Part shown: positions 1 to 64,000 of the stretch, piece after piece
Layout: every line of letters starts with the position of its first letter
Numbering within the stretch: position 1 is the stretch's first letter
Origin: Halanaeroarchaeum sp. HSR-CO
GTDB taxonomy: Archaea > Halobacteriota > Halobacteria > Halobacteriales > Halobacteriaceae
Direction of reading: 5' to 3'
NCBI RefSeq assembly: GCF_024972755.1
Contig: NZ_CP087724.1
Coordinates: forward strand, 1,736,001 to 1,800,000
Length of the DNA stretch: 64,000 nt
Translations under genes and position numbers: made by a program
Notes under the pieces: generated by a model
The model's input: only the letters and a program-made list of their open reading frames with translations
Told to the model about the DNA's origin: nothing
Databases searched by the model: none

Positions 1-510
1 ACAGTAGACGTCGATGGACGGGTCGACGGCTTCGGCTGCCGCGACGGCGTCCTCGACGATGTCGGGGTCGGCCTGGCTGACCGGCGTCCCCGTCCCGATG
101 AGTTCGGGTGGTTCGACGGCGACCGCGTCGGGGCCGAGGGCGGCCGCTGCGGCGATCTGCTCGGGGTTGTTCGCGCAGACGACCGTCTCCAGGTCGGCCC
201 GGTCGGCGGCCTCGAGGGCGGCGTCGATGTCGGCGAGTTTCAGGCGCCGCTCCGAATGATTGATCAGGGTGCCCACGGCACCGTTCGCGGCCACGGATTC
301 GGCGAGTGTACTCCCGGTGTGGCTCCCGTAGTCGACGGGACTGACGTGCTGGGCCCAGGTCTCCGCGCCGGTGTCGACGACGCGAGCGACGTCGGCCGCC
401 TGCGGTGCGACCGCGATGTCTACCCCGGACGACTCCGCGACGGCCGCGGCTGCTTCCGCGACGGCCACGGGGTCCGCGGGATACGCCTTGAGATTGACGA
501 GAACGAACAT
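1..510 (-). CDS. tpiA: Triosephosphate isomerase, 3' part cut by window edge
   Basis: Interconverts glyceraldehyde-3-phosphate and dihydroxyacetone phosphate in the cytoplasm. The minus-strand translation begins [18 protein letters not shown] from the ATG at 510. It contains an INHSERR segment, which matches the (N/G)HSERR signature of archaeal TIM, followed by a CANN strand segment and [16 protein letters not shown], which matches the archaeal TIM region with the catalytic glutamate. About 170 residues are visible and the C-terminus lies outside the window. The short archaeal form (about 215-225 aa) is expected. The next gene upstream is the MBF1-like regulator on the same strand, 49 bases away. 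Identity is firm from the motifs; only the end is missing. Confidence 0.93.
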
Positions 511-559
511 ACCCCAGACGGGTCGGCGCGCAGCGAAAAAGGTTGTTCTTTGGGTCGGT

Positions 560-1087
560 TCAATCCTTGCGCTTGACCATGTCGCCGAGGGTGAGTCCCT
601 GGCCGTCGCCGCCGGACTCCCACTCCTCGTCGTCGCCGGTTGCAGATTCGGTGAGCGAGATACCCAGGTGCTTCTCGAGCTTGCGCTGGACGTCGTCGCT
701 GGGGAGGATGTCCCCGTGTTCGAGTTTGCGGACGAGACTCGCCTTCTCGTTCAACTGGTCGGCCAGTTCCTCCTGGGTGAGTCCTTCGGCCTCGCGGGCG
801 TTCCTGATTCGCTGGTCGTAATCCGCGGCGACCTCGTCCATCTCGTCGAACATGTCACGGCGGCGTCGGCCACCCGAGGAACCGCCGGAGCTACTGCCGC
901 CACTCGATGACGAGGAACTGCCCGACGACGAACTCGTCGAATACTTGGTGGACGTACTGCTCGAGGTCTGCGTCTCGACCTCCGTGCCGAAGTCGGCACA
1001 GGAGTCACAGACCTGGAGTTCCGCCCCCTCGACCTTGACCGTCTTGGGACTCCCGGTCTCCGCGCCACACATCTCACACTGGACCAT
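560..1087 (-). CDS. MBF1-type multiprotein bridging factor / HTH regulator
   Basis: A 175-residue protein with an N-terminal zinc ribbon (CEMC at 5-8, CDSC at 27-30), a low-complexity Ser/Gly linker at about 40-75, and a Cro/C1-type helix-turn-helix at about 95-150 ([18 protein letters not shown] followed by [11 protein letters not shown]). This domain order is that of archaeal MBF1 homologues. In eukaryotes MBF1 bridges TBP and activators; archaeal MBF1 has been linked to transcription and ribosome function, so the exact role here is inferred. The ATG at 1087 sits 41 bases before the start of the phosphatidyltransferase stop region. The serine-rich linker is unusually long and low in complexity. 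Confidence 0.88.
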
Positions 1088-1127
1088 GGGAAGGAGTTAC
1101 CGACGACAACCTATAAATGGTGCGCCG

Positions 1128-1730
1128 CTACGCCGCGAGGTCGCGCCAGGCACCCCAGAAGCGCTGCAGCGCGGTGAGATGGCCGACGACCGTGAAGAGC
1201 ACGAGCAACCAGGCGACGAGGGACATGCCACCGACCCGCGGGACGATGGCCATCGCGAACCCGACCAGGCCAATGAGCGCCAGGCGGTCGGCCCGCCCGA
1301 GCAACCCGCCGTACTGGCGAGACAGCCCGACGGCTTCAACCTGGGTGCCGAGGTACGACGTAAGGAGGACGCCGGTAACCGCCAGGAACCCGAGGGCGTA
1401 CTGCTCGATGCCCGCGGCCAGGCCGCCCACGACGATCACGTCCGCGTACCGGTCGAGGACGTGATCGAGGAGGTCGCCCGCCCGTGAATCGACGTCGAGT
1501 TCCCGGGCAAGAGCGCCATCCAGGAGGTCGAGCCACCCGTTGAGGAAGACGAAGAACGCGCCCAGCAGGTAGGCGAGCGGCGTCGCTACGTAGAACCCCG
1601 CGGCAGCGACGACGGCGAAGACGAACGCGATTACGCTCACGCCATCAGGAGAGAGTCCGAGACGAACGGCCCCCGCGACGAACGGTCGGAGCGCTCGCGT
1701 CGCCAGCGGCCGGAGTCTATCCAGGGTCAT
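1128..1730 (-). CDS. CDP-alcohol phosphatidyltransferase family membrane enzyme
   Basis: A 200-residue integral membrane protein with about six hydrophobic segments. It carries the CDP-alcohol phosphotransferase signature D-x2-D-G-x2-A-R-x8-G-x3-D-x3-D, seen as DLLDGALARELDVDSRAGDLLDHVLD at roughly residues 68-93 (quoted in pieces: DLLDGALAR then GDLLDHVLD). The family transfers a polar alcohol or alcohol phosphate to a CDP-activated lipid. In archaea the product is an archaetidyl lipid such as archaetidylinositol phosphate or archaetidylglycerol phosphate. The substrate cannot be told from the motif. It is the last gene of an overlapping operon: its ATG at 1730 overlaps the stop of the kinase-like gene (ATGA). 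Confidence 0.87.
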   Translation of the reverse strand: MTLDRLRPLATRALRPFVAGAVRLGLSPDGVSVIAFVFAVVAAAGFYVATPLAYLLGAFFVFLNGWLDLLDGALARELDVDSRAGDLLDHVLDRYADVIVVGGLAAGIEQYALGFLAVTGVLLTSYLGTQVEAVGLSRQYGGLLGRADRLALIGLVGFAMAIVPRVGGMSLVAWLLVLFTVVGHLTALQRFWGAWRDLAA

Positions 1731-2233
1731 AGATATCCCGTGAAGTCGACGGTCCCGGCCGAGGGTCGCACGTCACCCTGGAGGATCCGTTCGATCTCTT
1801 CGGCGACCTCCTCCGGGGACCGGTCAGTGGTATCTACCTCGTAGACGTGGTCCTCGCCATGTCCCTGGACCGCTTCGGAGAGGATAACGTCGAGCGCCTC
1901 GCTCTCCGCGTTCTCCGCCGCTTTCGCCGCCGATGCACCCCGGCGCCGAAGGCGTCGTTCGAGTTCGCCCGGTTCACACCGCAGGACGACGACGTCCTCC
2001 ACTTCCAGATAGTGCGAGAGGTGTGAGTCCACGATGATGTCGTCCAACCCCTCGAGTCTGGTCGCCACGGCGTCGAGGTCGGCGACGACGCTCTCCCGGT
2101 CTTCGTCGACCTCGGTGTAGAGCCCCTCCCGACGGATGAGTTCGTTCAGGTGGACGACGTCGAGGTCGGTCTCCACACGGTCGGTCGCCGTGGTCTTTCC
2201 CGTCCCCGGGGTGCCGGTGACCGCGAGTCTCAC
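1727..2233 (-). CDS. AK6/Fap7-type adenylate kinase family P-loop protein
   Basis: Starts at a GTG (2233-2231) giving VRLAVTGTPGTGKTTATDRV, a P-loop GTPGTGKTT at the extreme N-terminus. The length is 168 residues, matching the archaeal homologue of AK6/Fap7 (UPF0129), a nucleotide monophosphate kinase/ATPase involved in small ribosomal subunit maturation. The ORF can be extended upstream but that part overlaps hisC out of frame. The GTG overlaps the hisC stop (GTGA), and the gene's own stop overlaps the next ATG (ATGA), so translational coupling is likely. Family assignment is good; a ribosome-assembly role is inferred from homologues. Confidence 0.87.
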   Translation of the reverse strand: MRLAVTGTPGTGKTTATDRVETDLDVVHLNELIRREGLYTEVDEDRESVVADLDAVATRLEGLDDIIVDSHLSHYLEVEDVVVLRCEPGELERRLRRRGASAAKAAENAESEALDVILSEAVQGHGEDHVYEVDTTDRSPEEVAEEIERILQGDVRPSAGTVDFTGYL

Positions 2234-3303
2234 TCGGCCAGCACCTCGTTGAGTGCCGAGACGACCCGTTTGGTCTCCCGTTTCGTCCCACAGGTGATCC
2301 GGACGTGCTCGGGGAGGCCGAACGACGAGCAATCGCGCACGATGATGCCCCGCTGTTTGAGGGTCTCGGTAACGTCGCTCGCGTCACCCACCTCGGCCAG
2401 CACGAAGTTCCCGTGGCTCTCGTAGGTGGAGGCTTCGAGGCGCTCTCGCATATACTCACGGGACCAGCGGACGAGGTCCGTGGTCTTCTCGACGTGTTCG
2501 TCGTCCCCGAGGGCGGCCAGCCCTGCCGTGCAGGCGACGGCGCTGGCGGCGAACGGTGTATTCACCTTGGCGTACGCATCCGCCCACGCGCCTGGAACGA
2601 TGGCGTAGCCCAGTCGGAGACCGGCGAGGCCGTACGCCTTCGAGAAGGTTCGGAGGACGGCCACGTCGTCGCGGTCATCGAGCAATTCGACCGCCGACGG
2701 GGCCTCGGTGAACTCGCCGTAGGCTTCGTCCACGACCACGAGCGTTTCCTCGTCCGTCCCCTCGGCGATGGTCGTCACGTCTTCGAGCGAGAAACGACTC
2801 CCCGTGGGGTTGTGGGGACTCGTGAGATAGACGATACGCTCGCCGTCGTAGGTCTCGAAGACGTTGGCCGGCGAGAGCGCGAAGCCGTCGGCCTCGGTGA
2901 CCGGGTAGGTGTTGACCGTCCCGTGGTGGAATCGTGCACTCATCCCGTAGTACGCGAACCCAGGATCGGGAACGAGGACGGCGTCGCCGGGGTCGAGCAT
3001 GGCCCGGCCCAGGTAATCGAGGGCGCCGTCACCACCGTTGGCCAGCCATATCTGTTCGTCTGCGACGTCCCACCGGTTCGCCAGCGCGGCGACCAGGTCC
3101 GCGTGGACCGCCTTCGGATAGTGATGGATCTCGTCGGCGATGTCCCGAATCGCCGCGACGCCAGCGGGACTCGGGCCGAGCGGATTCTCGTTCGACGCCA
3201 GCTTCACGAACTCCCCTGGATCCCGGCCGAGTTCGCGGGCGACCTCCTCGATACCGCGACCGGCGACGTACTCCTCGTGGGCAGCAAGGTCCCGCGGTTG
3301 CAT
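2230..3303 (-). CDS. hisC: Histidinol-phosphate aminotransferase
   Basis: PLP-dependent fold-type I aminotransferase that converts imidazole-acetol phosphate to histidinol phosphate. Seen: KLASNENPLGPSP near the N-terminus (typical HisC substrate-binding start), SPHNPTG, VVVDEAYGEF, and the PLP lysine in RTFSKAYGLAGLRLGYA. The protein from the ATG at 3303 (MQPRDLAAHEEYV) has 357 residues. An ATG 13 codons further upstream is possible, but a TATA-like TTTAAG lies about 28 bases before 3303, which fits a leaderless transcript from the chosen start. First gene of a three-gene overlapping operon (hisC, kinase-like, phosphatidyltransferase). Confidence 0.93.
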   Translation of the reverse strand: MQPRDLAAHEEYVAGRGIEEVARELGRDPGEFVKLASNENPLGPSPAGVAAIRDIADEIHHYPKAVHADLVAALANRWDVADEQIWLANGGDGALDYLGRAMLDPGDAVLVPDPGFAYYGMSARFHHGTVNTYPVTEADGFALSPANVFETYDGERIVYLTSPHNPTGSRFSLEDVTTIAEGTDEETLVVVDEAYGEFTEAPSAVELLDDRDDVAVLRTFSKAYGLAGLRLGYAIVPGAWADAYAKVNTPFAASAVACTAGLAALGDDEHVEKTTDLVRWSREYMRERLEASTYESHGNFVLAEVGDASDVTETLKQRGIIVRDCSSFGLPEHVRITCGTKRETKRVVSALNEVLAE

Positions 3304-3403
3304 GCCCGGAGGAACTCGGCGGTGGCCCTTAAACGTGCCCACCGCAAACGGCCCACCTCGCCGCCACCCCCGGCTTTAATGGTCGAGCGGGTAAGTCTCG
3401 ACC

Positions 3404-3820
3404 ATGGCACTTCTCGACTCCGTCGCCGTCGTCTCCCACGTCGTCTTCGGGGGGCTCTGGACCGGCGCCGTCGTGTTCACCGCCCTGCTCGCCGGGGGAT
3501 TGGCGAGTGACACCGCGAGTGCACTCTCGGACCTCGTCGTCGACAGACTGCGACTCGTCTCGCGCTCGAGTGCGGTCATCACCCTGCTCAGCGGTGGCTA
3601 CATGGCTACCGGCTACTCACACAGTTACTTCACGAGTTCGACGCGGGGCCTGTTGCTCTCCACGATGGTCGTACTCTGGCTCGTACTCATGGTCACCGTC
3701 GAGATCGGTGCATCGCGAGTGCTCGACGACCAGAAGAGTGGGCGCACGATCCTCGGCGTCGCCGGAATCGTCGCCCTCCTGCTGTTGCTCGACGTCGGAC
3801 TCCTGGTGGCCGGCATCTAG
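3404..3820 (+). CDS. Small four-helix membrane protein, possibly CopD-like
   Basis: A 138-residue protein with about four transmembrane segments: residues 5-30, 50-70, 80-102 and 112-136. The start VAVVSHVVFGGLWTGAVVF, with a His in the first helix and a Gly-Gly-Leu-Trp turn, recalls CopD / cytochrome-b561-like families that are sometimes called transporters. I see no motif that proves it. A TATA-like CTTTAATG lies about 27 bases before the ATG, consistent with a leaderless monocistronic gene. It converges on the fumarylacetoacetate hydrolase gene downstream. Function is unknown. Confidence 0.72.
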   Translation: MALLDSVAVVSHVVFGGLWTGAVVFTALLAGGLASDTASALSDLVVDRLRLVSRSSAVITLLSGGYMATGYSHSYFTSSTRGLLLSTMVVLWLVLMVTVEIGASRVLDDQKSGRTILGVAGIVALLLLLDVGLLVAGI

Positions 3821-3836
3821 AGACGGGAAACCGACG

Positions 3837-4568
3837 TTACGGAACACGAACGTCGTGTTCGAGGACGCCGATACCGTCGATCTCGACTGCGACGTGGTCG
3901 CCGTCCGACAGTGGGGCGACCCCCGAGGGCGTCCCCGTACTGATGACGTCCCCGGCTTCGAGGGTCATGTACGTCGTGATCTCCTCGATGAGGTCCGGGA
4001 CGGAGAAGATGAACTGATCGATGGACGAGTGCTGGCGAACCTCGCCGTTGACGCGAAGTTCGATCGCAGCGTCGTCGGGGACGTCCTCGGGGTCGACGAG
4101 CACCGGACCCATCGGTGCGGCGCCGTCGAAAGACTTCCCACGGACCCAGTTGGTCTCCTTGTCCTGGTCGGTCCGGTTCGAAACGTCGTCCAGGATGGTG
4201 TAGCCCGCTACGTAGTCCATCCCCTCGTCGGCGTCGACGTTCCGCGCCTGCTCTCCGATGACGACGGCGAGTTCGGCTTCGTGGTCGACGCGGTCTTTGC
4301 CGGCCGGGAGGGTGACCGTCGCGCCGTGATGGGAGACGGTGTTCGGGGTCTTCAAGAAGAGCAGCGGCCGGTCCGGAACGTCCTTGTTCCGCTCGGCTGC
4401 GTGGTCGGCGTAATTGAGCCCGACACAGACGATCTTCGAGGGGTCCGTCGGTGCGATGACGTCGACTTCGGCCGGATCGTAGGTCTCGTCGGCGAATTCG
4501 ATCGCATCGTCGGTCCATTCCCCGATTCTGACGGCCCCTGCTGGGTCTCGGAAGCGTACACGTCGCAT
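3837..4568 (-). CDS. Fumarylacetoacetate hydrolase (FAH) family protein
   Basis: A 243-residue member of the FAH superfamily, whose members cleave or decarboxylate beta-diketo and oxo acids (acylpyruvase, oxaloacetate decarboxylase, 2-keto-4-pentenoate hydratase-like). Seen: CVGLNYADHAAE, the metal-binding DHEAELAVVIG, YTILDDVSNRTDQ, KSFDGAAPMGP, and TGTPSGVAPL near the C-terminus. These are in canonical order. The ATG at 4568 (MRRVRFRDP) was preferred over upstream in-frame codons because homologues begin with this strand. The precise substrate cannot be read from sequence. Confidence 0.9.
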   Translation of the reverse strand: MRRVRFRDPAGAVRIGEWTDDAIEFADETYDPAEVDVIAPTDPSKIVCVGLNYADHAAERNKDVPDRPLLFLKTPNTVSHHGATVTLPAGKDRVDHEAELAVVIGEQARNVDADEGMDYVAGYTILDDVSNRTDQDKETNWVRGKSFDGAAPMGPVLVDPEDVPDDAAIELRVNGEVRQHSSIDQFIFSVPDLIEEITTYMTLEAGDVISTGTPSGVAPLSDGDHVAVEIDGIGVLEHDVRVP

Positions 4569-4684
4569 GCCCTCCGCTTTCGACCCACCCACCCTAAGGA
4601 TTTCCGTGTCCGCCGCGGTGTGGCGGTGGCGAACTGGTCGATTCATCATCATTTAAGTCGCCTTCCCCCGTACCCTAGGGTGGT

Positions 4685-5416
4685 ATGGAGCTCACCTGGC
4701 ACGGCCACTCGACGTGGTACGTAACGCTGGACGGCACCGACATCCTCATCGACCCCTTCTTCGACAACCCGAAGACGGACCTGTCGCCGGCGGACGTCGA
4801 CACCCCGGACTTCGTCCTGCTGACCCACGGCCACGCCGACCACATCGCGCACGTCGGCGAGTTCGCCGAGGCGACCGTCGTCGCGACCCCCGAACTGGCC
4901 GGCTACGTCGCCGACGAATACGGCGTCGAAGACACCATCGGTATGAATCTCGGTGGGACCGTCGAGGTGGGTGACGCCTACGTGACGATGCATCGGGCGG
5001 ACCACACCAACGGTTTCGAGACCGACTACCAGGTCTCGGGCGACATGCCGGCCGGAGTCGTCATCAGCGACACGAAGCCGACCCAGGTCACAGACGAGGA
5101 GAGCGAGACGTTCTACCACGCCGGCGACACCGGCCTCATGACCGAGATGCGCGACGTCATCGGACCGTTCCTCGAGCCGGACGCGGCCGCACTCCCCATC
5201 GGCGACCACTTCACGATGGGACCGTGGCAGGCGGCCGTCGCGACCGACTGGCTCGACGTCGACCACGTCTTCCCGATGCACTACGACACCTTCCCACCGA
5301 TCGAACAGGACCCCGAGGACTTCCGTCGCGAGGTGAAGGCGACCGGGAGCGACGCCGAGGTGCACGTCCTCGAGGGCGACGAACCGTTCGATCTGAGCGA
5401 GACGATAACGGTCTGA
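4685..5416 (+). CDS. UPF0173-type metallo-beta-lactamase-fold hydrolase
   Basis: A 243-residue MBL-fold protein beginning [13 protein letters not shown], the hallmark N-terminus of the UPF0173/UlaG-like group. The metal site is complete: [17 protein letters not shown] (the HxHxDH motif at about residues 51-56), GDTGL, and a late MHYDTFPPI. The family hydrolyses phosphoester or lactone bonds; the substrate in haloarchaea is unknown. Gene spacing of 116 bases from the divergent FAH gene leaves room for two promoters. Followed by a DMT transporter in the same direction, with a 96-base gap and its own TATA-like box. Confidence 0.9.
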
Positions 5417-5512
5417 ATCGGGGCCTTCTCCTCTGCCCACCGTCGGCGGTTGGCCGGACGATTCGACTCGACATTTCGGTTCTTTGATTAACACCCTCGA
5501 AGAAGACCAGCC

Positions 5513-6415
5513 GTGGAACTCGTCTACATCGGGGGAATCGCCCTCTCGGGACTCACCGCCCTCCTCTGGGCCGTCCACAACGTCGCGATACGACTCGGAA
5601 CGGTTCGCGGGAGCGTCACCGACGCGATAACCGTCGTCATGGTGACGAACCTGGCCGTCATCGGCCCCATCGCGGTACTTCTCCACTATCCGACGTTCGG
5701 GCTCTCCCCGCTCGCCGTGGCCGTCTTCGCGGCGGCCGGCCTCTCCGGGCTCATGCTCGGCCGGATCTGTCTGTTCAGGGGTATCAGGGCGGTCGGCGCC
5801 AGTCGAACGACGCCGGTGGTCTCGGCGTCTGCACTCGTCTCCGCCGTGCTGGCGGTCAGGTTCCTCGGCGAGACTCTGACCCCGAGACACGGCATCGGAA
5901 TCGTGTTAATCGTGGCCGGCATCGCGACCATCTCCTGGTTGACCGCCGCCGACGCAGCCGAGAAACCGTCGCTCCGAGAGGCCTGGACCGCCATGCTGTT
6001 GCCGCTGGGAGCGGCGCTGTTCATCGGTATCGAACCGATATTCGTTCGGATCGGCCTCGATTCGGGCACCCCGGTCCTCGTCGGGCTGACGATCATGACG
6101 GCCGCGGCACTCCTCAGCCACACGGCCTACCATCGGCTCACTGGCGGGCGGCTCTATCGACCGGGCCGCCAGGCGGATCTCCGGTGGTACGTCGTCGCGG
6201 CGCTGGCCAGTACGTTCGGCCTCACCGCGTATTTTCTCGCACTCCAGCTGGCGCCGGTGGTGGTCGTCATCCCCATCATCCAGCTCTCACCGCTGGGAGT
6301 CATCGCCATCTCCGCGGCGTTCCTCCCCCGGGAACTCGAACGCGTGACGTGGAAACTGGCTGCGGCCGCGACCATCGTGGTCGTCGGGGCGATCCTCGTC
6401 TCCCTCTCCGGGTGA
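5513..6415 (+). CDS. EamA/DMT-family membrane transporter
   Basis: A 300-residue protein with about ten transmembrane helices in two tandem EamA repeats (about residues 5-140 and 155-298). Each repeat ends with the typical GIVLIVAGI- or AATIVVVGAI-like last helix. Members of the drug/metabolite transporter superfamily export amino acids or other metabolites, or import nucleotide sugars; nothing here fixes the substrate. Translation starts at a GTG (5513). A TTTGATTAA element about 28 bases upstream would make it leaderless. Confidence 0.88.
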   Translation: MELVYIGGIALSGLTALLWAVHNVAIRLGTVRGSVTDAITVVMVTNLAVIGPIAVLLHYPTFGLSPLAVAVFAAAGLSGLMLGRICLFRGIRAVGASRTTPVVSASALVSAVLAVRFLGETLTPRHGIGIVLIVAGIATISWLTAADAAEKPSLREAWTAMLLPLGAALFIGIEPIFVRIGLDSGTPVLVGLTIMTAAALLSHTAYHRLTGGRLYRPGRQADLRWYVVAALASTFGLTAYFLALQLAPVVVVIPIIQLSPLGVIAISAAFLPRELERVTWKLAAAATIVVVGAILVSLSG

Positions 6416-6493
6416 GCGCCGGCTCGGGGCATCTCCCCGAGGCCTCGAGCGAAGGACCACCATTTATACCGGCACGACGCCTCGCTGGCACGT

Positions 6494-7465
6494 ATGCATA
6501 CGCCTCGTGTCGTCGTCTTCGACGAGCGAATCGCGGATCTGTCGATCGAGCGGGCCGTCTTCGACGACGTTGGCGTCGATCTGACGTTGGCCGACGGCAT
6601 CAGTCCCGAACGAGTTGCCACCGAGGCGAGCGACGCGTTCGGGATCATCGTCGACGCGAACGTCCCGGTTCCGGCGTCGGTGATCGAGCGCCTGGACGAC
6701 CTCCGAATCGTCGCTCGCTCCGGGATCGGGTTCGACAACATCGACCTCGAGGCGGCGGCCGACCGGAATATCAGGGTGACCAACGTTCCGGACTACTGTC
6801 TCGAGGAGGTATCGACACACGCGCTCGCCCTCCTGTTGACCCTGGCGCGGAAGGTCCACGTCTACGACCGGGCGACCAGCGACGGTCGCTGGGAGTGGTC
6901 CGATGGCGTGCGCATCGACCGACTCAGTGACCTGACGCTCGGCCTGGTCGGTGTGGGGAACATCGGCCGGCGGATGGCGGCGAAAGCGTCCCCGATTTTC
7001 GGCGACCTCGTGGCCTACGACCCGTACGTCCCGCCGGAAGAGCTGCGGTCCCGTGGCGTGGATCCCGTCTCCTTCGAGACGCTGCTCGCCCGATCGGACG
7101 TCGTCAGCCTCCATCCACCGCTGACCGACGAAACCACGGGGATGATCGATGCGGCGGCGCTTGAGACGATGGGCGAGGGGGCGATCCTCGTCAACACGAG
7201 TCGTGGCGAGGTGATCGACCAGGACGCCCTCGAATCGGCCCTCGACGACGGGACCATCGCGGCGGCCGGCCTCGACGTCCTCGAGACCGAACCGCCGGTC
7301 GACGAGTCGCTCCTGTCACGCGACGACGTCGTCGCCACGCCCCATTCGGCCTGGTATTCGGAGGACTCCCTCGTCGAACTTCGACAGTCCGCGGCCGAAG
7401 AGGTGAAACGAACGATCCAGGGGCGCGAGCCGCGCAATCCCGTCTCCAAGAACGAGTGGCAGTGA
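6494..7465 (+). CDS. D-2-hydroxyacid dehydrogenase, CtBP/SerA-like
   Basis: A 323-residue NAD(P)-dependent dehydrogenase. Seen: a nucleotide-binding GLVGVGNIGRRMA in the middle, the VNTSRGEVID segment with the catalytic Arg, a Glu in DVLETEPPVDE, and the catalytic His in TPHSAWYS. The TPHSAWYSEDSLVELR ending is closest to the C-terminal-binding-protein subgroup annotated in many prokaryotes as phosphoglycerate dehydrogenase-like. The substrate is a 2-hydroxy or 2-oxo acid; D-3-phosphoglycerate is only one option. CATTTATACC lies about 30 bases before the ATG. It converges on the aminotransferase of the ABC/ureohydrolase operon, and a 2-oxo-acid product could connect the two, which is inference. 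Confidence 0.88.
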   Translation: MHTPRVVVFDERIADLSIERAVFDDVGVDLTLADGISPERVATEASDAFGIIVDANVPVPASVIERLDDLRIVARSGIGFDNIDLEAAADRNIRVTNVPDYCLEEVSTHALALLLTLARKVHVYDRATSDGRWEWSDGVRIDRLSDLTLGLVGVGNIGRRMAAKASPIFGDLVAYDPYVPPEELRSRGVDPVSFETLLARSDVVSLHPPLTDETTGMIDAAALETMGEGAILVNTSRGEVIDQDALESALDDGTIAAAGLDVLETEPPVDESLLSRDDVVATPHSAWYSEDSLVELRQSAAEEVKRTIQGREPRNPVSKNEWQ

Positions 7466-7530
7466 GAGCCACCCTCATGGATGACGGCGGACCACACTTC
7501 TGCGACGGTGGGCGAGGGAGGCGCCCCGGG

Positions 7531-8700
7531 TCACCACCACCGATTCTCGCGCAGGCGGTCGATCGCCGCCTGGATCGTCGACTCGTCCCGAGAGAAGGTG
7601 AATCGGACCCAGTCCGCTTCTGCATCGGGATCCGTGTAGAAGCTGCTCCCCGGGACGACGGCGACCCCCGCCTCTCTGACGAGCCGGTAGCTGAATTCGA
7701 CGTCCGTCTCGTCGGTCGGATAGCGCGCCATCATGTAGTACGCGCCGTCCGGTTCGAGCGGGTCGAGACCCACTGCCGAGAGTCCTTCGTACAGGAGGTC
7801 ACGCCGTCGTTCGTACGATTCCGACAGCTCCGTGTAGTACGATTCATCGAGCGATAACGCCTCGACGCCCGCGCGCTGAAACGGGGTCGGGGCGCAGATG
7901 GTGGTGTAATCGTGGACCTTCCTGAGTTCTCTGGAGAGGTACTCGGGAGCCAGTGTGAAGCCAACCCGCCACCCGGTAACGCTGTACGTTTTCGACATCC
8001 CGGTACAGACGACGGTTCGATCGGCGAGGTCGCCGACCTCGACGGGGCTGCGATACGCGTCGTCGTAGACGATGTGCTCGTAGATCTCGTCGGTGATCAC
8101 GACGAGGTCGTGTTCGAAGACGATCTCCTCGATGCGTTCGAGTTCCTCCCGGCTGAACACCTTTCCCGTTGGGTTCATCGGGGTGTTCAACACCAGGATC
8201 GTCGCGTCCTCGGCGACCTCGGCGAGACGGTCGACCGGGAGTTCGAGTGAGTCCGTAATGTCGATCGGGACCGGCGTCGCGCCCGCGAACCGGATCGCTG
8301 GAATGTAGTTCTCGTAGACCGGTTCGAAGACCACGACCTCGTCGCCGGGGCCCGCCAGGGCGAGCATCGAGGAGACGATCGCCTCGCTGGTGCCGGCCGT
8401 CACCGTCACCTCCGTCTCGGGGTCGTACTCGACGCCTTTCCAGTCCTGATACCGGTCGCTCAGTGCCTCGCGGAGGTCGGGTAACCCCCACGTGATCGTA
8501 TACTGGCTCTCGGCGTCGATGGCGTCCTTCGCGGCCGTCATGATCGATTCCGGCGTCTCGCCCACGTCGGGAATCCCCTGCGAGAGGTTGATGGCGTCGT
8601 GGCTGTGGGCTTCGCGAGTCATCTCGCGGATGACCGACTCGGAGACCACGTCGAGGCGGTCCGTCCCTACGTCACGGGCCGGTTGCCTGTACTCGGTCAC
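7531..8700 (-). CDS. Class I/II pyridoxal-phosphate aminotransferase
   Basis: A 389-residue fold-type I aminotransferase of the AspC/kynurenine-aminotransferase group. Seen: INLSQGIPDVGETP at the N-terminus, TAGTSEAI, LNTPMNPTGKVF, the DEIYEHIVYD strand, the PLP lysine in CTGMSKTYSVTGWRVG, and a C-terminal VRFTFSRDE with the substrate-carboxylate Arg. Start is a GTG at 8700. The gene is 67 bases downstream of the ureohydrolase on the same strand, so it is probably the last gene of that operon. The amino-group donor is unknown. A role in deaminating the product of the amidase/ureohydrolase steps is possible but not shown. Confidence 0.9.
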   Translation of the reverse strand: MTEYRQPARDVGTDRLDVVSESVIREMTREAHSHDAINLSQGIPDVGETPESIMTAAKDAIDAESQYTITWGLPDLREALSDRYQDWKGVEYDPETEVTVTAGTSEAIVSSMLALAGPGDEVVVFEPVYENYIPAIRFAGATPVPIDITDSLELPVDRLAEVAEDATILVLNTPMNPTGKVFSREELERIEEIVFEHDLVVITDEIYEHIVYDDAYRSPVEVGDLADRTVVCTGMSKTYSVTGWRVGFTLAPEYLSRELRKVHDYTTICAPTPFQRAGVEALSLDESYYTELSESYERRRDLLYEGLSAVGLDPLEPDGAYYMMARYPTDETDVEFSYRLVREAGVAVVPGSSFYTDPDAEADWVRFTFSRDESTIQAAIDRLRENRWW

Positions 8701-8767
8701 GAGTCGACACCTCCAGTGGCTCTCTGTCCCTGCAATGTTCGTCGATGGCAGTCGTGTCGAATGGCCG

Positions 8768-9775
8768 TCATCGGGCGAACCTCCGTTCGAGGAATTTCAC
8801 GAGCAGGAACGCCGCGAGCCGTTCGGTCCCCTCCGTCGAGTCGTACCGGGGGGCGACCTCCATCATGTCGATGGCACCGACGGCGTCGTGTTCGCCCAGC
8901 ACGCTCATCGCCTCGAGAGCCTGCTGAGAGGAGAGACCGGCGGGCGCGGGGGTTCCGGTACCGGGGGCAAATCCTGGATCCACCGAGTCGATGTCGAAGG
9001 TGACGTACACCGCATCGGTCCCTGCCGCGGCGGCCTCGATGGCATCGACGATGACCGCACCCATCCCCCGCCGTTCGACCTCGCTCATCGGGAACAGGTT
9101 GAGGCCGCTCTCGTCGGCGAACTCGAAGAAGTCCGGCGATTCGTAGCCGCGGATCCCGACCTGGCTGACCGAGTCGTAGTCCACGTTCGGCAGGTCGGCG
9201 ATGCGGGCGGTGCTGGACCCGTGGAAGTCGGTGCCGAAGACCGGACTCTCGGCGACGGTGTCGGTGTGGGCGTCGATCTGGACGAGACCGATCCGGTCGA
9301 AGTCGGTCCCCTCGGCGAACCCCCGGAAGGCAGGGAAACTGCAGTAGTGGTCGCCGCCGAGCATGATGGGGAACGTCTGGGCGGCGACCGTCGCGGCGTG
9401 TGCCGTGATGCTCTCGCCCGTCTTCTCGTGGTCCATCGGGAACACCGGCACGTCGCCGACGTCGGCCACCGAGAACTGGCCGAAGTCGATCTGGTCGCCG
9501 TTGCGCATGTCGGTCAGTTCGCCCTTGTACTGGGAGAGGTACGCCCACCAGTGACTGGCCTTCCGTATCGCGCCAGGGCCGTATCGGGCACCGGGCCGAT
9601 TCGACGCCGCGCCGTCGTAGGGGACGCCGAAAACTGCCGCGTCGACGTCGTCGACGTCGTCGATGGCCCGGGCCTCCCCCTTGAGGAACGTGTCGAGACC
9701 GGCGTACGCCAGTTCGACGTCGGAACCGGCCGTCGATTCACGGAACGCGGTCGCCCGGTCACGCGGGTCGCTCAT
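8768..9775 (-). CDS. Ureohydrolase (agmatinase/arginase family)
   Basis: A 335-residue dimanganese ureohydrolase that releases urea from a guanidino compound. Metal-binding motifs are all present: GGDHY (140-144), DAHTD (168-172), and FDIDSVDPGFAPGTGTP further on. The family includes agmatinase, arginase, guanidinobutyrase and formimidoylglutamase, and the motifs do not separate them. The ATG at 9775 was chosen because GAGGGGG precedes it by 7-8 bases and the residues before it look non-homologous. That ATG overlaps the stop of a 64-65 codon upstream ORF (ATGA). Placement behind a polyamine-type ABC importer and a nitrilase suggests breakdown of an imported guanidino compound. Confidence 0.9.
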   Translation of the reverse strand: MSDPRDRATAFRESTAGSDVELAYAGLDTFLKGEARAIDDVDDVDAAVFGVPYDGAASNRPGARYGPGAIRKASHWWAYLSQYKGELTDMRNGDQIDFGQFSVADVGDVPVFPMDHEKTGESITAHAATVAAQTFPIMLGGDHYCSFPAFRGFAEGTDFDRIGLVQIDAHTDTVAESPVFGTDFHGSSTARIADLPNVDYDSVSQVGIRGYESPDFFEFADESGLNLFPMSEVERRGMGAVIVDAIEAAAAGTDAVYVTFDIDSVDPGFAPGTGTPAPAGLSSQQALEAMSVLGEHDAVGAIDMMEVAPRYDSTEGTERLAAFLLVKFLERRFAR

Positions 9776-9969
9776 TGAGTTACCCCCTCGCCCCGCCCCA
9801 GTGGCTCGGTCGGTGCCCACGATCGACCGGGCCGCTTTCGTCCGCTGGAACCTGGCCGGTCGTCAACTCGGTCGGTCGCGCTCCCTGCGATACTCCGGTC
9901 GATCGGGACGGACACGCCGAACCGTACGGCGACGGCCGCGTCCATCGAATAGGTGTTGCTCGTCATCAT
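9772..9969 (-). CDS. Possible small protein upstream of ureohydrolase
   Basis: A 65-codon ORF starting MMTSNTYSMDAAVAVRFG and ending exactly on the ureohydrolase ATG (ATGA overlap, a common sign of translational coupling in this genome). A TATA-like TGTTTATTG at about 10013-10022 and a palindrome at 9991-10007 lie just upstream. GGAG is present but directly abuts the ATG, so it is too close for a good ribosome binding site. The C-terminal half is rich in Arg, Gly and Pro with no fold I recognise. It could be a leader peptide, a small regulator, or a chance ORF in GC-rich DNA. Confidence 0.33.
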   Translation of the reverse strand: MMTSNTYSMDAAVAVRFGVSVPIDRSIAGSATDRVDDRPGSSGRKRPGRSWAPTEPLGRGEGVTQ

Positions 9970-9990
9970 CTCCAGGTGGTGTTGGTGTGT

Positions 9991-10022
9991 CACCACAACT
10001 CGTGGTGCCCTGGCAATAAACA
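9991..10022 (-). promoter_or_regulatory. Promoter with palindromic operator candidate
   Basis: On the minus strand a TGTTTATTG box (10013-10022) resembles a haloarchaeal TATA element. Between it and the expected start site lies CACCA-caactcg-TGGTG (9991-10007), a 5-bp inverted repeat, with a further GGTGTTGGTG nearby. A repressor bound here would block the ureohydrolase/aminotransferase genes. Seen in sequence; function inferred. Confidence 0.4.
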
Positions 10023-10086
10023 TTCGCAAGGAGGAGTCAGGAAGGCACCGACCGACAGCCAGCACTCCAGCGGCGACGCCATCAGT

Positions 10087-10911
10087 CTAGTCCCGATCGT
10101 AGACGGCCGGCCGTCTGTCCTCGAGGACGTGATCGCGGTCGGTCAACGACTTCTCTCGAGCCAGGTGCAGGTCACAGTCGACGGCGACCGAGTGACTACC
10201 GCGGTCGGGAAGCGGTCCGGCGACCGGGAGCCCATCCTGGTCGACGACGACGCTCTGTCCCTCGAACCGGACGCCGCGCTCCGTTCCAGCACGGTCTGCA
10301 CAGGCGACGAATACCCGGTTGGCGTTGGCGTTCGCGATCGCCTGATGGATCCCCATCGTCCAGCTTGCCGGGCGTTCGGGCGGTTCGGGAACCCAGTTCG
10401 TGGGAACGGCGACGATGTCGACGCCAGCGCGGGCCTGCGTCCCCGTGAGTTCCGGGAACCAGAGGTCGTTGCAGATCTGCACCCCGAGCCGCCCGAACGG
10501 CGTCTCGAAGACGGGCACGTCATCGCCCGGTTCGAACCACCGCTTCTCGTCGTGCCACAGGTGGATCTTTCGGTACACCCCCTCGACGCCGTCGGGCGAG
10601 ACGACCAACGCGCTGTTGTACAGCCGCTCTCCGTCGACCTCGGGGAATCCCCCGACGATCCACGTCTCGGTCTCGGCCGCGACCGACGTCCACGCGTCCG
10701 CCGTGGGACCGTCGTTCCGTTCGGCGACGTCGACGACCGCCGAGCGCGATTCGAAGACGTACCCGGAGGTCGCCAGTTCCGGCAGCACGACGAGGTCGGC
10801 GTCCGCCTGGGCCCGGATCGCGTCGACCGTCTCGGCACGGTTCTCCGCGACCTGTCCGAATTCCGGGACCGTCTGGACGACTGCGACGCGGGTCCCGCCG
10901 TCGTCGGTCAC
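10087..10911 (-). CDS. Nitrilase-superfamily carbon-nitrogen hydrolase
   Basis: A 274-residue amidase of the nitrilase superfamily, with the Glu-Lys-Cys triad at E45 (LPELATSGY), K115 (YRKIHLW) and C147 (VQICNDLWFPE). It starts at a GTG (10911) that overlaps the stop of the permease gene (GTGA), so it is translationally coupled to the ABC importer. Members hydrolyse N-carbamoyl-putrescine, omega-amides or simple amides; the ICNDLWFPE motif does not define the substrate. With a polyamine-type importer and a ureohydrolase alongside, an N-carbamoyl or amide intermediate of guanidino-compound breakdown is the likely substrate. Longer in-frame ORF upstream is a shadow of the permease. Confidence 0.88.
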   Translation of the reverse strand: MTDDGGTRVAVVQTVPEFGQVAENRAETVDAIRAQADADLVVLPELATSGYVFESRSAVVDVAERNDGPTADAWTSVAAETETWIVGGFPEVDGERLYNSALVVSPDGVEGVYRKIHLWHDEKRWFEPGDDVPVFETPFGRLGVQICNDLWFPELTGTQARAGVDIVAVPTNWVPEPPERPASWTMGIHQAIANANANRVFVACADRAGTERGVRFEGQSVVVDQDGLPVAGPLPDRGSHSVAVDCDLHLAREKSLTDRDHVLEDRRPAVYDRD

Positions 10912-12767
10912 TCCCAGATGCCTCCCGACAGGCGGTCGATGGCCGTCATCACGACGACGGTGAGCGCGATGAACACCGTGCTGGCTGCCGCGATGGTCGG
11001 CGGATAGGAGTACCGGAGTTGATTGAATATCTGGATCGGGATGGTGTCGACGAGGAACAGCGACAGGAGCCACGCGATGATGTACTCGTTCAACGAGAGG
11101 ATGAACGCGAACAGGGCGCCAGAGATCACGTTCGTCCGCAACAGCGGGTACGTAATCGTCCTGATCGTGCGGACCGGTCCAGCCCCGAGGTTCATCGCCG
11201 CCTCCTCGAAGGTCCGATCGATCTCCCGGAGGCCCTGCGTGATGAGGATGAAGGGGAAGGGTGCGTAGAAGATCCCGTGGGCGACGACGATGCTCAGCCG
11301 ACTCCCCGCGAGGCCGAACTGCAGGAAGAAGACGAGGAATGCCACCCCGATGATCACCGGCGGGATCAAAATAGGGAGGACGCCGACGGTCGCGAGGGCG
11401 CGTCCGAAGGGGTACTCGAACCGGTCGATGGCGAACGCCAGGATCCCGCCGATCGAGGTCGCGAGGAGGGCCGCCGCGACGGCGATGAACAGACTGTTCG
11501 CGAGCGCTCCCGTCCACGCCGGATTCGTGAAGAACTCCACGTACCACTGCGCCGAGACGCCACCCGGCGGGAAGGTCAGGAACTGCTCGGGCGTCACCGA
11601 GATGGCCACGATGATCGCCAGCGGAGCCGTGACGAACACCATCACGGCAGCGACGTAGGTGCGAAAGGCCGCTCCGAGGATCGCTTCCCGCCGGTTCGCG
11701 TCCACCGCGGCGATGGGTCGTCCCAGTGTTCGACCGAAGGCGGCGATTACCGCCGGGAGACCGGTCGCGGCGAATCCACGTCGGAGGAGCGCGCCGAGGC
11801 GTTCGAGCAAGCCGCCAGCGCTTCCCGCGTACCTACCCGTGCTCTCGCCATCGATGGCATCGGTCCCGCCGAGGTCGCCGGTCGTGACGTTGGTCACCCG
11901 GAGAAGGACCCAGAGGAACGCCAGGACGACGACGATGAGACCGAAACTCATCGCGGCCCCGAAGGGGTAGTTGCTCTCGCTCATGATCTGCTGTTCGATC
12001 AACACCGGGAGCGTGCGCTGGGCGGTCCCTCCCAGGAGACGGGGCATGACGTACGCCCCGAGGGCCAGGATGAACACGAGGGCGGTGCCGCTGGCGATGC
12101 CGTTCTTCGAGAGTGGCAGCGTCACTTTCCGGAACGTACGCACGGGGCCGGCGCCCAGGTTCTTCGAAGCCTCGAGGAGTTCGCCGTCGATGTTCCGCAG
12201 GCTGCTGTACAGCGTGAGGATCATGAAGGGAAGGAAGACGTAGACCATGCCGACGACGAGCGCCCAGTACCCCGGGAAGAACGACTGTGGTTCGGGGATG
12301 AGTCCGAGGGCGACGCCGACGGAGCTGGCGATCCCGCCCGACGCCAGAATGACCTGCCAGGCGTACGCCCGGATCACGTAGGTCACCCACAGCGAGGAGA
12401 CGATGGTCACGAGGAGCACGCTGCGCAGGCGCGAGGAGTCGATGCGAGCGAGAAAGTACGCCAGCGGATAGCCCAGCAGCAAGGAGACGCCGGCGGTCAC
12501 CAGCGAGAGTTCGATGGTGACCCACAGTTGCCCCATGTACAGCGAGCTACCGAGAAAGCGCCGGTAGTTCTCGAGGGTCAGCCCCATCTCGTACTGCCCG
12601 CCGGGGATATTGACCCAGAAGCTAAAGACCACCAGCAGGCCGAGCGGGACCATGAAGATGGCCACCAGCCAGGCCAGTGGATACGAGAGGACGTACCAGC
12701 GCGAGCGAGCGCGGCGGCCAGCGCGACCGGCGGGCGTCGCGTCGTCGGTGGAGGATTCCGTCGTCAT
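10908..12767 (-). CDS. Fused two-domain ABC permease, PotB-PotC type
   Basis: A 619-residue membrane protein that joins two MetI-like permease halves usually encoded separately (PotB and PotC, about 270-290 aa each). Each half has about six transmembrane helices and its own EAA cytoplasmic loop: EASKNLGAGPVRTFRKV near residue 199 and EEAAMNLGAGPVRTIRT near residue 521. The linker at about 300-355 is hydrophilic. The fusion would contact two copies of the ATPase encoded immediately upstream (3-base gap). Substrate class by family: spermidine/putrescine, iron(III) or thiamine; the operon context favours a polyamine or guanidino compound. Confidence 0.9.
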   Translation of the reverse strand: MTTESSTDDATPAGRAGRRARSRWYVLSYPLAWLVAIFMVPLGLLVVFSFWVNIPGGQYEMGLTLENYRRFLGSSLYMGQLWVTIELSLVTAGVSLLLGYPLAYFLARIDSSRLRSVLLVTIVSSLWVTYVIRAYAWQVILASGGIASSVGVALGLIPEPQSFFPGYWALVVGMVYVFLPFMILTLYSSLRNIDGELLEASKNLGAGPVRTFRKVTLPLSKNGIASGTALVFILALGAYVMPRLLGGTAQRTLPVLIEQQIMSESNYPFGAAMSFGLIVVVLAFLWVLLRVTNVTTGDLGGTDAIDGESTGRYAGSAGGLLERLGALLRRGFAATGLPAVIAAFGRTLGRPIAAVDANRREAILGAAFRTYVAAVMVFVTAPLAIIVAISVTPEQFLTFPPGGVSAQWYVEFFTNPAWTGALANSLFIAVAAALLATSIGGILAFAIDRFEYPFGRALATVGVLPILIPPVIIGVAFLVFFLQFGLAGSRLSIVVAHGIFYAPFPFILITQGLREIDRTFEEAAMNLGAGPVRTIRTITYPLLRTNVISGALFAFILSLNEYIIAWLLSLFLVDTIPIQIFNQLRYSYPPTIAAASTVFIALTVVVMTAIDRLSGGIWE

Positions 12768-12770
12768 CGA

Positions 12771-13886
12771 TTACCCCGTCACGATCCGACAGTCCGCGCG
12801 GTCCACCGAGACGGCCACCCGATCGCCGGGCGATCGGCGCGTCGATCCGCTCTGGCGGACCACGATCAGTTCCCGTCCGTGTTCGGTCTCCAGACGATAC
12901 TCGACGCTGCTGCCCAGATGGCGTTTGAACGTGATCTCGCCGGTGTATCGGTTGTCGGCGGCCGAGTCGGTTCGGTCGGCCGTTTCGCGCTCGTCGGTCG
13001 CCGTCGCCGCGTCGATCGATTCGAACGCGAACCGTTCGGGGCGAACGACCGCCGACACGCGATCCCCGACCGCGGCAGTACCTGTGTTACCCGCGGTAAT
13101 CTGCAGGTCTCCCGCATCCACGGTGACTCCATCGTCGTCCGCCGCGACGACCTCCCCGTCGAAGACGTTCGCGGTCCCGAGAAAATCGGCGACGAAGCGG
13201 GTCTCGGGGTGGTCGTATACCTCCTCCGGTGGCCCGACCTGCTCGAACGTCCCTGCGTTCATCACGGCGATGCGATCGGACATCGTCAGCGCCTCCTCCT
13301 GGTTGTGCGTGACGAAGACGGTGGTAATCCCGACGTCCTGCTGGATACGGCGTAACTCGACTTGCATCTGCTCGCGCAGTTTCTTGTCGAGGCTCGCTAG
13401 CGGTTCGTCTAGCAACAGGGCATCGGGTTTCGGTGCCAGTGCCCGCGCCAGCGCGATCCGCTGTTGCTGGCCGCCGGAGAGCTGTTCGGGATAGCGTTCG
13501 CCGAGCTCCGGTAGCTCCACCAGTTCGAGCATCTCCGCGACGCGAGCGTCGATCTCCTCGCGGTCGTATCCGCCTTCGGCTTCCATGCCGTAGGCAACGT
13601 TCTCCGCGACGGTCAGGTGTGGGAACAACGCGAAATCCTGGAAGACCATTCCCGTGTGTCGCTCGTACGGTGGCACGTCCGTGACGTCCTGGCCCGCGAT
13701 GTGGACCCGCCCCGACGTCGGCATTTCGAAGCCGGCGATCGTTCGCAGGGTGGTCGTCTTCCCACAGCCCGAGGGGCCGACGAGCGTGACGAACTCGCCG
13801 CTCTTGATCTCGAGGTCGATACCGTCGACGGCGAGCACATCGCTCCCGTACCGCTTCGTGATTCCCGTGAGTGAAATTCCGCTCAT
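12771..13886 (-). CDS. ABC transporter ATP-binding protein, PotA/FbpC type
   Basis: A 371-residue ATPase. Walker A GPSGCGKTTT, Q-loop, signature LSGGQQQR, Walker B ALLLDEPLAS and the H-loop FVTHNQEEALTMSD are all present in the first 240 residues. A C-terminal TOBE/MOP-like domain follows (about 245-371), as in PotA, MalK and FbpC. It powers the fused permease encoded 3 bases downstream and receives substrate from the lipoprotein encoded 3 bases upstream. Complete and with no odd features. The specificity is set by its partners. Confidence 0.93.
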   Translation of the reverse strand: MSGISLTGITKRYGSDVLAVDGIDLEIKSGEFVTLVGPSGCGKTTTLRTIAGFEMPTSGRVHIAGQDVTDVPPYERHTGMVFQDFALFPHLTVAENVAYGMEAEGGYDREEIDARVAEMLELVELPELGERYPEQLSGGQQQRIALARALAPKPDALLLDEPLASLDKKLREQMQVELRRIQQDVGITTVFVTHNQEEALTMSDRIAVMNAGTFEQVGPPEEVYDHPETRFVADFLGTANVFDGEVVAADDDGVTVDAGDLQITAGNTGTAAVGDRVSAVVRPERFAFESIDAATATDERETADRTDSAADNRYTGEITFKRHLGSSVEYRLETEHGRELIVVRQSGSTRRSPGDRVAVSVDRADCRIVTG

Positions 13887-13889
13887 TCA

Positions 13890-14996
13890 CTACTCGATGA
13901 GGAACTCGTTCCAGCGCTCTTTGACCCAGTCTTCTTGCTCGACGTAGAGTTCGTACTTCGGCACGATGGCCGCTCCGGGACCGGGGCCGGCGATCGTCTC
14001 GTACATGTCGTCGTCGATCTCGGAGTACTGGCGTTCGATGGTTGGACTCGTGTAGAGGTTCTCGGCGATCCGGTCCTGGATCGATGGCTGGCTGGCGAAG
14101 TCGATGAACTCTCTGGCCTGCTCGGTCAGGTCCGTCGAGGCCAGCGTCACCCAGTGGCCGGAGTCCAGGATGGACCCCTCCTCGACGAAGTTGGACTGCA
14201 CGGGGGCCCCTTCGTCCTGCATGACCAGCGTGACGTCGTTGTACAGCATCCCGGCGGGGACCTCGGCATCCCGGAGTCGCTGTTGGAAGTCCGCCTCGTT
14301 CTCGTACCAGAAGTTGGCCTGTGGCTTGACCTCCTCGAGTTTCTCCAGGACCTCGAGGACGCCGTCCTGGGTGTCGAGGATCTCTTTCCCGTCGAAGTGA
14401 ACCGTGGCGGTCACCTCGAGCAAAAAGGAGTTCGACGCGTAGCTGAGCAGGCCGAGTTGATCCTCGTACTGGTCGTCCCAGAGCGCCTGCCAGGTGTCGA
14501 TCGGTTCCTCGATGACCTCCGTGTTCTGGACGAGGTTGATGTACCACGACAGCGCCCCGATGCTGGGGATACCGTCGTCCGTCTCCTTGACCAGCCCGTC
14601 GCTGATGTACTGGAGGTTCTCGAACTCGTCGCCGCCCCACAGGTGCCAGAGGTCGGAGTTCATTCCCTTGAGGACGCCGGTGTTCGACATGATCGCGACG
14701 TCGACCGGCGCCTCGCCGGCCGAGACCGCGTTCTCGTACTGTGTCAGGGCCTCCTCCGCCGTCGGCGAGGCCTCCGATTCCACCTCGTAGTCGACCTCCT
14801 CGCTGAACGGAGCGAACAGCTGTTCGTCCAGAACTTCCTTGAACACGCCGCCGTAGACGGCGACGGTCAGCGGGCCGCTCGGTTCGTCACCGCCGAGACC
14901 GGCACACCCCGCAAGCCCCGAGAGGGCGATGGCGCCGGTCCCCGCGGCAGTCGTCTTGAGGAACTCACGTCGACCGAAAGAATGCGTCTCTGGCAT
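13890..14996 (-). CDS. Tat-exported solute-binding lipoprotein, PotD-like
   Basis: A 368-residue extracellular binding protein. The N-terminus has a twin-arginine motif (GRREFLK) followed by a hydrophobic stretch and a lipobox LAGC, so it is folded inside, exported by Tat and anchored as a lipoprotein, the usual haloarchaeal solution. The mature part follows the spermidine/putrescine-binding (SBP family 1/8) pattern: TVAVYGGVFKEVLDEQ, then SGEAPVDVAIMSN and GALSWYINLVQNTE. The ATG at 14996 has AAGGTAAC 6 bases upstream. First gene of the operon that continues into the ATPase, fused permease, nitrilase, ureohydrolase and aminotransferase. Confidence 0.9.
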   Translation of the reverse strand: MPETHSFGRREFLKTTAAGTGAIALSGLAGCAGLGGDEPSGPLTVAVYGGVFKEVLDEQLFAPFSEEVDYEVESEASPTAEEALTQYENAVSAGEAPVDVAIMSNTGVLKGMNSDLWHLWGGDEFENLQYISDGLVKETDDGIPSIGALSWYINLVQNTEVIEEPIDTWQALWDDQYEDQLGLLSYASNSFLLEVTATVHFDGKEILDTQDGVLEVLEKLEEVKPQANFWYENEADFQQRLRDAEVPAGMLYNDVTLVMQDEGAPVQSNFVEEGSILDSGHWVTLASTDLTEQAREFIDFASQPSIQDRIAENLYTSPTIERQYSEIDDDMYETIAGPGPGAAIVPKYELYVEQEDWVKERWNEFLIE

Positions 14997-15002
14997 GATT
15001 TC

Positions 15003-15042
15003 GTTACCTTGAGACACAATCACAGGGTTTGGTACATAAGCC
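15003..15042 (-). promoter_or_regulatory. Promoter and RBS of the ABC/ureohydrolase operon
   Basis: On the minus strand GGCTTATGTA (15033-15042) is a TATA-like box. The start site expected about 25 bases downstream would leave a short leader containing AAGGTAAC (15003-15010), a weak Shine-Dalgarno, before the ATG at 14996. Confidence 0.4.
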
Positions 15043-15137
15043 TTGCCTCCTCCGCCGTGCGGTTCCGCCGCCTGACGCACCGACGAGCGGGACCAGCCGG
15101 GGCAAGGCTCAAGCGCCCGCTCGCCGAACCCTGGGGC

Positions 15138-15608
15138 ATGACCGACGACTCCTGGCAGGACCGCGTGGTTGGTGCCCGGATGGCGGTGGACTCGGATTTC
15201 GAAGACCGCGTCACTGGCTCATCCTTTTCCAGACAGCAGTGGAGTCTCATCATGACGGCGACGGCGTTCGAGATCGTGGACGCCGACGACCCCGACAGGG
15301 CCCGCATCGTCGCCAACACCGACGAACTCGATGCGATCCTCCCGGAACTCGACGAGATCGAACGACAGATGGGGGCGATGGCCGGGAGGGACTCGAACCA
15401 AACGGCCGCGGGAGATGGACTATTCGGCTCCATCGCCAGCGCACTCGGCCTCAACAATGGCGACGGGTCAGACGACGACGCAGCCCGGCGTGCGGAGGCG
15501 ATCGATCTGGTGGAAGCGTATGCAACCCAACTCCAGGACCACCTCGAAGCGAACGGCCGGTGGGAAGAGATTCGGGAGATGGCAGCGTCGGCAGACGATA
15601 GCGAGTGA
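15138..15608 (+). CDS. DUF5799-like haloarchaeal protein of unknown function
   Basis: A 156-residue acidic, soluble protein starting MTDDSWQDRVVGARMAVDSDF. The pattern (short basic start, a QQWSLIMTATAFEI strand, then DPDRARIVANT and a PELDEIERQMGAM helix) is one I associate with the haloarchaea-specific DUF5799 family, but I cannot confirm this without a search. Its C-terminal half has a Gly/Asp-rich linker (about 95-110) and an amphipathic helix. It is divergent from the ABC operon and convergent with the histidine kinase gene. No catalytic motif is visible. Longer in-frame translation upstream is an antisense shadow of the lipoprotein gene. Confidence 0.75.
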   Translation: MTDDSWQDRVVGARMAVDSDFEDRVTGSSFSRQQWSLIMTATAFEIVDADDPDRARIVANTDELDAILPELDEIERQMGAMAGRDSNQTAAGDGLFGSIASALGLNNGDGSDDDAARRAEAIDLVEAYATQLQDHLEANGRWEEIREMAASADDSE

Positions 15609-15657
15609 GGGCGCCGGCACCGTTGCTGGCAATGTCTCGGCAGCCACCGGAGAACGA

Positions 15658-16806
15658 TCAGGGTCTGCTTCGAGGCATCGTCGCGGTGACGGTCGTCCCG
15701 GAATCGTCGGAGGAAACCGCGAAGTCGCCGCCAAATCGTTCGATGATGGTCATCGAGATGTGAAGGCCCGTCCCGGGCGAGAGCGAATCGAGGAACGCGT
15801 CGCTCTCTTCTACCCCCAACCCAGGCCCGTTGTCCTCGATCTGAACCGTCACGTCGTCCTGGGTGTTCGAAAATACGGACACCTCGACTTCGGGGTCGCG
15901 CGCGTCGTTGTGTTCGATCGCATTGGTCACGAGATTCACGAATGCCCGAGATAGTAACTCGTTTGCTCGCACGTACATCGACGAATCGGGCGTCTGGACG
16001 CTGATCGTTGCCTCGGGATGGCTGTGCTGGACGTCCGCGACCACCTCCGCTACGATATCGACGACGTCCATCTGCAGGAGAAGTTTATCTGACGTCAACT
16101 GGCTAACCGATGTCGAAACCGCTTCAATCTCTTCGACGTGACGCTCGATCGTCTCCACCTCCTCGAGGACAGCGGGGTCCTCACTGGTGGTCTTGATTAG
16201 ATCAATTCGACCATAGAGGACCGTCAGAATGTTCGGGATGTCGTGTCCGACCAGGTAGTTCAACAGCTGGAACCGATCTCGGTCCGCCTCGATCCGGTCG
16301 ATGTACTCGGTCAGTTCGGCGGTCATCGTGGAGAGCAGCTGCCCGAACCGTCCAGGGACCTGCTCGTCGAGGACGGGGTCGTCGAACTCCTGGGAGGCGA
16401 GTGCGGTCGCCTGGTCGGCGACCAACTGGAGGTTGTCGACCATCGCAGCGAACGCGGACACCAGCTCCGCAATTTCGTCGTCGTGTCTCGTGGTGGGGGT
16501 GGTCGTCTGGATCTCACCGTTTGCAATGTCTGTCGCCGCGGCTTCGAGGCCCGCTATCGGTTCCAGGAGATCCCGTCTGACGATCAGAACCGTGTTGGCG
16601 AACGCAACGATCGCGAAGACGAACAGCACCGCGGCGAGGTCGACCCGCAGTGGACCGGTGAAAAATAGCGGGATTGCGGCCTGGCCGATCGAGACGACGA
16701 ACTGGATGCCCACCGCCACGAGAATTTTATCCCGGATGGACTCCGAGATTCCCAATGCCTCGATCGTCCACCAGAGGCCGGCTTCGTATCTCGATACGAG
16801 CGACAT
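15658..16806 (-). CDS. Membrane histidine kinase with HAMP-like linker
   Basis: A 382-residue sensor kinase. Two transmembrane helices (about 29-49 and 56-76) enclose almost no external loop, followed by a HAMP-like segment (EPIAGLEAAATDIANGEI) and a dimerisation helix with the phospho-acceptor His188 in LVGHDIPNIL. The ATPase domain has an N-box (VTNAIEHND), a G1 box (DNGPGLG) and a G2 segment (SPGTGLHIS). With no large extracellular domain, it probably senses a membrane or internal cue. Start at 16806 was chosen because upstream residues lack homology and a GATTATTACC box lies about 24 bases before. It is divergent from the HalX response regulator across a repeat-containing spacer, its likely partner. 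Confidence 0.9.
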   Translation of the reverse strand: MSLVSRYEAGLWWTIEALGISESIRDKILVAVGIQFVVSIGQAAIPLFFTGPLRVDLAAVLFVFAIVAFANTVLIVRRDLLEPIAGLEAAATDIANGEIQTTTPTTRHDDEIAELVSAFAAMVDNLQLVADQATALASQEFDDPVLDEQVPGRFGQLLSTMTAELTEYIDRIEADRDRFQLLNYLVGHDIPNILTVLYGRIDLIKTTSEDPAVLEEVETIERHVEEIEAVSTSVSQLTSDKLLLQMDVVDIVAEVVADVQHSHPEATISVQTPDSSMYVRANELLSRAFVNLVTNAIEHNDARDPEVEVSVFSNTQDDVTVQIEDNGPGLGVEESDAFLDSLSPGTGLHISMTIIERFGGDFAVSSDDSGTTVTATMPRSRP

Positions 16807-16931
16807 GCTACATTCGCCCCTGGTGGTGGTAATAATCGCTTCGAAACCGCGAAGATTGTTATGGAAGTTCGCGATGATCGTCCATTGGTGGTCCAGATCG
16901 CCCACGAGCAGACAGTCGCGTCGTCGGTTGG

Positions 16932-17010
16932 GCCTGGCCAAATTGTCATCAGTCGACGAATGTGCCTGGCCAAATTGTCATCAGTCGACGATCGTGCCTG
17001 GACAAAATGT
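16932..17010. repeat. Three 32-bp-spaced direct repeats in divergent promoter
   Basis: GCCTGGCCAAATTGTCATCAGTCGACGA occurs at 16932-16959 and again, identically, at 16964-16991. A third, partial and diverged unit (GCCTGGACAAAATGT) starts at 16996. The starts are exactly 32 bases apart, i.e. about three helical turns. The array lies between the divergent histidine kinase (start 16806) and response regulator (start 17092). It looks like a set of binding sites on one DNA face or a small tandem duplication. Confidence 0.85.
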
Positions 17011-17091
17011 AAACACCACAGGATTTCTTGCCGAAATTTCGTCCACAGGTTAAAGGTGGTATGAGGCGAAGGGGCCACACACAGAAATTAT

Positions 17092-17652
17092 ATGGCTTCT
17101 CCCGACCGTGCAACCGTTCTCATCGTCGACGACGAACCACCACTCGTCGAACTGTTCGAGCAGTATCTCAAGGATGAGTACGAAACCAGGACCGCGACCG
17201 ATGGCGAAGCGGCATTGGCGCAGGTCGACGGCGACGTCGACGTCGCGTTGCTCGACCGCCGGATACCAGGAATGACCGGCGACGAGATACTCGAAGCGAT
17301 CCGGGAGCGGGGATATCAGTTCCCTATCGCGATGATTACGGCGGTCAACCCGGGCGCCGATATCGTCGATATGCCGTTCGACGACTATGTCACGAAACCA
17401 GTCGACAGAGCGAAGCTCACCGACGTCGTCTCCCTGCTTCTCGAGCGGAAGGACTACGACGAGAAGAGCCGCGAATTCTTCCAGCTCGCGACGAAACGGG
17501 CGGCCCTCGAAGCCAGTCCATCGTTCGACGGGGAGAACCGAGCGGAGTACCGGGCGATCACTCGCCGGATGAAAGAACTCAAATCGTCGCTCACCGAATC
17601 GCTAGAGAGCCTGTCCGACGGCGACATGAAAGACGCCTACCGGATGCTCTGA
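17092..17652 (+). CDS. Response regulator with HalX output domain
   Basis: A 186-residue two-component regulator. Receiver domain: acidic pair D13-D14 (IVDDE), phospho-acceptor D55 (ALLDRRIPGM), the switch Thr in AMITAV and the conserved Lys in YVTKPV. The C-terminal 65 residues (from about ERKDYDEKSREFFQL to the end) match the HalX domain, an alpha-helical module found on haloarchaeal receivers, of uncertain output. It is divergent from the kinase gene and separated from it by the 32-bp repeats. AATTATATGG overlaps the ATG region and GGTTAAAGG lies about 40 bases upstream, so the promoter is not certain. Confidence 0.9.
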   Translation: MASPDRATVLIVDDEPPLVELFEQYLKDEYETRTATDGEAALAQVDGDVDVALLDRRIPGMTGDEILEAIRERGYQFPIAMITAVNPGADIVDMPFDDYVTKPVDRAKLTDVVSLLLERKDYDEKSREFFQLATKRAALEASPSFDGENRAEYRAITRRMKELKSSLTESLESLSDGDMKDAYRML

Positions 17653-17751
17653 CGGATCGAGGAGGGCGAGATACCCGGTACGGACCACGGTCGATACGCG
17701 GTTCACATCCCGAACGAAGGTTTTTGGCCGACCCAACCCGAGTACGTCACG

Positions 17752-18054
17752 ATGGACGACTTCAGCCTCGACCTGCGTAATGCCGAAGAGCACATCGAGG
17801 TCGCCGAGGACGACGGCGAGGTCCGCGACGTCGGCGTGGTACTCGGCGTTCTAGACGGCGAGACCCCCGACGAGGAGTGGCTAACCGAGATCGCCGACGA
17901 CAACGTCTGCTTTCTGGCCGTCGAAGGCGACCTGAACGAACTGGCCGCCGGATTCGCCCGGGACATAAAGGAAGTGGACGGAACGCTCATGCACTTCCGC
18001 AAGTTCCTCGTCGTCGCCCCACCAGGCGTCGAGGTCGATACAGACAGGCTGTGA
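17752..18054 (+). CDS. DUF5779-like small acidic protein
   Basis: A 100-residue acidic protein (MDDFSLDLRNAEEHIEV). The strand VGVVLGVLDGETPDEEW and the segment GDLNELAAGFARDIKEVDGTLMHFRKFLVVAPPGV look like a compact alpha/beta fold. I associate this with the haloarchaeal DUF5779 family, from memory and unconfirmed. Nothing catalytic is visible. A TTTTTGGCC stretch about 25-30 bases upstream may be the promoter. Lies alone between the response regulator and the convergent GT-C gene. Confidence 0.75.
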   Translation: MDDFSLDLRNAEEHIEVAEDDGEVRDVGVVLGVLDGETPDEEWLTEIADDNVCFLAVEGDLNELAAGFARDIKEVDGTLMHFRKFLVVAPPGVEVDTDRL

Positions 18055-18075
18055 ACTTCCGCCGCGACCGACGGA

Positions 18076-19632
18076 TCAGCGATCCACCGACCGGTAGATG
18101 ACGACGCCGTCGTTCTCCATGACCCGTTGCCACTCGCCCGAGTGTTCGAACGACCGTTCGAGCGTGCCGAACTGCACGGCGTTCTCGCCACGGATCGTGT
18201 ACTGCCCTTTCTGCACGTAGACGTACGCCGGCGCTGCGTCCACGCGTTCGGCGACGGCGGTGACGCACTCGACGCTATGGCACGCCGAGACCGCCTCGAA
18301 TCCCTCGAGGTGGCGGTCGTAGGCCGCGGGCGTCGTCCACTCGACGCCCCACGGACCGAGCAGAATGGTGCGATCAGCGTGGGCGGAAAACTCCTCTGCG
18401 GTATCCCCGAGGACGACGAACGTCGCGTCCTTCGGCGTCTCGCGTTCGACCCAGTCCATCGCGGCCATGGCGTCGTCGTCGAGGAACGACGGCGTCATCC
18501 GATCGTTCACCTGGGTCATCGTGTGGGCGTAGTAGACGCCACCACCGACGGCCGCGAGAACGAGCGCGACCGTCATGACGGCGGTCCCGAGATCGGGCAG
18601 GTCGTCGTGGTTCGGCGACTCGAATTCGAGCGTCGCGGCGACGAGCACCGCCACACCCACGGCCGCGGTGACGGCCGCGAACCGCGGTTGCACGAAGACG
18701 AAGGTGGTGACGACGATCCACGCCGGGAGAAATCGGCGCCCCCGGATCACGAGGAGCAGTGCGACCAGCCCGGCGAGTATTGCATGCGTCGGCGGGTCGA
18801 GGAGGATGGCGACGAGGCCGCCACCGATACCTCCGTGGGTTCCGGCCGCGGCGGTGAGCGTGGTGATCCCGTGGACCGCGTGGACCCAGACGAGCCACGG
18901 GCTGGCGATGAGCAGTCCCCCCACGCCCACCACGGCTCCGCGAAGGAACCCGGATGCCGTTCGATCGCCGACCGCCCACCAGAGCAGGTAGGTGACGACG
19001 ACGAACAGCGAATACGTCGGGTGGGTCAACACGGTCAGCCCGAACGCAGCGGTGCCGCCGATCACCGGTACGGGTCGCCTGCGCTCGAAGACGTGGTATC
19101 CCGCGTAGATTGCGAGGAGTGCGTAGAGGAACGCGAACGACCTGACCAGCCCACCGGCGGAGAGGTGCCATTGCATGGCCTGGGGCGTCAGTGCGACGAC
19201 GGTCGCGGCGACCGCCCCCGCCGGCCGCGAACCGCTGAGGTCCCGCGCGAGGAGGTATAACGGCACTTGCGCGAGGACGACCGCCATTCCCGGAACGACA
19301 CGTGCGAGCGACACGGCGTCCAAGCCGAGGTCGAGGAGCACGGCGAGGACGTAGAACTGCAACGGCGGATAGGCGAACGGAACGCCGTCGGCGGTGTACC
19401 CGGGAATCCGTTCCGGGGGCAGATACCCACCGGCCACGATCTCTTCGGCGATCTTCGTGTACAGGCCAGCGCCGTAAGCTGGATACGGGTTCGTCGCCAG
19501 ATAGACGGCCACCGCGATGACCGCCGGGAGGATGGCCAGTGCCAGCCAACGAGCGTCTCGACGATCGACAGGGAGTAGGCGGGTGTATCGGTGGAGCGCC
19601 CGACGGCGCGGTTGGGCGGTTCGATCGCTCAT
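18076..19632 (-). CDS. GT-C-like multi-spanning glycosyltransferase/mannosyltransferase
   Basis: A 518-residue membrane protein with about 11 hydrophobic helices in the first 400 residues and a soluble C-terminal domain (about 405-518). The first periplasmic-side loop has acidic and aromatic residues (NPYPAYGAGLYTKIAEEI, then PFAYPPLQFYVLAVL), the pattern of the GT-C fold (PMT, ArnT, AglB-like) where such a loop carries the catalytic acid. These enzymes use lipid-linked sugar donors. Its ATG overlaps the stop of the upstream arylsulfotransferase-like gene (ATGA), so both are co-translated. Acceptor and donor are unknown. Confidence 0.8.
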   Translation of the reverse strand: MSDRTAQPRRRALHRYTRLLPVDRRDARWLALAILPAVIAVAVYLATNPYPAYGAGLYTKIAEEIVAGGYLPPERIPGYTADGVPFAYPPLQFYVLAVLLDLGLDAVSLARVVPGMAVVLAQVPLYLLARDLSGSRPAGAVAATVVALTPQAMQWHLSAGGLVRSFAFLYALLAIYAGYHVFERRRPVPVIGGTAAFGLTVLTHPTYSLFVVVTYLLWWAVGDRTASGFLRGAVVGVGGLLIASPWLVWVHAVHGITTLTAAAGTHGGIGGGLVAILLDPPTHAILAGLVALLLVIRGRRFLPAWIVVTTFVFVQPRFAAVTAAVGVAVLVAATLEFESPNHDDLPDLGTAVMTVALVLAAVGGGVYYAHTMTQVNDRMTPSFLDDDAMAAMDWVERETPKDATFVVLGDTAEEFSAHADRTILLGPWGVEWTTPAAYDRHLEGFEAVSACHSVECVTAVAERVDAAPAYVYVQKGQYTIRGENAVQFGTLERSFEHSGEWQRVMENDGVVIYRSVDR

Positions 19633-21017
19633 CGTCGCTCGAATCGAACTGGCCAGCGAAGGCGCACCGAGACGTTCCGGTGGCGGTACTCCACGGCGGT
19701 CCAGGTGGAAACCGAGAGGATCAGGACCACTATCGCACCGAGCTGGAGTGGCCCGACCCAGCGCGGGAACGCGTACGAGACGAGGTTCTGGATATCCGTC
19801 GGGACGACCGAGCGATAGAGGCCGACGTCCTCGGGGTCATCACCGGCGCTCCGGGACGGGAGATCGAGGCTCGCCGCGCTCTCTCCGCCGCTGCTCTCGT
19901 CGTCGGTCCCCAGTCGTTCGGATTCGTAGGGGAACCCGATGTCCGCCGACCAGACGATTTCGCTCTGCTCGTCGAGTTCGAACACCCGATCACCGTTGGA
20001 GTCGGTGACCAGCGTATGCCCGTTGGGCAGTCGGTCGGCGTCACGAGGCCAGGTGATCCGTGCATCGGCGTACTCCCAGGACTGCTCCCACCCCTCGCCC
20101 GTCCACTGGTACTCGACGATGCGACCGTTCTCAGAGTCACCGATCAACACAGCGGGGCCGCCTCGCTCCGCGGGGATGAAATCCGGGTTGTGCTGTTCGT
20201 AGAGCGTGTCCAGTTCGCCGTCAGCACCGAGTGTCCAGTCCTCCAGAAGGCCCTTCTCGAGGCCGACGAAAGCAACCTGGTCCTGGTTGCGGAGGCTCAC
20301 CATGACGGCCTCCTGCCCGTCGATCTCGACGTACTCGACGTCGTTGCTGTGTGTCCAGTCGTCGGGCCAGGGGCCGCCACCCTGGATGGAGTACTCAGCC
20401 TGGGCGTCCCACTCCCACTCGATCACGTCGGTCACGGTATTCACGATGTACACGCGATCGCGGTCGATGTCGGCCACGAGCAGTCGCTCCTCGTCGATCC
20501 GATCGACGTCGTGCCACCGACTCGAGTGTTTGCCCGGGGTGATGCGCTCGTAGATGGTCTCTCGTTCACCCGTGGTGAGGTTGACACGGTCGACCCCGTT
20601 TCGGGTGCAGGCGCCGCTGCCGTCGCAGTCGCTGCCCTCGAGGTGTTCGGAGTAGACGAACTCCACGGTGGCGGTCGTGCCCGCGACCGGATCGACGTCC
20701 CAGTATCGGGTGTACTGGTCCTCGTAGTAGTAGATGCTGCCGTCGGGCGCGAACGCGACGAGTTCGGAGCGGGCACGTGGGCCGTCACCCTCGTCGGCGA
20801 CGAAGGCGTTCGAGTCGGTCGCGACCACGGTCACGTTCTCCCTGGGGGCGACGACCGGGGAGCGATCACCGGTGACGAACGCCTGCTCGACGACCGGATC
20901 GCCGGTGATCCGGTCGCTCTGCCGGACCGCATCGACGTAGCCGACCGTCAGGACCGCAGTAGAGAGGACAACGAGCGCGGCGAGGAGGGCGCGCTTGCGA
21001 CCGAGACCAGCGTCCAT
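19629..21017 (-). CDS. Arylsulfotransferase-family beta-propeller protein, membrane-anchored
   Basis: A 462-residue protein with an N-terminal signal/anchor helix (KRALLAALVVLSTAVLTVGY) and a C-terminal transmembrane helix (LQLGAIVVLILSVSTWTAV). Between them are propeller-like repeats such as WTHSNDVEYVEIDG, GDSENGRIVEYQW and WPRDADRLPNGHTLV, typical of the arylsulfotransferase (ASST) superfamily. True ASST enzymes move a sulfate between phenols; many archaeal members are only fold relatives, and I see no certain catalytic His. ATG at 21017 fits a CATTACCC box about 27 bases upstream. Co-translated with the GT-C gene, so both probably act on the same extracellular glycan. Confidence 0.8.
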   Translation of the reverse strand: MDAGLGRKRALLAALVVLSTAVLTVGYVDAVRQSDRITGDPVVEQAFVTGDRSPVVAPRENVTVVATDSNAFVADEGDGPRARSELVAFAPDGSIYYYEDQYTRYWDVDPVAGTTATVEFVYSEHLEGSDCDGSGACTRNGVDRVNLTTGERETIYERITPGKHSSRWHDVDRIDEERLLVADIDRDRVYIVNTVTDVIEWEWDAQAEYSIQGGGPWPDDWTHSNDVEYVEIDGQEAVMVSLRNQDQVAFVGLEKGLLEDWTLGADGELDTLYEQHNPDFIPAERGGPAVLIGDSENGRIVEYQWTGEGWEQSWEYADARITWPRDADRLPNGHTLVTDSNGDRVFELDEQSEIVWSADIGFPYESERLGTDDESSGGESAASLDLPSRSAGDDPEDVGLYRSVVPTDIQNLVSYAFPRWVGPLQLGAIVVLILSVSTWTAVEYRHRNVSVRLRWPVRFERR

Positions 21018-21140
21018 GCTGGCAGTATCGATTTCGGGGGTAATGTGTTCAGCGATAGTTCCAGCGGACACTAGTTCGTCACACCGGTAGGCGTCGCGAC
21101 CGTGAGATAGCCAGCGCCTAACCCGTGGGACGAGTCGTCC

Positions 21141-21830
21141 TCACCCGGTCGGCGTAATGGTGAGAAAGTGGCCGTCTGGATCGCGAATCCGCACCCAATC
21201 GTCGTCGCGAGTGGTCTCACTCGCCAGATCGGCGACCCGGTCCCGCACTGCCACCGGGTCGGTCGCGGTGAACCCGACGTCGACGTGGACGCCGCCCCTG
21301 GCATCGGCGAGTCCTCGCTGGGGTTCCCAGAGTTCGAGGTCGACAGGGCCGGTCATCCGGACGCGTCGGCGCGAGTCCCCACGGTCGACGACCGAGAAGC
21401 CGAGCTCAGAATAGAACGTCTCCGCCCGCTCGAGGTCCTCGACCTCGAAGACCACCTCGAAGATACCGGTGAGCGACTCCTCGGCAGCCGGATCGCCGAC
21501 GCTTCCAATCTCTGCGCAGTGACCGTCCGGGTCGAACAGGTACACCGACTGCGAGGAGCCGAATGAGTGTTCTTCGATATCGTGGTCCCGCTCGAGACGC
21601 GAGACCCACCCGTCGTACTGTGCTGGCGGCGTCGCCATCGCGAAGTGGACGTGGAGGCCACCCCGCGGAACCGGTCCCGGTTCGACCAGGCGGAGTTCGT
21701 GGTCGCCGACGGGGAACACGACCGACCCGTCTCGGTAGGCGGGTTCGAGGTCGAACGTCTCCGCGTAGAACTCGCTCGCGCGCTCGGCGTAGAGCACCTC
21801 CAGCGAGAGCCACGCCAGGTCGTCGAGCAT
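21141..21830 (-). CDS. Two-domain VOC (glyoxalase/dioxygenase-like) protein
   Basis: A 229-residue protein with two vicinal-oxygen-chelate modules: residues about 1-108 (LAWLSLEVLYAERASEFYAETFDLEP, HVHFAMATP, FGSSQSVYLFDPDGHCAEI) and 115-229 (IFEVVFEVEDLERAETFYSELGF, HVDVGFTATD, VRIRDPDGHFLTI). The His/Glu metal ligands typical of VOC proteins are in place, including DPDGH at both domain ends. VOC proteins include glyoxalase I, extradiol dioxygenases and resistance proteins; the reaction is not deducible. ATG at 21830 is preferred, with a CTATTGGG box about 27 bases upstream. Confidence 0.87.
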   Translation of the reverse strand: MLDDLAWLSLEVLYAERASEFYAETFDLEPAYRDGSVVFPVGDHELRLVEPGPVPRGGLHVHFAMATPPAQYDGWVSRLERDHDIEEHSFGSSQSVYLFDPDGHCAEIGSVGDPAAEESLTGIFEVVFEVEDLERAETFYSELGFSVVDRGDSRRRVRMTGPVDLELWEPQRGLADARGGVHVDVGFTATDPVAVRDRVADLASETTRDDDWVRIRDPDGHFLTITPTG

Positions 21831-21907
21831 ACCCGACAGGACGGGCCGAAGCCCCAATAGCGTACCCCAGGTGGACATTTATCCCCTCGCCTGCCGTACA
21901 ACGGGAT

Positions 21908-22567
21908 ATGCCGTTCAAAGCGACCGGGGACCCGGGCGACCTGACCGTCGTCGACGAGTGGGACGAGGGCGTTGGCTGGATGCCCCATCCCGAGGAGACG
22001 ATGCAACGGGCCAGTCACGCCATCGTCGTGGACGGCGACGTCTGGGTCATCGATCCGGTCGACGCACCGGGCGTCGACGACCTGCTCACCGGTCTCGGCG
22101 AGGTGGTGGGCGTCGTCGTTCTTCTGGATCGGCATCAGCGGGACGCCGACGCGTTCGCCCAGCGATTCGACGTGCCGGTCTACCTTCCTCCCTACATCGA
22201 CCGCGAGTTCGATGCGCCGGTCGAGCGCCTCGGTGTTCGGCTGCCGGAGACGACCGTCCGCGTCCTCCACACGGTCGACCTGCCGTTCTGGCAGGAGGGC
22301 GCCCTCTTCGACGGCGAGACGCTGATCGTCGCGGACGCACTCGGCACGGTGGAGTACTTCGTCGTCCGCCCCGAGCGCATCGGCGTCCATCCGATGTTGC
22401 GCCCGGTGCCCCCGACCACGTTACGAGACCTGACGCCGGCACGGATCCTCACCGGACACGGCGAGGGCGTCTTCGAGGACGCGGAGTGCGCTCTCGCGAG
22501 AGCTATCGACGGCTCGCGAAACCGGTTGCCCCAGGCGTGGCTGAAGAGTCTTCGGTCGCTGGTATAA
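21908..22567 (+). CDS. Metallo-beta-lactamase-like protein with degenerate metal site
   Basis: A 219-residue protein whose layout (HAIVVDGDVWVIDPVDAPG strand pair, VVLLDRHQRDA, LPFWQEGALFDGETLIVADALG, and a late ILTGHGEGVF) follows the MBL fold. The usual HxHxDH is replaced by DRHQRD at about 74-79, so two of the zinc-binding histidines are missing. It may be a non-catalytic or altered-metal homologue. ATG at 21908 has a CATTTATCC box about 26 bases upstream (leaderless). It converges on the channel gene, whose stop is 7 bases away from this one's. Confidence 0.75.
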   Translation: MPFKATGDPGDLTVVDEWDEGVGWMPHPEETMQRASHAIVVDGDVWVIDPVDAPGVDDLLTGLGEVVGVVVLLDRHQRDADAFAQRFDVPVYLPPYIDREFDAPVERLGVRLPETTVRVLHTVDLPFWQEGALFDGETLIVADALGTVEYFVVRPERIGVHPMLRPVPPTTLRDLTPARILTGHGEGVFEDAECALARAIDGSRNRLPQAWLKSLRSLV

Positions 22568-22573
22568 CCCTAA

Positions 22574-24259
22574 TCACTCCTCGGTCGTCTCCGGTCGCGT
22601 GACGTCGAAGCGCTTGAAGAACTCGTGCATGGCGTCGTCCGTTCCGACGATGGTCAGGCGGTCGCGTGCCGCCAGGACGCGCTCCGGGTCGAGGGTGCTC
22701 GTGATCCCGTCGTCGTCTTCGATGGCGACGACCCGACACCCGGTCGTCTCGTAGATGCGAGATTGCGCCAGCGTCTTGCCAGCGAATGGCTCCGCAGACA
22801 CCTGCACGAGTCGAATCTGGCTCGCCGGTTCGAGGACCTCCTCGCCGCGCAGTTCCCGCGCGACCATCCGCGCGCTGACCTGCGGGACCGAGAGGACGTA
22901 ATCGGCGCCGGCGCTGAGGGCCTTCCGGGTATCGCCTGCCTTGCTGATGCGGACCAGAATCTCGGCGTCGGGGTTCATCGACCTCGTGAGGACGGTCGCC
23001 AGCAGCGCCGCCGAGTCGTTTGGAAGGCCGACGATTATCGCTCCGGCATCTGCCACGCCAGCCTCCTCTAAGGTCGACCGCGAACTGGCGTCACCGACGA
23101 TGTCCACACCGGGTTCGTCGTCTCGGTCGACGACCGTGACGTCGATGTCGGCCGCCTCGATCACCGAGTGCGCCGCACGTCCCACTTCGCCCATCCCCAG
23201 GAGGACGATCCGATCGTGTTCGCCGAACGTTCGCGGTCGGCGGGTGAACTCGCCCAGTTCGTCGAGGGCTGCGTCGTCGCCGGAGACCAGCAACACGGTG
23301 TTGGCCTTGATGACGGCGTCCGGACTCGGTGGGAGCTGGAGTTCACCGTCGATCCACGCGCCGATGACGTTCGCGCCGGTCCGCTCGCGGATCCGCGACT
23401 CGCGGATCCGTTTGTCGATCAGCCGACTATCGTGAGAGATGGGAATCTCCGAGACGTTGAGGTCTTCACCGAGTTCGACGGCGTCACGGATCTCCGCGTC
23501 GAAGGAGGCGACCGCCTTCTCCGCCAGCCGATGGCCGAGGACGCCGTGTGGCGAGAGGACGGTGTCGGCCCCCGTGTCGAGGAGGACGTCCTCCATCGCG
23601 CTGTCGTCCGTCAAGGCCACGATCTCCACGTCGGGCCGGATGGACCGGACCGTCAGGATGGTGTCGACGTTGGCTTCGTGGGCGTCCGTGATGACGGCCT
23701 GAGCCGAATCGATGCTGGCGCGTTTGAAGGCCGATTCCTCCTGTGGCGACCCGTGGATAGTGGAGTAGCCGTCGTTCGAGAGGTCGATGGCGTTCTCCTC
23801 GTCGGAGGAGATGAGGACGTACTCGATGTCCAGGTCCTCGAGTTCGTCGAGGAGGACCGCGGAGTCGCGGCGGTACTCGCAGATGATGACGTGGTCGTTT
23901 TTCGGCGAGAGGCGGTCGTCGAGGTCGACCTCGGCACTCGAGAACAGCGGGATGACGATGAGACGCAGGGTGAAAAAGCCGATGGCGATGCCCGTCAGTT
24001 GCATGAACACGATGTAGAGGTTCATGGCCGGCGACTCCCAGGGCGAGTCGGCGCCGTACCCCGTGGTCGTCATCGTCTCCACGACGATCTGGAGGGAGTG
24101 GAACAGCGACCGGGGATCGTCCTCGAAGACGCGCATGCCGACGTTGTAGAGCACGGTGTAGAGGCCGATGATGACGCCGAGGCCGACAAGGTAATAGACG
24201 ACCCGACGGTTCCGCCGCGAATAGCTGCCGACAGAGAACGATTTGGGGAGAATATCCAT
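22574..24259 (-). CDS. Potassium channel with two RCK (TrkA-N/TrkA-C) units
   Basis: A 561-residue protein. Helix 1 (about 20-42), pore loop with selectivity filter TTTGYG (64-69), and helix 2 (about 82-105) form a two-helix channel as in MthK. It then has two cytoplasmic RCK units: the first Rossmann segment begins NDHVIICEYRRDS (about 125), the second DRIVLLGMGEVGRAAHS (about 345), each followed by a TrkA-C-type segment. The first Rossmann loop lacks a full GxGxxG, the second has it. Gating by nucleotide, Ca2+ or pH is known in the family. A double-RCK fusion can form the gating ring with a single gene. Haloarchaea rely on high K+. Confidence 0.9.
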   Translation of the reverse strand: MDILPKSFSVGSYSRRNRRVVYYLVGLGVIIGLYTVLYNVGMRVFEDDPRSLFHSLQIVVETMTTTGYGADSPWESPAMNLYIVFMQLTGIAIGFFTLRLIVIPLFSSAEVDLDDRLSPKNDHVIICEYRRDSAVLLDELEDLDIEYVLISSDEENAIDLSNDGYSTIHGSPQEESAFKRASIDSAQAVITDAHEANVDTILTVRSIRPDVEIVALTDDSAMEDVLLDTGADTVLSPHGVLGHRLAEKAVASFDAEIRDAVELGEDLNVSEIPISHDSRLIDKRIRESRIRERTGANVIGAWIDGELQLPPSPDAVIKANTVLLVSGDDAALDELGEFTRRPRTFGEHDRIVLLGMGEVGRAAHSVIEAADIDVTVVDRDDEPGVDIVGDASSRSTLEEAGVADAGAIIVGLPNDSAALLATVLTRSMNPDAEILVRISKAGDTRKALSAGADYVLSVPQVSARMVARELRGEEVLEPASQIRLVQVSAEPFAGKTLAQSRIYETTGCRVVAIEDDDGITSTLDPERVLAARDRLTIVGTDDAMHEFFKRFDVTRPETTEE

Positions 24260-24379
24260 CGGTGAGTACGGTAACTGGTACCCAGCAGGACAAAAAGAAT
24301 TGGGTCAGTACGGATGGGTCAGGGGCCGCGATTTGGTCGGCAGTCCCCTCATTCGTCTTCCAGACGTTCGCTCTCGTAT

Positions 24380-25297
24380 TCAGTCGTCTTCCAATCGTTC
24401 GATGCGTCTGAGTTGCTCGCGGTGGAGCGTGACCATCAGGTCGGAGAGGAAGCCGAACATGACGAGCATCCCCCCGAAGAGGGTGGCGAGCGTGGCGAGG
24501 AGCGCGATGACGTTGTGCGAGATGCCGAAGGCGAACCACTCGTAGCCCACGTAGAGGCCGAGGAGCACGCCGACCAGCAGCGAGAGGCTGCCGACGCTCC
24601 CGAAGTAGAACATCGGGTTCGAGGTCTTCGCGAGCGCGTAGAGCGTGTAGAGGATGCGCCCGCCGTCCTTGACGGGATGGAGGTTCGTATCCGACCCGTC
24701 GGGTCGCGCCTCGTAGGTGATGGGGACGACCGTGGTCGAGATACTGTGTTTGGCGCACTCGACGGCCATCTCCGTCTCGATGCCGAAGCCCTCGGCGTCG
24801 AGGTAGAGTTTCTCCATCGAGTCGACCGTGAACGCGCGATAGCCCGAGAGGATGTCCGCGAAGTCCTGGCCGTGGACTTTGCGGAACATCCCGTTGAAGA
24901 GGCGATTGCCGAATTTGTTGAAGCGAGTCATCGCCCCCGGTTCCATGTTGGCGAAGCGGTCGCCGATGACGTGCTCGGCATCTCCGTCGAGGAGTGGCGT
25001 GAGGAGTCGGTGGGCCTCGTCAGGGCGGTAGGTGCCGTCGCCATCGAGCATGAGGATGTACGGTCGTTCGATGTACTCCAGGGCTTCACGGACTGCCTGT
25101 CCCTTGCCCTGGCCCGACTGCTCGATGACCTCGGCACCGTGTTCGGCGGCGACTTTTCTGGTTCCGTCCGTCGAGTGTCCGTCGACGACGAGGACGTTTG
25201 CGAGACCTTCGGCCTGGAGGCCGTCGACCACGTCGCCGATGGTCTCGGCCTCGTCCAGGGTGGGGATGAGCGCGCAGACGTCCTCGTACTCCGGCAT
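24380..25297 (-). CDS. aglJ: S-layer N-glycosylation glycosyltransferase AglJ
   Basis: A 305-residue GT2 enzyme with a GT-A domain (residues 1-230) and two C-terminal transmembrane helices (about 236-290). Seen: LIPTLDEAETIGDVVDGL, VVDGHSTDGT, the catalytic-site LMLDGDGTYRPD, and FADILSGYRAFT. AglJ of Haloferax volcanii adds the first sugar to dolichol phosphate in the N-glycosylation pathway, and the sequence resembles that family throughout. It sits at the edge of the core, next to a large glycan island, but has its own promoter. The GATTTGCTTTCGCCG stretch before the ATG is not a clear TATA box. Confidence 0.9.
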   Translation of the reverse strand: MPEYEDVCALIPTLDEAETIGDVVDGLQAEGLANVLVVDGHSTDGTRKVAAEHGAEVIEQSGQGKGQAVREALEYIERPYILMLDGDGTYRPDEAHRLLTPLLDGDAEHVIGDRFANMEPGAMTRFNKFGNRLFNGMFRKVHGQDFADILSGYRAFTVDSMEKLYLDAEGFGIETEMAVECAKHSISTTVVPITYEARPDGSDTNLHPVKDGGRILYTLYALAKTSNPMFYFGSVGSLSLLVGVLLGLYVGYEWFAFGISHNVIALLATLATLFGGMLVMFGFLSDLMVTLHREQLRRIERLEDD

Positions 25298-25375
25298 TAC
25301 CGGGAGTGTGTTCGGAGGGGTGGAAAAGATTTGCTTTCGCCGCTAGTTCTCTGGTGAGTGTGTTTCCACGGAGAA

Positions 25376-25505
25376 TTCAGTGCCTCCGAAAGCCCCCTCC
25401 CGCTCGGGTCGGGGGACTTGCTGCGCGCTTCGGGCGCTTCGCGCCCTCCAGTGCTTGCTGCGTCCGCCTTCCCCGACCGGTCGGCCCCTTTCGAAGCCCC
25501 ACCCA
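25376..25505. repeat. Dispersed non-coding element, copy 1
   Basis: Begins with CCGAAAGCCCCCTCCCGCTC and ends with GTCGGCCCCTTTCGAAGCCCC-AC (25480-25502). The 23-base end is identical at 31532-31554, and the start is matched by CCGAAACCCCCTCCTGCTC near 31340. The interior differs between copies. It contains short GC-rich palindromes (GGGCGCTTCGCGCCC). Looks like a repeat-family member with conserved ends and a variable middle. Confidence 0.65.
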
Positions 25506-25542
25506 AGGGAAATTCCCGTTCGAGATATGTGTGTGAAAGCGT

Positions 25543-26205
25543 TCAGTCGGTAACCTGCTCGCGCAATTCCGGCGGCAGCGACTCGATGATCTCGTCACCG
25601 GGGAAGGATTCCAGATTCTCGGGATCGAGGTCCGCGTAGAAACGGTGTTTGGACTGTGCATCTTCTTCGGCCCAGTCACTGCCCATGTACGCGAGGATGT
25701 CGGCGTCGAGCGAGAGGATACGACCATCGAGGGCACCCTTCGAGACGAACGCACTCTCGACGCTCCCGAAGAAGTACGTCGTGTTCTCGAACTCGAAGGA
25801 GTCCATGACGCTCAGTTCGATGTTGCCCACGGCGTCCGCGAGGAGGGGGACGTCCACCGATTTCCCGGGCACGGTCTCCAGGTCGAGGTGGTCGATCTTG
25901 TCGATGTCACGGCCGCTCACCATGCCCGCGAGGGTGACCGCGTCGATCAATTCTGTGGAGGGAGCGGCGAGGACGAACTCCCCGCTCTCCTCGATGAGGT
26001 CGTGGGTGTAAATCTTCTGGCTGACCGCGAGGAGGTAGCGGAAGGGGTTATAGCCGGCCAGCATCCACCACGAGGCGGTCATGATGTTCGGCCCCTCGTC
26101 TTCGTGTTTGCTCACCACGAGGGCGGGGACCGTCGGTTTGAAGATGGCCTTGGAGTCGTACTCCCCGATCTCGTCGAAGTGGTCGTCGACGGTAGGCTGG
26201 GTCAT
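25543..26205 (-). CDS. Flavin reductase-like FMN-binding split-barrel protein
   Basis: A 220-residue protein with the flavin-reductase (FlaRed/RutF-like) split-barrel pattern: FKPTVPALVVSKHEDEGPNIMTASWWMLAGYNPFRYLLAVS, EFVLAAPSTELIDAV and FFGSVESAFV. Such proteins bind FMN and reduce flavin or are part of redox systems; the substrate is unknown. ATG at 26205 (MTQPTVDDHF) is chosen since the sequence before it is not conserved-looking. Some promoters are not evident. Sits between AglJ's dispersed element and the GC-to-AT junction and reads toward aglJ. Confidence 0.82.
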   Translation of the reverse strand: MTQPTVDDHFDEIGEYDSKAIFKPTVPALVVSKHEDEGPNIMTASWWMLAGYNPFRYLLAVSQKIYTHDLIEESGEFVLAAPSTELIDAVTLAGMVSGRDIDKIDHLDLETVPGKSVDVPLLADAVGNIELSVMDSFEFENTTYFFGSVESAFVSKGALDGRILSLDADILAYMGSDWAEEDAQSKHRFYADLDPENLESFPGDEIIESLPPELREQVTD

Positions 26206-26429
26206 CGTCGATTCGACAGTTGGGTGAGCGGGGCATCGACGTTCCGGTCTCGGCGGGATTCGTCGATAGTGCTCGGGAGTTCGTTCACTCACGTTGGATT
26301 GGGTGTTGTGGGTCGTCGATGATGGGGAGAGTGAGGGGGCACGTCACGTAAAATCCCGAGATAGAGTGGCCACCAAGGAACACCTATTTAGCAACTACTC
26401 GAGAGACCCACTCACATGGTCGTGAAGCC

Positions 26430-26813
26430 GTGACCGGAGAGCGAAGGCAGACCAGACGGCAATTCCTTCGGGTGGCCGGAGCCACTGGTGTGGGAGTCGG
26501 GTTGGCAGGGTGTATGGCCAGAGAAGACACCGACTCCCAGCCTTCATCGACGACCAGCCAGGGTTCTGTGCACGAATCCGAACCCAACTCGGAGGAGTCG
26601 AAGATCTTCGTCGGTGAGGAGGGGCTGAGCGATCCCCGACTGTTCTCGGTGATGAGTCTAGGTGAACGGAGTGTCGGGATAATCACCGCCGAAATGCTGA
26701 TTAATTATAATTTTATAGCCGACGCCGACCAGTTCGGAGGCGTGGAGGTCATGAGGCGGTCAAAAACATGTGCAACGAGGGGTTTTCCCGTTGATCTCGA
26801 CAAATGCCGTTAA
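26430..26813 (+). CDS. Truncated Tat lipoprotein at island junction
   Basis: Starts at GTG (26430) and gives a twin-arginine signal (TRRQFLRVAGA) with a lipobox LAGC at about residues 25-28, so the N-terminal 28 residues are a haloarchaeal Tat lipoprotein signal. A Ser/Glu-rich linker follows, then 127 residues in all. From about 26690 the composition becomes AT-rich (TAATTATAATTTTATAG) and the protein ceases to look like the first part. I infer that an originally longer lipoprotein was cut at the island boundary and reads into foreign DNA until a chance stop. Function unknown. Confidence 0.55.
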   Translation: MTGERRQTRRQFLRVAGATGVGVGLAGCMAREDTDSQPSSTTSQGSVHESEPNSEESKIFVGEEGLSDPRLFSVMSLGERSVGIITAEMLINYNFIADADQFGGVEVMRRSKTCATRGFPVDLDKCR

Positions 26814-27152
26814 TTTGTCTTCTGTAAGGTTTTTGTCGACATCCATCCAGGCAGTCGTCAGGTATACCACCTGGCCAAAAGGAGCACCGTGATTCCAGGT
26901 TAAAAATAAATCATATTAAACACAACAATAAAAAGATTATGTATTTATAAACAATAAACCTCAACATTAGAAGTAGATGGCGAGCTACGCCATCCCGGTA
27001 ATATAATCCACCACAACGACAATTGATTGGATTTTTCCGTATTTCCGCAAAGACGTTTAGTTTTGGTGATTCATTTATTATAATACCCCATAATTACTTG
27101 GATTTCTATTATATTGTATAGTTATCCATAGTCCCTAAAAATGAATTAAGTA
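26814..27152. other. AT-rich gap with possible decayed coding remnant
   Basis: No gene of its own. On the minus strand about 26765-26905, one frame reads GAPFGQVVYLTTAWMDVDKNL and then LTAFVEINGKTPR, which looks protein-like but is cut on both sides. The rest is AT-rich (long runs such as AATAAAAAGATTATG). Probably degraded DNA at the start of the island. Confidence 0.3.
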
Positions 27153-27944
27153 TTAAATATATCCCAAATCCTCGAGTCTTTGATTTACAATTGAATCGCC
27201 TACAGTTGTATCCTCTATCGGATCTTCCTTTTCCACCCTTATACGTTCGTCATAGGGAAGTTCCAACCAAGGGACAAAACGACATTCTTTAGTTTCATTT
27301 CGATGTCCAAAAATTTCACAGCCAAAATAATTTTCACCTAAGTTTTCACCGTGATCAGAGGTTATAACTGTTTTACCCTTCAAGTCATTCACTAATGAAC
27401 TAACATATCCTTCAACAAAAGTAAAATTTTGTCGATAACTTTCAAATAATTCTTTTTGAGATATTTCGTTATTTTTGTACGCTGAAAATATAGTCTTTTT
27501 CTCAGATCTGTCAAGTAAGTCATCATCACCATGGTACCATCCAACTTGGTCATACTCAATTTCTTCCGCAATGTCACTAATATGTGGTAAATGGGGTTGC
27601 ATAAAATGGATAATTAATCGTTTGTTCGGGTATTTTTCTCTGGCATTTAAAGCAGCATTTACAACATCATTTGGCAATACTGTTTCCTTTTCTTCGTTCC
27701 ATTCATTTAGTAAAGATTCAATTTTATAAAATTGCTCTTGATCTAAATTTTCAGAATATGGATTGGCGGTTACGTATACAGTATCGTTTAGTTCACGGCC
27801 GATAAAGTTCTCCTCCATGAATTCCCAGCTGTAATTCCCCCTAGAAACCACCTTCATTAATTTTCCGTCCAATTGTGAATACTCATGAAAAACGTCCCAT
27901 CGGCACGCATCCAATAATATTAAATTATCCCAATCGTGTTCCAT
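27153..27944 (-). CDS. Sulfatase-like alkaline-phosphatase-superfamily protein (short)
   Basis: A 263-residue soluble protein. It starts MEHDWDNLILLDACRWD, where D12 fits the first metal ligand; HFMQPHLPH follows at 113-121; SDHGE at 196-200 holds the Asp-His pair; GHR at 213-215 supplies another His. The nucleophile is probably the Ser in RGNYSWE (about 35-41), as there is no Cys/Ser-x-Pro/Ala-x-Arg formylglycine motif. It is much shorter than typical sulfatases (about 450 aa). It ends QRLEDLGYI, the tail shared with the genes at 49016 and 56147. Very AT-rich compared with its left neighbours. Likely modifies a glycan; not a proven sulfatase. Confidence 0.72.
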   Translation of the reverse strand: MEHDWDNLILLDACRWDVFHEYSQLDGKLMKVVSRGNYSWEFMEENFIGRELNDTVYVTANPYSENLDQEQFYKIESLLNEWNEEKETVLPNDVVNAALNAREKYPNKRLIIHFMQPHLPHISDIAEEIEYDQVGWYHGDDDLLDRSEKKTIFSAYKNNEISQKELFESYRQNFTFVEGYVSSLVNDLKGKTVITSDHGENLGENYFGCEIFGHRNETKECRFVPWLELPYDERIRVEKEDPIEDTTVGDSIVNQRLEDLGYI

Positions 27945-28738
27945 TACATATATTCCCTCCCCGTGAATTTTCTCAAATAAGGAGCCATATATATATATTC
28001 GAATAACCCAATATATTTTTCCACCATTTTAGATTTAAAGTATCTCTTAGTTCTTATCAATGATACTGATATGCCATGATTCTGAAGTATATTAAAAAAT
28101 TTTTCGAGATTATCCTTCATCAGAAATTTCTTATGGAGGGTAACTATATATATGTTTATATTTCGATCTCAATTTTTGATCCGAAAATCCGGTCTGATTG
28201 TTACTGTTTGAAGCGGAACTATAGGCATAGTGTGATAGTCATCTTTTGCCTCAATGCCACGTATTATTAATTATAACAGTGTTTATAATAACAGATTAAG
28301 TGGATAAGCGGTCGGCACTTACCTTGGAGTCACGTTTTCAGTTAATCTCATAACTAACTTGAAAAACGAATTATTGCTATTCACCGAAGCGATAGAGTGG
28401 AACGAGCATCAGGCCGAGATCCACGTTTTGAGATGAATGAAAATATTATTGTTAATAATAGGGACGGCGAGACTCTTATGACCAGTGTTTCCAAGAATGT
28501 TTTGTATGAGGGCGTGTTTTACTTAACATTCGAAACTAAATGGGAGTTTTGGCTTTTCAACACTACGATTTATCGCTTTGCTTTCTAAGCTGGCACAGAA
28601 ATTCCCGGATGATTGCGGATATTGCCAGAATGTATATTATTGATTTTTGAGTTCAAATTTCAATTTGTATGATTGCACAAATCATAATAAGTATAATTAG
28701 TCATATTATGGATGTGACTATATTTCTCAATGTGTGGT
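27945..28738. other. AT-rich gene-poor gap
   Basis: About 790 bases with only short ORFs (28076-28270 and 28397-28588), which have no start context, no recognisable fold and look like chance ORFs. Runs such as ATATATATATATTCG occur. A TATA-like box and the start of the sulfatase-like gene lie at the left end. I see no RNA gene or clear repeat. Confidence 0.6.
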
Positions 28739-29530
28739 TTAATTAATAATATTATAAATATCATCAACCTTACTAAGATCGGTTTTAAAAAATTGTTTAT
28801 TATTGTTAATTCTTTCATCATCCCATGTCCACCATGCAATAGATAATAATTGGTCACGTAATTCCTCTGAAAATCTCCATCCCCGATGCATAGCTGGAAC
28901 TCCCGCAACTATCTCATATGGTTGCACATTTTTAGTTACTACAGCGCCAGCACCGATAATTGCTCCATGACCAATTTCTACACCACTTAATATCATCGCT
29001 CGCCTACCAATCCATACATCACTTCCGATCTTTATAGGCCCTTTATTTACGGGTTCAAGCTTTGAGTCAATCACACTCTCATGAAATCGAGCCTGGATGG
29101 CAGGATAATTTCTAGGATGATTAGTTTGAAGAAAATCAGCTGAGTTCGCAATGGCACAAAATGAACCTATATCAATTTCACCAGCAACTAAATTATTGCC
29201 GTTCAAATTTGAATATCTTCCAATTGAGATATTTCCGTATACCGTGCTATTTGGTCCAATAATTGCCTCTTGCCCCAAAGAGACCGATCCCCCAATTTGG
29301 CAATAGGGTTTGATTATTGCCGACTCTTTCGCGTCCAGTTCTCCACTAATTGTACATCTGTGGCTTATTTTTGCAGAATTATGAATGGCATGAGGCGATG
29401 ATATTGGAAGGCCCGAAGGAATGTCTACAAATAATGAAAATGGCAATTGGTGCAACATCTCATTCCAAATAAGATAGGGGTTTCGAACCCCCCTCAAAAT
29501 GTCCTCGAATGAATATTTGCCGGAAATCAT
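28739..29530 (-). CDS. Left-handed beta-helix acyltransferase (CatB/xenobiotic type)
   Basis: A 263-residue hexapeptide-repeat transferase. Repeats run from about residue 45 to 215 (e.g. IGPNSTVYGNISIG, IGRRAMILSGVEIGHGAIIGAGAVVTKNV), with NHPRNYP around residue 137 providing the catalytic His, and a C-terminal WWTWDDERI typical of CatB-like O/N-acetyltransferases. Such enzymes transfer acetyl (or another acyl) from acyl-CoA to a sugar hydroxyl or amine. It is isolated in AT-rich DNA inside the glycan island, so a sugar-4-amino or surface-polysaccharide acetylation role is likely. It could fill the N-acetyltransferase step of the nonulosonate pathway at 38.7-46.7 kb. Confidence 0.87.
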   Translation of the reverse strand: MISGKYSFEDILRGVRNPYLIWNEMLHQLPFSLFVDIPSGLPISSPHAIHNSAKISHRCTISGELDAKESAIIKPYCQIGGSVSLGQEAIIGPNSTVYGNISIGRYSNLNGNNLVAGEIDIGSFCAIANSADFLQTNHPRNYPAIQARFHESVIDSKLEPVNKGPIKIGSDVWIGRRAMILSGVEIGHGAIIGAGAVVTKNVQPYEIVAGVPAMHRGWRFSEELRDQLLSIAWWTWDDERINNNKQFFKTDLSKVDDIYNIIN

Positions 29531-29712
29531 TTTATTCAGTGAGATTATAAATTTTTATCGCCTAAAATATTGCGGATTTTGAGGCATTATAGCCGGATGA
29601 TACGGGGCTGATTTCCCGCTCGGTGCTTCAGTCGAGTGACGTCCGTTACTTATCAAACATGTCGTGTTTAATAGTAACATTAAATGACAGAATGGGGTGA
29701 TAATGATGCCTG

Positions 29713-31241
29713 TCACCGCATCAGGAACCTCCCGACACGCTTAAGCAGTCCGAGATCCACGCCAAAGCGGTCCTCGAAGCTCAATACAAGCATGAACTCC
29801 TCTTCCTCGATTCCACCAAATTGCAGGATGGCGAGACCGTACAATGTAAGAAAAACCGCGAACATCCCAATCAAAACTGGGACCGTTACGGGGAGGAAAA
29901 TACTTGTGATCCAGTGAACAACGGCGACGAGAATAGCTGCAACGACTCCGGGTTGGACCAAAGCCCTCGAGAACGGATGGATGCCCGTCTCCCGGTAGAG
30001 TTGCGAGGAGTAGAGTAGATTCAGGACCATATACGAGATGGCCGTCGCAAGCCCGGCCCCGAGGTAACCGTAATCAGGAATGAGGAGGAGGTTTAGGACG
30101 AAGTTGTGATACCGATGGCGACGTTGTCCCACATAATGAGGCGCGTCCGGCCGACGGCGGTGAGGGTGTTGGCGTTCGGGCCGGCGATGGCATGGATAAA
30201 GTAACCGACGGCCAGCAGGGAGAGCGCCGTCCCGCCCTCCATGTACTCGCTCCCAAAGGTGACCGTGATGGTCATGTCGGAGAAGAGCGCGACCACGAGA
30301 AATACTGGGACGGTGCCCATGAACACCCATTTGGTGACGACCTAATAGGGGCGGCACATTTCGTCCGTGGCACCCTCTGCCTCTAGTTCGGAGAGGATCG
30401 GCATGAAGAGGAAGCCGAACGCGGAGAGGCCGACCGTGAGGAGTTGGGCGATAGGGTAGACCACGTTGTAGACGCCGATATCGCCCTAGCTAGCGAAGTA
30501 CCCGAGCATGAACGTGTCAAGGTCGGAGAGGACGAACGCCATCGCCGCGCTGACGATGAGCGGAGCCGAGAAGGTCAAGAGTTCTCCGTGCATTCGCGAT
30601 GGTTTGGCTGGTCCGCGGATTGGCGATTGTTTGAACACAAAATAGAGGCCGACGAGGGCGGCCACGACATACGCGAGTGCGTACGCCGTCGTAATGCCGA
30701 GCGCTCCCGCGCCGATGCCGACGGCGAGAAGGACTGCCGTGAACCGGGTGACCGGGGGCGTGACGTTCTGTACGACGACCTTCGGGACCACCTGCTGGAG
30801 GCCCCGGACGACACCTATGGAGAGCTTCATCAGTGCTGCGAAGGGAATCGCGAACCCGAACACCCGGATGTAGGGCGTGACAGCCGGGTCGGTGAAGAGG
30901 TGGGTCGCGATCGGGTTCGCGAGGGCGACGACTGCGAGGCCCGTGACGGTGGCGACGGGGAGGGCGATCTGGAATCCGGAGATGATGACGCCGCGGCGGT
31001 CTTCGTCCGTGTCGAAGCGTGGGAGGTAGCGGCCGATGCTCGCGTGGAGGCCGAGGAGGGAGAGGGTGGACAGGAGGCCAAGGGTTGTGACGCCGAGCGA
31101 GACGGCGCCGTAGTCGAACGGGCCTAGAACGCGGGCGATGACGACCTTTGCAAAGAAGGACACGCCCATCTCGACGACGAAGCAGTCGAGAACGATTCCG
31201 CCACCTTTGAAGAGTTTGCGGAAGGCACCGTCGAGGTTCAC
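29713..31241 (-). pseudogene. Decayed Wzx/AglR-type polysaccharide flippase
   Basis: Reading from 31241 gives MNLDGAFRKLFKGGGIVLDCF and a multi-helix MATE/Wzx-like protein. The first segment (to 30486) ends in an in-frame TAG. Read through it, the same frame continues GDIGVYNVVYPIAQLL, meets a second TAG at about 30341-30343 and continues to about 30093. There the frame shifts, and the rest (HNFVLNLLLIPDYGYLGAG to the end at 29713) is in another frame. Two nonsense codons and one frameshift make it non-functional unless recoded. The intact ABC exporter at 35988 could be its replacement. GC-rich, so it predates the AT-rich neighbours. Confidence 0.85.
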
Positions 31242-31329
31242 GATGTCTCAGTCGAATTGTCGTTGTTCAAGAGAGTAGGTCTTTTGCAATAGTGGATTTC
31301 AAGGGGTGATCGGAAAGGGGGAATTTAGA

Positions 31330-31556
31330 TACAGCCACTCCCGAAACCCCCTCCTGCTCACGCACGCTCGCTGGGATATCACTCGCATCGCTCGGGAAGG
31401 GGGCAGCCGAAACGCCCGAGACATGCGTGACGCCTTCGGCGCCACGTTACTTCTCGTGAACGTCTCACCGAGTCGACCCCGTGGCGGCTTCCTCCGCCAC
31501 TTTTGACGTGGTTGGCGTAGCCGACCACCCAGTCGGCCCCTTTCGAAGCCCCACTC
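31330..31556. repeat. Dispersed non-coding element, copy 2
   Basis: Second copy of the element seen at 25376-25505: CCCGAAACCCCCTCCTGCTC at the left end and the identical 23-base right end at 31532-31554. The middle is different and longer (about 190 bases between conserved ends). Same orientation as copy 1. The two direct copies enclose the AT-rich block with the short sulfatase-like gene, the acyltransferase and the broken flippase. They also occupy most of the 417-base gap between the flippase relic and the glmU-like gene. Confidence 0.65.
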
Positions 31557-31625
31557 ACATTGCGGTTACAATTTCACGGAATAGAAATAGGACGCCCGGA
31601 AAGAGCTGTGGCGTCCCAATGCGTG

Positions 31626-31634
31626 GATTTATTT
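31626..31634 (+). promoter_or_regulatory. TATA-like box of the glmU-glmU-glmS operon
   Basis: GATTTATTT lies about 27-33 bases before the ATG at 31659, so the transcript is probably leaderless and begins at or near the start codon. Confidence 0.4.
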
Positions 31635-31658
31635 CAGGCGTGGGATGAATTGTGGGCC

Positions 31659-32861
31659 ATGAAAGCAGTGGTGCTGGCTGCCGGTCAGGGGACGCGGCTC
31701 CGTCCTCTGACCGATACCCGGCCGAAGCCGCTCGTGCCTGTCGCCGGGACGCCGATCCTCGAGCACGTGCTCGATGCCGCAACCCCGGTCGTCGATGGGT
31801 TCGTGATAGTGGTGGGGTACCGAGGCGATGCCGTGAAAGATCGGATCGGGTCATCTTATCGGAACGTTCCCGTCGAATACGTTACGCAAGACGAGCAGGT
31901 CGGGACGGCTGACGCGGTAGGAATGGCCGAAGAGCACGTCTCGGAGCGTTTTCTCGTGCTCAATGGAGACGTAATCGTTCGGAAGTCACTCGTAAGGGCA
32001 CTCGCGGAGGCGGGCGGGCACGCTATCGCTGCCAAATCGGTCCCAGACCCACGCAATTACGGCGTGCTCCAGGTGAGTGATGGCGAATTGGACGGGCTGA
32101 TCGAAAAGCCCGACCAACCCCCAACAGATCTTGCAAATCTCGGCATCTATTCGTTCGAACCATCCGTGTTCGACGCGATAGCGACCGTCGATCGAAGCAC
32201 TCGCGGGGAGTACGAAATCACGGATGCTATCGAGTCGCTCGTCGAGTCAAGGGAACGTGTACGGGTCGTCGAGCACGAGGGAGCCTGGCTCGACGTGGGG
32301 TACCCCTGGGACGTACTCCAGGCGACATCGATACTGCTCGAGGACCAAACGGGGCGAATCGCTGGGGCAGTCGACGACGGCGCGCAACTGGTCGGCGACG
32401 TCGTCGTAGAATCCGGAGCCGAGATCCGGTCTGGCGTGGTAATCGAAGGGCCAGCGGTGATCAAATCCGGTTCGGAAGTTGGTCCAAACTCATACATACG
32501 CGGTGCAACGGTAATCGGCGAAAACTGTCACGTCGGCCATGGAGTCGAGGTGAAAAACTCAGTACTATTCGAAGACACGAATGTCCCTCATCTCTCGTAC
32601 GTCGGCGACAGTGTCCTCGGGTCCAATGTGAACTTCAGTGCTGGGACGAACGTGGCGAACCTCCGCCACGACGAGGAGACGGTGAACGTGTTGGTCAAGG
32701 GTAATTCGGTCGACACCGGGAGGCGAAAGTTCGGGGTCGTCTGTGGTGACAACGTGAAAACAGGAATCAACACGAGTTTGAACCCGGGTATCAAATTGCC
32801 CAGCAATCACCGAACGCGACCGGGGACAGTCGTGTACGAAGATCCGGGTGATGCCCAATGA
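31659..32861 (+). CDS. Bifunctional sugar-1-P nucleotidyl/acetyltransferase, GlmU-like
   Basis: A 400-residue protein with an N-terminal nucleotidyltransferase domain (LAAGQGTRLRPLTDTRPKPL, LNGDVIV, KPDQPPTDL, 1 to about 230) and a C-terminal left-handed beta-helix with hexapeptide repeats ending in NFSAGTNVANLRHDE and VVCGDNVKTGINTSLNPG. This two-domain form is the archaeal GlmU type: it acetylates GlcN-1-P and uridylates GlcNAc-1-P, giving UDP-GlcNAc. Its stop overlaps the ATG of the second GlmU-like gene by 4 bases (ATGA). Starts at 31659 with a TATA-like box upstream; the longer upstream ORF is chance. Confidence 0.88.
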   Translation: MKAVVLAAGQGTRLRPLTDTRPKPLVPVAGTPILEHVLDAATPVVDGFVIVVGYRGDAVKDRIGSSYRNVPVEYVTQDEQVGTADAVGMAEEHVSERFLVLNGDVIVRKSLVRALAEAGGHAIAAKSVPDPRNYGVLQVSDGELDGLIEKPDQPPTDLANLGIYSFEPSVFDAIATVDRSTRGEYEITDAIESLVESRERVRVVEHEGAWLDVGYPWDVLQATSILLEDQTGRIAGAVDDGAQLVGDVVVESGAEIRSGVVIEGPAVIKSGSEVGPNSYIRGATVIGENCHVGHGVEVKNSVLFEDTNVPHLSYVGDSVLGSNVNFSAGTNVANLRHDEETVNVLVKGNSVDTGRRKFGVVCGDNVKTGINTSLNPGIKLPSNHRTRPGTVVYEDPGDAQ

Positions 32862-34012
32862 AAGCTGTAATACTGGCTGCAGGCGAAGGCCGCCGTCTGG
32901 AACCGCTGACGAATCACCGGCCCAAGCCGATGTTACCGGTCGCGAACCAACCGATCCTCGAACACGTGATCGAAGCCGTGTCCGGGGCCGGTATCGAGGA
33001 GATCGTGTTGGTGGTCGGGTACAAGCGGGAGCGCATCCAGACACATTTCGGGAATGGACAGGACTACGGTGTCGATATCAGCTATGCGGTACAGGAACAT
33101 CAACTCGGGACGGGACATGCCGTTCTCGAGGCGGAAGCCGACGTCGAAGACCAATTTCTTGTTCTAAACGGCGATCGTATCATCGAGTCGAAGCTCGTTT
33201 CGGAAGTGGCCCAACGACTCCGGGATGAGGGAGGTCCTGTCGTTAGTGTGACGCGGGTTTCGGAGGCGAGAAACTACGGGGTCGTCGAACTCGTCGACGA
33301 ACGCGTCACGAACATTCACGAGAAGCCTACGGACTACGAATCCACTTCTAATCTCATCAACGCTGGCGTCTACGGCTTCGAGCGGTCCATCTTCGATGTG
33401 ATTCGAGAGACGAACAGCCAAGGAGCGGGCGAAGTCGAATTGACGACGGCACTGAATTCGATTGCCAAGAAAGATGCGTTGACTGCGGTCCAGTATCGCG
33501 GACAGTGGCTAGACGTCTCCTATCCCTGGGATTTGCTCACCGTCACCGGGTCACTCGTCGAGGGGGACGGTCAAGACCACGACAGAACGGGTGCGTCGGT
33601 GGCGAATGACATCGCTATCGGCAAAGACGTCAGGATCGGATCGAATTCGACGGTACGTTCGCGCGTTGCGCTGGGAGCGAACGTCTCGATCGGGGCGAAC
33701 GTAGTGCTCTCGAATACCGTCGTCCTCCCTGATGCTACGATAGCGGACGGTGCCGTTCTCCGAGACGCAATTGTGGGAGAGAATACCGTCGTCGGCCCCA
33801 ACACGACGATCGTTGGCGGTGAATCCAAAATCGTCGTCGATGACGAGGTGCATCGAGACGTCCGACTCGGGGGTGTTATCGGGGATAATTCGCGTGTCGG
33901 TGGCGGCGTTACCGTCGCACCCGGAACGATCGTCGGTGAGAACGCGCGAATCGGTACTGGCGTAACGATCGATGATCGAGTGCCGCCCAATACGGAGGTG
34001 CGACGGGGATAA
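32858..34012 (+). CDS. Second GlmU-like sugar-1-phosphate nucleotidyltransferase
   Basis: A 384-residue paralogue of the preceding gene: LAAGEGRRLEPLTNHRPKPML at the N-terminus, LNGDRII, EKPTDYESTSNLINAGVYGF, then beta-helix hexapeptides (IGSNSTVRSRVALGANVSIGANVVLSN). The two paralogues probably split the uridylyl- and acetyltransferase steps or use different sugars; both have the same N-terminal signature and this cannot be told apart by eye. Its TAA overlaps the ATG of glmS by one base (TAATG). The three genes are thus a tightly coupled hexosamine operon. Confidence 0.88.
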   Translation: MKAVILAAGEGRRLEPLTNHRPKPMLPVANQPILEHVIEAVSGAGIEEIVLVVGYKRERIQTHFGNGQDYGVDISYAVQEHQLGTGHAVLEAEADVEDQFLVLNGDRIIESKLVSEVAQRLRDEGGPVVSVTRVSEARNYGVVELVDERVTNIHEKPTDYESTSNLINAGVYGFERSIFDVIRETNSQGAGEVELTTALNSIAKKDALTAVQYRGQWLDVSYPWDLLTVTGSLVEGDGQDHDRTGASVANDIAIGKDVRIGSNSTVRSRVALGANVSIGANVVLSNTVVLPDATIADGAVLRDAIVGENTVVGPNTTIVGGESKIVVDDEVHRDVRLGGVIGDNSRVGGGVTVAPGTIVGENARIGTGVTIDDRVPPNTEVRRG

Positions 34013-35811
34013 TGTGTGGCATCATCGGCTACGTGGGTGACCAGGAGTCGCTTCCAATCGTCGCGGACGGATTGAAGAATCTCGAATATCGCGGGTACGA
34101 CTCCGCAGGTGTCGCCCTGACCGACGCCGAGGGAATGCGCATCTACAAGAGCAAAGGTGAAATCGACCATCTCACGCTCCCAGATGAAGATCCGGCGACG
34201 ATTGGCATCGGTCACACACGCTGGAGTACTCACGGAAAGCCGACCGATGCAAACGCGCACCCTCATACGGATTGTTCGGGTGAGATAGCCGTCGTCCACA
34301 ATGGGATCATCGACAATTTCGACGAGCTCAAGGACGGCCTCGACGGCCACACCTTCACCAGCGAGACGGATACCGAGGTCGTCGCCCATCTCCTCGAAGA
34401 GGAGTACGACGGAACGGACCTTCCTGCTGCGGTCAATGAAGTCGTTACGCAGCTAACCGGTAGTTTCGCGCTCGGCGTGACCGCGACCGGATTCGACGGG
34501 ATCGTTGCAGTCCGGCAAGACAGTCCACTCGTCGTTGGATATGGTGACGATGGACAGTTCATCGCGAGTGACGTTCCGGCCTTCGTCGAGCATACCCAGG
34601 AGGTGACGTATCTCGAAAACGGTGACGTTGCCGTGCTGACTCGGGATGACGTCACCATCTATCGGAATGGAGATGTCGTCGAGGGCGAGCATCAGCAGGT
34701 CGACTGGGAGCCCGAACGGGCGGGGAAAGCGGGCTACGAGCACTACATGCTCAAAGAGATTCACGAACAGCCGACGGCGCTTCGCCAGACGATTTCGGGG
34801 CGGATCGACCTCACCGATGGTCAAGTGGATCTCGACGTCGAACTGCCGACCGAGTACCTACAATCCCTCGAGGAGATTCAGATCGTCGCAGCAGGGACGT
34901 CGTATCACGCCGGCCTATACGCTCGACAACTGCTAGAGGAGTACGCGGAGGTCAGAGTATCCGTCGAGGTGGCGAGCGAATACGAGTTCCGGGGTGGCCG
35001 GGATCCCTGGCGAACGCTGGTCATCGCAGTGACGCAGAGCGGAGAGACGGCCGATACACTCGACGCGATGCGAACGGCCGCGAATGCGGGGGCGAAGACG
35101 TTAGCCATCACGAATACGGTCGGGAGTACGGCCGCCCGTGAAGCCGACGACGTGGTGTATATTCGTGCCGGGCCGGAGATCGGCGTGGCCGCGACGAAAA
35201 CGTTCGCCGCACAGGTGGCGACCCTCGCGATGTTCACCGTGTATCTCGGGCGGGAGCGTGGGGTGCTGGATGGCACCCGGGCGACTGCATTGTTGAAGAG
35301 TGTACGAAGTTTGCCAGGGGCGATTCAGCAGGTACTCGATGTAGACGAGTCAGTTGCGGAAATCGCGGAGGAGTACGTGGACGGGTCAGCCTTTTTCTTC
35401 ATTGGACGAGCGATGGGGGCACCGGTTTCGCTGGAAGGGGCGTTGAAGCTCAAAGAAATCAGCTACTGTCACGCCGAAGGGTTCGCTGCTGGTGAGTTGA
35501 AACACGGGACGTTGGCGCTGGTTACCGAGAAAACGCCAGTCATTGCAATTATGACCGCGGGCGGGAAGCCAGAGGAGACACTTCACAACGTGAAAGAAGT
35601 CCAGTCTCGGGGCGCGCCCGTTATCGGCGTGTCGTCGATTGACAGCGCGGAGAAGTACCTGGATGCGTCGCTTGCAGTACCGGAGACCGGGATTCTCGAA
35701 CCGCTCGTGGGGAACGTGTATTTGCAGCTGTTCGCGTATTATGTGGCGGATCTACGTGGGCGAAATATCGATAAACCACGAAATCTGGCGAAGAGCGTTA
35801 CAGTGAAGTAG
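34012..35811 (+). CDS. glmS: Glutamine-fructose-6-phosphate transaminase (isomerizing)
   Basis: Makes glucosamine-6-phosphate from fructose-6-phosphate and glutamine. The 599-residue protein has the N-terminal nucleophile Cys2 in MCGIIGYVG, the glutaminase site HTRWSTHGKPTDANAHPH, two SIS sugar-isomerase domains (SGETADTLDAM and GAPVSLEGALKLKEISYCHAEG), and the C-terminal DKPRNLAKSVTV with the conserved Lys-Ser-Val-Thr tail. Full family length. With the two GlmU-like genes upstream it gives the precursor UDP-GlcNAc; no glmM (phosphoglucosamine mutase) is in the window, so that step must come from elsewhere. Confidence 0.96.
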   Translation: MCGIIGYVGDQESLPIVADGLKNLEYRGYDSAGVALTDAEGMRIYKSKGEIDHLTLPDEDPATIGIGHTRWSTHGKPTDANAHPHTDCSGEIAVVHNGIIDNFDELKDGLDGHTFTSETDTEVVAHLLEEEYDGTDLPAAVNEVVTQLTGSFALGVTATGFDGIVAVRQDSPLVVGYGDDGQFIASDVPAFVEHTQEVTYLENGDVAVLTRDDVTIYRNGDVVEGEHQQVDWEPERAGKAGYEHYMLKEIHEQPTALRQTISGRIDLTDGQVDLDVELPTEYLQSLEEIQIVAAGTSYHAGLYARQLLEEYAEVRVSVEVASEYEFRGGRDPWRTLVIAVTQSGETADTLDAMRTAANAGAKTLAITNTVGSTAAREADDVVYIRAGPEIGVAATKTFAAQVATLAMFTVYLGRERGVLDGTRATALLKSVRSLPGAIQQVLDVDESVAEIAEEYVDGSAFFFIGRAMGAPVSLEGALKLKEISYCHAEGFAAGELKHGTLALVTEKTPVIAIMTAGGKPEETLHNVKEVQSRGAPVIGVSSIDSAEKYLDASLAVPETGILEPLVGNVYLQLFAYYVADLRGRNIDKPRNLAKSVTVK

Positions 35812-35987
35812 GCGCCTCAAATCAGCGGACTACTCATCCAGTTCATAACATTGAGGTACTTTTCGCTAGTTACCAGCACTGGACGACTTTGGCTATCGTG
35901 AATGAATTGTGAGACTGACCCGGGACAATAGGATACGCGGAAACAGCATCCTTATCACTGGAGGACGAAAACCAGAACCAACGTCCA

Positions 35988-37784
35988 ATGGTCGACCATT
36001 CGGAGGAAATCACCTGGCGCGAGAAGCTCGATGCAATCGTCCAGGTCGTGAAATATCGCCCGCTGTTCATCCTCCCGATCGTGGGACTCGGTGGGCTGAC
36101 CGCGTTTCTCGAGGGGATCGGATTGAGTTTCATCTACCCGATCATGGAGGTCGCTCAATCCGAAGGGGAAGTCACCCCACAGGACACGATCATGGAGATA
36201 TTCTTGATGATCTACGAAGTACTCGGAATTCCGTTCGAGCTGGGCTATCTTATCATCGGAATTTCGCTCATCATGACGGTTCGATTTTCCTCTTCGTTTA
36301 CGGTCGCCTGGATGAAGGCCATCCTGCAACGAAATTACGAACAGTATCTGCGGACGGAGGCATTCAGTGCTGCACTCAACGCTCGAATCGGGTACTTCGA
36401 CGATGAGGGTTCGGACGACATTCTGAACGCGATAATCACGGAGACGCGATACTCGGGGAAGGTAATCCGGCGTGGGGTGGAGTCAATGGAGACACTTGCA
36501 CTGGTGGGCGTCTACCTCGCCATCATGCTCTACATCGCGCCGGACATGACGGTCTACGCTATCGTGTTGCTGGGCGGCATCACCTACCTTCTCCGGAACG
36601 TCCTGGAACCCGGTTACACGATCGGAAATCGAGTTGCTCAGGCGAACGAATCGGTACAGCAATCAGTGCAGGCCGGAACACAGGGGATCCGGGACGTGAA
36701 GTTGTTCAACCTCACACGAGAAGTGTTCGCAGAATTTTGGGGGGCTATCGAGCGTTATACCGATTCGTCGATCAAGTTGTCCCGGAACAAGGCCGCACTG
36801 CAGAATGGCTACGACCTCGCTGCCGCAGTATCGCTATTCGCTTTGATCTACGTCGGATTCACGTACTCGGGGCTTTCACTCGGGGCACTGGGAATATTCC
36901 TGTTCGCGATGTTCAGACTCTCGCCACTCGCTAGTCGCCTCAATAGTCGAATATACGACCTCGAGGGGAACCTCTCGCATCTCGTTCGGACCCAGCGGTT
37001 TGTCGATGAGCTTCAATCGCGCCACGAATCGGACGGCGACAGATCGATAGACGAGATTCGCGAGGTAAAATTTGACGACGTGGAGTTCTCCTATACGGAG
37101 GATGAGACCGTCCTAAACGGGATCAGCTTCGACGTCTCGAAAGGGGAGTTTATCGCTTTCGTCGGTCAGTCGGGTGCGGGGAAATCGACGATCGTGTCTC
37201 TCCTAGCGCGAATGTACGAGCCGGACGGGGGAGAAATTCGAGCGAATGGTTCTCCGATCGGGGAGTACGATCTTCGTGAGTGGCGAGAGCGAATCGCGGT
37301 AGTACGCCAGCAACCATTCATCTTCAACGACACCCTCGAGAACAACGTGACTATCGGGAATCGGGACGCGACTCGGGAGGATGTGAAGCATGTTTGCGAG
37401 ATTGCGAAGGTGAACGAATTTCTCGAAGAGTTGCCGAATGGCTATGATTCACAGCTAGGTGACGATGGTGTTCGGCTTTCAGGTGGCCAGCGCCAGAGGA
37501 TCGCTCTGGCGAGGGCGCTCTTGAAGGACGCCGACTTTCTGGTACTCGACGAAGCCACGAGCGATCTCGATTCGAATCTCGAGCGGCAGGTGCAGGCGTC
37601 CATCGAGGCGATGGATCGTGAGTACGGGATGATCGCCATCGCGCACCGGTTGTCCACGGTGCAGAATGCCGATGCGATCTATACGGTAGATAGCGGGGAG
37701 ATCGTCGAGGCGGGGACCCACGAAAAATTGTTGGAGCAAAATGGAGAATACGCAGAGTTGTACGAAATACAGTCAAAGGCGTAA
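35988..37784 (+). CDS. ABC exporter, MsbA/PglK-like flippase candidate
   Basis: A 598-residue half-exporter with about six transmembrane helices (1-330) fused to an ATPase domain with Walker A GQSGAGKST, signature LSGGQRQR, Walker B FLVLDEATSDLD, and the H-loop IAIAHRLSTVQNADAIY. PglK in Campylobacter flips lipid-linked oligosaccharide, and this gene sits in a glycan cluster next to a dead Wzx-type flippase, so it is the likely replacement. GGAGGAC at about 35961 lies far from the ATG; a CTTATCACT box is about 38 bases upstream. Followed by a 980-base gap that contains a truncated relic of a similar ATPase. Confidence 0.9.
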   Translation: MVDHSEEITWREKLDAIVQVVKYRPLFILPIVGLGGLTAFLEGIGLSFIYPIMEVAQSEGEVTPQDTIMEIFLMIYEVLGIPFELGYLIIGISLIMTVRFSSSFTVAWMKAILQRNYEQYLRTEAFSAALNARIGYFDDEGSDDILNAIITETRYSGKVIRRGVESMETLALVGVYLAIMLYIAPDMTVYAIVLLGGITYLLRNVLEPGYTIGNRVAQANESVQQSVQAGTQGIRDVKLFNLTREVFAEFWGAIERYTDSSIKLSRNKAALQNGYDLAAAVSLFALIYVGFTYSGLSLGALGIFLFAMFRLSPLASRLNSRIYDLEGNLSHLVRTQRFVDELQSRHESDGDRSIDEIREVKFDDVEFSYTEDETVLNGISFDVSKGEFIAFVGQSGAGKSTIVSLLARMYEPDGGEIRANGSPIGEYDLREWRERIAVVRQQPFIFNDTLENNVTIGNRDATREDVKHVCEIAKVNEFLEELPNGYDSQLGDDGVRLSGGQRQRIALARALLKDADFLVLDEATSDLDSNLERQVQASIEAMDREYGMIAIAHRLSTVQNADAIYTVDSGEIVEAGTHEKLLEQNGEYAELYEIQSKA

Positions 37785-38506
37785 ACGATCTTACGAAATG
37801 GATAAGGGACGACAAAGCGGTGAGGATTCATGACTGCCAGATTTTCTCATCCAAAGAGTCAAAGATGGTCGGCGCAAGGTCCACATTCCTTACAATATAC
37901 TGTGTGAAATAATTGCCAGTGCGTACAGGATTGGCTCGCTACTCGTCATAGCCAAGACAGGAGAGGCATTTATAATCAATATCCTGCGCATTGTGTCGGC
38001 ATGGCCCCTCAGTCTAGGATTGCTCAGATCACGACTGTAATCAGTCATAACCCAGACGACGATTTAGTTATCCACGCTAGGTTCATACGATACCGAGATA
38101 AGTTAATATACGGAGTTCCCTGTGTGAAAATAGAGATAATGATGTCACTATACACTCCCAAACTAGAATATTCGCAATCCACGAGGATTTTGGCCAAGGT
38201 TAGTTTAATTCTATATTTCGGATATTATAAATATATATTAGATATTTATAATAAGTATACAGACAAGACGCTTTCTATCATATCCAATTTGAACAAGTTC
38301 CGTTCCATTACACTGCGAGCAACGATTTTTCCACAAATTTAAGATCGGAATTCCCAAAATGTTTGTAGAAGTGTCCATTTCTTAAAAGAGACAGTCAACG
38401 AGATAGGCATCGATGAGTGGCACGGTTGTTGAGGACACCGACCTTTTATCCCTCAACAAGGTGGCCAGCGACATCGGCTCGAATCACGAAAACTGGTACA
38501 GCAGGC
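37785..38506. other. Gap without convincing genes
   Basis: AT-rich after about 37960. The short ORF 38001-38342 has no recognisable fold and no start context. A stretch at 38413-38500 can be read as MSGTVVEDTDLLSLNKVASDIG from an ATG but ends in a stop after about 43 codons; it may be part of the pseudogene next to it. No RNA gene seen. Confidence 0.5.
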
Positions 38507-38662
38507 GATCCAAAAGTTGTAGTGCAATTACGCGATCATGAGGGTTGCACATCAGCTGTAGACCGTGAAGTGTGTCGATCGGATCCACCGTCGACGGGGA
38601 TTAAAGAGACCAGCGATCATCGAGAATTGCTCGAAAATGGTGGCAAATATGCTAAACTGTAG
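38507..38662 (+). pseudogene. Relic of an ABC exporter ATPase C-terminus
   Basis: In one open frame the translation reads DPKVVVQLRDHEGCTSAVDRE, close to the Walker B/D-loop of ABC exporters (VLVLDEATSAVDRE), then after an abrupt jump GIKETSDHRELLENGGKYAKL, which matches the standard C-terminal end (G-x-I-x-E-x-G-x-H-x-E-L-L-x-x-x-G-x-Y-x-x-L). About 60 residues between the D-loop and this tail are missing. Thus a decayed and internally deleted ABC gene. The gene at 35988 ends in a related LLEQNGEYAELYEIQ tail but differs enough that this is a remnant of another paralogue. Confidence 0.7.
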
Positions 38663-38762
38663 GATTCAATTGAGTATATGATTCCATCCATCAGTATCTA
38701 ACTCCGCCACGCCCACCAGTCCATACTTATCAGAATTTCAATATAATATTTACAAACAGTTA

Positions 38763-39467
38763 CTATTCTTCGCTAATGAGAGCTCGCGCAATTTCAAGAT
38801 CGATCCGTTCATCAATGTCTATCGAACGTTCTCTCGGCATCTCATACCCAACCGTTTTTTTGGTATAGAACGTTCCAGTCTCTCTGTAACTATCAGTGTA
38901 TGTAGCGAATATTGCACCGTTTGGGTGTTTGAGATCGAAATCCTGGCTTCTAGAAGATGAAATAGACCATAATGGACTGTCTTCATAGTGTGGTTGAAGA
39001 AACCCGCGACTGTTCTCCGAAATGGCCCATTGAGGAGGAACGCTGTATTCTGTAGTTGAAATGAGAGAGAATCCCGTTGTGCTTGAAAGTTTTCTGATGG
39101 ATTTGTCGATATCTTCAGATTTTCGGAAAGGAGATGTTGCTTGTAATAGAACGAGAATATCGTAATAGTCACCCCTGTTTGATTCAAGCCAGTCTAGAGC
39201 ATGACGAACAACGGGACCTGTAGGCGATGTATCCCTGGCAAGTTCTTCCGGACGTCGAAAGGGAACTTCGGCACCCCATTCTTCGGAGATGGCTGCAATC
39301 TCTTCGTCGTCCGTGGAGACAATCGTATCATCAACTACCTCCGAATGTAGAGCGTCTTCGATTGTATGAGCGATTAGCGGTTTTCCTCCTAAATCACGAA
39401 TATTCTTTCCTGGTACTCTCGATGACCCTCCCCTGGCAGGAATTAGTGCGAGAATTCGGTTACTCAT
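38763..39467 (-). CDS. CMP-nonulosonate cytidylyltransferase, NeuA/LegF/PseF-like
   Basis: A 234-residue enzyme that activates a nonulosonic acid with CTP, giving CMP-sugar. The CTP-binding P-loop LIPARGGSSRVPGKNIRDLGGKPLIAHTI is at residues 8-35 and LLQATSPFRKSED is at about 107-119, both diagnostic of NeuA-type cytidylyltransferases. The C-terminal DIDERIDLEIAR is typical too. It is the last gene of a four-gene operon with overlapping ends: its ATG overlaps the stop of the ATP-grasp gene (ATGA). It acts on the product of the NeuB-like synthase encoded on the divergent strand at 42286. Confidence 0.9.
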   Translation of the reverse strand: MSNRILALIPARGGSSRVPGKNIRDLGGKPLIAHTIEDALHSEVVDDTIVSTDDEEIAAISEEWGAEVPFRRPEELARDTSPTGPVVRHALDWLESNRGDYYDILVLLQATSPFRKSEDIDKSIRKLSSTTGFSLISTTEYSVPPQWAISENSRGFLQPHYEDSPLWSISSSRSQDFDLKHPNGAIFATYTDSYRETGTFYTKKTVGYEMPRERSIDIDERIDLEIARALISEE

Positions 39468-40468
39468 ATTTGTTTGGCGTTTGTTATTAGGCCACGATCC
39501 AATTCAGGTGAATAAATGCGGTAGGTCTTAACCATGTGTATTCCCGAATCAAAATCACCAATTCGCGAGTCGACTTTTTCTCCAGAACCAATTGAAACTG
39601 CAGCAGTAACAAAATCACCTCCCGCTAGATGAGTCAGCGGATAACCCCCACCAAAACGGGCATTCAGCTCCATAACATACGCATTATCACCATCATAGAA
39701 GCAATCGATATCAAGCGGTCCAAGATGTCCTAATTTCTCCCCCACAGTCTTGCCAATTTCTATGAGTTCTGACTCATCAACAGAGACTGCTTTGTCAGTT
39801 TCGCCCGCCCGCATGGCGATTTTTTTTCGGGGCACTATCGAGATCGGTTCTCGATCCTGGTTATTGAAGACATCTACCCCGTATTCTTGACCCTGTAATT
39901 TTTCCTGCGCAATCGGTCGGTCGATTCGCTTCCAGAACACCTCAAGTTCGTCCATGCTTGATGCTTCGTACACGTCTTCACTCCCGCTTCCAAACCGGGG
40001 TTTCACGATTACAGGGAGCACTATTTCATTTGTGTTAATTTTTCTCTTTATCGCATCTAGATTAGACGTAGTAAATGGAGTGAGGATTCCATTAGAAGTG
40101 AGGAACTCATACGTACTTAATTTATCATTTGCGACATCAATACAACGTGGTTCGGAAATCAAAATTCGTGTCCCATTCTCATTAAAAACATCCGTGTTTT
40201 CAGCGAATACCCGTAATTCCTGGTCGTTCGTGGGAACAACTAGATCAATGTTTTTATCCATACAAATATTCCGAATGCTCGAGATATAATTATCCTCGTC
40301 GAATGGGGGAACTACAAATCCGTGATCGCAATCTCCAAATACAGGAGCAAGAGGGTCACAATCGGCAGCGAACACATTACCAGACGATCCCAACGCCTCC
40401 TTAAAATACTCTACAAGATAACTACGTCGGCCAGAACTAGTTATTAGAACGCGATTTACGTCGTCCAT
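39464..40468 (-). CDS. ATP-grasp ligase, CarB-like, unknown substrate
   Basis: A 334-residue ATP-grasp protein. A Rossmann-like start (RVLITSSGRRSYLVEYF), the B-domain PVIVKPRFGSGSEDV with the ATP-binding Lys, LDIDCFYDG, and the metal-binding ELNARFGGGYPLTH. It resembles the carbamoyl-phosphate-synthase-like single ATP-grasp group, whose members ligate a carboxylate to an amine, often an amino acid. Its ATG overlaps the preceding PLP gene by 13 bases, and its stop overlaps NeuA's ATG, so it is co-translated with the nonulosonate enzymes. I infer an aminoacylation or amide-forming step on the sugar; the substrate is not visible. Confidence 0.86.
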   Translation of the reverse strand: MDDVNRVLITSSGRRSYLVEYFKEALGSSGNVFAADCDPLAPVFGDCDHGFVVPPFDEDNYISSIRNICMDKNIDLVVPTNDQELRVFAENTDVFNENGTRILISEPRCIDVANDKLSTYEFLTSNGILTPFTTSNLDAIKRKINTNEIVLPVIVKPRFGSGSEDVYEASSMDELEVFWKRIDRPIAQEKLQGQEYGVDVFNNQDREPISIVPRKKIAMRAGETDKAVSVDESELIEIGKTVGEKLGHLGPLDIDCFYDGDNAYVMELNARFGGGYPLTHLAGGDFVTAAVSIGSGEKVDSRIGDFDSGIHMVKTYRIYSPELDRGLITNAKQI

Positions 40469-41457
40469 ACACTCCCGTTTTGGAAGCGAGATACAAATAG
40501 GCCCGGGAAGCCACCTGTATGAAGGAAGACGATATTCGATTCGTCGTCTAACTCTCCTCCGTTTAATAAGTCAAGCATTGCTCCAAATGCCTTCCCAGTA
40601 TATGTGGGTTCTAGGAAAATGCCCTCCAACTGGGCGACCGATTTCACTGCATCAAGAGCACGATCCGTAGCCGTCCCGTATCCACCCTCCCCGACATACT
40701 CGTCGTAAACGATGATATCACCGAAATTTGTGATGGTTAATCCTTCTTTCCGATTTATATCAGTCAGAATATCTTTGATTTCTTCTTTACACCGTTCGGT
40801 AGAACGAGCCACACTAATCCCAACAACATCAACATCGATGTTTTGTTGCGCCAATCCTGCGAGGAGACCCGCATGGGTCGTTCCGGTCCCCGTTGCAGTC
40901 ACGAGATAATCAATGGAATCCCCGCTTATTTGATCAAGAAGCTCCCCTACGATGCTAAAATATCCCAAAGCGCCTTCTCCGGAATGACCTCCTCCTTCTA
41001 TGAAATAGGGAGATTTCCCTTTCGACTTAAGGTTCTCCATTATACGATCGATTTCAGCACTTGCATTCGAAGATGTGGTATATGAGATATCGACATTGAG
41101 TATCTCTTCAAGAAGTCTATTCCCCTCAATCTTATCAGGAGGACTCCCAGTGTCAGTGATCAAAATAAGATGGCATTCAAGCCCAAGTTTAGCTGCCGTA
41201 GCCGCGGTCATTCTCGCATGATTAGACTGAATTGAACCAAGAGTCACTAACGTATCCGCTCCCGAGTCTACTGCGTCATATAAAATATACTCCAATTTAC
41301 GTGCCTTATTTCCTCCAGCACCAATGGAGGTAAGATCATCCCTTTTTATCCAGAAGTTCGCCCGATATGTAGAGGACACCCGAGTGAGTTCCTCAAGAGG
41401 GGTAGGTTTTGAGAACAATTCGATTTTGTCTTCCAAGTACTCACGAGATTTCGTCAT
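40456..41457 (-). CDS. PLP enzyme, D-cysteine desulfhydrase/ACC deaminase family
   Basis: A 333-residue fold-type II PLP enzyme. PLP lysine K51 in AGGNKARKLEY, catalytic Ser78 in GSIQSNHARMTA, GSGTT-like phosphate loop TATGTGTTHAGLL. Near the C-terminus it has PTYTGKAFGAM and HTGGFPGLF: ACC deaminases have Glu and Leu at these two spots, while D-cysteine desulfhydrases have Thr/Ser and Thr, as here. So beta-elimination or beta-replacement of a D-amino acid is likelier than ACC deamination. It overlaps the formyltransferase by 17 bases and the ATP-grasp by 13. Unusual company for a nonulosonate operon. Confidence 0.87.
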   Translation of the reverse strand: MTKSREYLEDKIELFSKPTPLEELTRVSSTYRANFWIKRDDLTSIGAGGNKARKLEYILYDAVDSGADTLVTLGSIQSNHARMTAATAAKLGLECHLILITDTGSPPDKIEGNRLLEEILNVDISYTTSSNASAEIDRIMENLKSKGKSPYFIEGGGHSGEGALGYFSIVGELLDQISGDSIDYLVTATGTGTTHAGLLAGLAQQNIDVDVVGISVARSTERCKEEIKDILTDINRKEGLTITNFGDIIVYDEYVGEGGYGTATDRALDAVKSVAQLEGIFLEPTYTGKAFGAMLDLLNGGELDDESNIVFLHTGGFPGLFVSRFQNGSVWTT

Positions 41458-42205
41458 TGGATTCTAATCTCAGATTGACTTTTTTACCATTTATTCGCGT
41501 AAACGCCGGTTCATGCCCAGGAAAGTCGAACGCTCGAATACGACGAACGATCTCGCTGGGGTCCTCGTCAAGACCGACTTCCCTTTCACCTGCAAGATCA
41601 GCCTTCTTATAATATTTTGTCGTCGAATCTGTAAGTAACTCCTGTTGTGGTTCTGTCTGCACGTCATTTTCAAGTATATCTTCAATATTCGCCACAAAGA
41701 GTTCCCATAGCATTCGTTCCCCCTTTTTATAAAGAGAGTAGCTTGTATCATCAGTGGAAATCGTTTCTTTCTTTCTATCAATCACAGGCCCAGTATCAAT
41801 ATCAACGTCTAGGTAGTGAAGCGTGACGCCAAAGTAGTCTGCATCATCAAGAATAACATGGGTAGCTGTATCCACACCACGATATTCCGGCAAATAACCT
41901 CCGTGAAAATTAACAACACCCTGGTCAAATACATTTAGAACTTCTTCAGGAATTATCTTATTATACCGAACGGTAAATCCGAGATCGGGATCAAGTTGGG
42001 GTATACGTTCTAGATCATATATCGGGATCCCGAGAGAATTTGCAGTGTCCAATACGGGAGTTTTCAACTCAGTGTTTCGCCATCCCGAAACAGGTTCGTT
42101 CGTTGTAACAACACCGACTAGTTTAGCATCTGTGCGATCTGATAGATACTTTATCACATTTCGAGCGAGAGGAATATTACCGAAAACGACTGTTTTTGTA
42201 ACCAT
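41441..42205 (-). CDS. Formyltransferase-like enzyme (Fmt/ArnA N-terminal type)
   Basis: A 254-residue enzyme of the formyltransferase fold: VVFGNIPLARNVIKYLSD at the start, then the active-site VVNFHGGYLPEYRGVDTATHVI (Asn-x-His), HYLDVDIDTGPVIDRK with the catalytic Asp, and a C-terminal segment of about 60 residues. These enzymes put a formyl group from 10-formyl-tetrahydrofolate on an amino sugar or methionyl-tRNA. In a sugar-nucleotide cluster a sugar-4-amine is the likely target. ATG at 42205 was chosen over the longer ORF because a GGTATAAGAAG box lies about 22 bases upstream. First gene of the four-gene operon. Confidence 0.87.
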   Translation of the reverse strand: MVTKTVVFGNIPLARNVIKYLSDRTDAKLVGVVTTNEPVSGWRNTELKTPVLDTANSLGIPIYDLERIPQLDPDLGFTVRYNKIIPEEVLNVFDQGVVNFHGGYLPEYRGVDTATHVILDDADYFGVTLHYLDVDIDTGPVIDRKKETISTDDTSYSLYKKGERMLWELFVANIEDILENDVQTEPQQELLTDSTTKYYKKADLAGEREVGLDEDPSEIVRRIRAFDFPGHEPAFTRINGKKVNLRLESNDEIS

Positions 42206-42285
42206 GTTTGATGAGTACCTCTTCTTATACCCTATTCGAAACTTGCTCAAGAAAGTATTAAAGGTTTCTTCTATATTGTACCTAT
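42206..42285. promoter_or_regulatory. Divergent promoter between formyltransferase and neuB
   Basis: An 80-base spacer with two TATA-like boxes: TATTAAAG (42256-42263), 26 bases before the neuB ATG, and on the other strand GGTATAAGAA (42222-42231), about 22 bases before the formyltransferase ATG. Both transcripts look leaderless, so one regulator could control both halves of the pathway. Confidence 0.55.
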
Positions 42286-43323
42286 ATGTCAAACACAGAA
42301 TCACCGTGGGGTGACGGGATTTTCTATATTGCGGAGGCGGGAGTCAACCACAGCGGGTCTATAGATCGGGCCAAAAAGATGATAGATACCGCGGAAGGGG
42401 CGGGTGCAGATGCTATTAAATTCCAATCATTCGTCGCAGAAGAATCAGTAAGAAAGGAGGAGCGGAAGGCGGATTACCAAGAGGAAAACACCAAAACAGA
42501 AGAATCACAATACGAGATGCTTAAACGATATGAACTGTCCCAAGAGGACCATTACGAACTATTGAAATATTGTGAAGGCAAGGGGATAGAATTTATGACA
42601 ACGGTATCAAGCAGGGCTAGTCTGGACCTCATTCAGGGGATGGATATTCCCATATTGAAGATCGGGTCAAGTGATATTACCAACCATCCGCTGTTGTCCT
42701 CTACAGCTGACCTCGGTAAGCCGATGATCGTGAGTACGGGAATGTCATATATGCAAGAGGTTAATGATGCGTTCGAAGTGATCAGAAACCAAAACGCAAA
42801 GGTCAACCTCGCCTTTTTACATTGTGTTTCAGATTATCCAGCTGACAACGACACGGTGAATTTGAAAGCAATCCGAACAATGGGACAAAATCTCCCAGTT
42901 CAAATCGGGTATTCGGATCACACGATGAATCCCGAAACACCAGCAATAGCCGTGAGTTCTGGAGCAACCATTATCGAAAAACATTTTACACTCGATCGGT
43001 CCCTTGAAGGACCAGACCAAGAAGCGTCTCTAGAACCGGCAGAACTCAAAAAATCAGTTTCCCTCTCCCGACTGGCATACCGTATGCTGGGGGACGGTAC
43101 GAAGTGTCCGACGGAAGCGGAATCTGAAAACCGTCGCAAGGTTCGCCGAAGTATACATGCATCCAACAAACTAGAATCAGGGGACAAAATAACTGAAGAT
43201 GATATAAAGATATGCCGTCCGAATGACGGTATATCACCAGTAGATTTCGACACTGTAGTCGGATCGACAGTCACTTCTTCCATCGACGAAAATAACCCCA
43301 TACAAAAATATCATCTGCAATGA
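42286..43323 (+). CDS. Nonulosonate synthase, NeuB/LegI-like
   Basis: Condenses a hexosamine with phosphoenolpyruvate to give a nine-carbon acid. The 345-residue protein has a TIM-barrel NeuB domain: YIAEAGVNHSGSIDRAK, ADAIKFQSF, LKIGSSDI, and EKHFTLDRSLEGPDQEASLEP, and an antifreeze-like SAF domain at about 285-345 (RRSIHASNKLESGDKITEDDIKI). The metal-binding HFTLDR segment is complete. The protein does not distinguish Neu5Ac, legionaminate and pseudaminate synthases by eye. Followed by the 2-epimerase with an ATGA overlap. Confidence 0.93.
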   Translation: MSNTESPWGDGIFYIAEAGVNHSGSIDRAKKMIDTAEGAGADAIKFQSFVAEESVRKEERKADYQEENTKTEESQYEMLKRYELSQEDHYELLKYCEGKGIEFMTTVSSRASLDLIQGMDIPILKIGSSDITNHPLLSSTADLGKPMIVSTGMSYMQEVNDAFEVIRNQNAKVNLAFLHCVSDYPADNDTVNLKAIRTMGQNLPVQIGYSDHTMNPETPAIAVSSGATIIEKHFTLDRSLEGPDQEASLEPAELKKSVSLSRLAYRMLGDGTKCPTEAESENRRKVRRSIHASNKLESGDKITEDDIKICRPNDGISPVDFDTVVGSTVTSSIDENNPIQKYHLQ

Positions 43324-44483
43324 AGGAAATCGCTATACTCACCGGAACACGCGCAGAGTATGGTCTCCTAAAGGAAACCATGAATCAAATCGACGCTGCA
43401 GGCCACCTCCACTTAAAAATAGTCGTCACTGGAATGCATCTCGTTCCGCGATTTGGGAATACAGTTGCCGAAATCACATCTGATGGGTTCGATATCGATG
43501 AGAGAGTCCACATGCTTTTGGAAGGTGATTCGGGGATCAGCACTGCAAAGTCAATCGGAACCGGGATAACGGGTATCTCACAAGCGTTAGATTCTCTAGA
43601 ACCAGAAGCTCTTTTAGTACTGGGAGATCGAATTGAGGCGTTGGCTGGTGGAGTGTCCGCTGCAACGATGAATATCCCGGTTGTTCACATTGCCGGGGGA
43701 AGTGTTCGAGGAGGGGGAATGATCGATGAATCCATTCGCCATGCATTGACTCGCTTTGCTCACATACATCTGGTCCAATCAGAATCAGATAAAAGAGTTC
43801 TTGAACAAGTCGGGGAAGATCCAAAGCGAATCCATCTCGTTGGTGCCCCAGCTCTGGATCAGATCTCTGCCGGCGAGTTTTCAGACGGGGACGAAGTGAT
43901 CAATCGACTTGATTTAGATCCAAGCGAGAAATTGATCTTGGTCATACAACACCCGATAACTACCAAACCGGAGTTAGCCGGCGAACAAATAGAGTCGACG
44001 ATCAGGGCGGTAGAACAATCCGGTGAACAAGCAGTCATTATCCATCCAAACTCAGATCCGGGGAGGGACAGGATGGTGAGCCACATTAAACAGGTATGTG
44101 AAAGAAACGAAAAAATCGTGGAAACCGAGAACCTTCCTCGGGAGGATTATCTCGGGCTACTCCACGTCGCAGACCTTCTTGTTGGCAATTCTAGCAGCGG
44201 AATCATTGAAGCCCCCTGTTTCGAATTGCCCACGATTGATGTTGGAACGAGACAAGGAAATCGAGAGCGGGCAGTTACAATTTCTCGTGTCTCGCACAAA
44301 CAAGACGAAATCAAGAAGGAGATACAACGCCGACTTGCAGAAGACCATCCCAAAAGAACAGTTGATTGTAAGAAAAGCCCATACTATCATGGAGGGGTAG
44401 CTGAGCGTATCGTAGACATCCTTGTAACGACAACATTTGATCGTGATCTTCTGGACAAGAGCCTCAAGTTGCAATCAATCTAG
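43320..44483 (+). CDS. Hydrolysing UDP-sugar 2-epimerase, NeuC/LegG-like
   Basis: A 387-residue WecB/NeuC-family enzyme that inverts C2 and releases UDP, giving the free hexosamine for the NeuB-type synthase. Seen: LTGTRAEYGLLKETM (typical NeuC start), VLGDRIEALAGG, HIAGGSVRGGGMIDESIRHALTRFA, and the C-terminal VGNSSSGIIEAPCFELPTIDVGTRQGNRE. The protein belongs to the NeuC rather than the WecB branch because of the GDRxEALA and HIAGG-x-GGG segments. Its C-terminus overlaps the convergent 4,6-dehydratase gene by four bases. Its ATG overlaps the neuB stop (ATGA). Confidence 0.92.
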   Translation: MKEIAILTGTRAEYGLLKETMNQIDAAGHLHLKIVVTGMHLVPRFGNTVAEITSDGFDIDERVHMLLEGDSGISTAKSIGTGITGISQALDSLEPEALLVLGDRIEALAGGVSAATMNIPVVHIAGGSVRGGGMIDESIRHALTRFAHIHLVQSESDKRVLEQVGEDPKRIHLVGAPALDQISAGEFSDGDEVINRLDLDPSEKLILVIQHPITTKPELAGEQIESTIRAVEQSGEQAVIIHPNSDPGRDRMVSHIKQVCERNEKIVETENLPREDYLGLLHVADLLVGNSSSGIIEAPCFELPTIDVGTRQGNRERAVTISRVSHKQDEIKKEIQRRLAEDHPKRTVDCKKSPYYHGGVAERIVDILVTTTFDRDLLDKSLKLQSI

Positions 44484-45520
44484 CACACCATATCAGGCAT
44501 TTCCACGTCAAGAGAGGCAGATTCGATGAGATCAATCAATTCGTTTTTGGAAAGCCGCTGTGCATCTTTAGAGGTGTACTCATCGTCGACGAGTTCAGCG
44601 TCCGCATAGTTCACTGAGTCGTATCCAGGAACATCAATCTGAGGAAGAATAACGTACATGTCGTCCAACTCACGAGCCTGCACACTTTCGTCAACGGAGA
44701 CGAGTTTTTCGTGCATTCGTTCGCCCGGTCTCGAGCCCATGATTTCGATGTCGATCTCCTCAGGACTCTGTCCTATACGCGGTGCATACTCCTCAACCAT
44801 CCCGTCGGCCAGAGTACCAACCTCGAAGCTTGGCATTTTGAGCACAAAGACCTCTCCGCTGGTCATGCGCTCATGAGCTTCAAGGACCAGTGCCGATGCT
44901 TCTTCAATCGGCATAATGAACCGCGTCATCTCCGGATTAGTCACTGTCACTGGCCCCCCGTCCTTTATTTGTTGTAAGAAAAGAGGAACCACAGATCCAC
45001 TCGATCCTAGAACGTTCCCGAAGCGAACACAGCCGAACTTGGTTTCGCGATCCCCTTTGTACGCGTTAGCAGCGATCGTCAAGCGCTCCGAGAGGAGTTT
45101 AGTAGCACCCATTACGGATGTCGGGTTCGATGACTTGTCGGTACTTACGGTGACGAAAGATCCGACCTCGGTCTCGAGTGCCGCCCGAATCAGGTTTTGC
45201 GTTCCCTGTACGTTCGTCTGAACAGTCTCAAATGGGTTGTATTCGTTTATACTAACATGCTTTAGTGCAGCTGCATGAAAAACGACATCGATATTCTCCA
45301 TTGCAAGCTCAAGGCGATCCTGATCACGGACGTCCCCCAAAAGATATCGAACGGAGTTATCCTCACCCAGTTCGTTTTGGAGTTCGAACAGGCCCTCCTC
45401 GTTGTTATCGAGAACGCGAACCACGGAAGGATCCTGCTTCAGAATTTCTTCGACCAGATGAGAGCCGATAGAACCACAGCCACCAGTAACGAGTACGTCC
45501 TTTCCAGCGAGAGATGTCAT
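44480..45520 (-). CDS. UDP-GlcNAc 4,6-dehydratase with Met-type triad, LegB-like
   Basis: A 346-residue soluble short-chain dehydrogenase-like enzyme: VTGGCGSIGSHLVEEIL, DVVFHAAALKHVS, then S126-T127-D128-K129 in VTVSTDKSS and VMGATKLL with Met137 and Lys141. In PseB/FlaA1 the spacing is TDK followed 8 residues later by the catalytic Tyr (LYGATK). Here that position is Met, as in WbpM/PglF/CapD. That group keeps the C5 configuration and gives the D-sugar leading to bacillosamine and legionaminate rather than pseudaminate. I infer a LegB-type role. Shares the minus strand with the aminotransferase 55 bases upstream. Confidence 0.88.
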   Translation of the reverse strand: MTSLAGKDVLVTGGCGSIGSHLVEEILKQDPSVVRVLDNNEEGLFELQNELGEDNSVRYLLGDVRDQDRLELAMENIDVVFHAAALKHVSINEYNPFETVQTNVQGTQNLIRAALETEVGSFVTVSTDKSSNPTSVMGATKLLSERLTIAANAYKGDRETKFGCVRFGNVLGSSGSVVPLFLQQIKDGGPVTVTNPEMTRFIMPIEEASALVLEAHERMTSGEVFVLKMPSFEVGTLADGMVEEYAPRIGQSPEEIDIEIMGSRPGERMHEKLVSVDESVQARELDDMYVILPQIDVPGYDSVNYADAELVDDEYTSKDAQRLSKNELIDLIESASLDVEMPDMVC

Positions 45521-45575
45521 GTGTTCACACCCTCATTCAAAGATTAAACCGTTTTCTAAGTCCGAGCGTAGAGAG

Positions 45576-46712
45576 CTATTCGACCGCGTCAGCCACTCCG
45601 TCAACAATCCGAGTTACCTCCTCCGTTGAGAGGTTCGGGTGCATGGGCAACGATAGCACCCGGCTCGAGATGTCATCCGTGACCGGAAGGTCCGGAATTA
45701 CTTCCTTCGTGTTTGTGTAGTACTCAGTTCGATGGACTGGCGGATCCCAGTACACCTTCGAGGCGATATTTCGGGCGTCTAGCGTTTCGATCACGTGATC
45801 CCGATCGATCCAGTGAGCTAGTTCGACAGTGTACAGTTGATAAACATGAGTTCCATTCTCTGGCGACTCGTGAGGTTGTACTCCATCGACGTCTGCGAAT
45901 CCGTCATCAAGTTCCGCTGCAGCTTGCCGACGTCCTCCGATGAGCGAGTCGATTCGATTGAGTTGTGAACAACCTAGTGCAGCCGTAAGATCTGACATCC
46001 GAATATTGGTACCGAGGTCGACGTACTGTCCAGAGTCCGAGCTCTCGAAATAGTCGTTTGACGCGCGACCATGCGATCGATATAATTTCAGCTTTTCAGC
46101 TAGGTCGTCGTCGTCAGTAACGACGGCCCCTCCTTCCCCCGTCGAGACGATTTTATTCTGGCAAAAGCTGAGGGTTGCCGCGTCGCCGAAAGAGCCGAGT
46201 TTTTGGTTCTCAAGTTCCGCACCGAGGACTTCTGCAGCATCTTCAATTAGAGAAATGTCGTGATTTTGGGCGATTTTAGTGAGTTCGTCGACGTGACTTG
46301 GCGTTCCGTATGGGTGTACAGGCACGATTGCGGTCGTCAATTCGGAAATTTTCTTTTCAACTGCAGATGGGTCCAGCCCATAGTATTCTGGTTCAATATC
46401 GGCAAATATCGGTTCAGCACCTGCAAGGCGGACAGCGTTTGCAGTGGCTATGAAAGTAAAGGAGGGAACAATTACTTCGTCACCATCACTAATCCCAACC
46501 GCATTAAATGCCGCTACTAATGCAGTAGTACCTGAATTTACTACCACAGCATGTTCCACGTCGAGATATTGCTCAAGATTTGATTCGAATTCGGTGACAA
46601 ATGGACCTTTCGCCCAGTGACTACCTCTTTCGACAGAATTCGTCACACCTGAAACATCAAAATCGTCCCAATCGATTTCAAAAAGTGAAATCGGTTCAGA
46701 GGCCTTATCCAT
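45576..46712 (-). CDS. DegT/DnrJ/EryC1-type sugar aminotransferase, LegC-like
   Basis: A 378-residue PLP sugar aminotransferase: VVVNSGTTALVAAFNAVG, VPSFTFIATANAV, LIEDAAEVLGAE, and the PLP lysine in LSFCQNKIVSTGEGG. Such enzymes transaminate the 4-keto group made by the neighbouring 4,6-dehydratase, giving a UDP-4-amino-sugar. A TTTACTTT box is about 22-26 bases before the ATG. The gene's codon use is close to the dehydratase but the two are separated by 55 bases, so they form an operon. Together they supply the aminated intermediate to an acyl- or formyltransferase and the 2-epimerase. Confidence 0.92.
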   Translation of the reverse strand: MDKASEPISLFEIDWDDFDVSGVTNSVERGSHWAKGPFVTEFESNLEQYLDVEHAVVVNSGTTALVAAFNAVGISDGDEVIVPSFTFIATANAVRLAGAEPIFADIEPEYYGLDPSAVEKKISELTTAIVPVHPYGTPSHVDELTKIAQNHDISLIEDAAEVLGAELENQKLGSFGDAATLSFCQNKIVSTGEGGAVVTDDDDLAEKLKLYRSHGRASNDYFESSDSGQYVDLGTNIRMSDLTAALGCSQLNRIDSLIGGRRQAAAELDDGFADVDGVQPHESPENGTHVYQLYTVELAHWIDRDHVIETLDARNIASKVYWDPPVHRTEYYTNTKEVIPDLPVTDDISSRVLSLPMHPNLSTEEVTRIVDGVADAVE

Positions 46713-46918
46713 AGATAAGAGTCCAGCGCCAAAGTAAAGAATCCTCGGTTTCGAAAAATAATGATATTTGCAAGTTCTACTAGAAAACGCCCCGACAAGG
46801 GGTGTAACGGGGATTCCGCAATTACAATCAAAGCAAGATAGAACTGTTTTGAGCGTAATGCACTATGTCGATAGATATGTTTGTTGGGTCGTAGTTTTTA
46901 TCGAATTAATGTACAAGA

Positions 46919-47855
46919 TGGCTCTATTGAATCCGCCGAGGGCGCGGGGATTACGGTTTCACGGCCCGTTTGACGTTGTGAACTGAGGCGGCGAGGATGA
47001 TTTCGCGGAACTGCCGGTAACAAGCCCGAGCAGACACGGAATCGAGGATCGAGCGCTTGATGGAAGAGTTCACAATTTTTGTCATTGCTCGTTGATTGTA
47101 CAAATCCGCATCAAGCCGCGCATTGTGCGCGTGATCTATCGGCTGGTAGAGATGATGTTTGATGAGTGGACGAACGCCGTTTTCACGGAGTTGGTCTCTG
47201 AAAGCCGCCGAATCATATCCCGTATCGGCAGCCAAACTCTCAAAATTGCCAGTATTCCGACGTGAAAGTTTCGGCCCGTATTTCGCGTCATTCGGCCATT
47301 TCGCCGAGACATCGAGGGCAAATTTGCCTGGTCGGCAGTGCCGATCAGGAACGGTACTTTGAGTGTTTCAACCGGCCTATCAATCCGCCGTAAATAATGT
47401 GAGGACGCTTGATTCCGATCAAATAAACGTCGCATCAACCGCCCCAAGTCCGGACCGTTCTAGCAAGCCTACGGACCGTCTTACCAATGTTCACCAGACG
47501 TGCATCGGCGCACGGTTAAACGACCGATACAGCGTTGACGCGTCGGGAAAACCAAGTAGAAAAAGGTGTAGCAATCCCCGGACCCGATCCATCTTTGGAG
47601 TCAAATCTACGACACCGGCGTAGGACTGTTCTTCATGGACGCGAAGGTAGTGAAGAACGACGTGTTTCCAGCCGACAAATCCGTTTCCTTTCGGAATACT
47701 GACTTTGAGAAGTCCGGCGGCGGAATACTTTTGACCGAGACTCGCCACTTGCTTCACGAAGCGGAAGAGTACTTTGGTCACACTTGCACTCTCCCGCTTC
47801 ATACTACTAGTTCTGTCGGATGAACTAGACGCCTTCCCCGGATTCAATAGAGCCA
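46919..47855 (-). mobile_element. IS5-like element, copy 1 (inactive)
   Basis: Bounded by inverted repeats: TGGCTCTATTGAATCC at 46919-46934 and its perfect complement GGATTCAATAGAGCCA at 47840-47855. The interior carries a broken DDE transposase on the minus strand. A clear target duplication was not found. A second, diverged copy lies at 57183-58117 in the same orientation. The length (about 937 bases) fits haloarchaeal IS5-type elements. Confidence 0.72.
46951..47802 (-). pseudogene. Broken IS5-type transposase
   Basis: On the minus strand the N-terminal part (MKRESASVTKVLFRFVKQVA, then FPDASTLYRSFNRAPMHVW) is in one frame to about 47491. The middle (FDRNQASSHYLRRIDRP) follows in another frame with stops, and the C-terminal part (AADTGYDSAAFRDQLRENGVRPLIKH, HNARLDADLYNQR) is in a third. 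The order matches haloarchaeal IS5-type transposases (TLCKAFN, SHAS-HYTKR, GYD, NARLDADLY). Several frameshifts make it inactive. Confidence 0.75.
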
Positions 47856-47925
47856 TGCTGCAGTCAATCCCGAAAACAACTAGATTCTTCACGTTAGACA
47901 CTACCCACCCGAAATACAGCAGTCA

Positions 47926-48197
47926 CAAAGATGTTTCTGGGTGAACTCGACGAGAAACACGACATCAGAGACGCCGAATTTTTCATCGACGGAGCGCCGT
48001 GGCTCCAAGCAGGATTGTTTGAGCATGGTGTGTATTTTCGTCATGAAACATTCTGCGAACAAGATCCCGTTGAACGTGTTTTTCAGGAGATAAAAACGCC
48101 GAACTGAACAGTTCTGCAACCATTTTGGAAACGCCGATGCCGAAAACGTCGAAAATCGGTTGCCCGCACTGGCATGGGCCGAAAATTCACTAAGCTG
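47926..48197 (+). pseudogene. C-terminal fragment of an IS6 transposase
   Basis: KMFLGELDEKHDIRDAEFFIDGAPWLQAGL, then FCEQDPVERVFQEIKT, match the complete IS6 transposase 400 bases downstream (KMFLRELGEKHDVEDAEFFVDG). After the stop at about 48106, a frameshifted continuation (RTEQFCNHFGNADAENVENRLPALAWAENS) ends near 48197. A truncated older copy of the same family. Confidence 0.8.
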
Positions 48198-48246
48198 AAC
48201 GATACCGTCTCTTAAGGAGTCATATATAAATAACCCTCCACAAATG

Positions 48247-48965
48247 GGTGCTGTTTAGATTAGTACTAGAAACTAGAAAGGTAATTTTATAGAAAAATGA
48301 GGCGGATGATTTCAAGTGTTTATGGAAGAAATCAGCCGCCTCAATGGTTCTAGCGACCCTATCGAGTTAGATTTTGTGGAACGCGTAGCCACGCCGAAAG
48401 AGATGATGGAGCTGGCAATTCACCTTCATCTCTGTGGACTATCTATTTCAAATACAGTCTCTGTTCTTGATAGGTTAGGAATCTCTCGTGCTCGATCGAC
48501 CATTCACAACTGGGTGCAGAAAGCGGATCTCGAACCGGAAGCTGGGCGAGAACCCGGGAAAATTGCTCTCGATGAGACGGTCATCAAAGTCAACGGAGAA
48601 CGGTTCTGGCTGTATTCTGCGGTCGATGTAGAAAACAATGAAATCCTGTATTTAGCCCTCTATCCGTCCAGAACGACGGCTTTAACGAAGATGTTTCTTC
48701 GTGAATTGGGCGAGAAACACGACGTCGAAGACGCTGAATTTTTCGTGGACGGGGCGCCCTGGCTGCATGCCGGGCTGTTCGAACTGGGCATGCACTTTCG
48801 CCACGAAACCTTCGGTGAGCGGAATCCTGTAGAACGTGTCTTTCAAAAAATAAAACATCAAACTCAACAATTCTATAATATATTCTCCCGCGCATCAGCT
48901 GAATCGCCGGAAAATTGGCTCAAAGCGCTCGCGTGGGCATGGAAACAGCTGATCTGAACAGCGCC
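48247..48965 (+). mobile_element. Complete IS6-family insertion sequence
   Basis: Inverted repeats: GGTGCTGTTTAGATTAG (48247-48263) and, on the right, CTGATCTGAACAGCGCC (48949-48965), complementary with three mismatches. The flanks are CACAAATG (48239-48246) and TACAAATG (48966-48973), 7 of 8 bases identical. IS6 elements make 8-bp target duplications, so this looks like a fairly recent insertion. Contains one intact transposase gene. Confidence 0.85.
48322..48957 (+). CDS. IS6-family transposase
   Basis: A 211-residue DDE transposase. N-terminal helix-turn-helix (SISNTVSVLDRLGISRARSTIHNWV), catalytic residues D84 (ALDETVIK), D143 (FFVDGAPWL) and E171 (NPVERVFQ). It has no stop or frameshift, so it may still be active. 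The ATG at 48322 is preferred over the GTG two codons upstream. Family length is typical (about 210-230 aa). Full-length copy; similar fragments are at 47926-48197 and 50382-50525. Confidence 0.9.
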   Translation: MEEISRLNGSSDPIELDFVERVATPKEMMELAIHLHLCGLSISNTVSVLDRLGISRARSTIHNWVQKADLEPEAGREPGKIALDETVIKVNGERFWLYSAVDVENNEILYLALYPSRTTALTKMFLRELGEKHDVEDAEFFVDGAPWLHAGLFELGMHFRHETFGERNPVERVFQKIKHQTQQFYNIFSRASAESPENWLKALAWAWKQLI

Positions 48966-49015
48966 TACAAATGAAATAGTACGATTAAAGTATACAAGAG
49001 TGGTAAATAGGACGA

Positions 49016-50368
49016 ATGAAGACAATATTGATTACAGTGGATGCGTTGAGAGCAGACCATTTATCCCAATATGGTTATCATAGAAAAACCCTACCAGCAC
49101 TAGATTTGTTAGAGGGAGAAAGTGTTCGGTTTGAGAACGCATTTGCAAATGGCCCGTACACTAGAATTTCAGTACCATCAATCCATACGGGACAATATTT
49201 AGGCTATGAAATCATTCAAAATTCACCAACTATCGCATCAATCCTAGGAGACAATGGGGTAGTGACTGCGGGATTTGGTACCCAAGCAGGACTAAACAAG
49301 GTTGATGTTGAGGGTGACTTAATATTTGATACGTTTATTGATTTTGGTCAAGATCAAAATAAAAATAAATTCGAACAAAATAGGCCTTATAGGGACAAAG
49401 TAGCAGAACAGATAGCACAAAGCCAATTATTGAAGAATGATATGATTTATTCTTTGGCAAAATATATACACAATAAGTTACCATTATCGATCGGTAATCC
49501 AGTACCAACAGCTGGGTATACCAGCGCTGAAACTGTCACAGAGAACGCAATAGAATGGATGGAAGCCCATCAAAATGAGGAGTATTTTTTATGGCTTCAT
49601 TATATGGAAGCACACAGACCATATGGAGTCCATGATGCTAGTCATAAATACATCGAGGGTACTGTTAATGTTGAGGAAGCAAATGCCATAGCTCGGAGAG
49701 CGGACATCAGGCCAAATAGCTTAACTAAAGATGAGCAAAATATGTTAATTAATCTTTATGATTCAGATATCCGATATGGTTCAAAACATATTTCGAAATT
49801 ATTCAGGTATTTGAAAAATGAGGAAATATGGGACGAAACAAATATAATATTCACAAGTGACCATGGAGAGGGATTTGGTGAACATGAACATTACTTCCAT
49901 GGATATCAACCCTACGAGGAATTGATTCACGTTCCCTTAATCGTAAAAGGGCCTACGTCAGACGAATATGATAATATAGTTAAACAAAGAGAGTTGGTAG
50001 ACTTAGCCCCAACTATTCTAGACTACCATGGTGTTGATTTTGATGACAAGCATTTTGATGGTCATAATCTTTTTGATGAAAAAGAACGGCGAGTAATAGC
50101 TATAGGATCACAAATGAATGATGGTTCAGTAGTTGCAGGTCGTTGGAACAAATGGAAGTACATTCACATTGAGGGAGAAGAAGAACTCTATGATTTATCG
50201 GCCGACCCCCAAGAGAAAGAATCAATAGCAACTAATTATCCGAAAGTAGTACAAAATTTTAAAATGGCCATTCCAAAACGATTATTTAATCAGAAGGCTG
50301 AAGAAATCCAAGTTCCAGATGACCATCAGGAGCGTAAACAACTTAAGGCACTAGGATATCTAAAATAA
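49016..50368 (+). CDS. Sulfatase-fold protein without formylglycine motif
   Basis: A 450-residue alkaline-phosphatase-superfamily enzyme: TVDALRADHLSQYG with the metal-binding Asp, the nucleophile region GPYTRISVPSIHTG, LHYMEAHRPY, and TSDHGEGFGEH with Asp-His ligands. Aligned to the sulfatase C-x-P-x-R...TG block, the Cys/Ser position is Thr49, so it lacks the formylglycine site and resembles Thr-nucleophile phospho- or phosphoethanolamine transferases or phosphatases. It ends QLKALGYLK, like the other two in this island. Flanked by IS6 remnants on both sides in opposite orientation. An AGTATACAAG box is about 22 bases upstream. Confidence 0.82.
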   Translation: MKTILITVDALRADHLSQYGYHRKTLPALDLLEGESVRFENAFANGPYTRISVPSIHTGQYLGYEIIQNSPTIASILGDNGVVTAGFGTQAGLNKVDVEGDLIFDTFIDFGQDQNKNKFEQNRPYRDKVAEQIAQSQLLKNDMIYSLAKYIHNKLPLSIGNPVPTAGYTSAETVTENAIEWMEAHQNEEYFLWLHYMEAHRPYGVHDASHKYIEGTVNVEEANAIARRADIRPNSLTKDEQNMLINLYDSDIRYGSKHISKLFRYLKNEEIWDETNIIFTSDHGEGFGEHEHYFHGYQPYEELIHVPLIVKGPTSDEYDNIVKQRELVDLAPTILDYHGVDFDDKHFDGHNLFDEKERRVIAIGSQMNDGSVVAGRWNKWKYIHIEGEEELYDLSADPQEKESIATNYPKVVQNFKMAIPKRLFNQKAEEIQVPDDHQERKQLKALGYLK

Positions 50369-50381
50369 AGTCCCTCCTTAA

Positions 50382-50525
50382 GGCGTTGTTCAGATTAGCT
50401 GATTCCATACCCACGCGAGCGCTTTGAACCAATTTTCCGCTGATTCAACCGATGCTCGCGAAAACGTGTTATAAAAGTGGTTAGTTCGACGTATTATTTC
50501 TTGAAAAACACGTTGAACGAGGAAA
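50382..50525 (-). pseudogene. C-terminal IS6 fragment, opposite orientation
   Basis: On the minus strand RVFQEIIRRTNHFYNTFSRASV and then KALAWVWNQLI match the C-terminus of the IS6 transposase at 48322. The terminal inverted repeat GGCGTTGTTCAGATTAG is at 50382-50398. With the complete IS6 it brackets the sulfatase-like gene, both right ends facing inward. Confidence 0.8.
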
Positions 50526-50924
50526 TCGAGAAGCTTGAACGTACCACTGAAGAGGTGGCCGGTGCCGACGAAGACACTCAACGCCTGATGTCGATCCGGG
50601 CCTGAGTAAATTTGCGTCGCTGTTGATCAAATCCGAGATTGGAGACATCAATCGGTCCCAAGTGCCAATCAACTGGTGAGTTACGCCGGCCTGACCCCAT
50701 CGGTGCGGCAGCCGGGAGACAAGGAAATCTGGGGTGGAATCGTCAAGGAAAGATCTGCACCACTGCGATGGGCATTCGTGCAATGTGCGAACGTCGCAGT
50801 TCGATTCAATGAATATCTCGGGAATTTCAACACGCACTTGAAAGAACGCAAGGACCACCATATAGCGATCGTTGCGACGGCTCGCAAGATGCTCGTCTCA
50901 ATCTTCTACATGCTCTCCATATAG
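50526..50924 (+). pseudogene. IS110-family transposase C-terminal relic
   Basis: The frame from 50676 reads SYAGLTPSVRQPGDKEIWGGI and LRWAFVQCANVAVR, followed by ERKDHHIAIVATARKMLVSIFYML, the conserved Transposase_20 (IS116/IS110/IS902) C-terminal domain. Before it, LSKFASLLIKSEIGDINR fits the domain's start (GLSKFAALLI) with a frameshift. Stops and a missing N-terminus make it inactive. After it comes a hairpin at 51023-51043. Confidence 0.8.
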
Positions 50925-51022
50925 GATGTGTACGATCCAAACGTCCCGGTCTAGGATCACTCCAGTCATCGGCCTAAAGCCTTCTCTCGACAGCGACGGC
51001 TCTGCCCGACTCGAAGACCGCT

Positions 51023-51043
51023 ACAGCCGGAAATACCGGCTGT
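51023..51043. repeat. Perfect 8-bp hairpin, loop 5
   Basis: ACAGCCGG-AAATA-CCGGCTGT at 51023-51043. It lies about 100 bases after the IS110 relic and before the convergent end of the epimerase gene. It could be a transcription terminator or part of the IS110 right side. Confidence 0.45.
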
Positions 51044-51135
51044 AATCGCTCTAAATGCCAGTAATAGCGCGTTTCCGTTCTTCCCCACAATCATAATGTG
51101 AATTCAGTGCGGTCATCCCTTTGCCTTCCGTCACT

Positions 51136-52098
51136 TTAATCTATGGATACACCAAGTTCGTTTTCGAAATATGGTAGCGTCCGCTTGATCCCAGATTCGA
51201 GTGAGACGTTCGGTTCCCAACTGAGTAATTGTTTAGCTCGGGAAATGTCCGGGCGCCGCACCTTGGGATCGTCTTCCGGCAAGTCCCTGAATACGATGTC
51301 TGAGTCAGCATCGAGGACATCAATTATAGTCTCTGCGAGAGTCAAGATTTTGATCTCTTCTGTGCTACCGAGATTGATGACCTCACCGGCGGCAGTTTCT
51401 TTTTCGGCTCTAGCGAATGGGCGAATTCCGTCCAAGAGATCACTCACGTAACAAAAACTTCTGGTCTGGGTTCCATCCCCATAGACCGTAAGTGGCTCAC
51501 GGTTCAGCGCTTGAGATAAGAAATTCGGAATTACCCGACCGTCATCGGGGCGCATACGAGGACCGTAGGTGTTGAAAATGCGTACCGTCCGAATATCGAG
51601 GTCGTACTGCTCCTGGTACGCTACGGCAAGTGCTTCCGAGAAGCGCTTGCTCTCGTCATATGGCGACCGAGGTCCGCGGAGGTTCACGTTTCCGTTGTAT
51701 TCCTCGTTTTGAGGGTGGACTTCAGGATCCCCATATATCTCGCTCGTTGATGCCAAAATCGTACGAGCGTCATGTTTACGTGCGAATTCGAGTGCGTTGT
51801 GGGTCCCCTCGCTGTTCGCCAATGCAATTTCGACAGCATGGGACTCGAAATCCTTCGGACTTGCTCGTGATGAAAAGTGGAACACGTAGTCAGCGTCATC
51901 TAGATCCGGGAACGGATTTCGCACATCGTGCTCCACTGAATTGAAGCGGTCGGACTTGATGTGCTCGAGATTTTCCGGGCGACCACTTCCAAAGTTGTCG
52001 AGGGACGTAACTTCGAAGTCATCGTCAAGCAAGGAGTCGACCAGATGACTCCCGACGAATCCTGCACCCCCAGTGACAACTGCGTGAGGGTTCGACAT
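51136..52098 (-). CDS. NAD-dependent sugar epimerase/dehydratase, UXS-like
   Basis: A 320-residue extended SDR protein: VTGGAGFVGSHLVDSLL with the GxxGxxG loop, STSEIYGDP, YDESKRFSEA with the catalytic Tyr and Lys, and VRIFNTYGPRMRPDDGR. The pattern is that of UDP-glucuronate decarboxylase and related dTDP-glucose or UDP-sugar epimerases/dehydratases. Substrate unresolved. Its ATG at 52098 overlaps the stop of the nucleotidyltransferase (TGATG), so the two are translationally coupled; the ORF one codon longer begins with a GTG. They form a nucleotide-sugar pair for glycan assembly. Confidence 0.87.
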   Translation of the reverse strand: MSNPHAVVTGGAGFVGSHLVDSLLDDDFEVTSLDNFGSGRPENLEHIKSDRFNSVEHDVRNPFPDLDDADYVFHFSSRASPKDFESHAVEIALANSEGTHNALEFARKHDARTILASTSEIYGDPEVHPQNEEYNGNVNLRGPRSPYDESKRFSEALAVAYQEQYDLDIRTVRIFNTYGPRMRPDDGRVIPNFLSQALNREPLTVYGDGTQTRSFCYVSDLLDGIRPFARAEKETAAGEVINLGSTEEIKILTLAETIIDVLDADSDIVFRDLPEDDPKVRRPDISRAKQLLSWEPNVSLESGIKRTLPYFENELGVSID

Positions 52099-53108
52099 CA
52101 CAGTTCAATAATGCTATTGTCACCGACGTTTAGCTGATTCGCCTCGCTACGAACGGTAGCCCCATTACCGACGATGCTGCCTTCGAGGTGAACACTCTCT
52201 AAGGTAGCATTTTCGCCGACTATACCGTTACGAACGATGCTGTCCGTAATACGAACGTCGTTGTCGACGCTGACATTAGGCCCGACTATTCCCTCTTTGA
52301 CGACGACATTATCTCCGAAATCGACCGGTGGAATCACGACTGCATTATCCAAAGAGTCTGCTCCGTTCGTCTCGCCCTTCGATAGGAGAACGCGGTTCGC
52401 CTCGAGAAGCGTCTCGGGTCGCCCACAGTCGTACCAGTCCTCAACCTCGAAGATGTCGATGCAAGCATCGGATTGAATCATGTGTTGGAGGGCGTCCGTA
52501 AGCTGATACTCGTAACCAGCTCCCCGGATATTGTTTTCGACTAAGTGGGCGAGTGCGTCGAACAGGAGATCCGTATTTTCAACGATGTAGACACCACTTA
52601 TCGCGTAGTTTGATCGGGGCTCTTCTGGCTTCTCGACGACCCGCTCAACTTGACCGCTTTCGGCAAGTTCCGCCACACCGTAGTGCCGCGGTTCCTCGAC
52701 GGTCTTCACTCCAATACTCGCATCCGGCTCGTCGAGCGAATTGTGAGCGTCGAGAAAGGTTCCATATCCGTTCTCAAACAGCATATCACCGAGAGCGATC
52801 AGAGCTGAGTCTCCTCGCACTGCGGCTTCAGTCTGATAGATGCTGTGACCGAGGCCTTCTGCAGTTTCCTGTTCAACGAAATTAATTTCGAACTCATCAT
52901 TGAACGAGGTCTCCGCGTACTCTATAATCTGATTCTGCATTGGTCCCCCCACCACGATCACTACTTGATGGACAGAGGTCTTCGTTAGGTTCGAGAGAAT
53001 GTGGCCAAGTATTGGCTCCCCAGCGAGTCGAACCATGGCTTTAGGTTTGGTGTGGGTCTGCGGATAAAGTCGGGTTCCTTGTCCGGCGGCTGGAATGACA
53101 GCCTTCAT
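52098..53108 (-). CDS. Sugar-1-phosphate nucleotidyltransferase, RmlA-like long form
   Basis: A 336-residue nucleotidyltransferase: IPAAGQGTRLYPQTHTKPKAM, LGDMLFENGYG, VEKPEEPRSNYAISGVYI, then beta-helix repeats (DSIVRNGIVGENATLES) after about residue 245. The start has Ile-Pro-Ala instead of the more usual Leu-Ala, which is tolerable. Similar to glucose-1-phosphate thymidylyl/uridylyltransferases of haloarchaea. It is first in a two-gene operon with the UXS-like enzyme. The nucleotide (UTP or dTTP) is not clear. Confidence 0.87.
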   Translation of the reverse strand: MKAVIPAAGQGTRLYPQTHTKPKAMVRLAGEPILGHILSNLTKTSVHQVVIVVGGPMQNQIIEYAETSFNDEFEINFVEQETAEGLGHSIYQTEAAVRGDSALIALGDMLFENGYGTFLDAHNSLDEPDASIGVKTVEEPRHYGVAELAESGQVERVVEKPEEPRSNYAISGVYIVENTDLLFDALAHLVENNIRGAGYEYQLTDALQHMIQSDACIDIFEVEDWYDCGRPETLLEANRVLLSKGETNGADSLDNAVVIPPVDFGDNVVVKEGIVGPNVSVDNDVRITDSIVRNGIVGENATLESVHLEGSIVGNGATVRSEANQLNVGDNSIIEL

Positions 53109-53296
53109 CTTACAAAGAACGCCGATATCCGTCAGTAAAATCTTTGTTGTTCCGACGACTAGTTAATTACAGATCTTCTCATTCCTAGATTATTTGGTTT
53201 GTGCAATAAATACGGTATATATTTATGATTATCACATTTCGGAAGGTGCTGAGAGAAGAACCATTAATAGAGTTGCGGACGAGTATCTTTAATAAG

Positions 53297-54595
53297 ATGA
53301 CACTAAATGTCCTTATTGCTTCAGGGCAATGGGGTATAGGGGGTACGGAGAAGGCAGCAGAGTTATTGTTGAGAAATCTCGGTTCAGACTTCAACGCCTA
53401 CGGGGCAGGTCTCCATCGCGGCGGTGCAAGAGCTGATTCGTTACTAGAAGACGAGTACGACATCTATTTTCCCGACGATTCCGACGATTTCGCCAATTAT
53501 CTACAGAACAACGCTATTGATATCATTCATAGTCATTCTGGCGATCCCGAGTTGATCAGCGAAGCCGCAGCCAAAGCCGGAACCCCGATAGTAGTTCGAA
53601 CCGATCAATTTGGAAGATATTTCCAGCCAGATAATGGAAAAGTTATTGACTATTTTTTCTTCCCCTCCCAGTCGATTCTCCTGCGAACGCTCATGCTAAA
53701 TCAAATTAGTCTCGAAGAAGATTGGCCTCGAAAAATGGGTCTTTTATATAATCCGCTGGATATTGACAATGTCTCTCAGGGGATGTCGATGCGTTCGAGA
53801 TATAATATACCCGAAACTGCTCCTGTAGTCGGTAAGATTGGTAGGCCTGCCCCTGAAAAGTGGGGAAAACTCACCATTGACGCATTTGATCGGGTAGTTA
53901 AATCTGTACCGAACGCCCAACTCTTTCTCGTAGGGGTTCCAGACAAAATCAAGAATGCAATTCAGAGTTATGGGTGGGGGCATAAAGTAACGTATGAAGG
54001 CGTTCTCCCCCCCGACAAAGTGAAAGATTTCTATGCAACAATAGACGTGCTCGCACACACGAGTGCGATAGGTGAAAGTTACGGATACGTTATCGCAGAA
54101 GCGATGGCCAATGGGGTAGTACCCGTGGTCGATTCGACACCTATGCGTGACAACGCGCAGATCGAGCTTGTGAACCATGGCCACTCAGGCTATGTAGCCA
54201 ATTCACCACAGTCGTACGGTGAGGCAATAACGAAATTACTCAATGACAACAAATTACGGCGGCAGTTCGGGAAAGCGGCAGGTATACGCGTCAATCGATT
54301 CTCCGTCCAAAATGTCGTATCTCGGCTCGAAGATTATTATCGGCGCTTATCAGCTGAGCGCGGATTAATATCAGATTCAGACCCCGTTTCGCTCACCTAT
54401 ACATCACAACGAAACTCTCTGCTGAATTTCGCAGACGGAAACAATAAACGACTCAACCAAAGTTTCGGGGATGATGATGTTTTTCACTGGCTAGAACGAC
54501 AATCTTGGCGCTGCGTCACTTCGCTCCCAATCGGGAGAAAACCTACGTTCGACCTTTTACGCAAAGGGTTTATAGTTGCCAACGAACGTATATGA
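53297..54595 (+). CDS. GT4-family glycosyltransferase
   Basis: A 432-residue GT-B enzyme. N-terminal start NVLIASGQWGIGGTEKAAELL, donor-binding C-terminal domain with VVGKIGRPAPEKWGKLTID, VTYEGVLPPDKV, and the E-x7-E-like GESYGYVIAEAMANG with the catalytic and nucleotide-binding Glu pair. Typical of retaining group-1 glycosyltransferases. ATG at 53297 is preferred as CCATTAATAG lies about 31 bases upstream; the ORF could begin 24 codons earlier. Adjacent to a nucleotide-sugar pair on the opposite strand, and an ISH6 relic follows. Confidence 0.88.
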   Translation: MTLNVLIASGQWGIGGTEKAAELLLRNLGSDFNAYGAGLHRGGARADSLLEDEYDIYFPDDSDDFANYLQNNAIDIIHSHSGDPELISEAAAKAGTPIVVRTDQFGRYFQPDNGKVIDYFFFPSQSILLRTLMLNQISLEEDWPRKMGLLYNPLDIDNVSQGMSMRSRYNIPETAPVVGKIGRPAPEKWGKLTIDAFDRVVKSVPNAQLFLVGVPDKIKNAIQSYGWGHKVTYEGVLPPDKVKDFYATIDVLAHTSAIGESYGYVIAEAMANGVVPVVDSTPMRDNAQIELVNHGHSGYVANSPQSYGEAITKLLNDNKLRRQFGKAAGIRVNRFSVQNVVSRLEDYYRRLSAERGLISDSDPVSLTYTSQRNSLLNFADGNNKRLNQSFGDDDVFHWLERQSWRCVTSLPIGRKPTFDLLRKGFIVANERI

Positions 54596-54654
54596 CCAAG
54601 GCTGATTAATTGGTCAAAAAGTTCGACGAACTTTTGGTCCCGTTGCAGAGGCGT

Positions 54655-55980
54655 TTAGAATTGGTCTCGGGTAGTCGGTTTTTCCACCTCGATTGCTAAG
54701 TTTGTAGTGGCGGTTGTGCCGATCTGTTCGCGAGCGAAGTCAGCATACAATTCGGGATGAATTACATTGACGAACGTAAGCGTCAACATCGCCTGAATTC
54801 CGTCCCGAGTCCACGCATCCACGGTTCTTACACCGTTTCGAGACTTCTCCCATAACCCGTTCAAGCAAATTTGAGGTCCAAGGCACACGACGGCCCTCAA
54901 TAGCACCTTCAGCAAACCGAGTCAAAGCTAGTATCCATTTCCTCAGGAAACTGGCTGATCCCTCACATCCATCCAATTCGAGATGCCACGCAGTGCGCTC
55001 CAGCCGGCTTTCCGTCGAAGCAATGCGCTTACGGATTGCATCCCATTCCCCGGCTGGGTGGTGTAACTCAACGGTATTCTTCAAATAGAGACGTCTCCAC
55101 GGATTTCGTTCGCGTAGGCTTTGTGTTCTGTGAGGGGAAGTTACTCGTCTTCCCACAACGTATGCAGGAGCGACTGAGGTGCCTGCACGAAATCGAACTG
55201 ATGGGGCCGATCGCCGTGACTGAATGCTCCGACAAGAGGTTCTTCGCCATCACCCACCACGGCAGCGTCTTGAGTGATTACCGACCGCTCAGTCAGCTCT
55301 GTGGCTATCTCTTCCCAGGGTTCGTCAACACTCACGTCAAGCAGCGAGGTATCGAATTCTTCGCCAACACCTCCCGTGAAAGGGAGACGTGGATGGTGTA
55401 GTAGGCGTCTTCTTCTTAACTATGGACTTTCGTGCCGTCCGGAATGACTGTCTGGAACCCTTCTTCCTCGGTGTGTTCGGTGAGAGGTTCCCGAAGTTGT
55501 GGTCAATACTCGATGACACGCCGGTTGATCGTGGCGGGAGACAACATCGGAAGGACTCGCTCGCCGAGCGCCGTGGCGTCCCAGTAACTGGTCTTGGTTG
55601 CTAAGGTGGCCTCGCTGAATGAATTGCACTGTTGGTACTGTTTTCAACCGTTGAAAGTGAGAATGTCGCCAATCGGTCGGAAGTGTGATTGCTGGTCATC
55701 ATCTGCTGCCGTATCTTCGAGGTACGTGAGCCAAATCGTCGACTCACCGAGTACCGTGACGATGGTGCGAGTCGATGTGGCACTTCGCCGGTATCGCTTC
55801 CTCCCATTTCCGGGGTTGTGCTTCTACCCGCAATATGCCTAGACGGCTTGGTCATCGAGACTTTCGATCAATTGCTTAAACTGGATCCGGCCGAATCCAG
55901 TCTCCTGAAACTCCTGGGCAAGTGCACCCACCGTGATGCATTTGTCCTGTGCTATTCGTATGACTAGCCTCACGTCGGTT
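54655..55980 (-). pseudogene. ISH6-family transposase relic
   Basis: Read on the minus strand from about 55980 the pieces, in three frames, are: SQEEDAYYTIHVSLSRE near 55400, DVSVDEPWEEIATELTE and VVGDGEEPLVGAFSHGDR (55141-55335), and LKNTVELHHPAGEWDAIRKRI, TAWHLELDGCEGSASFLRKW, PWTSNLLERVMGEVSKRCKN (54740-55156), then VDAWTRDGIQAML and PELYADF. This is the order and wording of the ISH6 family (for example PWTSNPVERAMGEVSKRCKN). Multiple frameshifts show it is dead. The 5' end near 55980 is approximate. Confidence 0.78.
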
Positions 55981-56146
55981 GTGGCGTGTATGGGATGTTT
56001 CCGTGGTGATCACCCGATACGTCCCATTCCAGGACTTTAGTTCTAAACAGGTCTGAAACACAACCAAATATATTTATTACGATGATCAATTGGCTATTTG
56101 ATGTATATTGTAACCCTTAAGGGGGTTGTACGATTATTCGGAATTA

Positions 56147-57160
56147 ATGACGAACACAGACCATGAATTAAATATTGAAAATATTACTAAAGCAATAAAG
56201 TATCCAAAACGTGCTGTTGATGATGTTTTATTGTACTATACACTTAGATACTTTTTGACCCGATTGAATACAAAATACAACATCGGAACCAATGTATTTG
56301 ATAAACAGTGGGATTTGTTAATCATTCTCGATACTTGTCGTATCGATGCATTAAATTTGGTTAGTAGTGAATATGAATTTATTAATGAGATTGATTCTAT
56401 AACATCCCTTGGAAGCGCAACACCAGAATGGGTTGCGAGTACATTTGTAAGTGATTACACTGATGAGATCAGCAATACAACGTATATTACTGCTAATGCT
56501 ATGGCAAAATCAATATTGGAAGATTCTGTTCAAAATAGTGAAAATGCCCATTTATTATTGAGGAGTTTACGCCGACATCACACAGTTGACGATGCCGCTT
56601 TGAATGAACTCATCTATGTATTTGATCATGAAGGTATTGGACAGAGAGGACCGCTGGGCCATGAAGAGGGAATGACTCCGCCAGAATATGTCACTAATAA
56701 CACTATAGACCACATGAGAAATAATTCAACGGATCGGGTTATTGCGCATTATTTCCAACCTCACTTTCCGTGGTCAGTTAAGGGGTTGACCGAAAATAGA
56801 CCATTGAAAAAGTTTGAGAAGAACCCATGGGATTATTTAAAAAACAAAGGAGATAAAACCAAAGTCTGGAAATCATATATTAATGAATTGAAATATGTGC
56901 TAAATAGTATTGAAACATTATTAAATAATGTTGATGCAGACAGGGTTGTGATAACTGCTGATCATGGTGAGGCCTTTGGTGAATTTGGGATTTTGGGTCA
57001 TAAGATTGGATCCATCCATCCTCAAATCCGAAAAGTACCTTGGGTAGAAACGTCAGCCACTAATAATCAAACGTACACCCCAGATCTATTGGGAAGCGGT
57101 ACCGATCGGAACACTTTTGATGCTAATCAACAGCTAAAAGCGTTGGGTTACAAACTATAA
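56147..57160 (+). CDS. Sulfatase-like alkaline-phosphatase-superfamily protein (second)
   Basis: A 337-residue protein: LLIILDTCRIDALN (the metal Asp), LGSATPEWVAS with probable Thr/Ser nucleophile at 90-92, AHYFQPHFPWS, and VITADHGEAFGEFG with the Asp-His ligands, and GHKIGSIHPQIRKVPW. It ends QLKALGYKL. It is the long sister of the gene at 27153 (same LLDxCR-D start, HYFQPH/HFMQPH and DHGE blocks), inserted between an ISH6 relic and an IS5-like copy. No formylglycine motif. Start: the ATG at 56147 is chosen over a TTG seven codons earlier. Function inferred as glycan modification. Confidence 0.75.
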   Translation: MTNTDHELNIENITKAIKYPKRAVDDVLLYYTLRYFLTRLNTKYNIGTNVFDKQWDLLIILDTCRIDALNLVSSEYEFINEIDSITSLGSATPEWVASTFVSDYTDEISNTTYITANAMAKSILEDSVQNSENAHLLLRSLRRHHTVDDAALNELIYVFDHEGIGQRGPLGHEEGMTPPEYVTNNTIDHMRNNSTDRVIAHYFQPHFPWSVKGLTENRPLKKFEKNPWDYLKNKGDKTKVWKSYINELKYVLNSIETLLNNVDADRVVITADHGEAFGEFGILGHKIGSIHPQIRKVPWVETSATNNQTYTPDLLGSGTDRNTFDANQQLKALGYKL

Positions 57161-57182
57161 AACCATTAGTTTTGTTTTGGAC

Positions 57183-58117
57183 GGCTCTTTTGAATCCACA
57201 GAGGGCGCGGGAATCACGGTTTCACGGACCATTTAACATTGTGAACCGGGGGGCCGAGAGCTATCTCCCGAAATTGACGAAACCAGGCCCGATAGGATAC
57301 GGAATCAAGGATTGAGCGTTTTATCGAAAAGTCCACGGTTTCTGTCAACGGTCGTTGATTGTACAAATCCGCATCAAGCCGCGCATTATGCGCGTGGTCT
57401 ATCGGTTGATAGAAACGATGTTTGATGAGTGGACGAACACCGTTTTCACGGAGCTGGTCTCTGAAAGCCGCCTAATCATATCCCTTATCGGCAGCCAAAC
57501 TCTCCAAACTGACAGTATTCCGACGTGAAAGTTCCGGCCCAATTTTCGCGTCATTTGGCCATTTCGCCGAGACATCAAGGTCAATTATTGCCTGGTCGGC
57601 AGTGTCGATCAGTAACGTTACTTTGAGTAGTTCGACCGACCTATCAATCCGCCGTGAGTAATCTGAGGACGCTTGATTCCGATCAAAAAACGTCGCATCA
57701 ACCGCCCCACGTCCGGACCGTTCTAGCAAGGTTGCGGACCGTCACAACAATGTTCGCCAGACCTGCATCGGCGCACGATTAAACGAACGGTAGAGCGTTG
57801 GTCCAGATGGAAAACCGTGATGTGGTAACTGAAACAATCCACGGACGTGATCCATCTCTGAGGCCAAGTCAGCCACGCCTTCGTACGACTTTTCTTCATG
57901 TACTCGAAGGTAGTGAAGAACAACGTGTTTCCATCCAGCAAATCCGTTACCTTTCGGATTGCTAACCTTGAGGAGACCGGCGGCGGAATATTTTTGAGCA
58001 AGACTCTTGATTTGCTTGACGAAGCGGAAGAGTACTTTTGGCACAACTGTACTCTCCCGCATCGTACTACTAGTTCCGTCAGATTAACTAGATTCTGTCT
58101 CTAAATTCAATAGAGCC
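57183..58117 (-). mobile_element. IS5-like element, copy 2 (inactive)
   Basis: Inverted repeats: GGCTCTTTTGAATCC (57183-57197) and AAATTCAATAGAGCC (58103-58117), complementary with three mismatches. The interior is closely similar to the copy at 46919-47855 (TLMSRRNGQMTRKLGRNFHV, AVDATFFDRNQASSDYSRRIDRSVE, and the N-terminal KVLFRFVKQIKSLAQKYSAAGLLKV). Stops and frame changes split it into three frames. A target duplication is not obvious. Confidence 0.72.
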
Positions 58118-58165
58118 GAAAATAGACAAAAGATTATCTTACTCGGTTGAAGATAGTCATATGAG

Positions 58166-59065
58166 ATGAGTCCAAGGTACTCCATCGCAATAATCCACCT
58201 AAATATGGTTGATACTGTTGCGCAATCATTAACGAGTATTCTAGATCAAATAGGCTCTGAATATGAAGTAGTCGTAGTAGATGACGGTTCCACCGATGGC
58301 AGCGAAGAAATTCTGAAACGACTAGAAAATGTATATGAAAATCTCAAGATAGATTTTCATGCGGGAAATGAAAATCATGGCGAAGCAAGAAATCATGCGG
58401 TTCAGCTTGCCGAAGGTGAGTATATTATAGGCGATATTGACGCTGATAACGTCTACTGCCCATCAATAGAAGAATTCGTGAAGATTTACCACCAAATAGA
58501 AGACGTAAAGGAAGAGAATTTTATGCTTCTCGGAACTGGTATTTACATTGCGCCTCGACAATTGCTAATCGATATTCCATATCGTAGTATTGGATATGGT
58601 GAGGACAGAGATCTATATAGGAGATTGCTTGCAAAAGATGCGTGGCTAAGTTTGAGTCACAGGGGAATTAGTGCAGAAATTGGGTACCATGACTCGATAA
58701 TTGATTGGATTACGAACGGTGTCGAAACTATATCCAATCAATTTCGGAGCGGGGTCCATTTACTTCCTTATCTGAAATGGGCTGCAGAGGAAATGGTAGG
58801 AAAGAGGACCCGAATTTCGAAGGTGCGGGGTGCAATGCATCTCTCCGTGGCAATTCCCGCATATGTGAATTCTATGCGGTTTGAAAAGTTAAAAACGCCA
58901 GAAAATTTTCAAGATATTGGAAAATTCAAAGAAAAGGTCGTGGAAAATCATATGACGTTATCGCAAATGGAGGATAGATTTGGCATTAGTGTTGATCGAG
59001 AATCACTAAGGGCGACTGGAAAATGGCTTTACGATATCAATGAACTTACACCGAGAATCGACTGA
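58166..59065 (+). CDS. GT2-family glycosyltransferase
   Basis: A 299-residue GT-A enzyme: YSIAIIHLNMVDTVAQSL at the start, EVVVVDDGSTDGSEEIL, GNENHGEARNHAVQLAEGEYIIGDIDADN where the DxD-like DIDAD metal site lies, and YGEDRDLYRRL. This is inverting GT2 in style. AT-rich; begins at ATG 58166, which is 49 bases after the IS5-like copy. The next gene on the other strand is the sialyltransferase-like protein. Both may assemble the same glycan. Confidence 0.85.
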   Translation: MSPRYSIAIIHLNMVDTVAQSLTSILDQIGSEYEVVVVDDGSTDGSEEILKRLENVYENLKIDFHAGNENHGEARNHAVQLAEGEYIIGDIDADNVYCPSIEEFVKIYHQIEDVKEENFMLLGTGIYIAPRQLLIDIPYRSIGYGEDRDLYRRLLAKDAWLSLSHRGISAEIGYHDSIIDWITNGVETISNQFRSGVHLLPYLKWAAEEMVGKRTRISKVRGAMHLSVAIPAYVNSMRFEKLKTPENFQDIGKFKEKVVENHMTLSQMEDRFGISVDRESLRATGKWLYDINELTPRID

Positions 59066-59086
59066 AATTCGAATTGCAAAGCATAA

Positions 59087-60157
59087 TTAAAGTATCGTGA
59101 CAATATTTTCAGTCAAATTCAAGAAGTGATCAATATTATCGCATAGCCTGTCGGATGATGTATAAGACCTCAATAAATTTGCTGCGGTATAACTTTGGAT
59201 ATCAAATATCGCTGCTGCAGTTAGTAACGCTGTGCTAGTGAAGCCTACGACGGAATCGGGATCCGAGATATCATAAATTTCCTCAACTGGAATCGATTTT
59301 GCCAAAACTTCGACAGAGTCGTATCTGGATTGTATTGATTCATATTTATCCTCAGTCTCCCTTGGGTGTGGCTTGATTCCTATGTGAGAGTCTCCTGGCA
59401 GCTGAGATATAATATCGTGGATAAGAGATAATTCATCATTTTCAGAGAGATCGCTTGCCTCACCGAAAGGTTGTGTGATAATTATGCAGTCATATTCTTG
59501 AATGGATTTCTCCACATGGAAGGTTTGGCGGTAAAAACCGGCGATGTCATCATTAACACTAAGCTTGGAATCCTCAAGTGAAAAAATATGGAAGGTTTTG
59601 ATGGTAAATTGCTGTAACAATCGCGATTCGATTAGTTTGTGAATTTGTCCGACTGTATCAGCCACCACTTGCCGCAGACCAGAATCTAAATCAAACTTTC
59701 GTAATCGGTCTTTGCGATTAATTTTCCGAAATTCTTCCTGCTTAATATAAGTGCCGAACCCTTCATCAATAGTAATGAATTGAGGAGAAAAGTATTCATA
59801 AAAATGACGACCGATTGAAAGCAAGTTAATGTCTGGCTTCATTGGGGCAATGATATAGAGTATATTTCCGCTATCAGATAGATTCTGATGTAATAATTCC
59901 TTTGTAGATGAGATATTTAGCAGCATCCACGATAGAAAGTTGTCTTCGAATATATCGTCCCAATAAAATACATTAATATCGTCATCAAGGTAACTAAAAT
60001 CATTCTTTTCCAATAAATAACCATCTGCTAGATGGGGCTTGATGAGAATTATACCTTTTGAAAGATCATATTTTAAGGCTGCTGCTCGTATTCCCCGAGC
60101 ATGGAACGGAGTGATAGCCATTGCTACAAATTCAATATCCTCAGGTATACGTGACAT
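59087..60157 (-). CDS. Sialyltransferase-like protein with DEG, HP and ST motifs
   Basis: A 356-residue cytoplasmic GT-B-like protein. Residues 125-136 read SPQFITIDEGFG, with Asp-Glu-Gly at 131-133; residues 260-266 read GIKPHPR, with the His-Pro at 264-265; residues 305-311 read GFTSTAL, with Ser-Thr at 308-309. A D/E-D/E-G motif, an HP motif and an S-S/T motif in this order are what I know of bacterial (poly)sialyltransferases (GT38/GT52/GT80). No TM helix. In a window with a nonulosonate pathway this is the natural transferase for the CMP-sugar. ATG at 60157 is chosen (MSRIPEDIEFVAMAITPFH); 60193 is possible. Confidence 0.72.
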   Translation of the reverse strand: MSRIPEDIEFVAMAITPFHARGIRAAALKYDLSKGIILIKPHLADGYLLEKNDFSYLDDDINVFYWDDIFEDNFLSWMLLNISSTKELLHQNLSDSGNILYIIAPMKPDINLLSIGRHFYEYFSPQFITIDEGFGTYIKQEEFRKINRKDRLRKFDLDSGLRQVVADTVGQIHKLIESRLLQQFTIKTFHIFSLEDSKLSVNDDIAGFYRQTFHVEKSIQEYDCIIITQPFGEASDLSENDELSLIHDIISQLPGDSHIGIKPHPRETEDKYESIQSRYDSVEVLAKSIPVEEIYDISDPDSVVGFTSTALLTAAAIFDIQSYTAANLLRSYTSSDRLCDNIDHFLNLTENIVTIL

Positions 60158-60610
60158 AGCCAAACCTTTTACCGACACGTTCATTGGGTTCATTATAATT
60201 GTCCATCCAAGTAGGTGTATTTGACTGTTATTATGAATGATTATTACGCTTCCAGCCATCATCATAAACTAAATATTCGTGTTTCATAGAATTGGAGCAG
60301 TTAATTATTGAAGCTCCGCACGAAAAAACCCTTTCAAAATCACTTCATTCATTCAGATTTTGATCATAAGACTACCATTATACCGTTGTTAAGATTGCGG
60401 GGAACCAATAACATCTGTTCACTGAAGACCTCGAAAAGGGGGGTCGCCGCGTTACGGGTCTTCCCTCTTTGACGTTCTCTGAGTCGAGAACTTCCGTAGT
60501 CCAAACCAAAGAAATCAGGCTCTCTAGTTGAAATTGGGTCTCCTGCTGATCTGGACGGTTTTTCGGAAGTTACATAACCACTAAGTACACGCCATTTTAG
60601 GTACTAGACG
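60158..60610. other. Gap without convincing genes
   Basis: About 450 bases. One minus-strand frame at 60435-60535 (LESLISLVWTTEVLDSENVKE) looks protein-like but has no start and no partner, so it is perhaps a remnant. A TTACATAACC box at about 60570 may be part of the rmlC promoter. No RNA gene recognised. Confidence 0.5.
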
Positions 60611-61072
60611 ATGATTCAAGGGGTAAAAACACGAAACTTGGAAGTCAATACTGACGAACGTGGACACCTCGTCGAAATGTTCAGGGAGGATTGGGACATT
60701 TACGACCCTTCTCCAGCGATGTCGTACTTCTCTCTCTCTTATCCGGGAGTCGTCCGTGCCTGGCACCGACATACCCGAGGACAGGTGGACCACTTTGTCG
60801 TCCCACAAGGACATGTGAAGGTTGGCATCTACGACGACCGTTCTGACTCCCCAACTCAGAGTGAACTTAACACATTCGTAATCGGTGAACACAATCAACA
60901 GGTGATTCGAATACCGGGGGAATGTTGGCACGGCTTCAAAGTCGTAGGTAATGAACAGGCCCTCCTAATCAACTACCCCACCAACCTCTACGATTACGAC
61001 GACCCCGACGAAGAGCGCCTTCCTCCAGACACGGACAAAATTCCGTTAGACTGGGACGAGGAGACCCACTGA
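60611..61072 (+). CDS. rmlC: dTDP-4-dehydrorhamnose 3,5-epimerase-like cupin
   Basis: A 153-residue cupin: TDERGHLVEMFRED at the start, SYPGVVRAWHRHTRGQVDHFVVPQGHVKVGIYD with the active-site His cluster, and CWHGFKVVGNEQALLINYPTNLYDYDDPDEERLP, the RmlC signature end. It is shorter than the typical 180 residues but has the core. It epimerises C3 and C5 of dTDP-4-keto-6-deoxyglucose in dTDP-L-rhamnose synthesis; a 3-epimerase or ketoisomerase variant cannot be ruled out. 5 bases before rmlA, in an operon that ends with a small zinc-binding protein. Confidence 0.87.
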   Translation: MIQGVKTRNLEVNTDERGHLVEMFREDWDIYDPSPAMSYFSLSYPGVVRAWHRHTRGQVDHFVVPQGHVKVGIYDDRSDSPTQSELNTFVIGEHNQQVIRIPGECWHGFKVVGNEQALLINYPTNLYDYDDPDEERLPPDTDKIPLDWDEETH

Positions 61073-61077
61073 AGACA

Positions 61078-62151
61078 ATGAAAGGAGTGCTCCTCTCCGG
61101 TGGCACTGGCTCTCGGCTTCGGCCAATTACGCATACTGGACCGAAACAGTTGGTCCCAGTGGCAAACAAACCAGTGCTCCAGTATGCGATTGAGGCGTAT
61201 CGGGAGGCGGGAATCACGGAAATCGGGGTCATTCTCGGAAATACGGGCCGAGAAGACGTCCAGGAATTCCTGGGTGACGGCTCGGACTTCGGCGTTGAGA
61301 TCACGTACATCGTTCAGGGTGAACCACTTGGACTGGCACACGCCGCCGGATGTGCAAAGGATTTCGTTGGTGATGACGACTTCGTGATGTTCCTGGGCGA
61401 TAATATACTCAAACAGGGAATCTCCGATCTCGTCGATAGTTTCAAGGCGGGAGATTACGCGGCCGGAATCGCATTACAAGAGGTAGACAATCCCCAACAA
61501 TTTGGAATCGCCGACGTCGACGAAAATGGAACCGTTCAGGAGCTCATCGAAAAACCAGACGACCCACCGAGTAATCTCGCTCTGATCGGCATCTATGCCT
61601 TTTCGCCACTCGTCTTCGATGCCATCGATGACCTGGAGCCCTCCTGGCGCGGTGAACTCGAAATCACTGATGCCATACAGTCATTACTCGACGATGGCTA
61701 TGCAATCGACTCACACGTCGTGGAGGGATGGTGGAAGGACACTGGGAAACCGGAAGACATCTTGGAGGCAAATCGTCTCGTACTTGAGCAGCATCCCGGG
61801 GGGCTCAACGGGACTGTCGAGGACGGGGCGACAATCGAGGGATACGTCGACCTGCACGCTACTGCCAAAGTAGAAGGAAACGCCGTCATTAGAGGCCCTG
61901 TCAGTATCGCTGAGGGAACGACAATCAAGGACGGGACGTACATTGGACCGTACACCTCGGTCGGACCAAACAGTACGATAGAGAACACGCACATCGAGAA
62001 CAGTGTCATCATCGGCGACTCGACGATAACGACATCGGAGAAAATCGTCGATAGCCTCCTTGGCAGTGGGACGGTCATATCTACTGCTGAAGGCCTCAAG
62101 CCAGAAGGGAAGCGACTGATCGTCGGGGAGAATTCGAACCTCAAATTGTAA
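61078..62151 (+). CDS. rmlA: Glucose-1-phosphate thymidylyltransferase, long form
   Basis: A 357-residue enzyme: LLSGGTGSRLRPITHTGPKQLVPVANKPVL at the N-terminus, FLGDNILKQGI, EKPDDPPSNLALIGIYAF, EGWWKDTGKPEDILEANRLVL, and a C-terminal beta-helix (EGNAVIRGPVSIAEGTTIKDG) that marks the archaeal long RmlA. It makes dTDP-glucose from dTTP and glucose-1-phosphate. Family-typical LSGGTGSRLRP motif is complete. 5 bases after rmlC and 2 bases before a 59-residue gene. Confidence 0.92.
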   Translation: MKGVLLSGGTGSRLRPITHTGPKQLVPVANKPVLQYAIEAYREAGITEIGVILGNTGREDVQEFLGDGSDFGVEITYIVQGEPLGLAHAAGCAKDFVGDDDFVMFLGDNILKQGISDLVDSFKAGDYAAGIALQEVDNPQQFGIADVDENGTVQELIEKPDDPPSNLALIGIYAFSPLVFDAIDDLEPSWRGELEITDAIQSLLDDGYAIDSHVVEGWWKDTGKPEDILEANRLVLEQHPGGLNGTVEDGATIEGYVDLHATAKVEGNAVIRGPVSIAEGTTIKDGTYIGPYTSVGPNSTIENTHIENSVIIGDSTITTSEKIVDSLLGSGTVISTAEGLKPEGKRLIVGENSNLKL

Positions 62152-62153
62152 CG

Positions 62154-62333
62154 ATGAAAATTTACACCACAACGTGTGAACAATGCGGTACCGTCGTCGC
62201 AGGGAATATTCTCGAGAAGCGCCGCGAAATAAAGTGCCCCAGAATTACCTGTGACAACGTCCTCTCGTTTTCAGATCTGCCTGAAGAGGCGCAGAACCAT
62301 CTCGAAGCCCATACAGATCGATACGCTGTTTAA
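62154..62333 (+). CDS. Small zinc-binding-type protein between rmlA and rmlD
   Basis: A 59-residue protein, MKIYTTTCEQCGTVVAGN and onward, with two cysteine pairs CEQC (8-11) and CPRITC (about 28-33), giving a probable four-Cys zinc site. It starts 2 bases after the rmlA stop and ends with TAA at 62331-62333, overlapping the convergent rmlD stop by 4 bases. The remaining 25 residues form an acidic helix (DLPEEAQNHLEAHTDRYAV). The arrangement with rmlA suggests a regulatory or accessory subunit role. I do not recognise the family. Easily missed because of size. Confidence 0.62.
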   Translation: MKIYTTTCEQCGTVVAGNILEKRREIKCPRITCDNVLSFSDLPEEAQNHLEAHTDRYAV

Positions 62334-63220
62334 TCGGACAGCGACCTCGCAATAAAGGACACATCAGCATCTACTGTCGGAACGGATTCAGTGAGTTCCT
62401 GGGCGATCTTATCCGTCGCAAGACAGCTGTATTGTGGGCGTTCTGCGAGAAAATCTACAGCAGACATCGTCGATGAGTGGAGAGTGCCTTTCAAATTGAG
62501 GGACTCCGTGAGAATCCGGCCGAGCTCCTTCGGAGTTACGCATGAAGAAGATGCCACGTGGAAGTGGCCAGACGCACCCCTTTGAATCAGTGAAAGAATT
62601 GCCTGCGCAGCGAAGCCCACACGGGTCGGCGTGATTCGCTGATCGGTGAAGAGGGAAACCTCCCCTTCAGATTTCAGCTGGTCTCTGACCCAGGCAGGGA
62701 ATCCATTCAATTGTCCGGTAAACCCATGAATTCCGTAATTGAATGACGTTCGAACGATTAGAGACTCCGAGTCCACCTCATGGACGCCAATTTCCCCGGC
62801 TAATTTCGTTTGCCCGTATGCCTGTACGGGGTTCGGCGCTGATTCTTCGGTGTATGGGGTTTCAGTACCCCCATTGAAGACGTAATCAGTCGAGATCTGG
62901 ACAAAATCAATCCCACGTACACGACACCGTTTGGCCATTTTACGTGGTGCCTGGGCGTTGATTTGGAAAGCCTCGTCACGATTTTGCTCACATCCATCCA
63001 CGTCCGTCATCGCCGCACAGTTGATAACGACATCAGGCCCGTAGCGATCGAGCACCCGTTCAAATTTGTCCCCGTCTCGGATATCCAACCGCTCGAACGT
63101 TCCTTCAGATTCTGGTGATTCTGAATGAAACGTGCCGACGACTTCCATCCCCGCATCCTGAGCAGAAGAAAAGATGGCACTTCCGAGAAGACCAGTCACA
63201 CCCATGACGAGGATTCGCAT
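62330..63220 (-). CDS. rmlD: dTDP-4-dehydrorhamnose reductase
   Basis: A 296-residue extended SDR enzyme: MRILVMGVTGLLGSAIFSSA, VINCAAMTDVDGCEQNRDEAFQINA, FVQISTDYVFNGG, and YGQTKLAGEIGVHE with the YxxxK pair. NADPH-dependent reduction of dTDP-4-keto-L-rhamnose to dTDP-L-rhamnose. ATG at 63220 is chosen (a longer ORF starts 5 codons earlier); TATA-like boxes lie in the shared 50-base spacer with rmlB. Converges on the small zinc-binding gene. Confidence 0.93.
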   Translation of the reverse strand: MRILVMGVTGLLGSAIFSSAQDAGMEVVGTFHSESPESEGTFERLDIRDGDKFERVLDRYGPDVVINCAAMTDVDGCEQNRDEAFQINAQAPRKMAKRCRVRGIDFVQISTDYVFNGGTETPYTEESAPNPVQAYGQTKLAGEIGVHEVDSESLIVRTSFNYGIHGFTGQLNGFPAWVRDQLKSEGEVSLFTDQRITPTRVGFAAQAILSLIQRGASGHFHVASSSCVTPKELGRILTESLNLKGTLHSSTMSAVDFLAERPQYSCLATDKIAQELTESVPTVDADVSFIARSLSD

Positions 63221-63270
63221 ACCCAATGAACACACCTTTATCCTACATAGGTGCTACTGACTCAAATAGA
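63221..63270. promoter_or_regulatory. Divergent promoter between rmlD and rmlB
   Basis: The 50-base spacer holds CTTTATCCT (63236-63244), about 30 bases before the rmlB ATG. On the minus strand CCTATGTAGGATAAAGG (63235-63251) lies 20-30 bases before the rmlD ATG. Both genes are probably leaderless and share the element. Confidence 0.45.
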
Positions 63271-64000
63271 ATGAGAATCCTCGTCACAGGTGGAGCAGGA
63301 TTCATCGGCTCAAATTTTGTAAAGTACGTTTTGGAAAATCGGGATTACGAAGTAACTACCCTAGATTCTCTGACATACGCAGGAACCAGAGAGAATCTGG
63401 ATTTTGCCGTCGATGATCCGAATCATCGATTTGTAGAGGGAGATATTCGCGATGAAGAAGTCGTTGAAGACCTACTGTCCGAAGTGGATGCAATCGTGAA
63501 CTTCGCTGCAGAATCTCACGTCGACCGTTCTATCGATGGATCGAAACCCTTCGTTTCGACGAACATAGAGGGCACACGCGTGCTGCTTGACTTAGCTCTA
63601 AAGGAGGATATCGACACGTTCGTCCAGATCTCCACCGATGAGGTGTACGGGGAAGTACTAAAGGGGGTATTTTCGGAAACTGACCCCCTCGAACCACGTA
63701 ATCCGTATGCTGCGACGAAAGCGAGCGCGGACCTTTTGGCAATGAGTTATTTCACGACTCACGATTTGCCGGTGATCGTCACGCGGTCATCGAATAATTA
63801 TGGGCCCCGTCAGCATCCTGAAAAGTTAGTTCCAAAGTTCATTAAACGGGCAAATGAAGGGAAATCACTCCCCGTATATGGAGACGGAAGCCAGGTGCGA
63901 GAGTGGCTTTATGTCGAAGATAACTGTCGGGCAGTTCTTTCGGTTCTCGAGGCTGGCGAACCTGGTGAAATTTACAATATCGGAAGTGGAGTAGAGAAAG
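63271..64000 (+). CDS. rmlB: dTDP-glucose 4,6-dehydratase, cut by window edge
   Basis: The first 243 residues are visible: RILVTGGAGFIGSNFVKYVL, the substrate-binding LDSLTYAGTRENL, NFAAESHVDRSIDG, STDEVYGEV with the catalytic Asp-Glu pair, NPYAATKASADLL with the Tyr and Lys, TRSSNNYGPRQHPEKLVPKFI. These are the RmlB signatures and distinguish it from the UXS-like protein at 51136. Makes dTDP-4-keto-6-deoxyglucose, the substrate for RmlC. The C-terminal about 80-100 residues lie outside the window. Confidence 0.95.
   Translation, partial: MRILVTGGAGFIGSNFVKYVLENRDYEVTTLDSLTYAGTRENLDFAVDDPNHRFVEGDIRDEEVVEDLLSEVDAIVNFAAESHVDRSIDGSKPFVSTNIEGTRVLLDLALKEDIDTFVQISTDEVYGEVLKGVFSETDPLEPRNPYAATKASADLLAMSYFTTHDLPVIVTRSSNNYGPRQHPEKLVPKFIKRANEGKSLPVYGDGSQVREWLYVEDNCRAVLSVLEAGEPGEIYNIGSGVEK

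Follow-up and report, generated by a model that had tools for sequence, protein, structure and literature searches.

A GT38-type glycosyltransferase in a haloarchaeal surface-glycan island as a candidate CMP-nonulosonate transferase

The open reading frame at 59087-60157 (minus strand) of the 64,000-nucleotide stretch analysed here, hereafter the window, encodes a GT-B glycosyltransferase which, judged by its profile match, is a clear member of the PF07388 (GT38-type) family. We consider it probable that this protein is a CMP-nonulosonate transferase which adds a legionaminic acid residue, perhaps N-formylated, to an AglB-dependent N-glycan. Family membership, the match of the predicted fold, the conservation of key residues and the genomic linkage form the established part of this reading, and are presented below together with the alternatives on which they bear.

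Results

Reading frame and motifs

The frame at 59087-60157 corresponds to 356 amino acids and begins at an internal ATG. The longest frame at the locus starts at 60265 (392 amino acids) and ends at the same stop, at 59087, but the start at 60157 is the one which fits the homologues. A preliminary description of this DNA had placed three motifs in the protein, and their positions are exact: D131-E132-G133 (59759-59767, minus strand), H264-P265 within K262-P-H264-P265 (59363-59374, minus strand) and S308-T309 (59231-59236, minus strand). A glutamate absent from that description, E292 (59282-59284, minus strand), may be added to the predicted catalytic set.

Alone, the three short motifs are weak evidence. 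They recur in the same order in 3.7% of shuffles of the candidate protein, or in 0.7% when loose spacing limits are imposed. A fuller pattern ([DE][DE]G, [KR]xHP, E-15aa-S[ST]) occurs in 5e-5 of shuffles, a figure that applies to a pattern picked post hoc. Among window ORFs of at least 150 amino acids, the candidate is the only carrier of the KxHPxE...S[ST][AS] signature. Such motifs being unremarkable by themselves, a sialyltransferase reading has to draw on the profile match, the predicted fold and the genomic setting.

Family assignment

The real evidence for the family is the profile match rather than the motifs. In an hmmscan search, PF07388 (alpha-2,8-polysialyltransferase, GT38 type) matched the candidate with an E-value of 4.9e-26 and 92.5 bits, relative to a cut-off of 23.3. 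The match spans residues 127-325, starting just upstream of D131-E132-G133 and thus including it, while the N-terminal third of the protein lies outside. In the same search GT52 (PF07922) fell short of its cut-off (25.5 bits versus 26.1), and no Pfam model for GT80 was among the matches up to E 10. The proposed comparison with PF07388, GT52 and GT80 therefore placed PF07388 first, with no other GT-B family ahead of it; of the likeness once drawn to all three sialyltransferase families, that to GT38 is clear, that to GT52 lies just under the cut-off and that to GT80 found no match.

PF07388 matches each of the 12 proteins in alignment A3. Two positions, H264 and E292, do not vary among these homologues, and G133, R266, E267 and L311 hardly do. 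Neither the candidate protein nor alignments A1 and A2 retrieved anything meaningful from the PDB by sequence search, and no relatives were found in plasmid, PHROGs or viral-contig searches. A contig scan with alignment A2 recovered one Bacteroidales relative and nothing else.

Predicted fold

Two AlphaFold2 models were built from alignments of 12 and 8 sequences, the poorer alignment A4 being left out of folding. Their pTM values were 0.69 and 0.61 and their mean pLDDT 64 and 65. Confidence is high in the C-terminal domain and low over a large part of the N-terminal one, the loop close to E132 included. For both models the first two ranks in the PDB were occupied by MhPST (5wcn, 5wc6), with top E-values of 6e-11 and 4e-11. 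Matches to MhPST ranged from 4e-11 to 7e-9 in E-value and from 0.40 to 0.52 in TM score, values to be read with the low-confidence N-terminal domain in mind. GT80 enzymes followed in the first model's list and the GT52 enzyme 2yk5 in the second's. The structural comparison suggested earlier thus led both models to a GT38 polysialyltransferase, HP loop included.

In MhPST, a solved GT38 enzyme, the base is E153 (D/E-D/E-G motif) and the acid H291 (HP motif), while E323 contacts the ribose and S339/T340 the phosphate (PMC5517516). The corresponding residues of the candidate are E132, H264, E292, S308 and T309, a correspondence read from order and spacing, with the PF07388 match behind it, and not from a residue-by-residue structural alignment. 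The glutamate-to-serine spacing is 16 in both proteins (E292-S308 and E323-S339), and the base-to-histidine spacing is 132 in the candidate versus 138 in MhPST.

These comparisons bear on whether the candidate might be a GT-B enzyme using another donor, such as a UDP-, dTDP- or GDP-sugar, with the nonulosonate being moved by some other protein, for instance the GT4 glycosyltransferase of the same island (53225-54595, plus strand). Further GT-B enzymes do appear among the fold-search matches, and the direct neighbours of the gene are a GT2 gene and dTDP-sugar genes, the latter being RmlC-like (60611-61072, plus strand), RmlA-like (61078-62151, plus strand) and RmlD-like (62330-63235, minus strand). 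Yet the PF07388 profile is conserved along with the residues that would contact CMP, the fold searches rank a CMP-Neu5Ac enzyme in complex with CDP first, and the candidate's relatives are linked to NeuB-type genes. We regard a different donor as very improbable.

Genomic neighbourhood

The preliminary description had reported a complete CMP-nonulosonate cluster 12 kb away and an adjoining GT2 enzyme. The distance is 12.4 kb to the end of the LegC-like gene, and the cluster is essentially complete. It comprises an aminotransferase (LegC/PseC-like; 45576-46712, minus strand), a 4,6-dehydratase (LegB/PseB-like; 44480-45520, minus strand), a NeuC/LegG hydrolysing UDP-sugar 2-epimerase (43320-44483, plus strand; TIGR03568, 393.5 bits against a cut-off of 235.9), a NeuB/LegI nonulosonate synthase (42286-43323, plus strand; PF03102, 2.3e-85), a candidate sugar N-formyltransferase (41441-42304, minus strand; PF00551, 1.5e-20) and a CMP-nonulosonate synthase (LegF/NeuA/PseF-like; 38763-39467, minus strand; PF02348, 6.5e-27; PseF, 1e-49, below the equivalog cut-off). 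No dedicated N-acetyltransferase was found within the cluster. The combination of NeuC, LegB and LegC points to a legionaminic-type donor and not to Neu5Ac polymerisation.

Between the CMP-sugar synthase and NeuB (39464-42304) the formyltransferase is accompanied by an ATP-grasp protein (PylC-like N-terminal, carbamoyl-phosphate-synthase-like; 39464-40468, minus strand) and a PLP enzyme of the D-cysteine desulfhydrase/CuyA-like family (40456-41457, minus strand). Together, the three may equip the nonulosonate with an unusual N-acyl group. In the related islands that were examined, tblastn found no match to either the PLP gene or the ATP-grasp gene.

The GT2 gene (58166-59065, plus strand; PF00535, 4.1e-21) is convergent with the candidate, which is monocistronic; between it and the nonulosonate genes lie further sugar genes, a transposase fragment and sulfatase-like genes. 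At 49016-50368 and 56126-57160 are a sulfatase-family gene (PF00884) and a second ORF without a Pfam match, with homologues close to NeuB in further haloarchaea (L077, L078); a role in glycan sulfate or phosphate metabolism is possible. The transposase fragment and short broken ORFs inside the island (48316-48957, 54740-58062) suggest repeated insertion and decay. Elsewhere, two sugar nucleotidyltransferase genes adjoin GlmS (31560-35811), and AglB, with further glycosyltransferases, is found 6.3 kb beyond the candidate gene.

Distribution and linkage to NeuB

In a phylum-wide sample of 394 genomes, PF07388 was matched in eight and NeuB in 81. Counting all eight as NeuB-linked members (8/8) was rejected: the scores of the three weak matches (G337, G273, G321) lie close to the cut-off or below it, and for G337 PF04464 is the better fit. 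Their removal left five secure members, and the family is rare in the phylum. All five occur in genomes with NeuB (p about 3e-4, for co-occurrence alone), at gaps of 16.1, 13.2, 7.2, 0.9 and 5.6 kb from it. Archaeal homologues in three further genomes (G126, G186, G1064), as well as the one from Bacteroidales, adjoin LegB/LegC/NeuB/LegF/NeuC-type genes. Linkage to nonulosonate genes across archaea independently supports a role in nonulosonate transfer. As glycan genes cluster in any case, it is better evidence for work on one and the same glycan than for a particular donor; the argument for the donor is carried by the PF07388 profile and by the residues predicted to contact CMP.

No PF07388 protein was found in most NeuB-bearing haloarchaea of the 394-genome sample, where another family must therefore perform nonulosonate transfer. 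Several haloarchaea without PF07388 have, about 3-15 kb from NeuB, large GT-B-like proteins of another group (some 470-610 amino acids), which is poor in Pfam matches and shows an HPRE...STAL region resembling that of the candidate. Its members are L054 (G541; 1270-2685, minus strand), L056 (G066), G076:C1:1992197, G045:C4:175176, G104:C1:1436807 and G630:C24:14499; this group is possibly the nonulosonate transferase of such organisms.

Homologues and gene transfer

The closest homologue is a Methanosarcina acetivorans-type protein (L005), which matches PF07388 over almost the whole profile, at positions 2-314 (E 4e-29). In the tree, this protein, the candidate and a haloarchaeal protein from genome G090 form one clade (support 98/99); another clade (99/98) groups two haloarchaeal proteins with three further archaeal ones from the phylum. 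The G090 protein (L002; 1435-2514, minus strand) is the nearest haloarchaeal homologue. It keeps KPHPRE and STALLT and lacks the DEG catalytic-base segment, a loss which looks like an internal in-frame deletion. Not every archaeal copy, then, need be active.

The family is distributed patchily, occurring in 4 of 196 relatives and in one of 31 genomes from the genus to which the Methanosarcina acetivorans-type genome (G502) belongs. Local G+C content is about 38%, compared with 55% for the window, and the neighbouring sugar genes are A+T-rich too. Patchiness and A+T-richness are consistent with horizontal transfer. Together with the transposase fragment and the G090 homologue that lacks the catalytic-base segment, they could also describe a horizontally acquired gene that is decaying or inactive, were it not that the frame of the candidate is full-length with every predicted catalytic residue kept, and that its A+T-richness is common to functional-looking sugar genes beside it. 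Of the readings weighed here we hold decay to be the least probable.

Discussion

Proposed mechanism and acceptor

As a nonulosonate transferase, the candidate would be an inverting GT-B enzyme of the PF07388 family. We infer the donor sugar from the neighbourhood: it would be the product of the island at 38.7-46.7 kb, a nonulosonate activated with CMP and probably identical with legionaminic acid or an N-formyl derivative of it. The C-terminal Rossmann domain would hold CMP, its ribose contacted by E292 and its phosphate by H264, S308 and T309. From the N-terminal domain, E132 would deprotonate the acceptor hydroxyl, and H264 would stabilise the CMP leaving group. One residue would thereby be added to a growing or finished lipid-linked N-glycan, which the nearby AglB would then attach to surface glycoproteins. 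What we infer beyond family, fold, conservation and linkage is the exact donor, the acceptor, the transfer of one residue only, and catalysis as a whole.

The same CMP-nonulosonate transferase might instead act on an exopolysaccharide or a lipid-linked surface polymer, possibly adding several residues in the manner of bacterial GT38 enzymes. GT38 is a polysialyltransferase family (PMC5517516), the window holds a Wzx-like flippase gene (30486-31241), and the Methanosarcina homologue adjoins a flippase and a pyruvyltransferase, not AglB. However, AglB lies 6 kb from the candidate in an island resembling the N-glycosylation island of Halorubrum sp. PV6, and identity to MhPST over the structural match is low (15-17%), such that polymerisation cannot be transferred from one to the other. 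We consider a polymer acceptor unlikely. The preliminary description had proposed a (poly)sialyltransferase-family nonulosonate transferase; family, fold and linkage support this, while nothing supports a polymerising activity.

Significance

Archaeal members had been thought new in this role, an expectation that does not hold at the level of annotation: PF07388 already matches in Methanosarcina acetivorans and Methanocaldococcus jannaschii. What we describe is therefore a candidate for an unassigned step and not a new kind of enzyme. A functional assignment would still be of value. No characterised archaeal GT38 enzyme was found in the literature searched, which was largely openly accessible. 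With some hesitation, and as a proposition slightly more doubtful than probable, we suggest that this may be the first archaeal enzyme to which the transfer of a sugar resembling sialic acid is assigned, being a GT38-type protein which places N-formyl-legionaminic acid onto an N-glycan and has been exchanged between methanogens, haloarchaea and bacteria with nonulosonate clusters. More broadly, surface-glycan islands of archaea contain members of the polysialyltransferase family of bacteria, patchily and probably through transfer.

Comparison with known systems

Legionaminic acid is documented as a terminal sugar both of a haloarchaeal N-glycan and of virus spikes which carry it. Halorubrum sp. 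PV6 possesses an N-glycan containing N-formyl-legionaminic acid, encoded by an N-glycosylation island (PMC6137143). The PV6 island shares with the window LegB, LegC, NeuC, NeuB, LegF, a formyltransferase and a sulfatase, as well as a nucleotidyltransferase adjoining GlmS, glycosyltransferases and AglB. Glycosyltransferases are listed in that study, which describes the legionaminic acid pathway, with no legionaminic acid transferase named among them (PMC6137143); the window gene, its Methanosarcina homologue and their linkage pattern offer a concrete candidate for such an enzyme. PV6 itself may use another transferase family, given the scarcity of PF07388 among the NeuB-bearing haloarchaea sampled.

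The Methanosarcina acetivorans-type protein is 31% identical to the candidate, shares its motifs and lies 5.6 kb from NeuB. Its locus differs from the window in that AglB was not found among the genes annotated there.

Among bacterial enzymes, the candidate most resembles the GT38 polysialyltransferases (MhPST, PDB 5WC6/5WCN; E. coli NeuS; N. meningitidis SiaD), having in common with them an above-cut-off Pfam profile, the best fold match, the order of D/E-D/E-G, HP, ribose-binding glutamate and Ser-Thr at similar spacing, and a link to CMP-nonulosonate synthesis genes. It differs in being archaeal, and in a donor that is probably of legionaminic type and an acceptor that is probably an N-glycan. 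The GT52 LOS sialyltransferases (NST, PDB 2YK5; PF07922) show weak profile and fold matches and the same logic of HP and Ser-Thr, with PF07388 a far better fit, while the GT80 sialyltransferases (PmST1 and the Photobacterium enzymes) share the GT-B architecture and appear through fold matches rather than through a Pfam profile.
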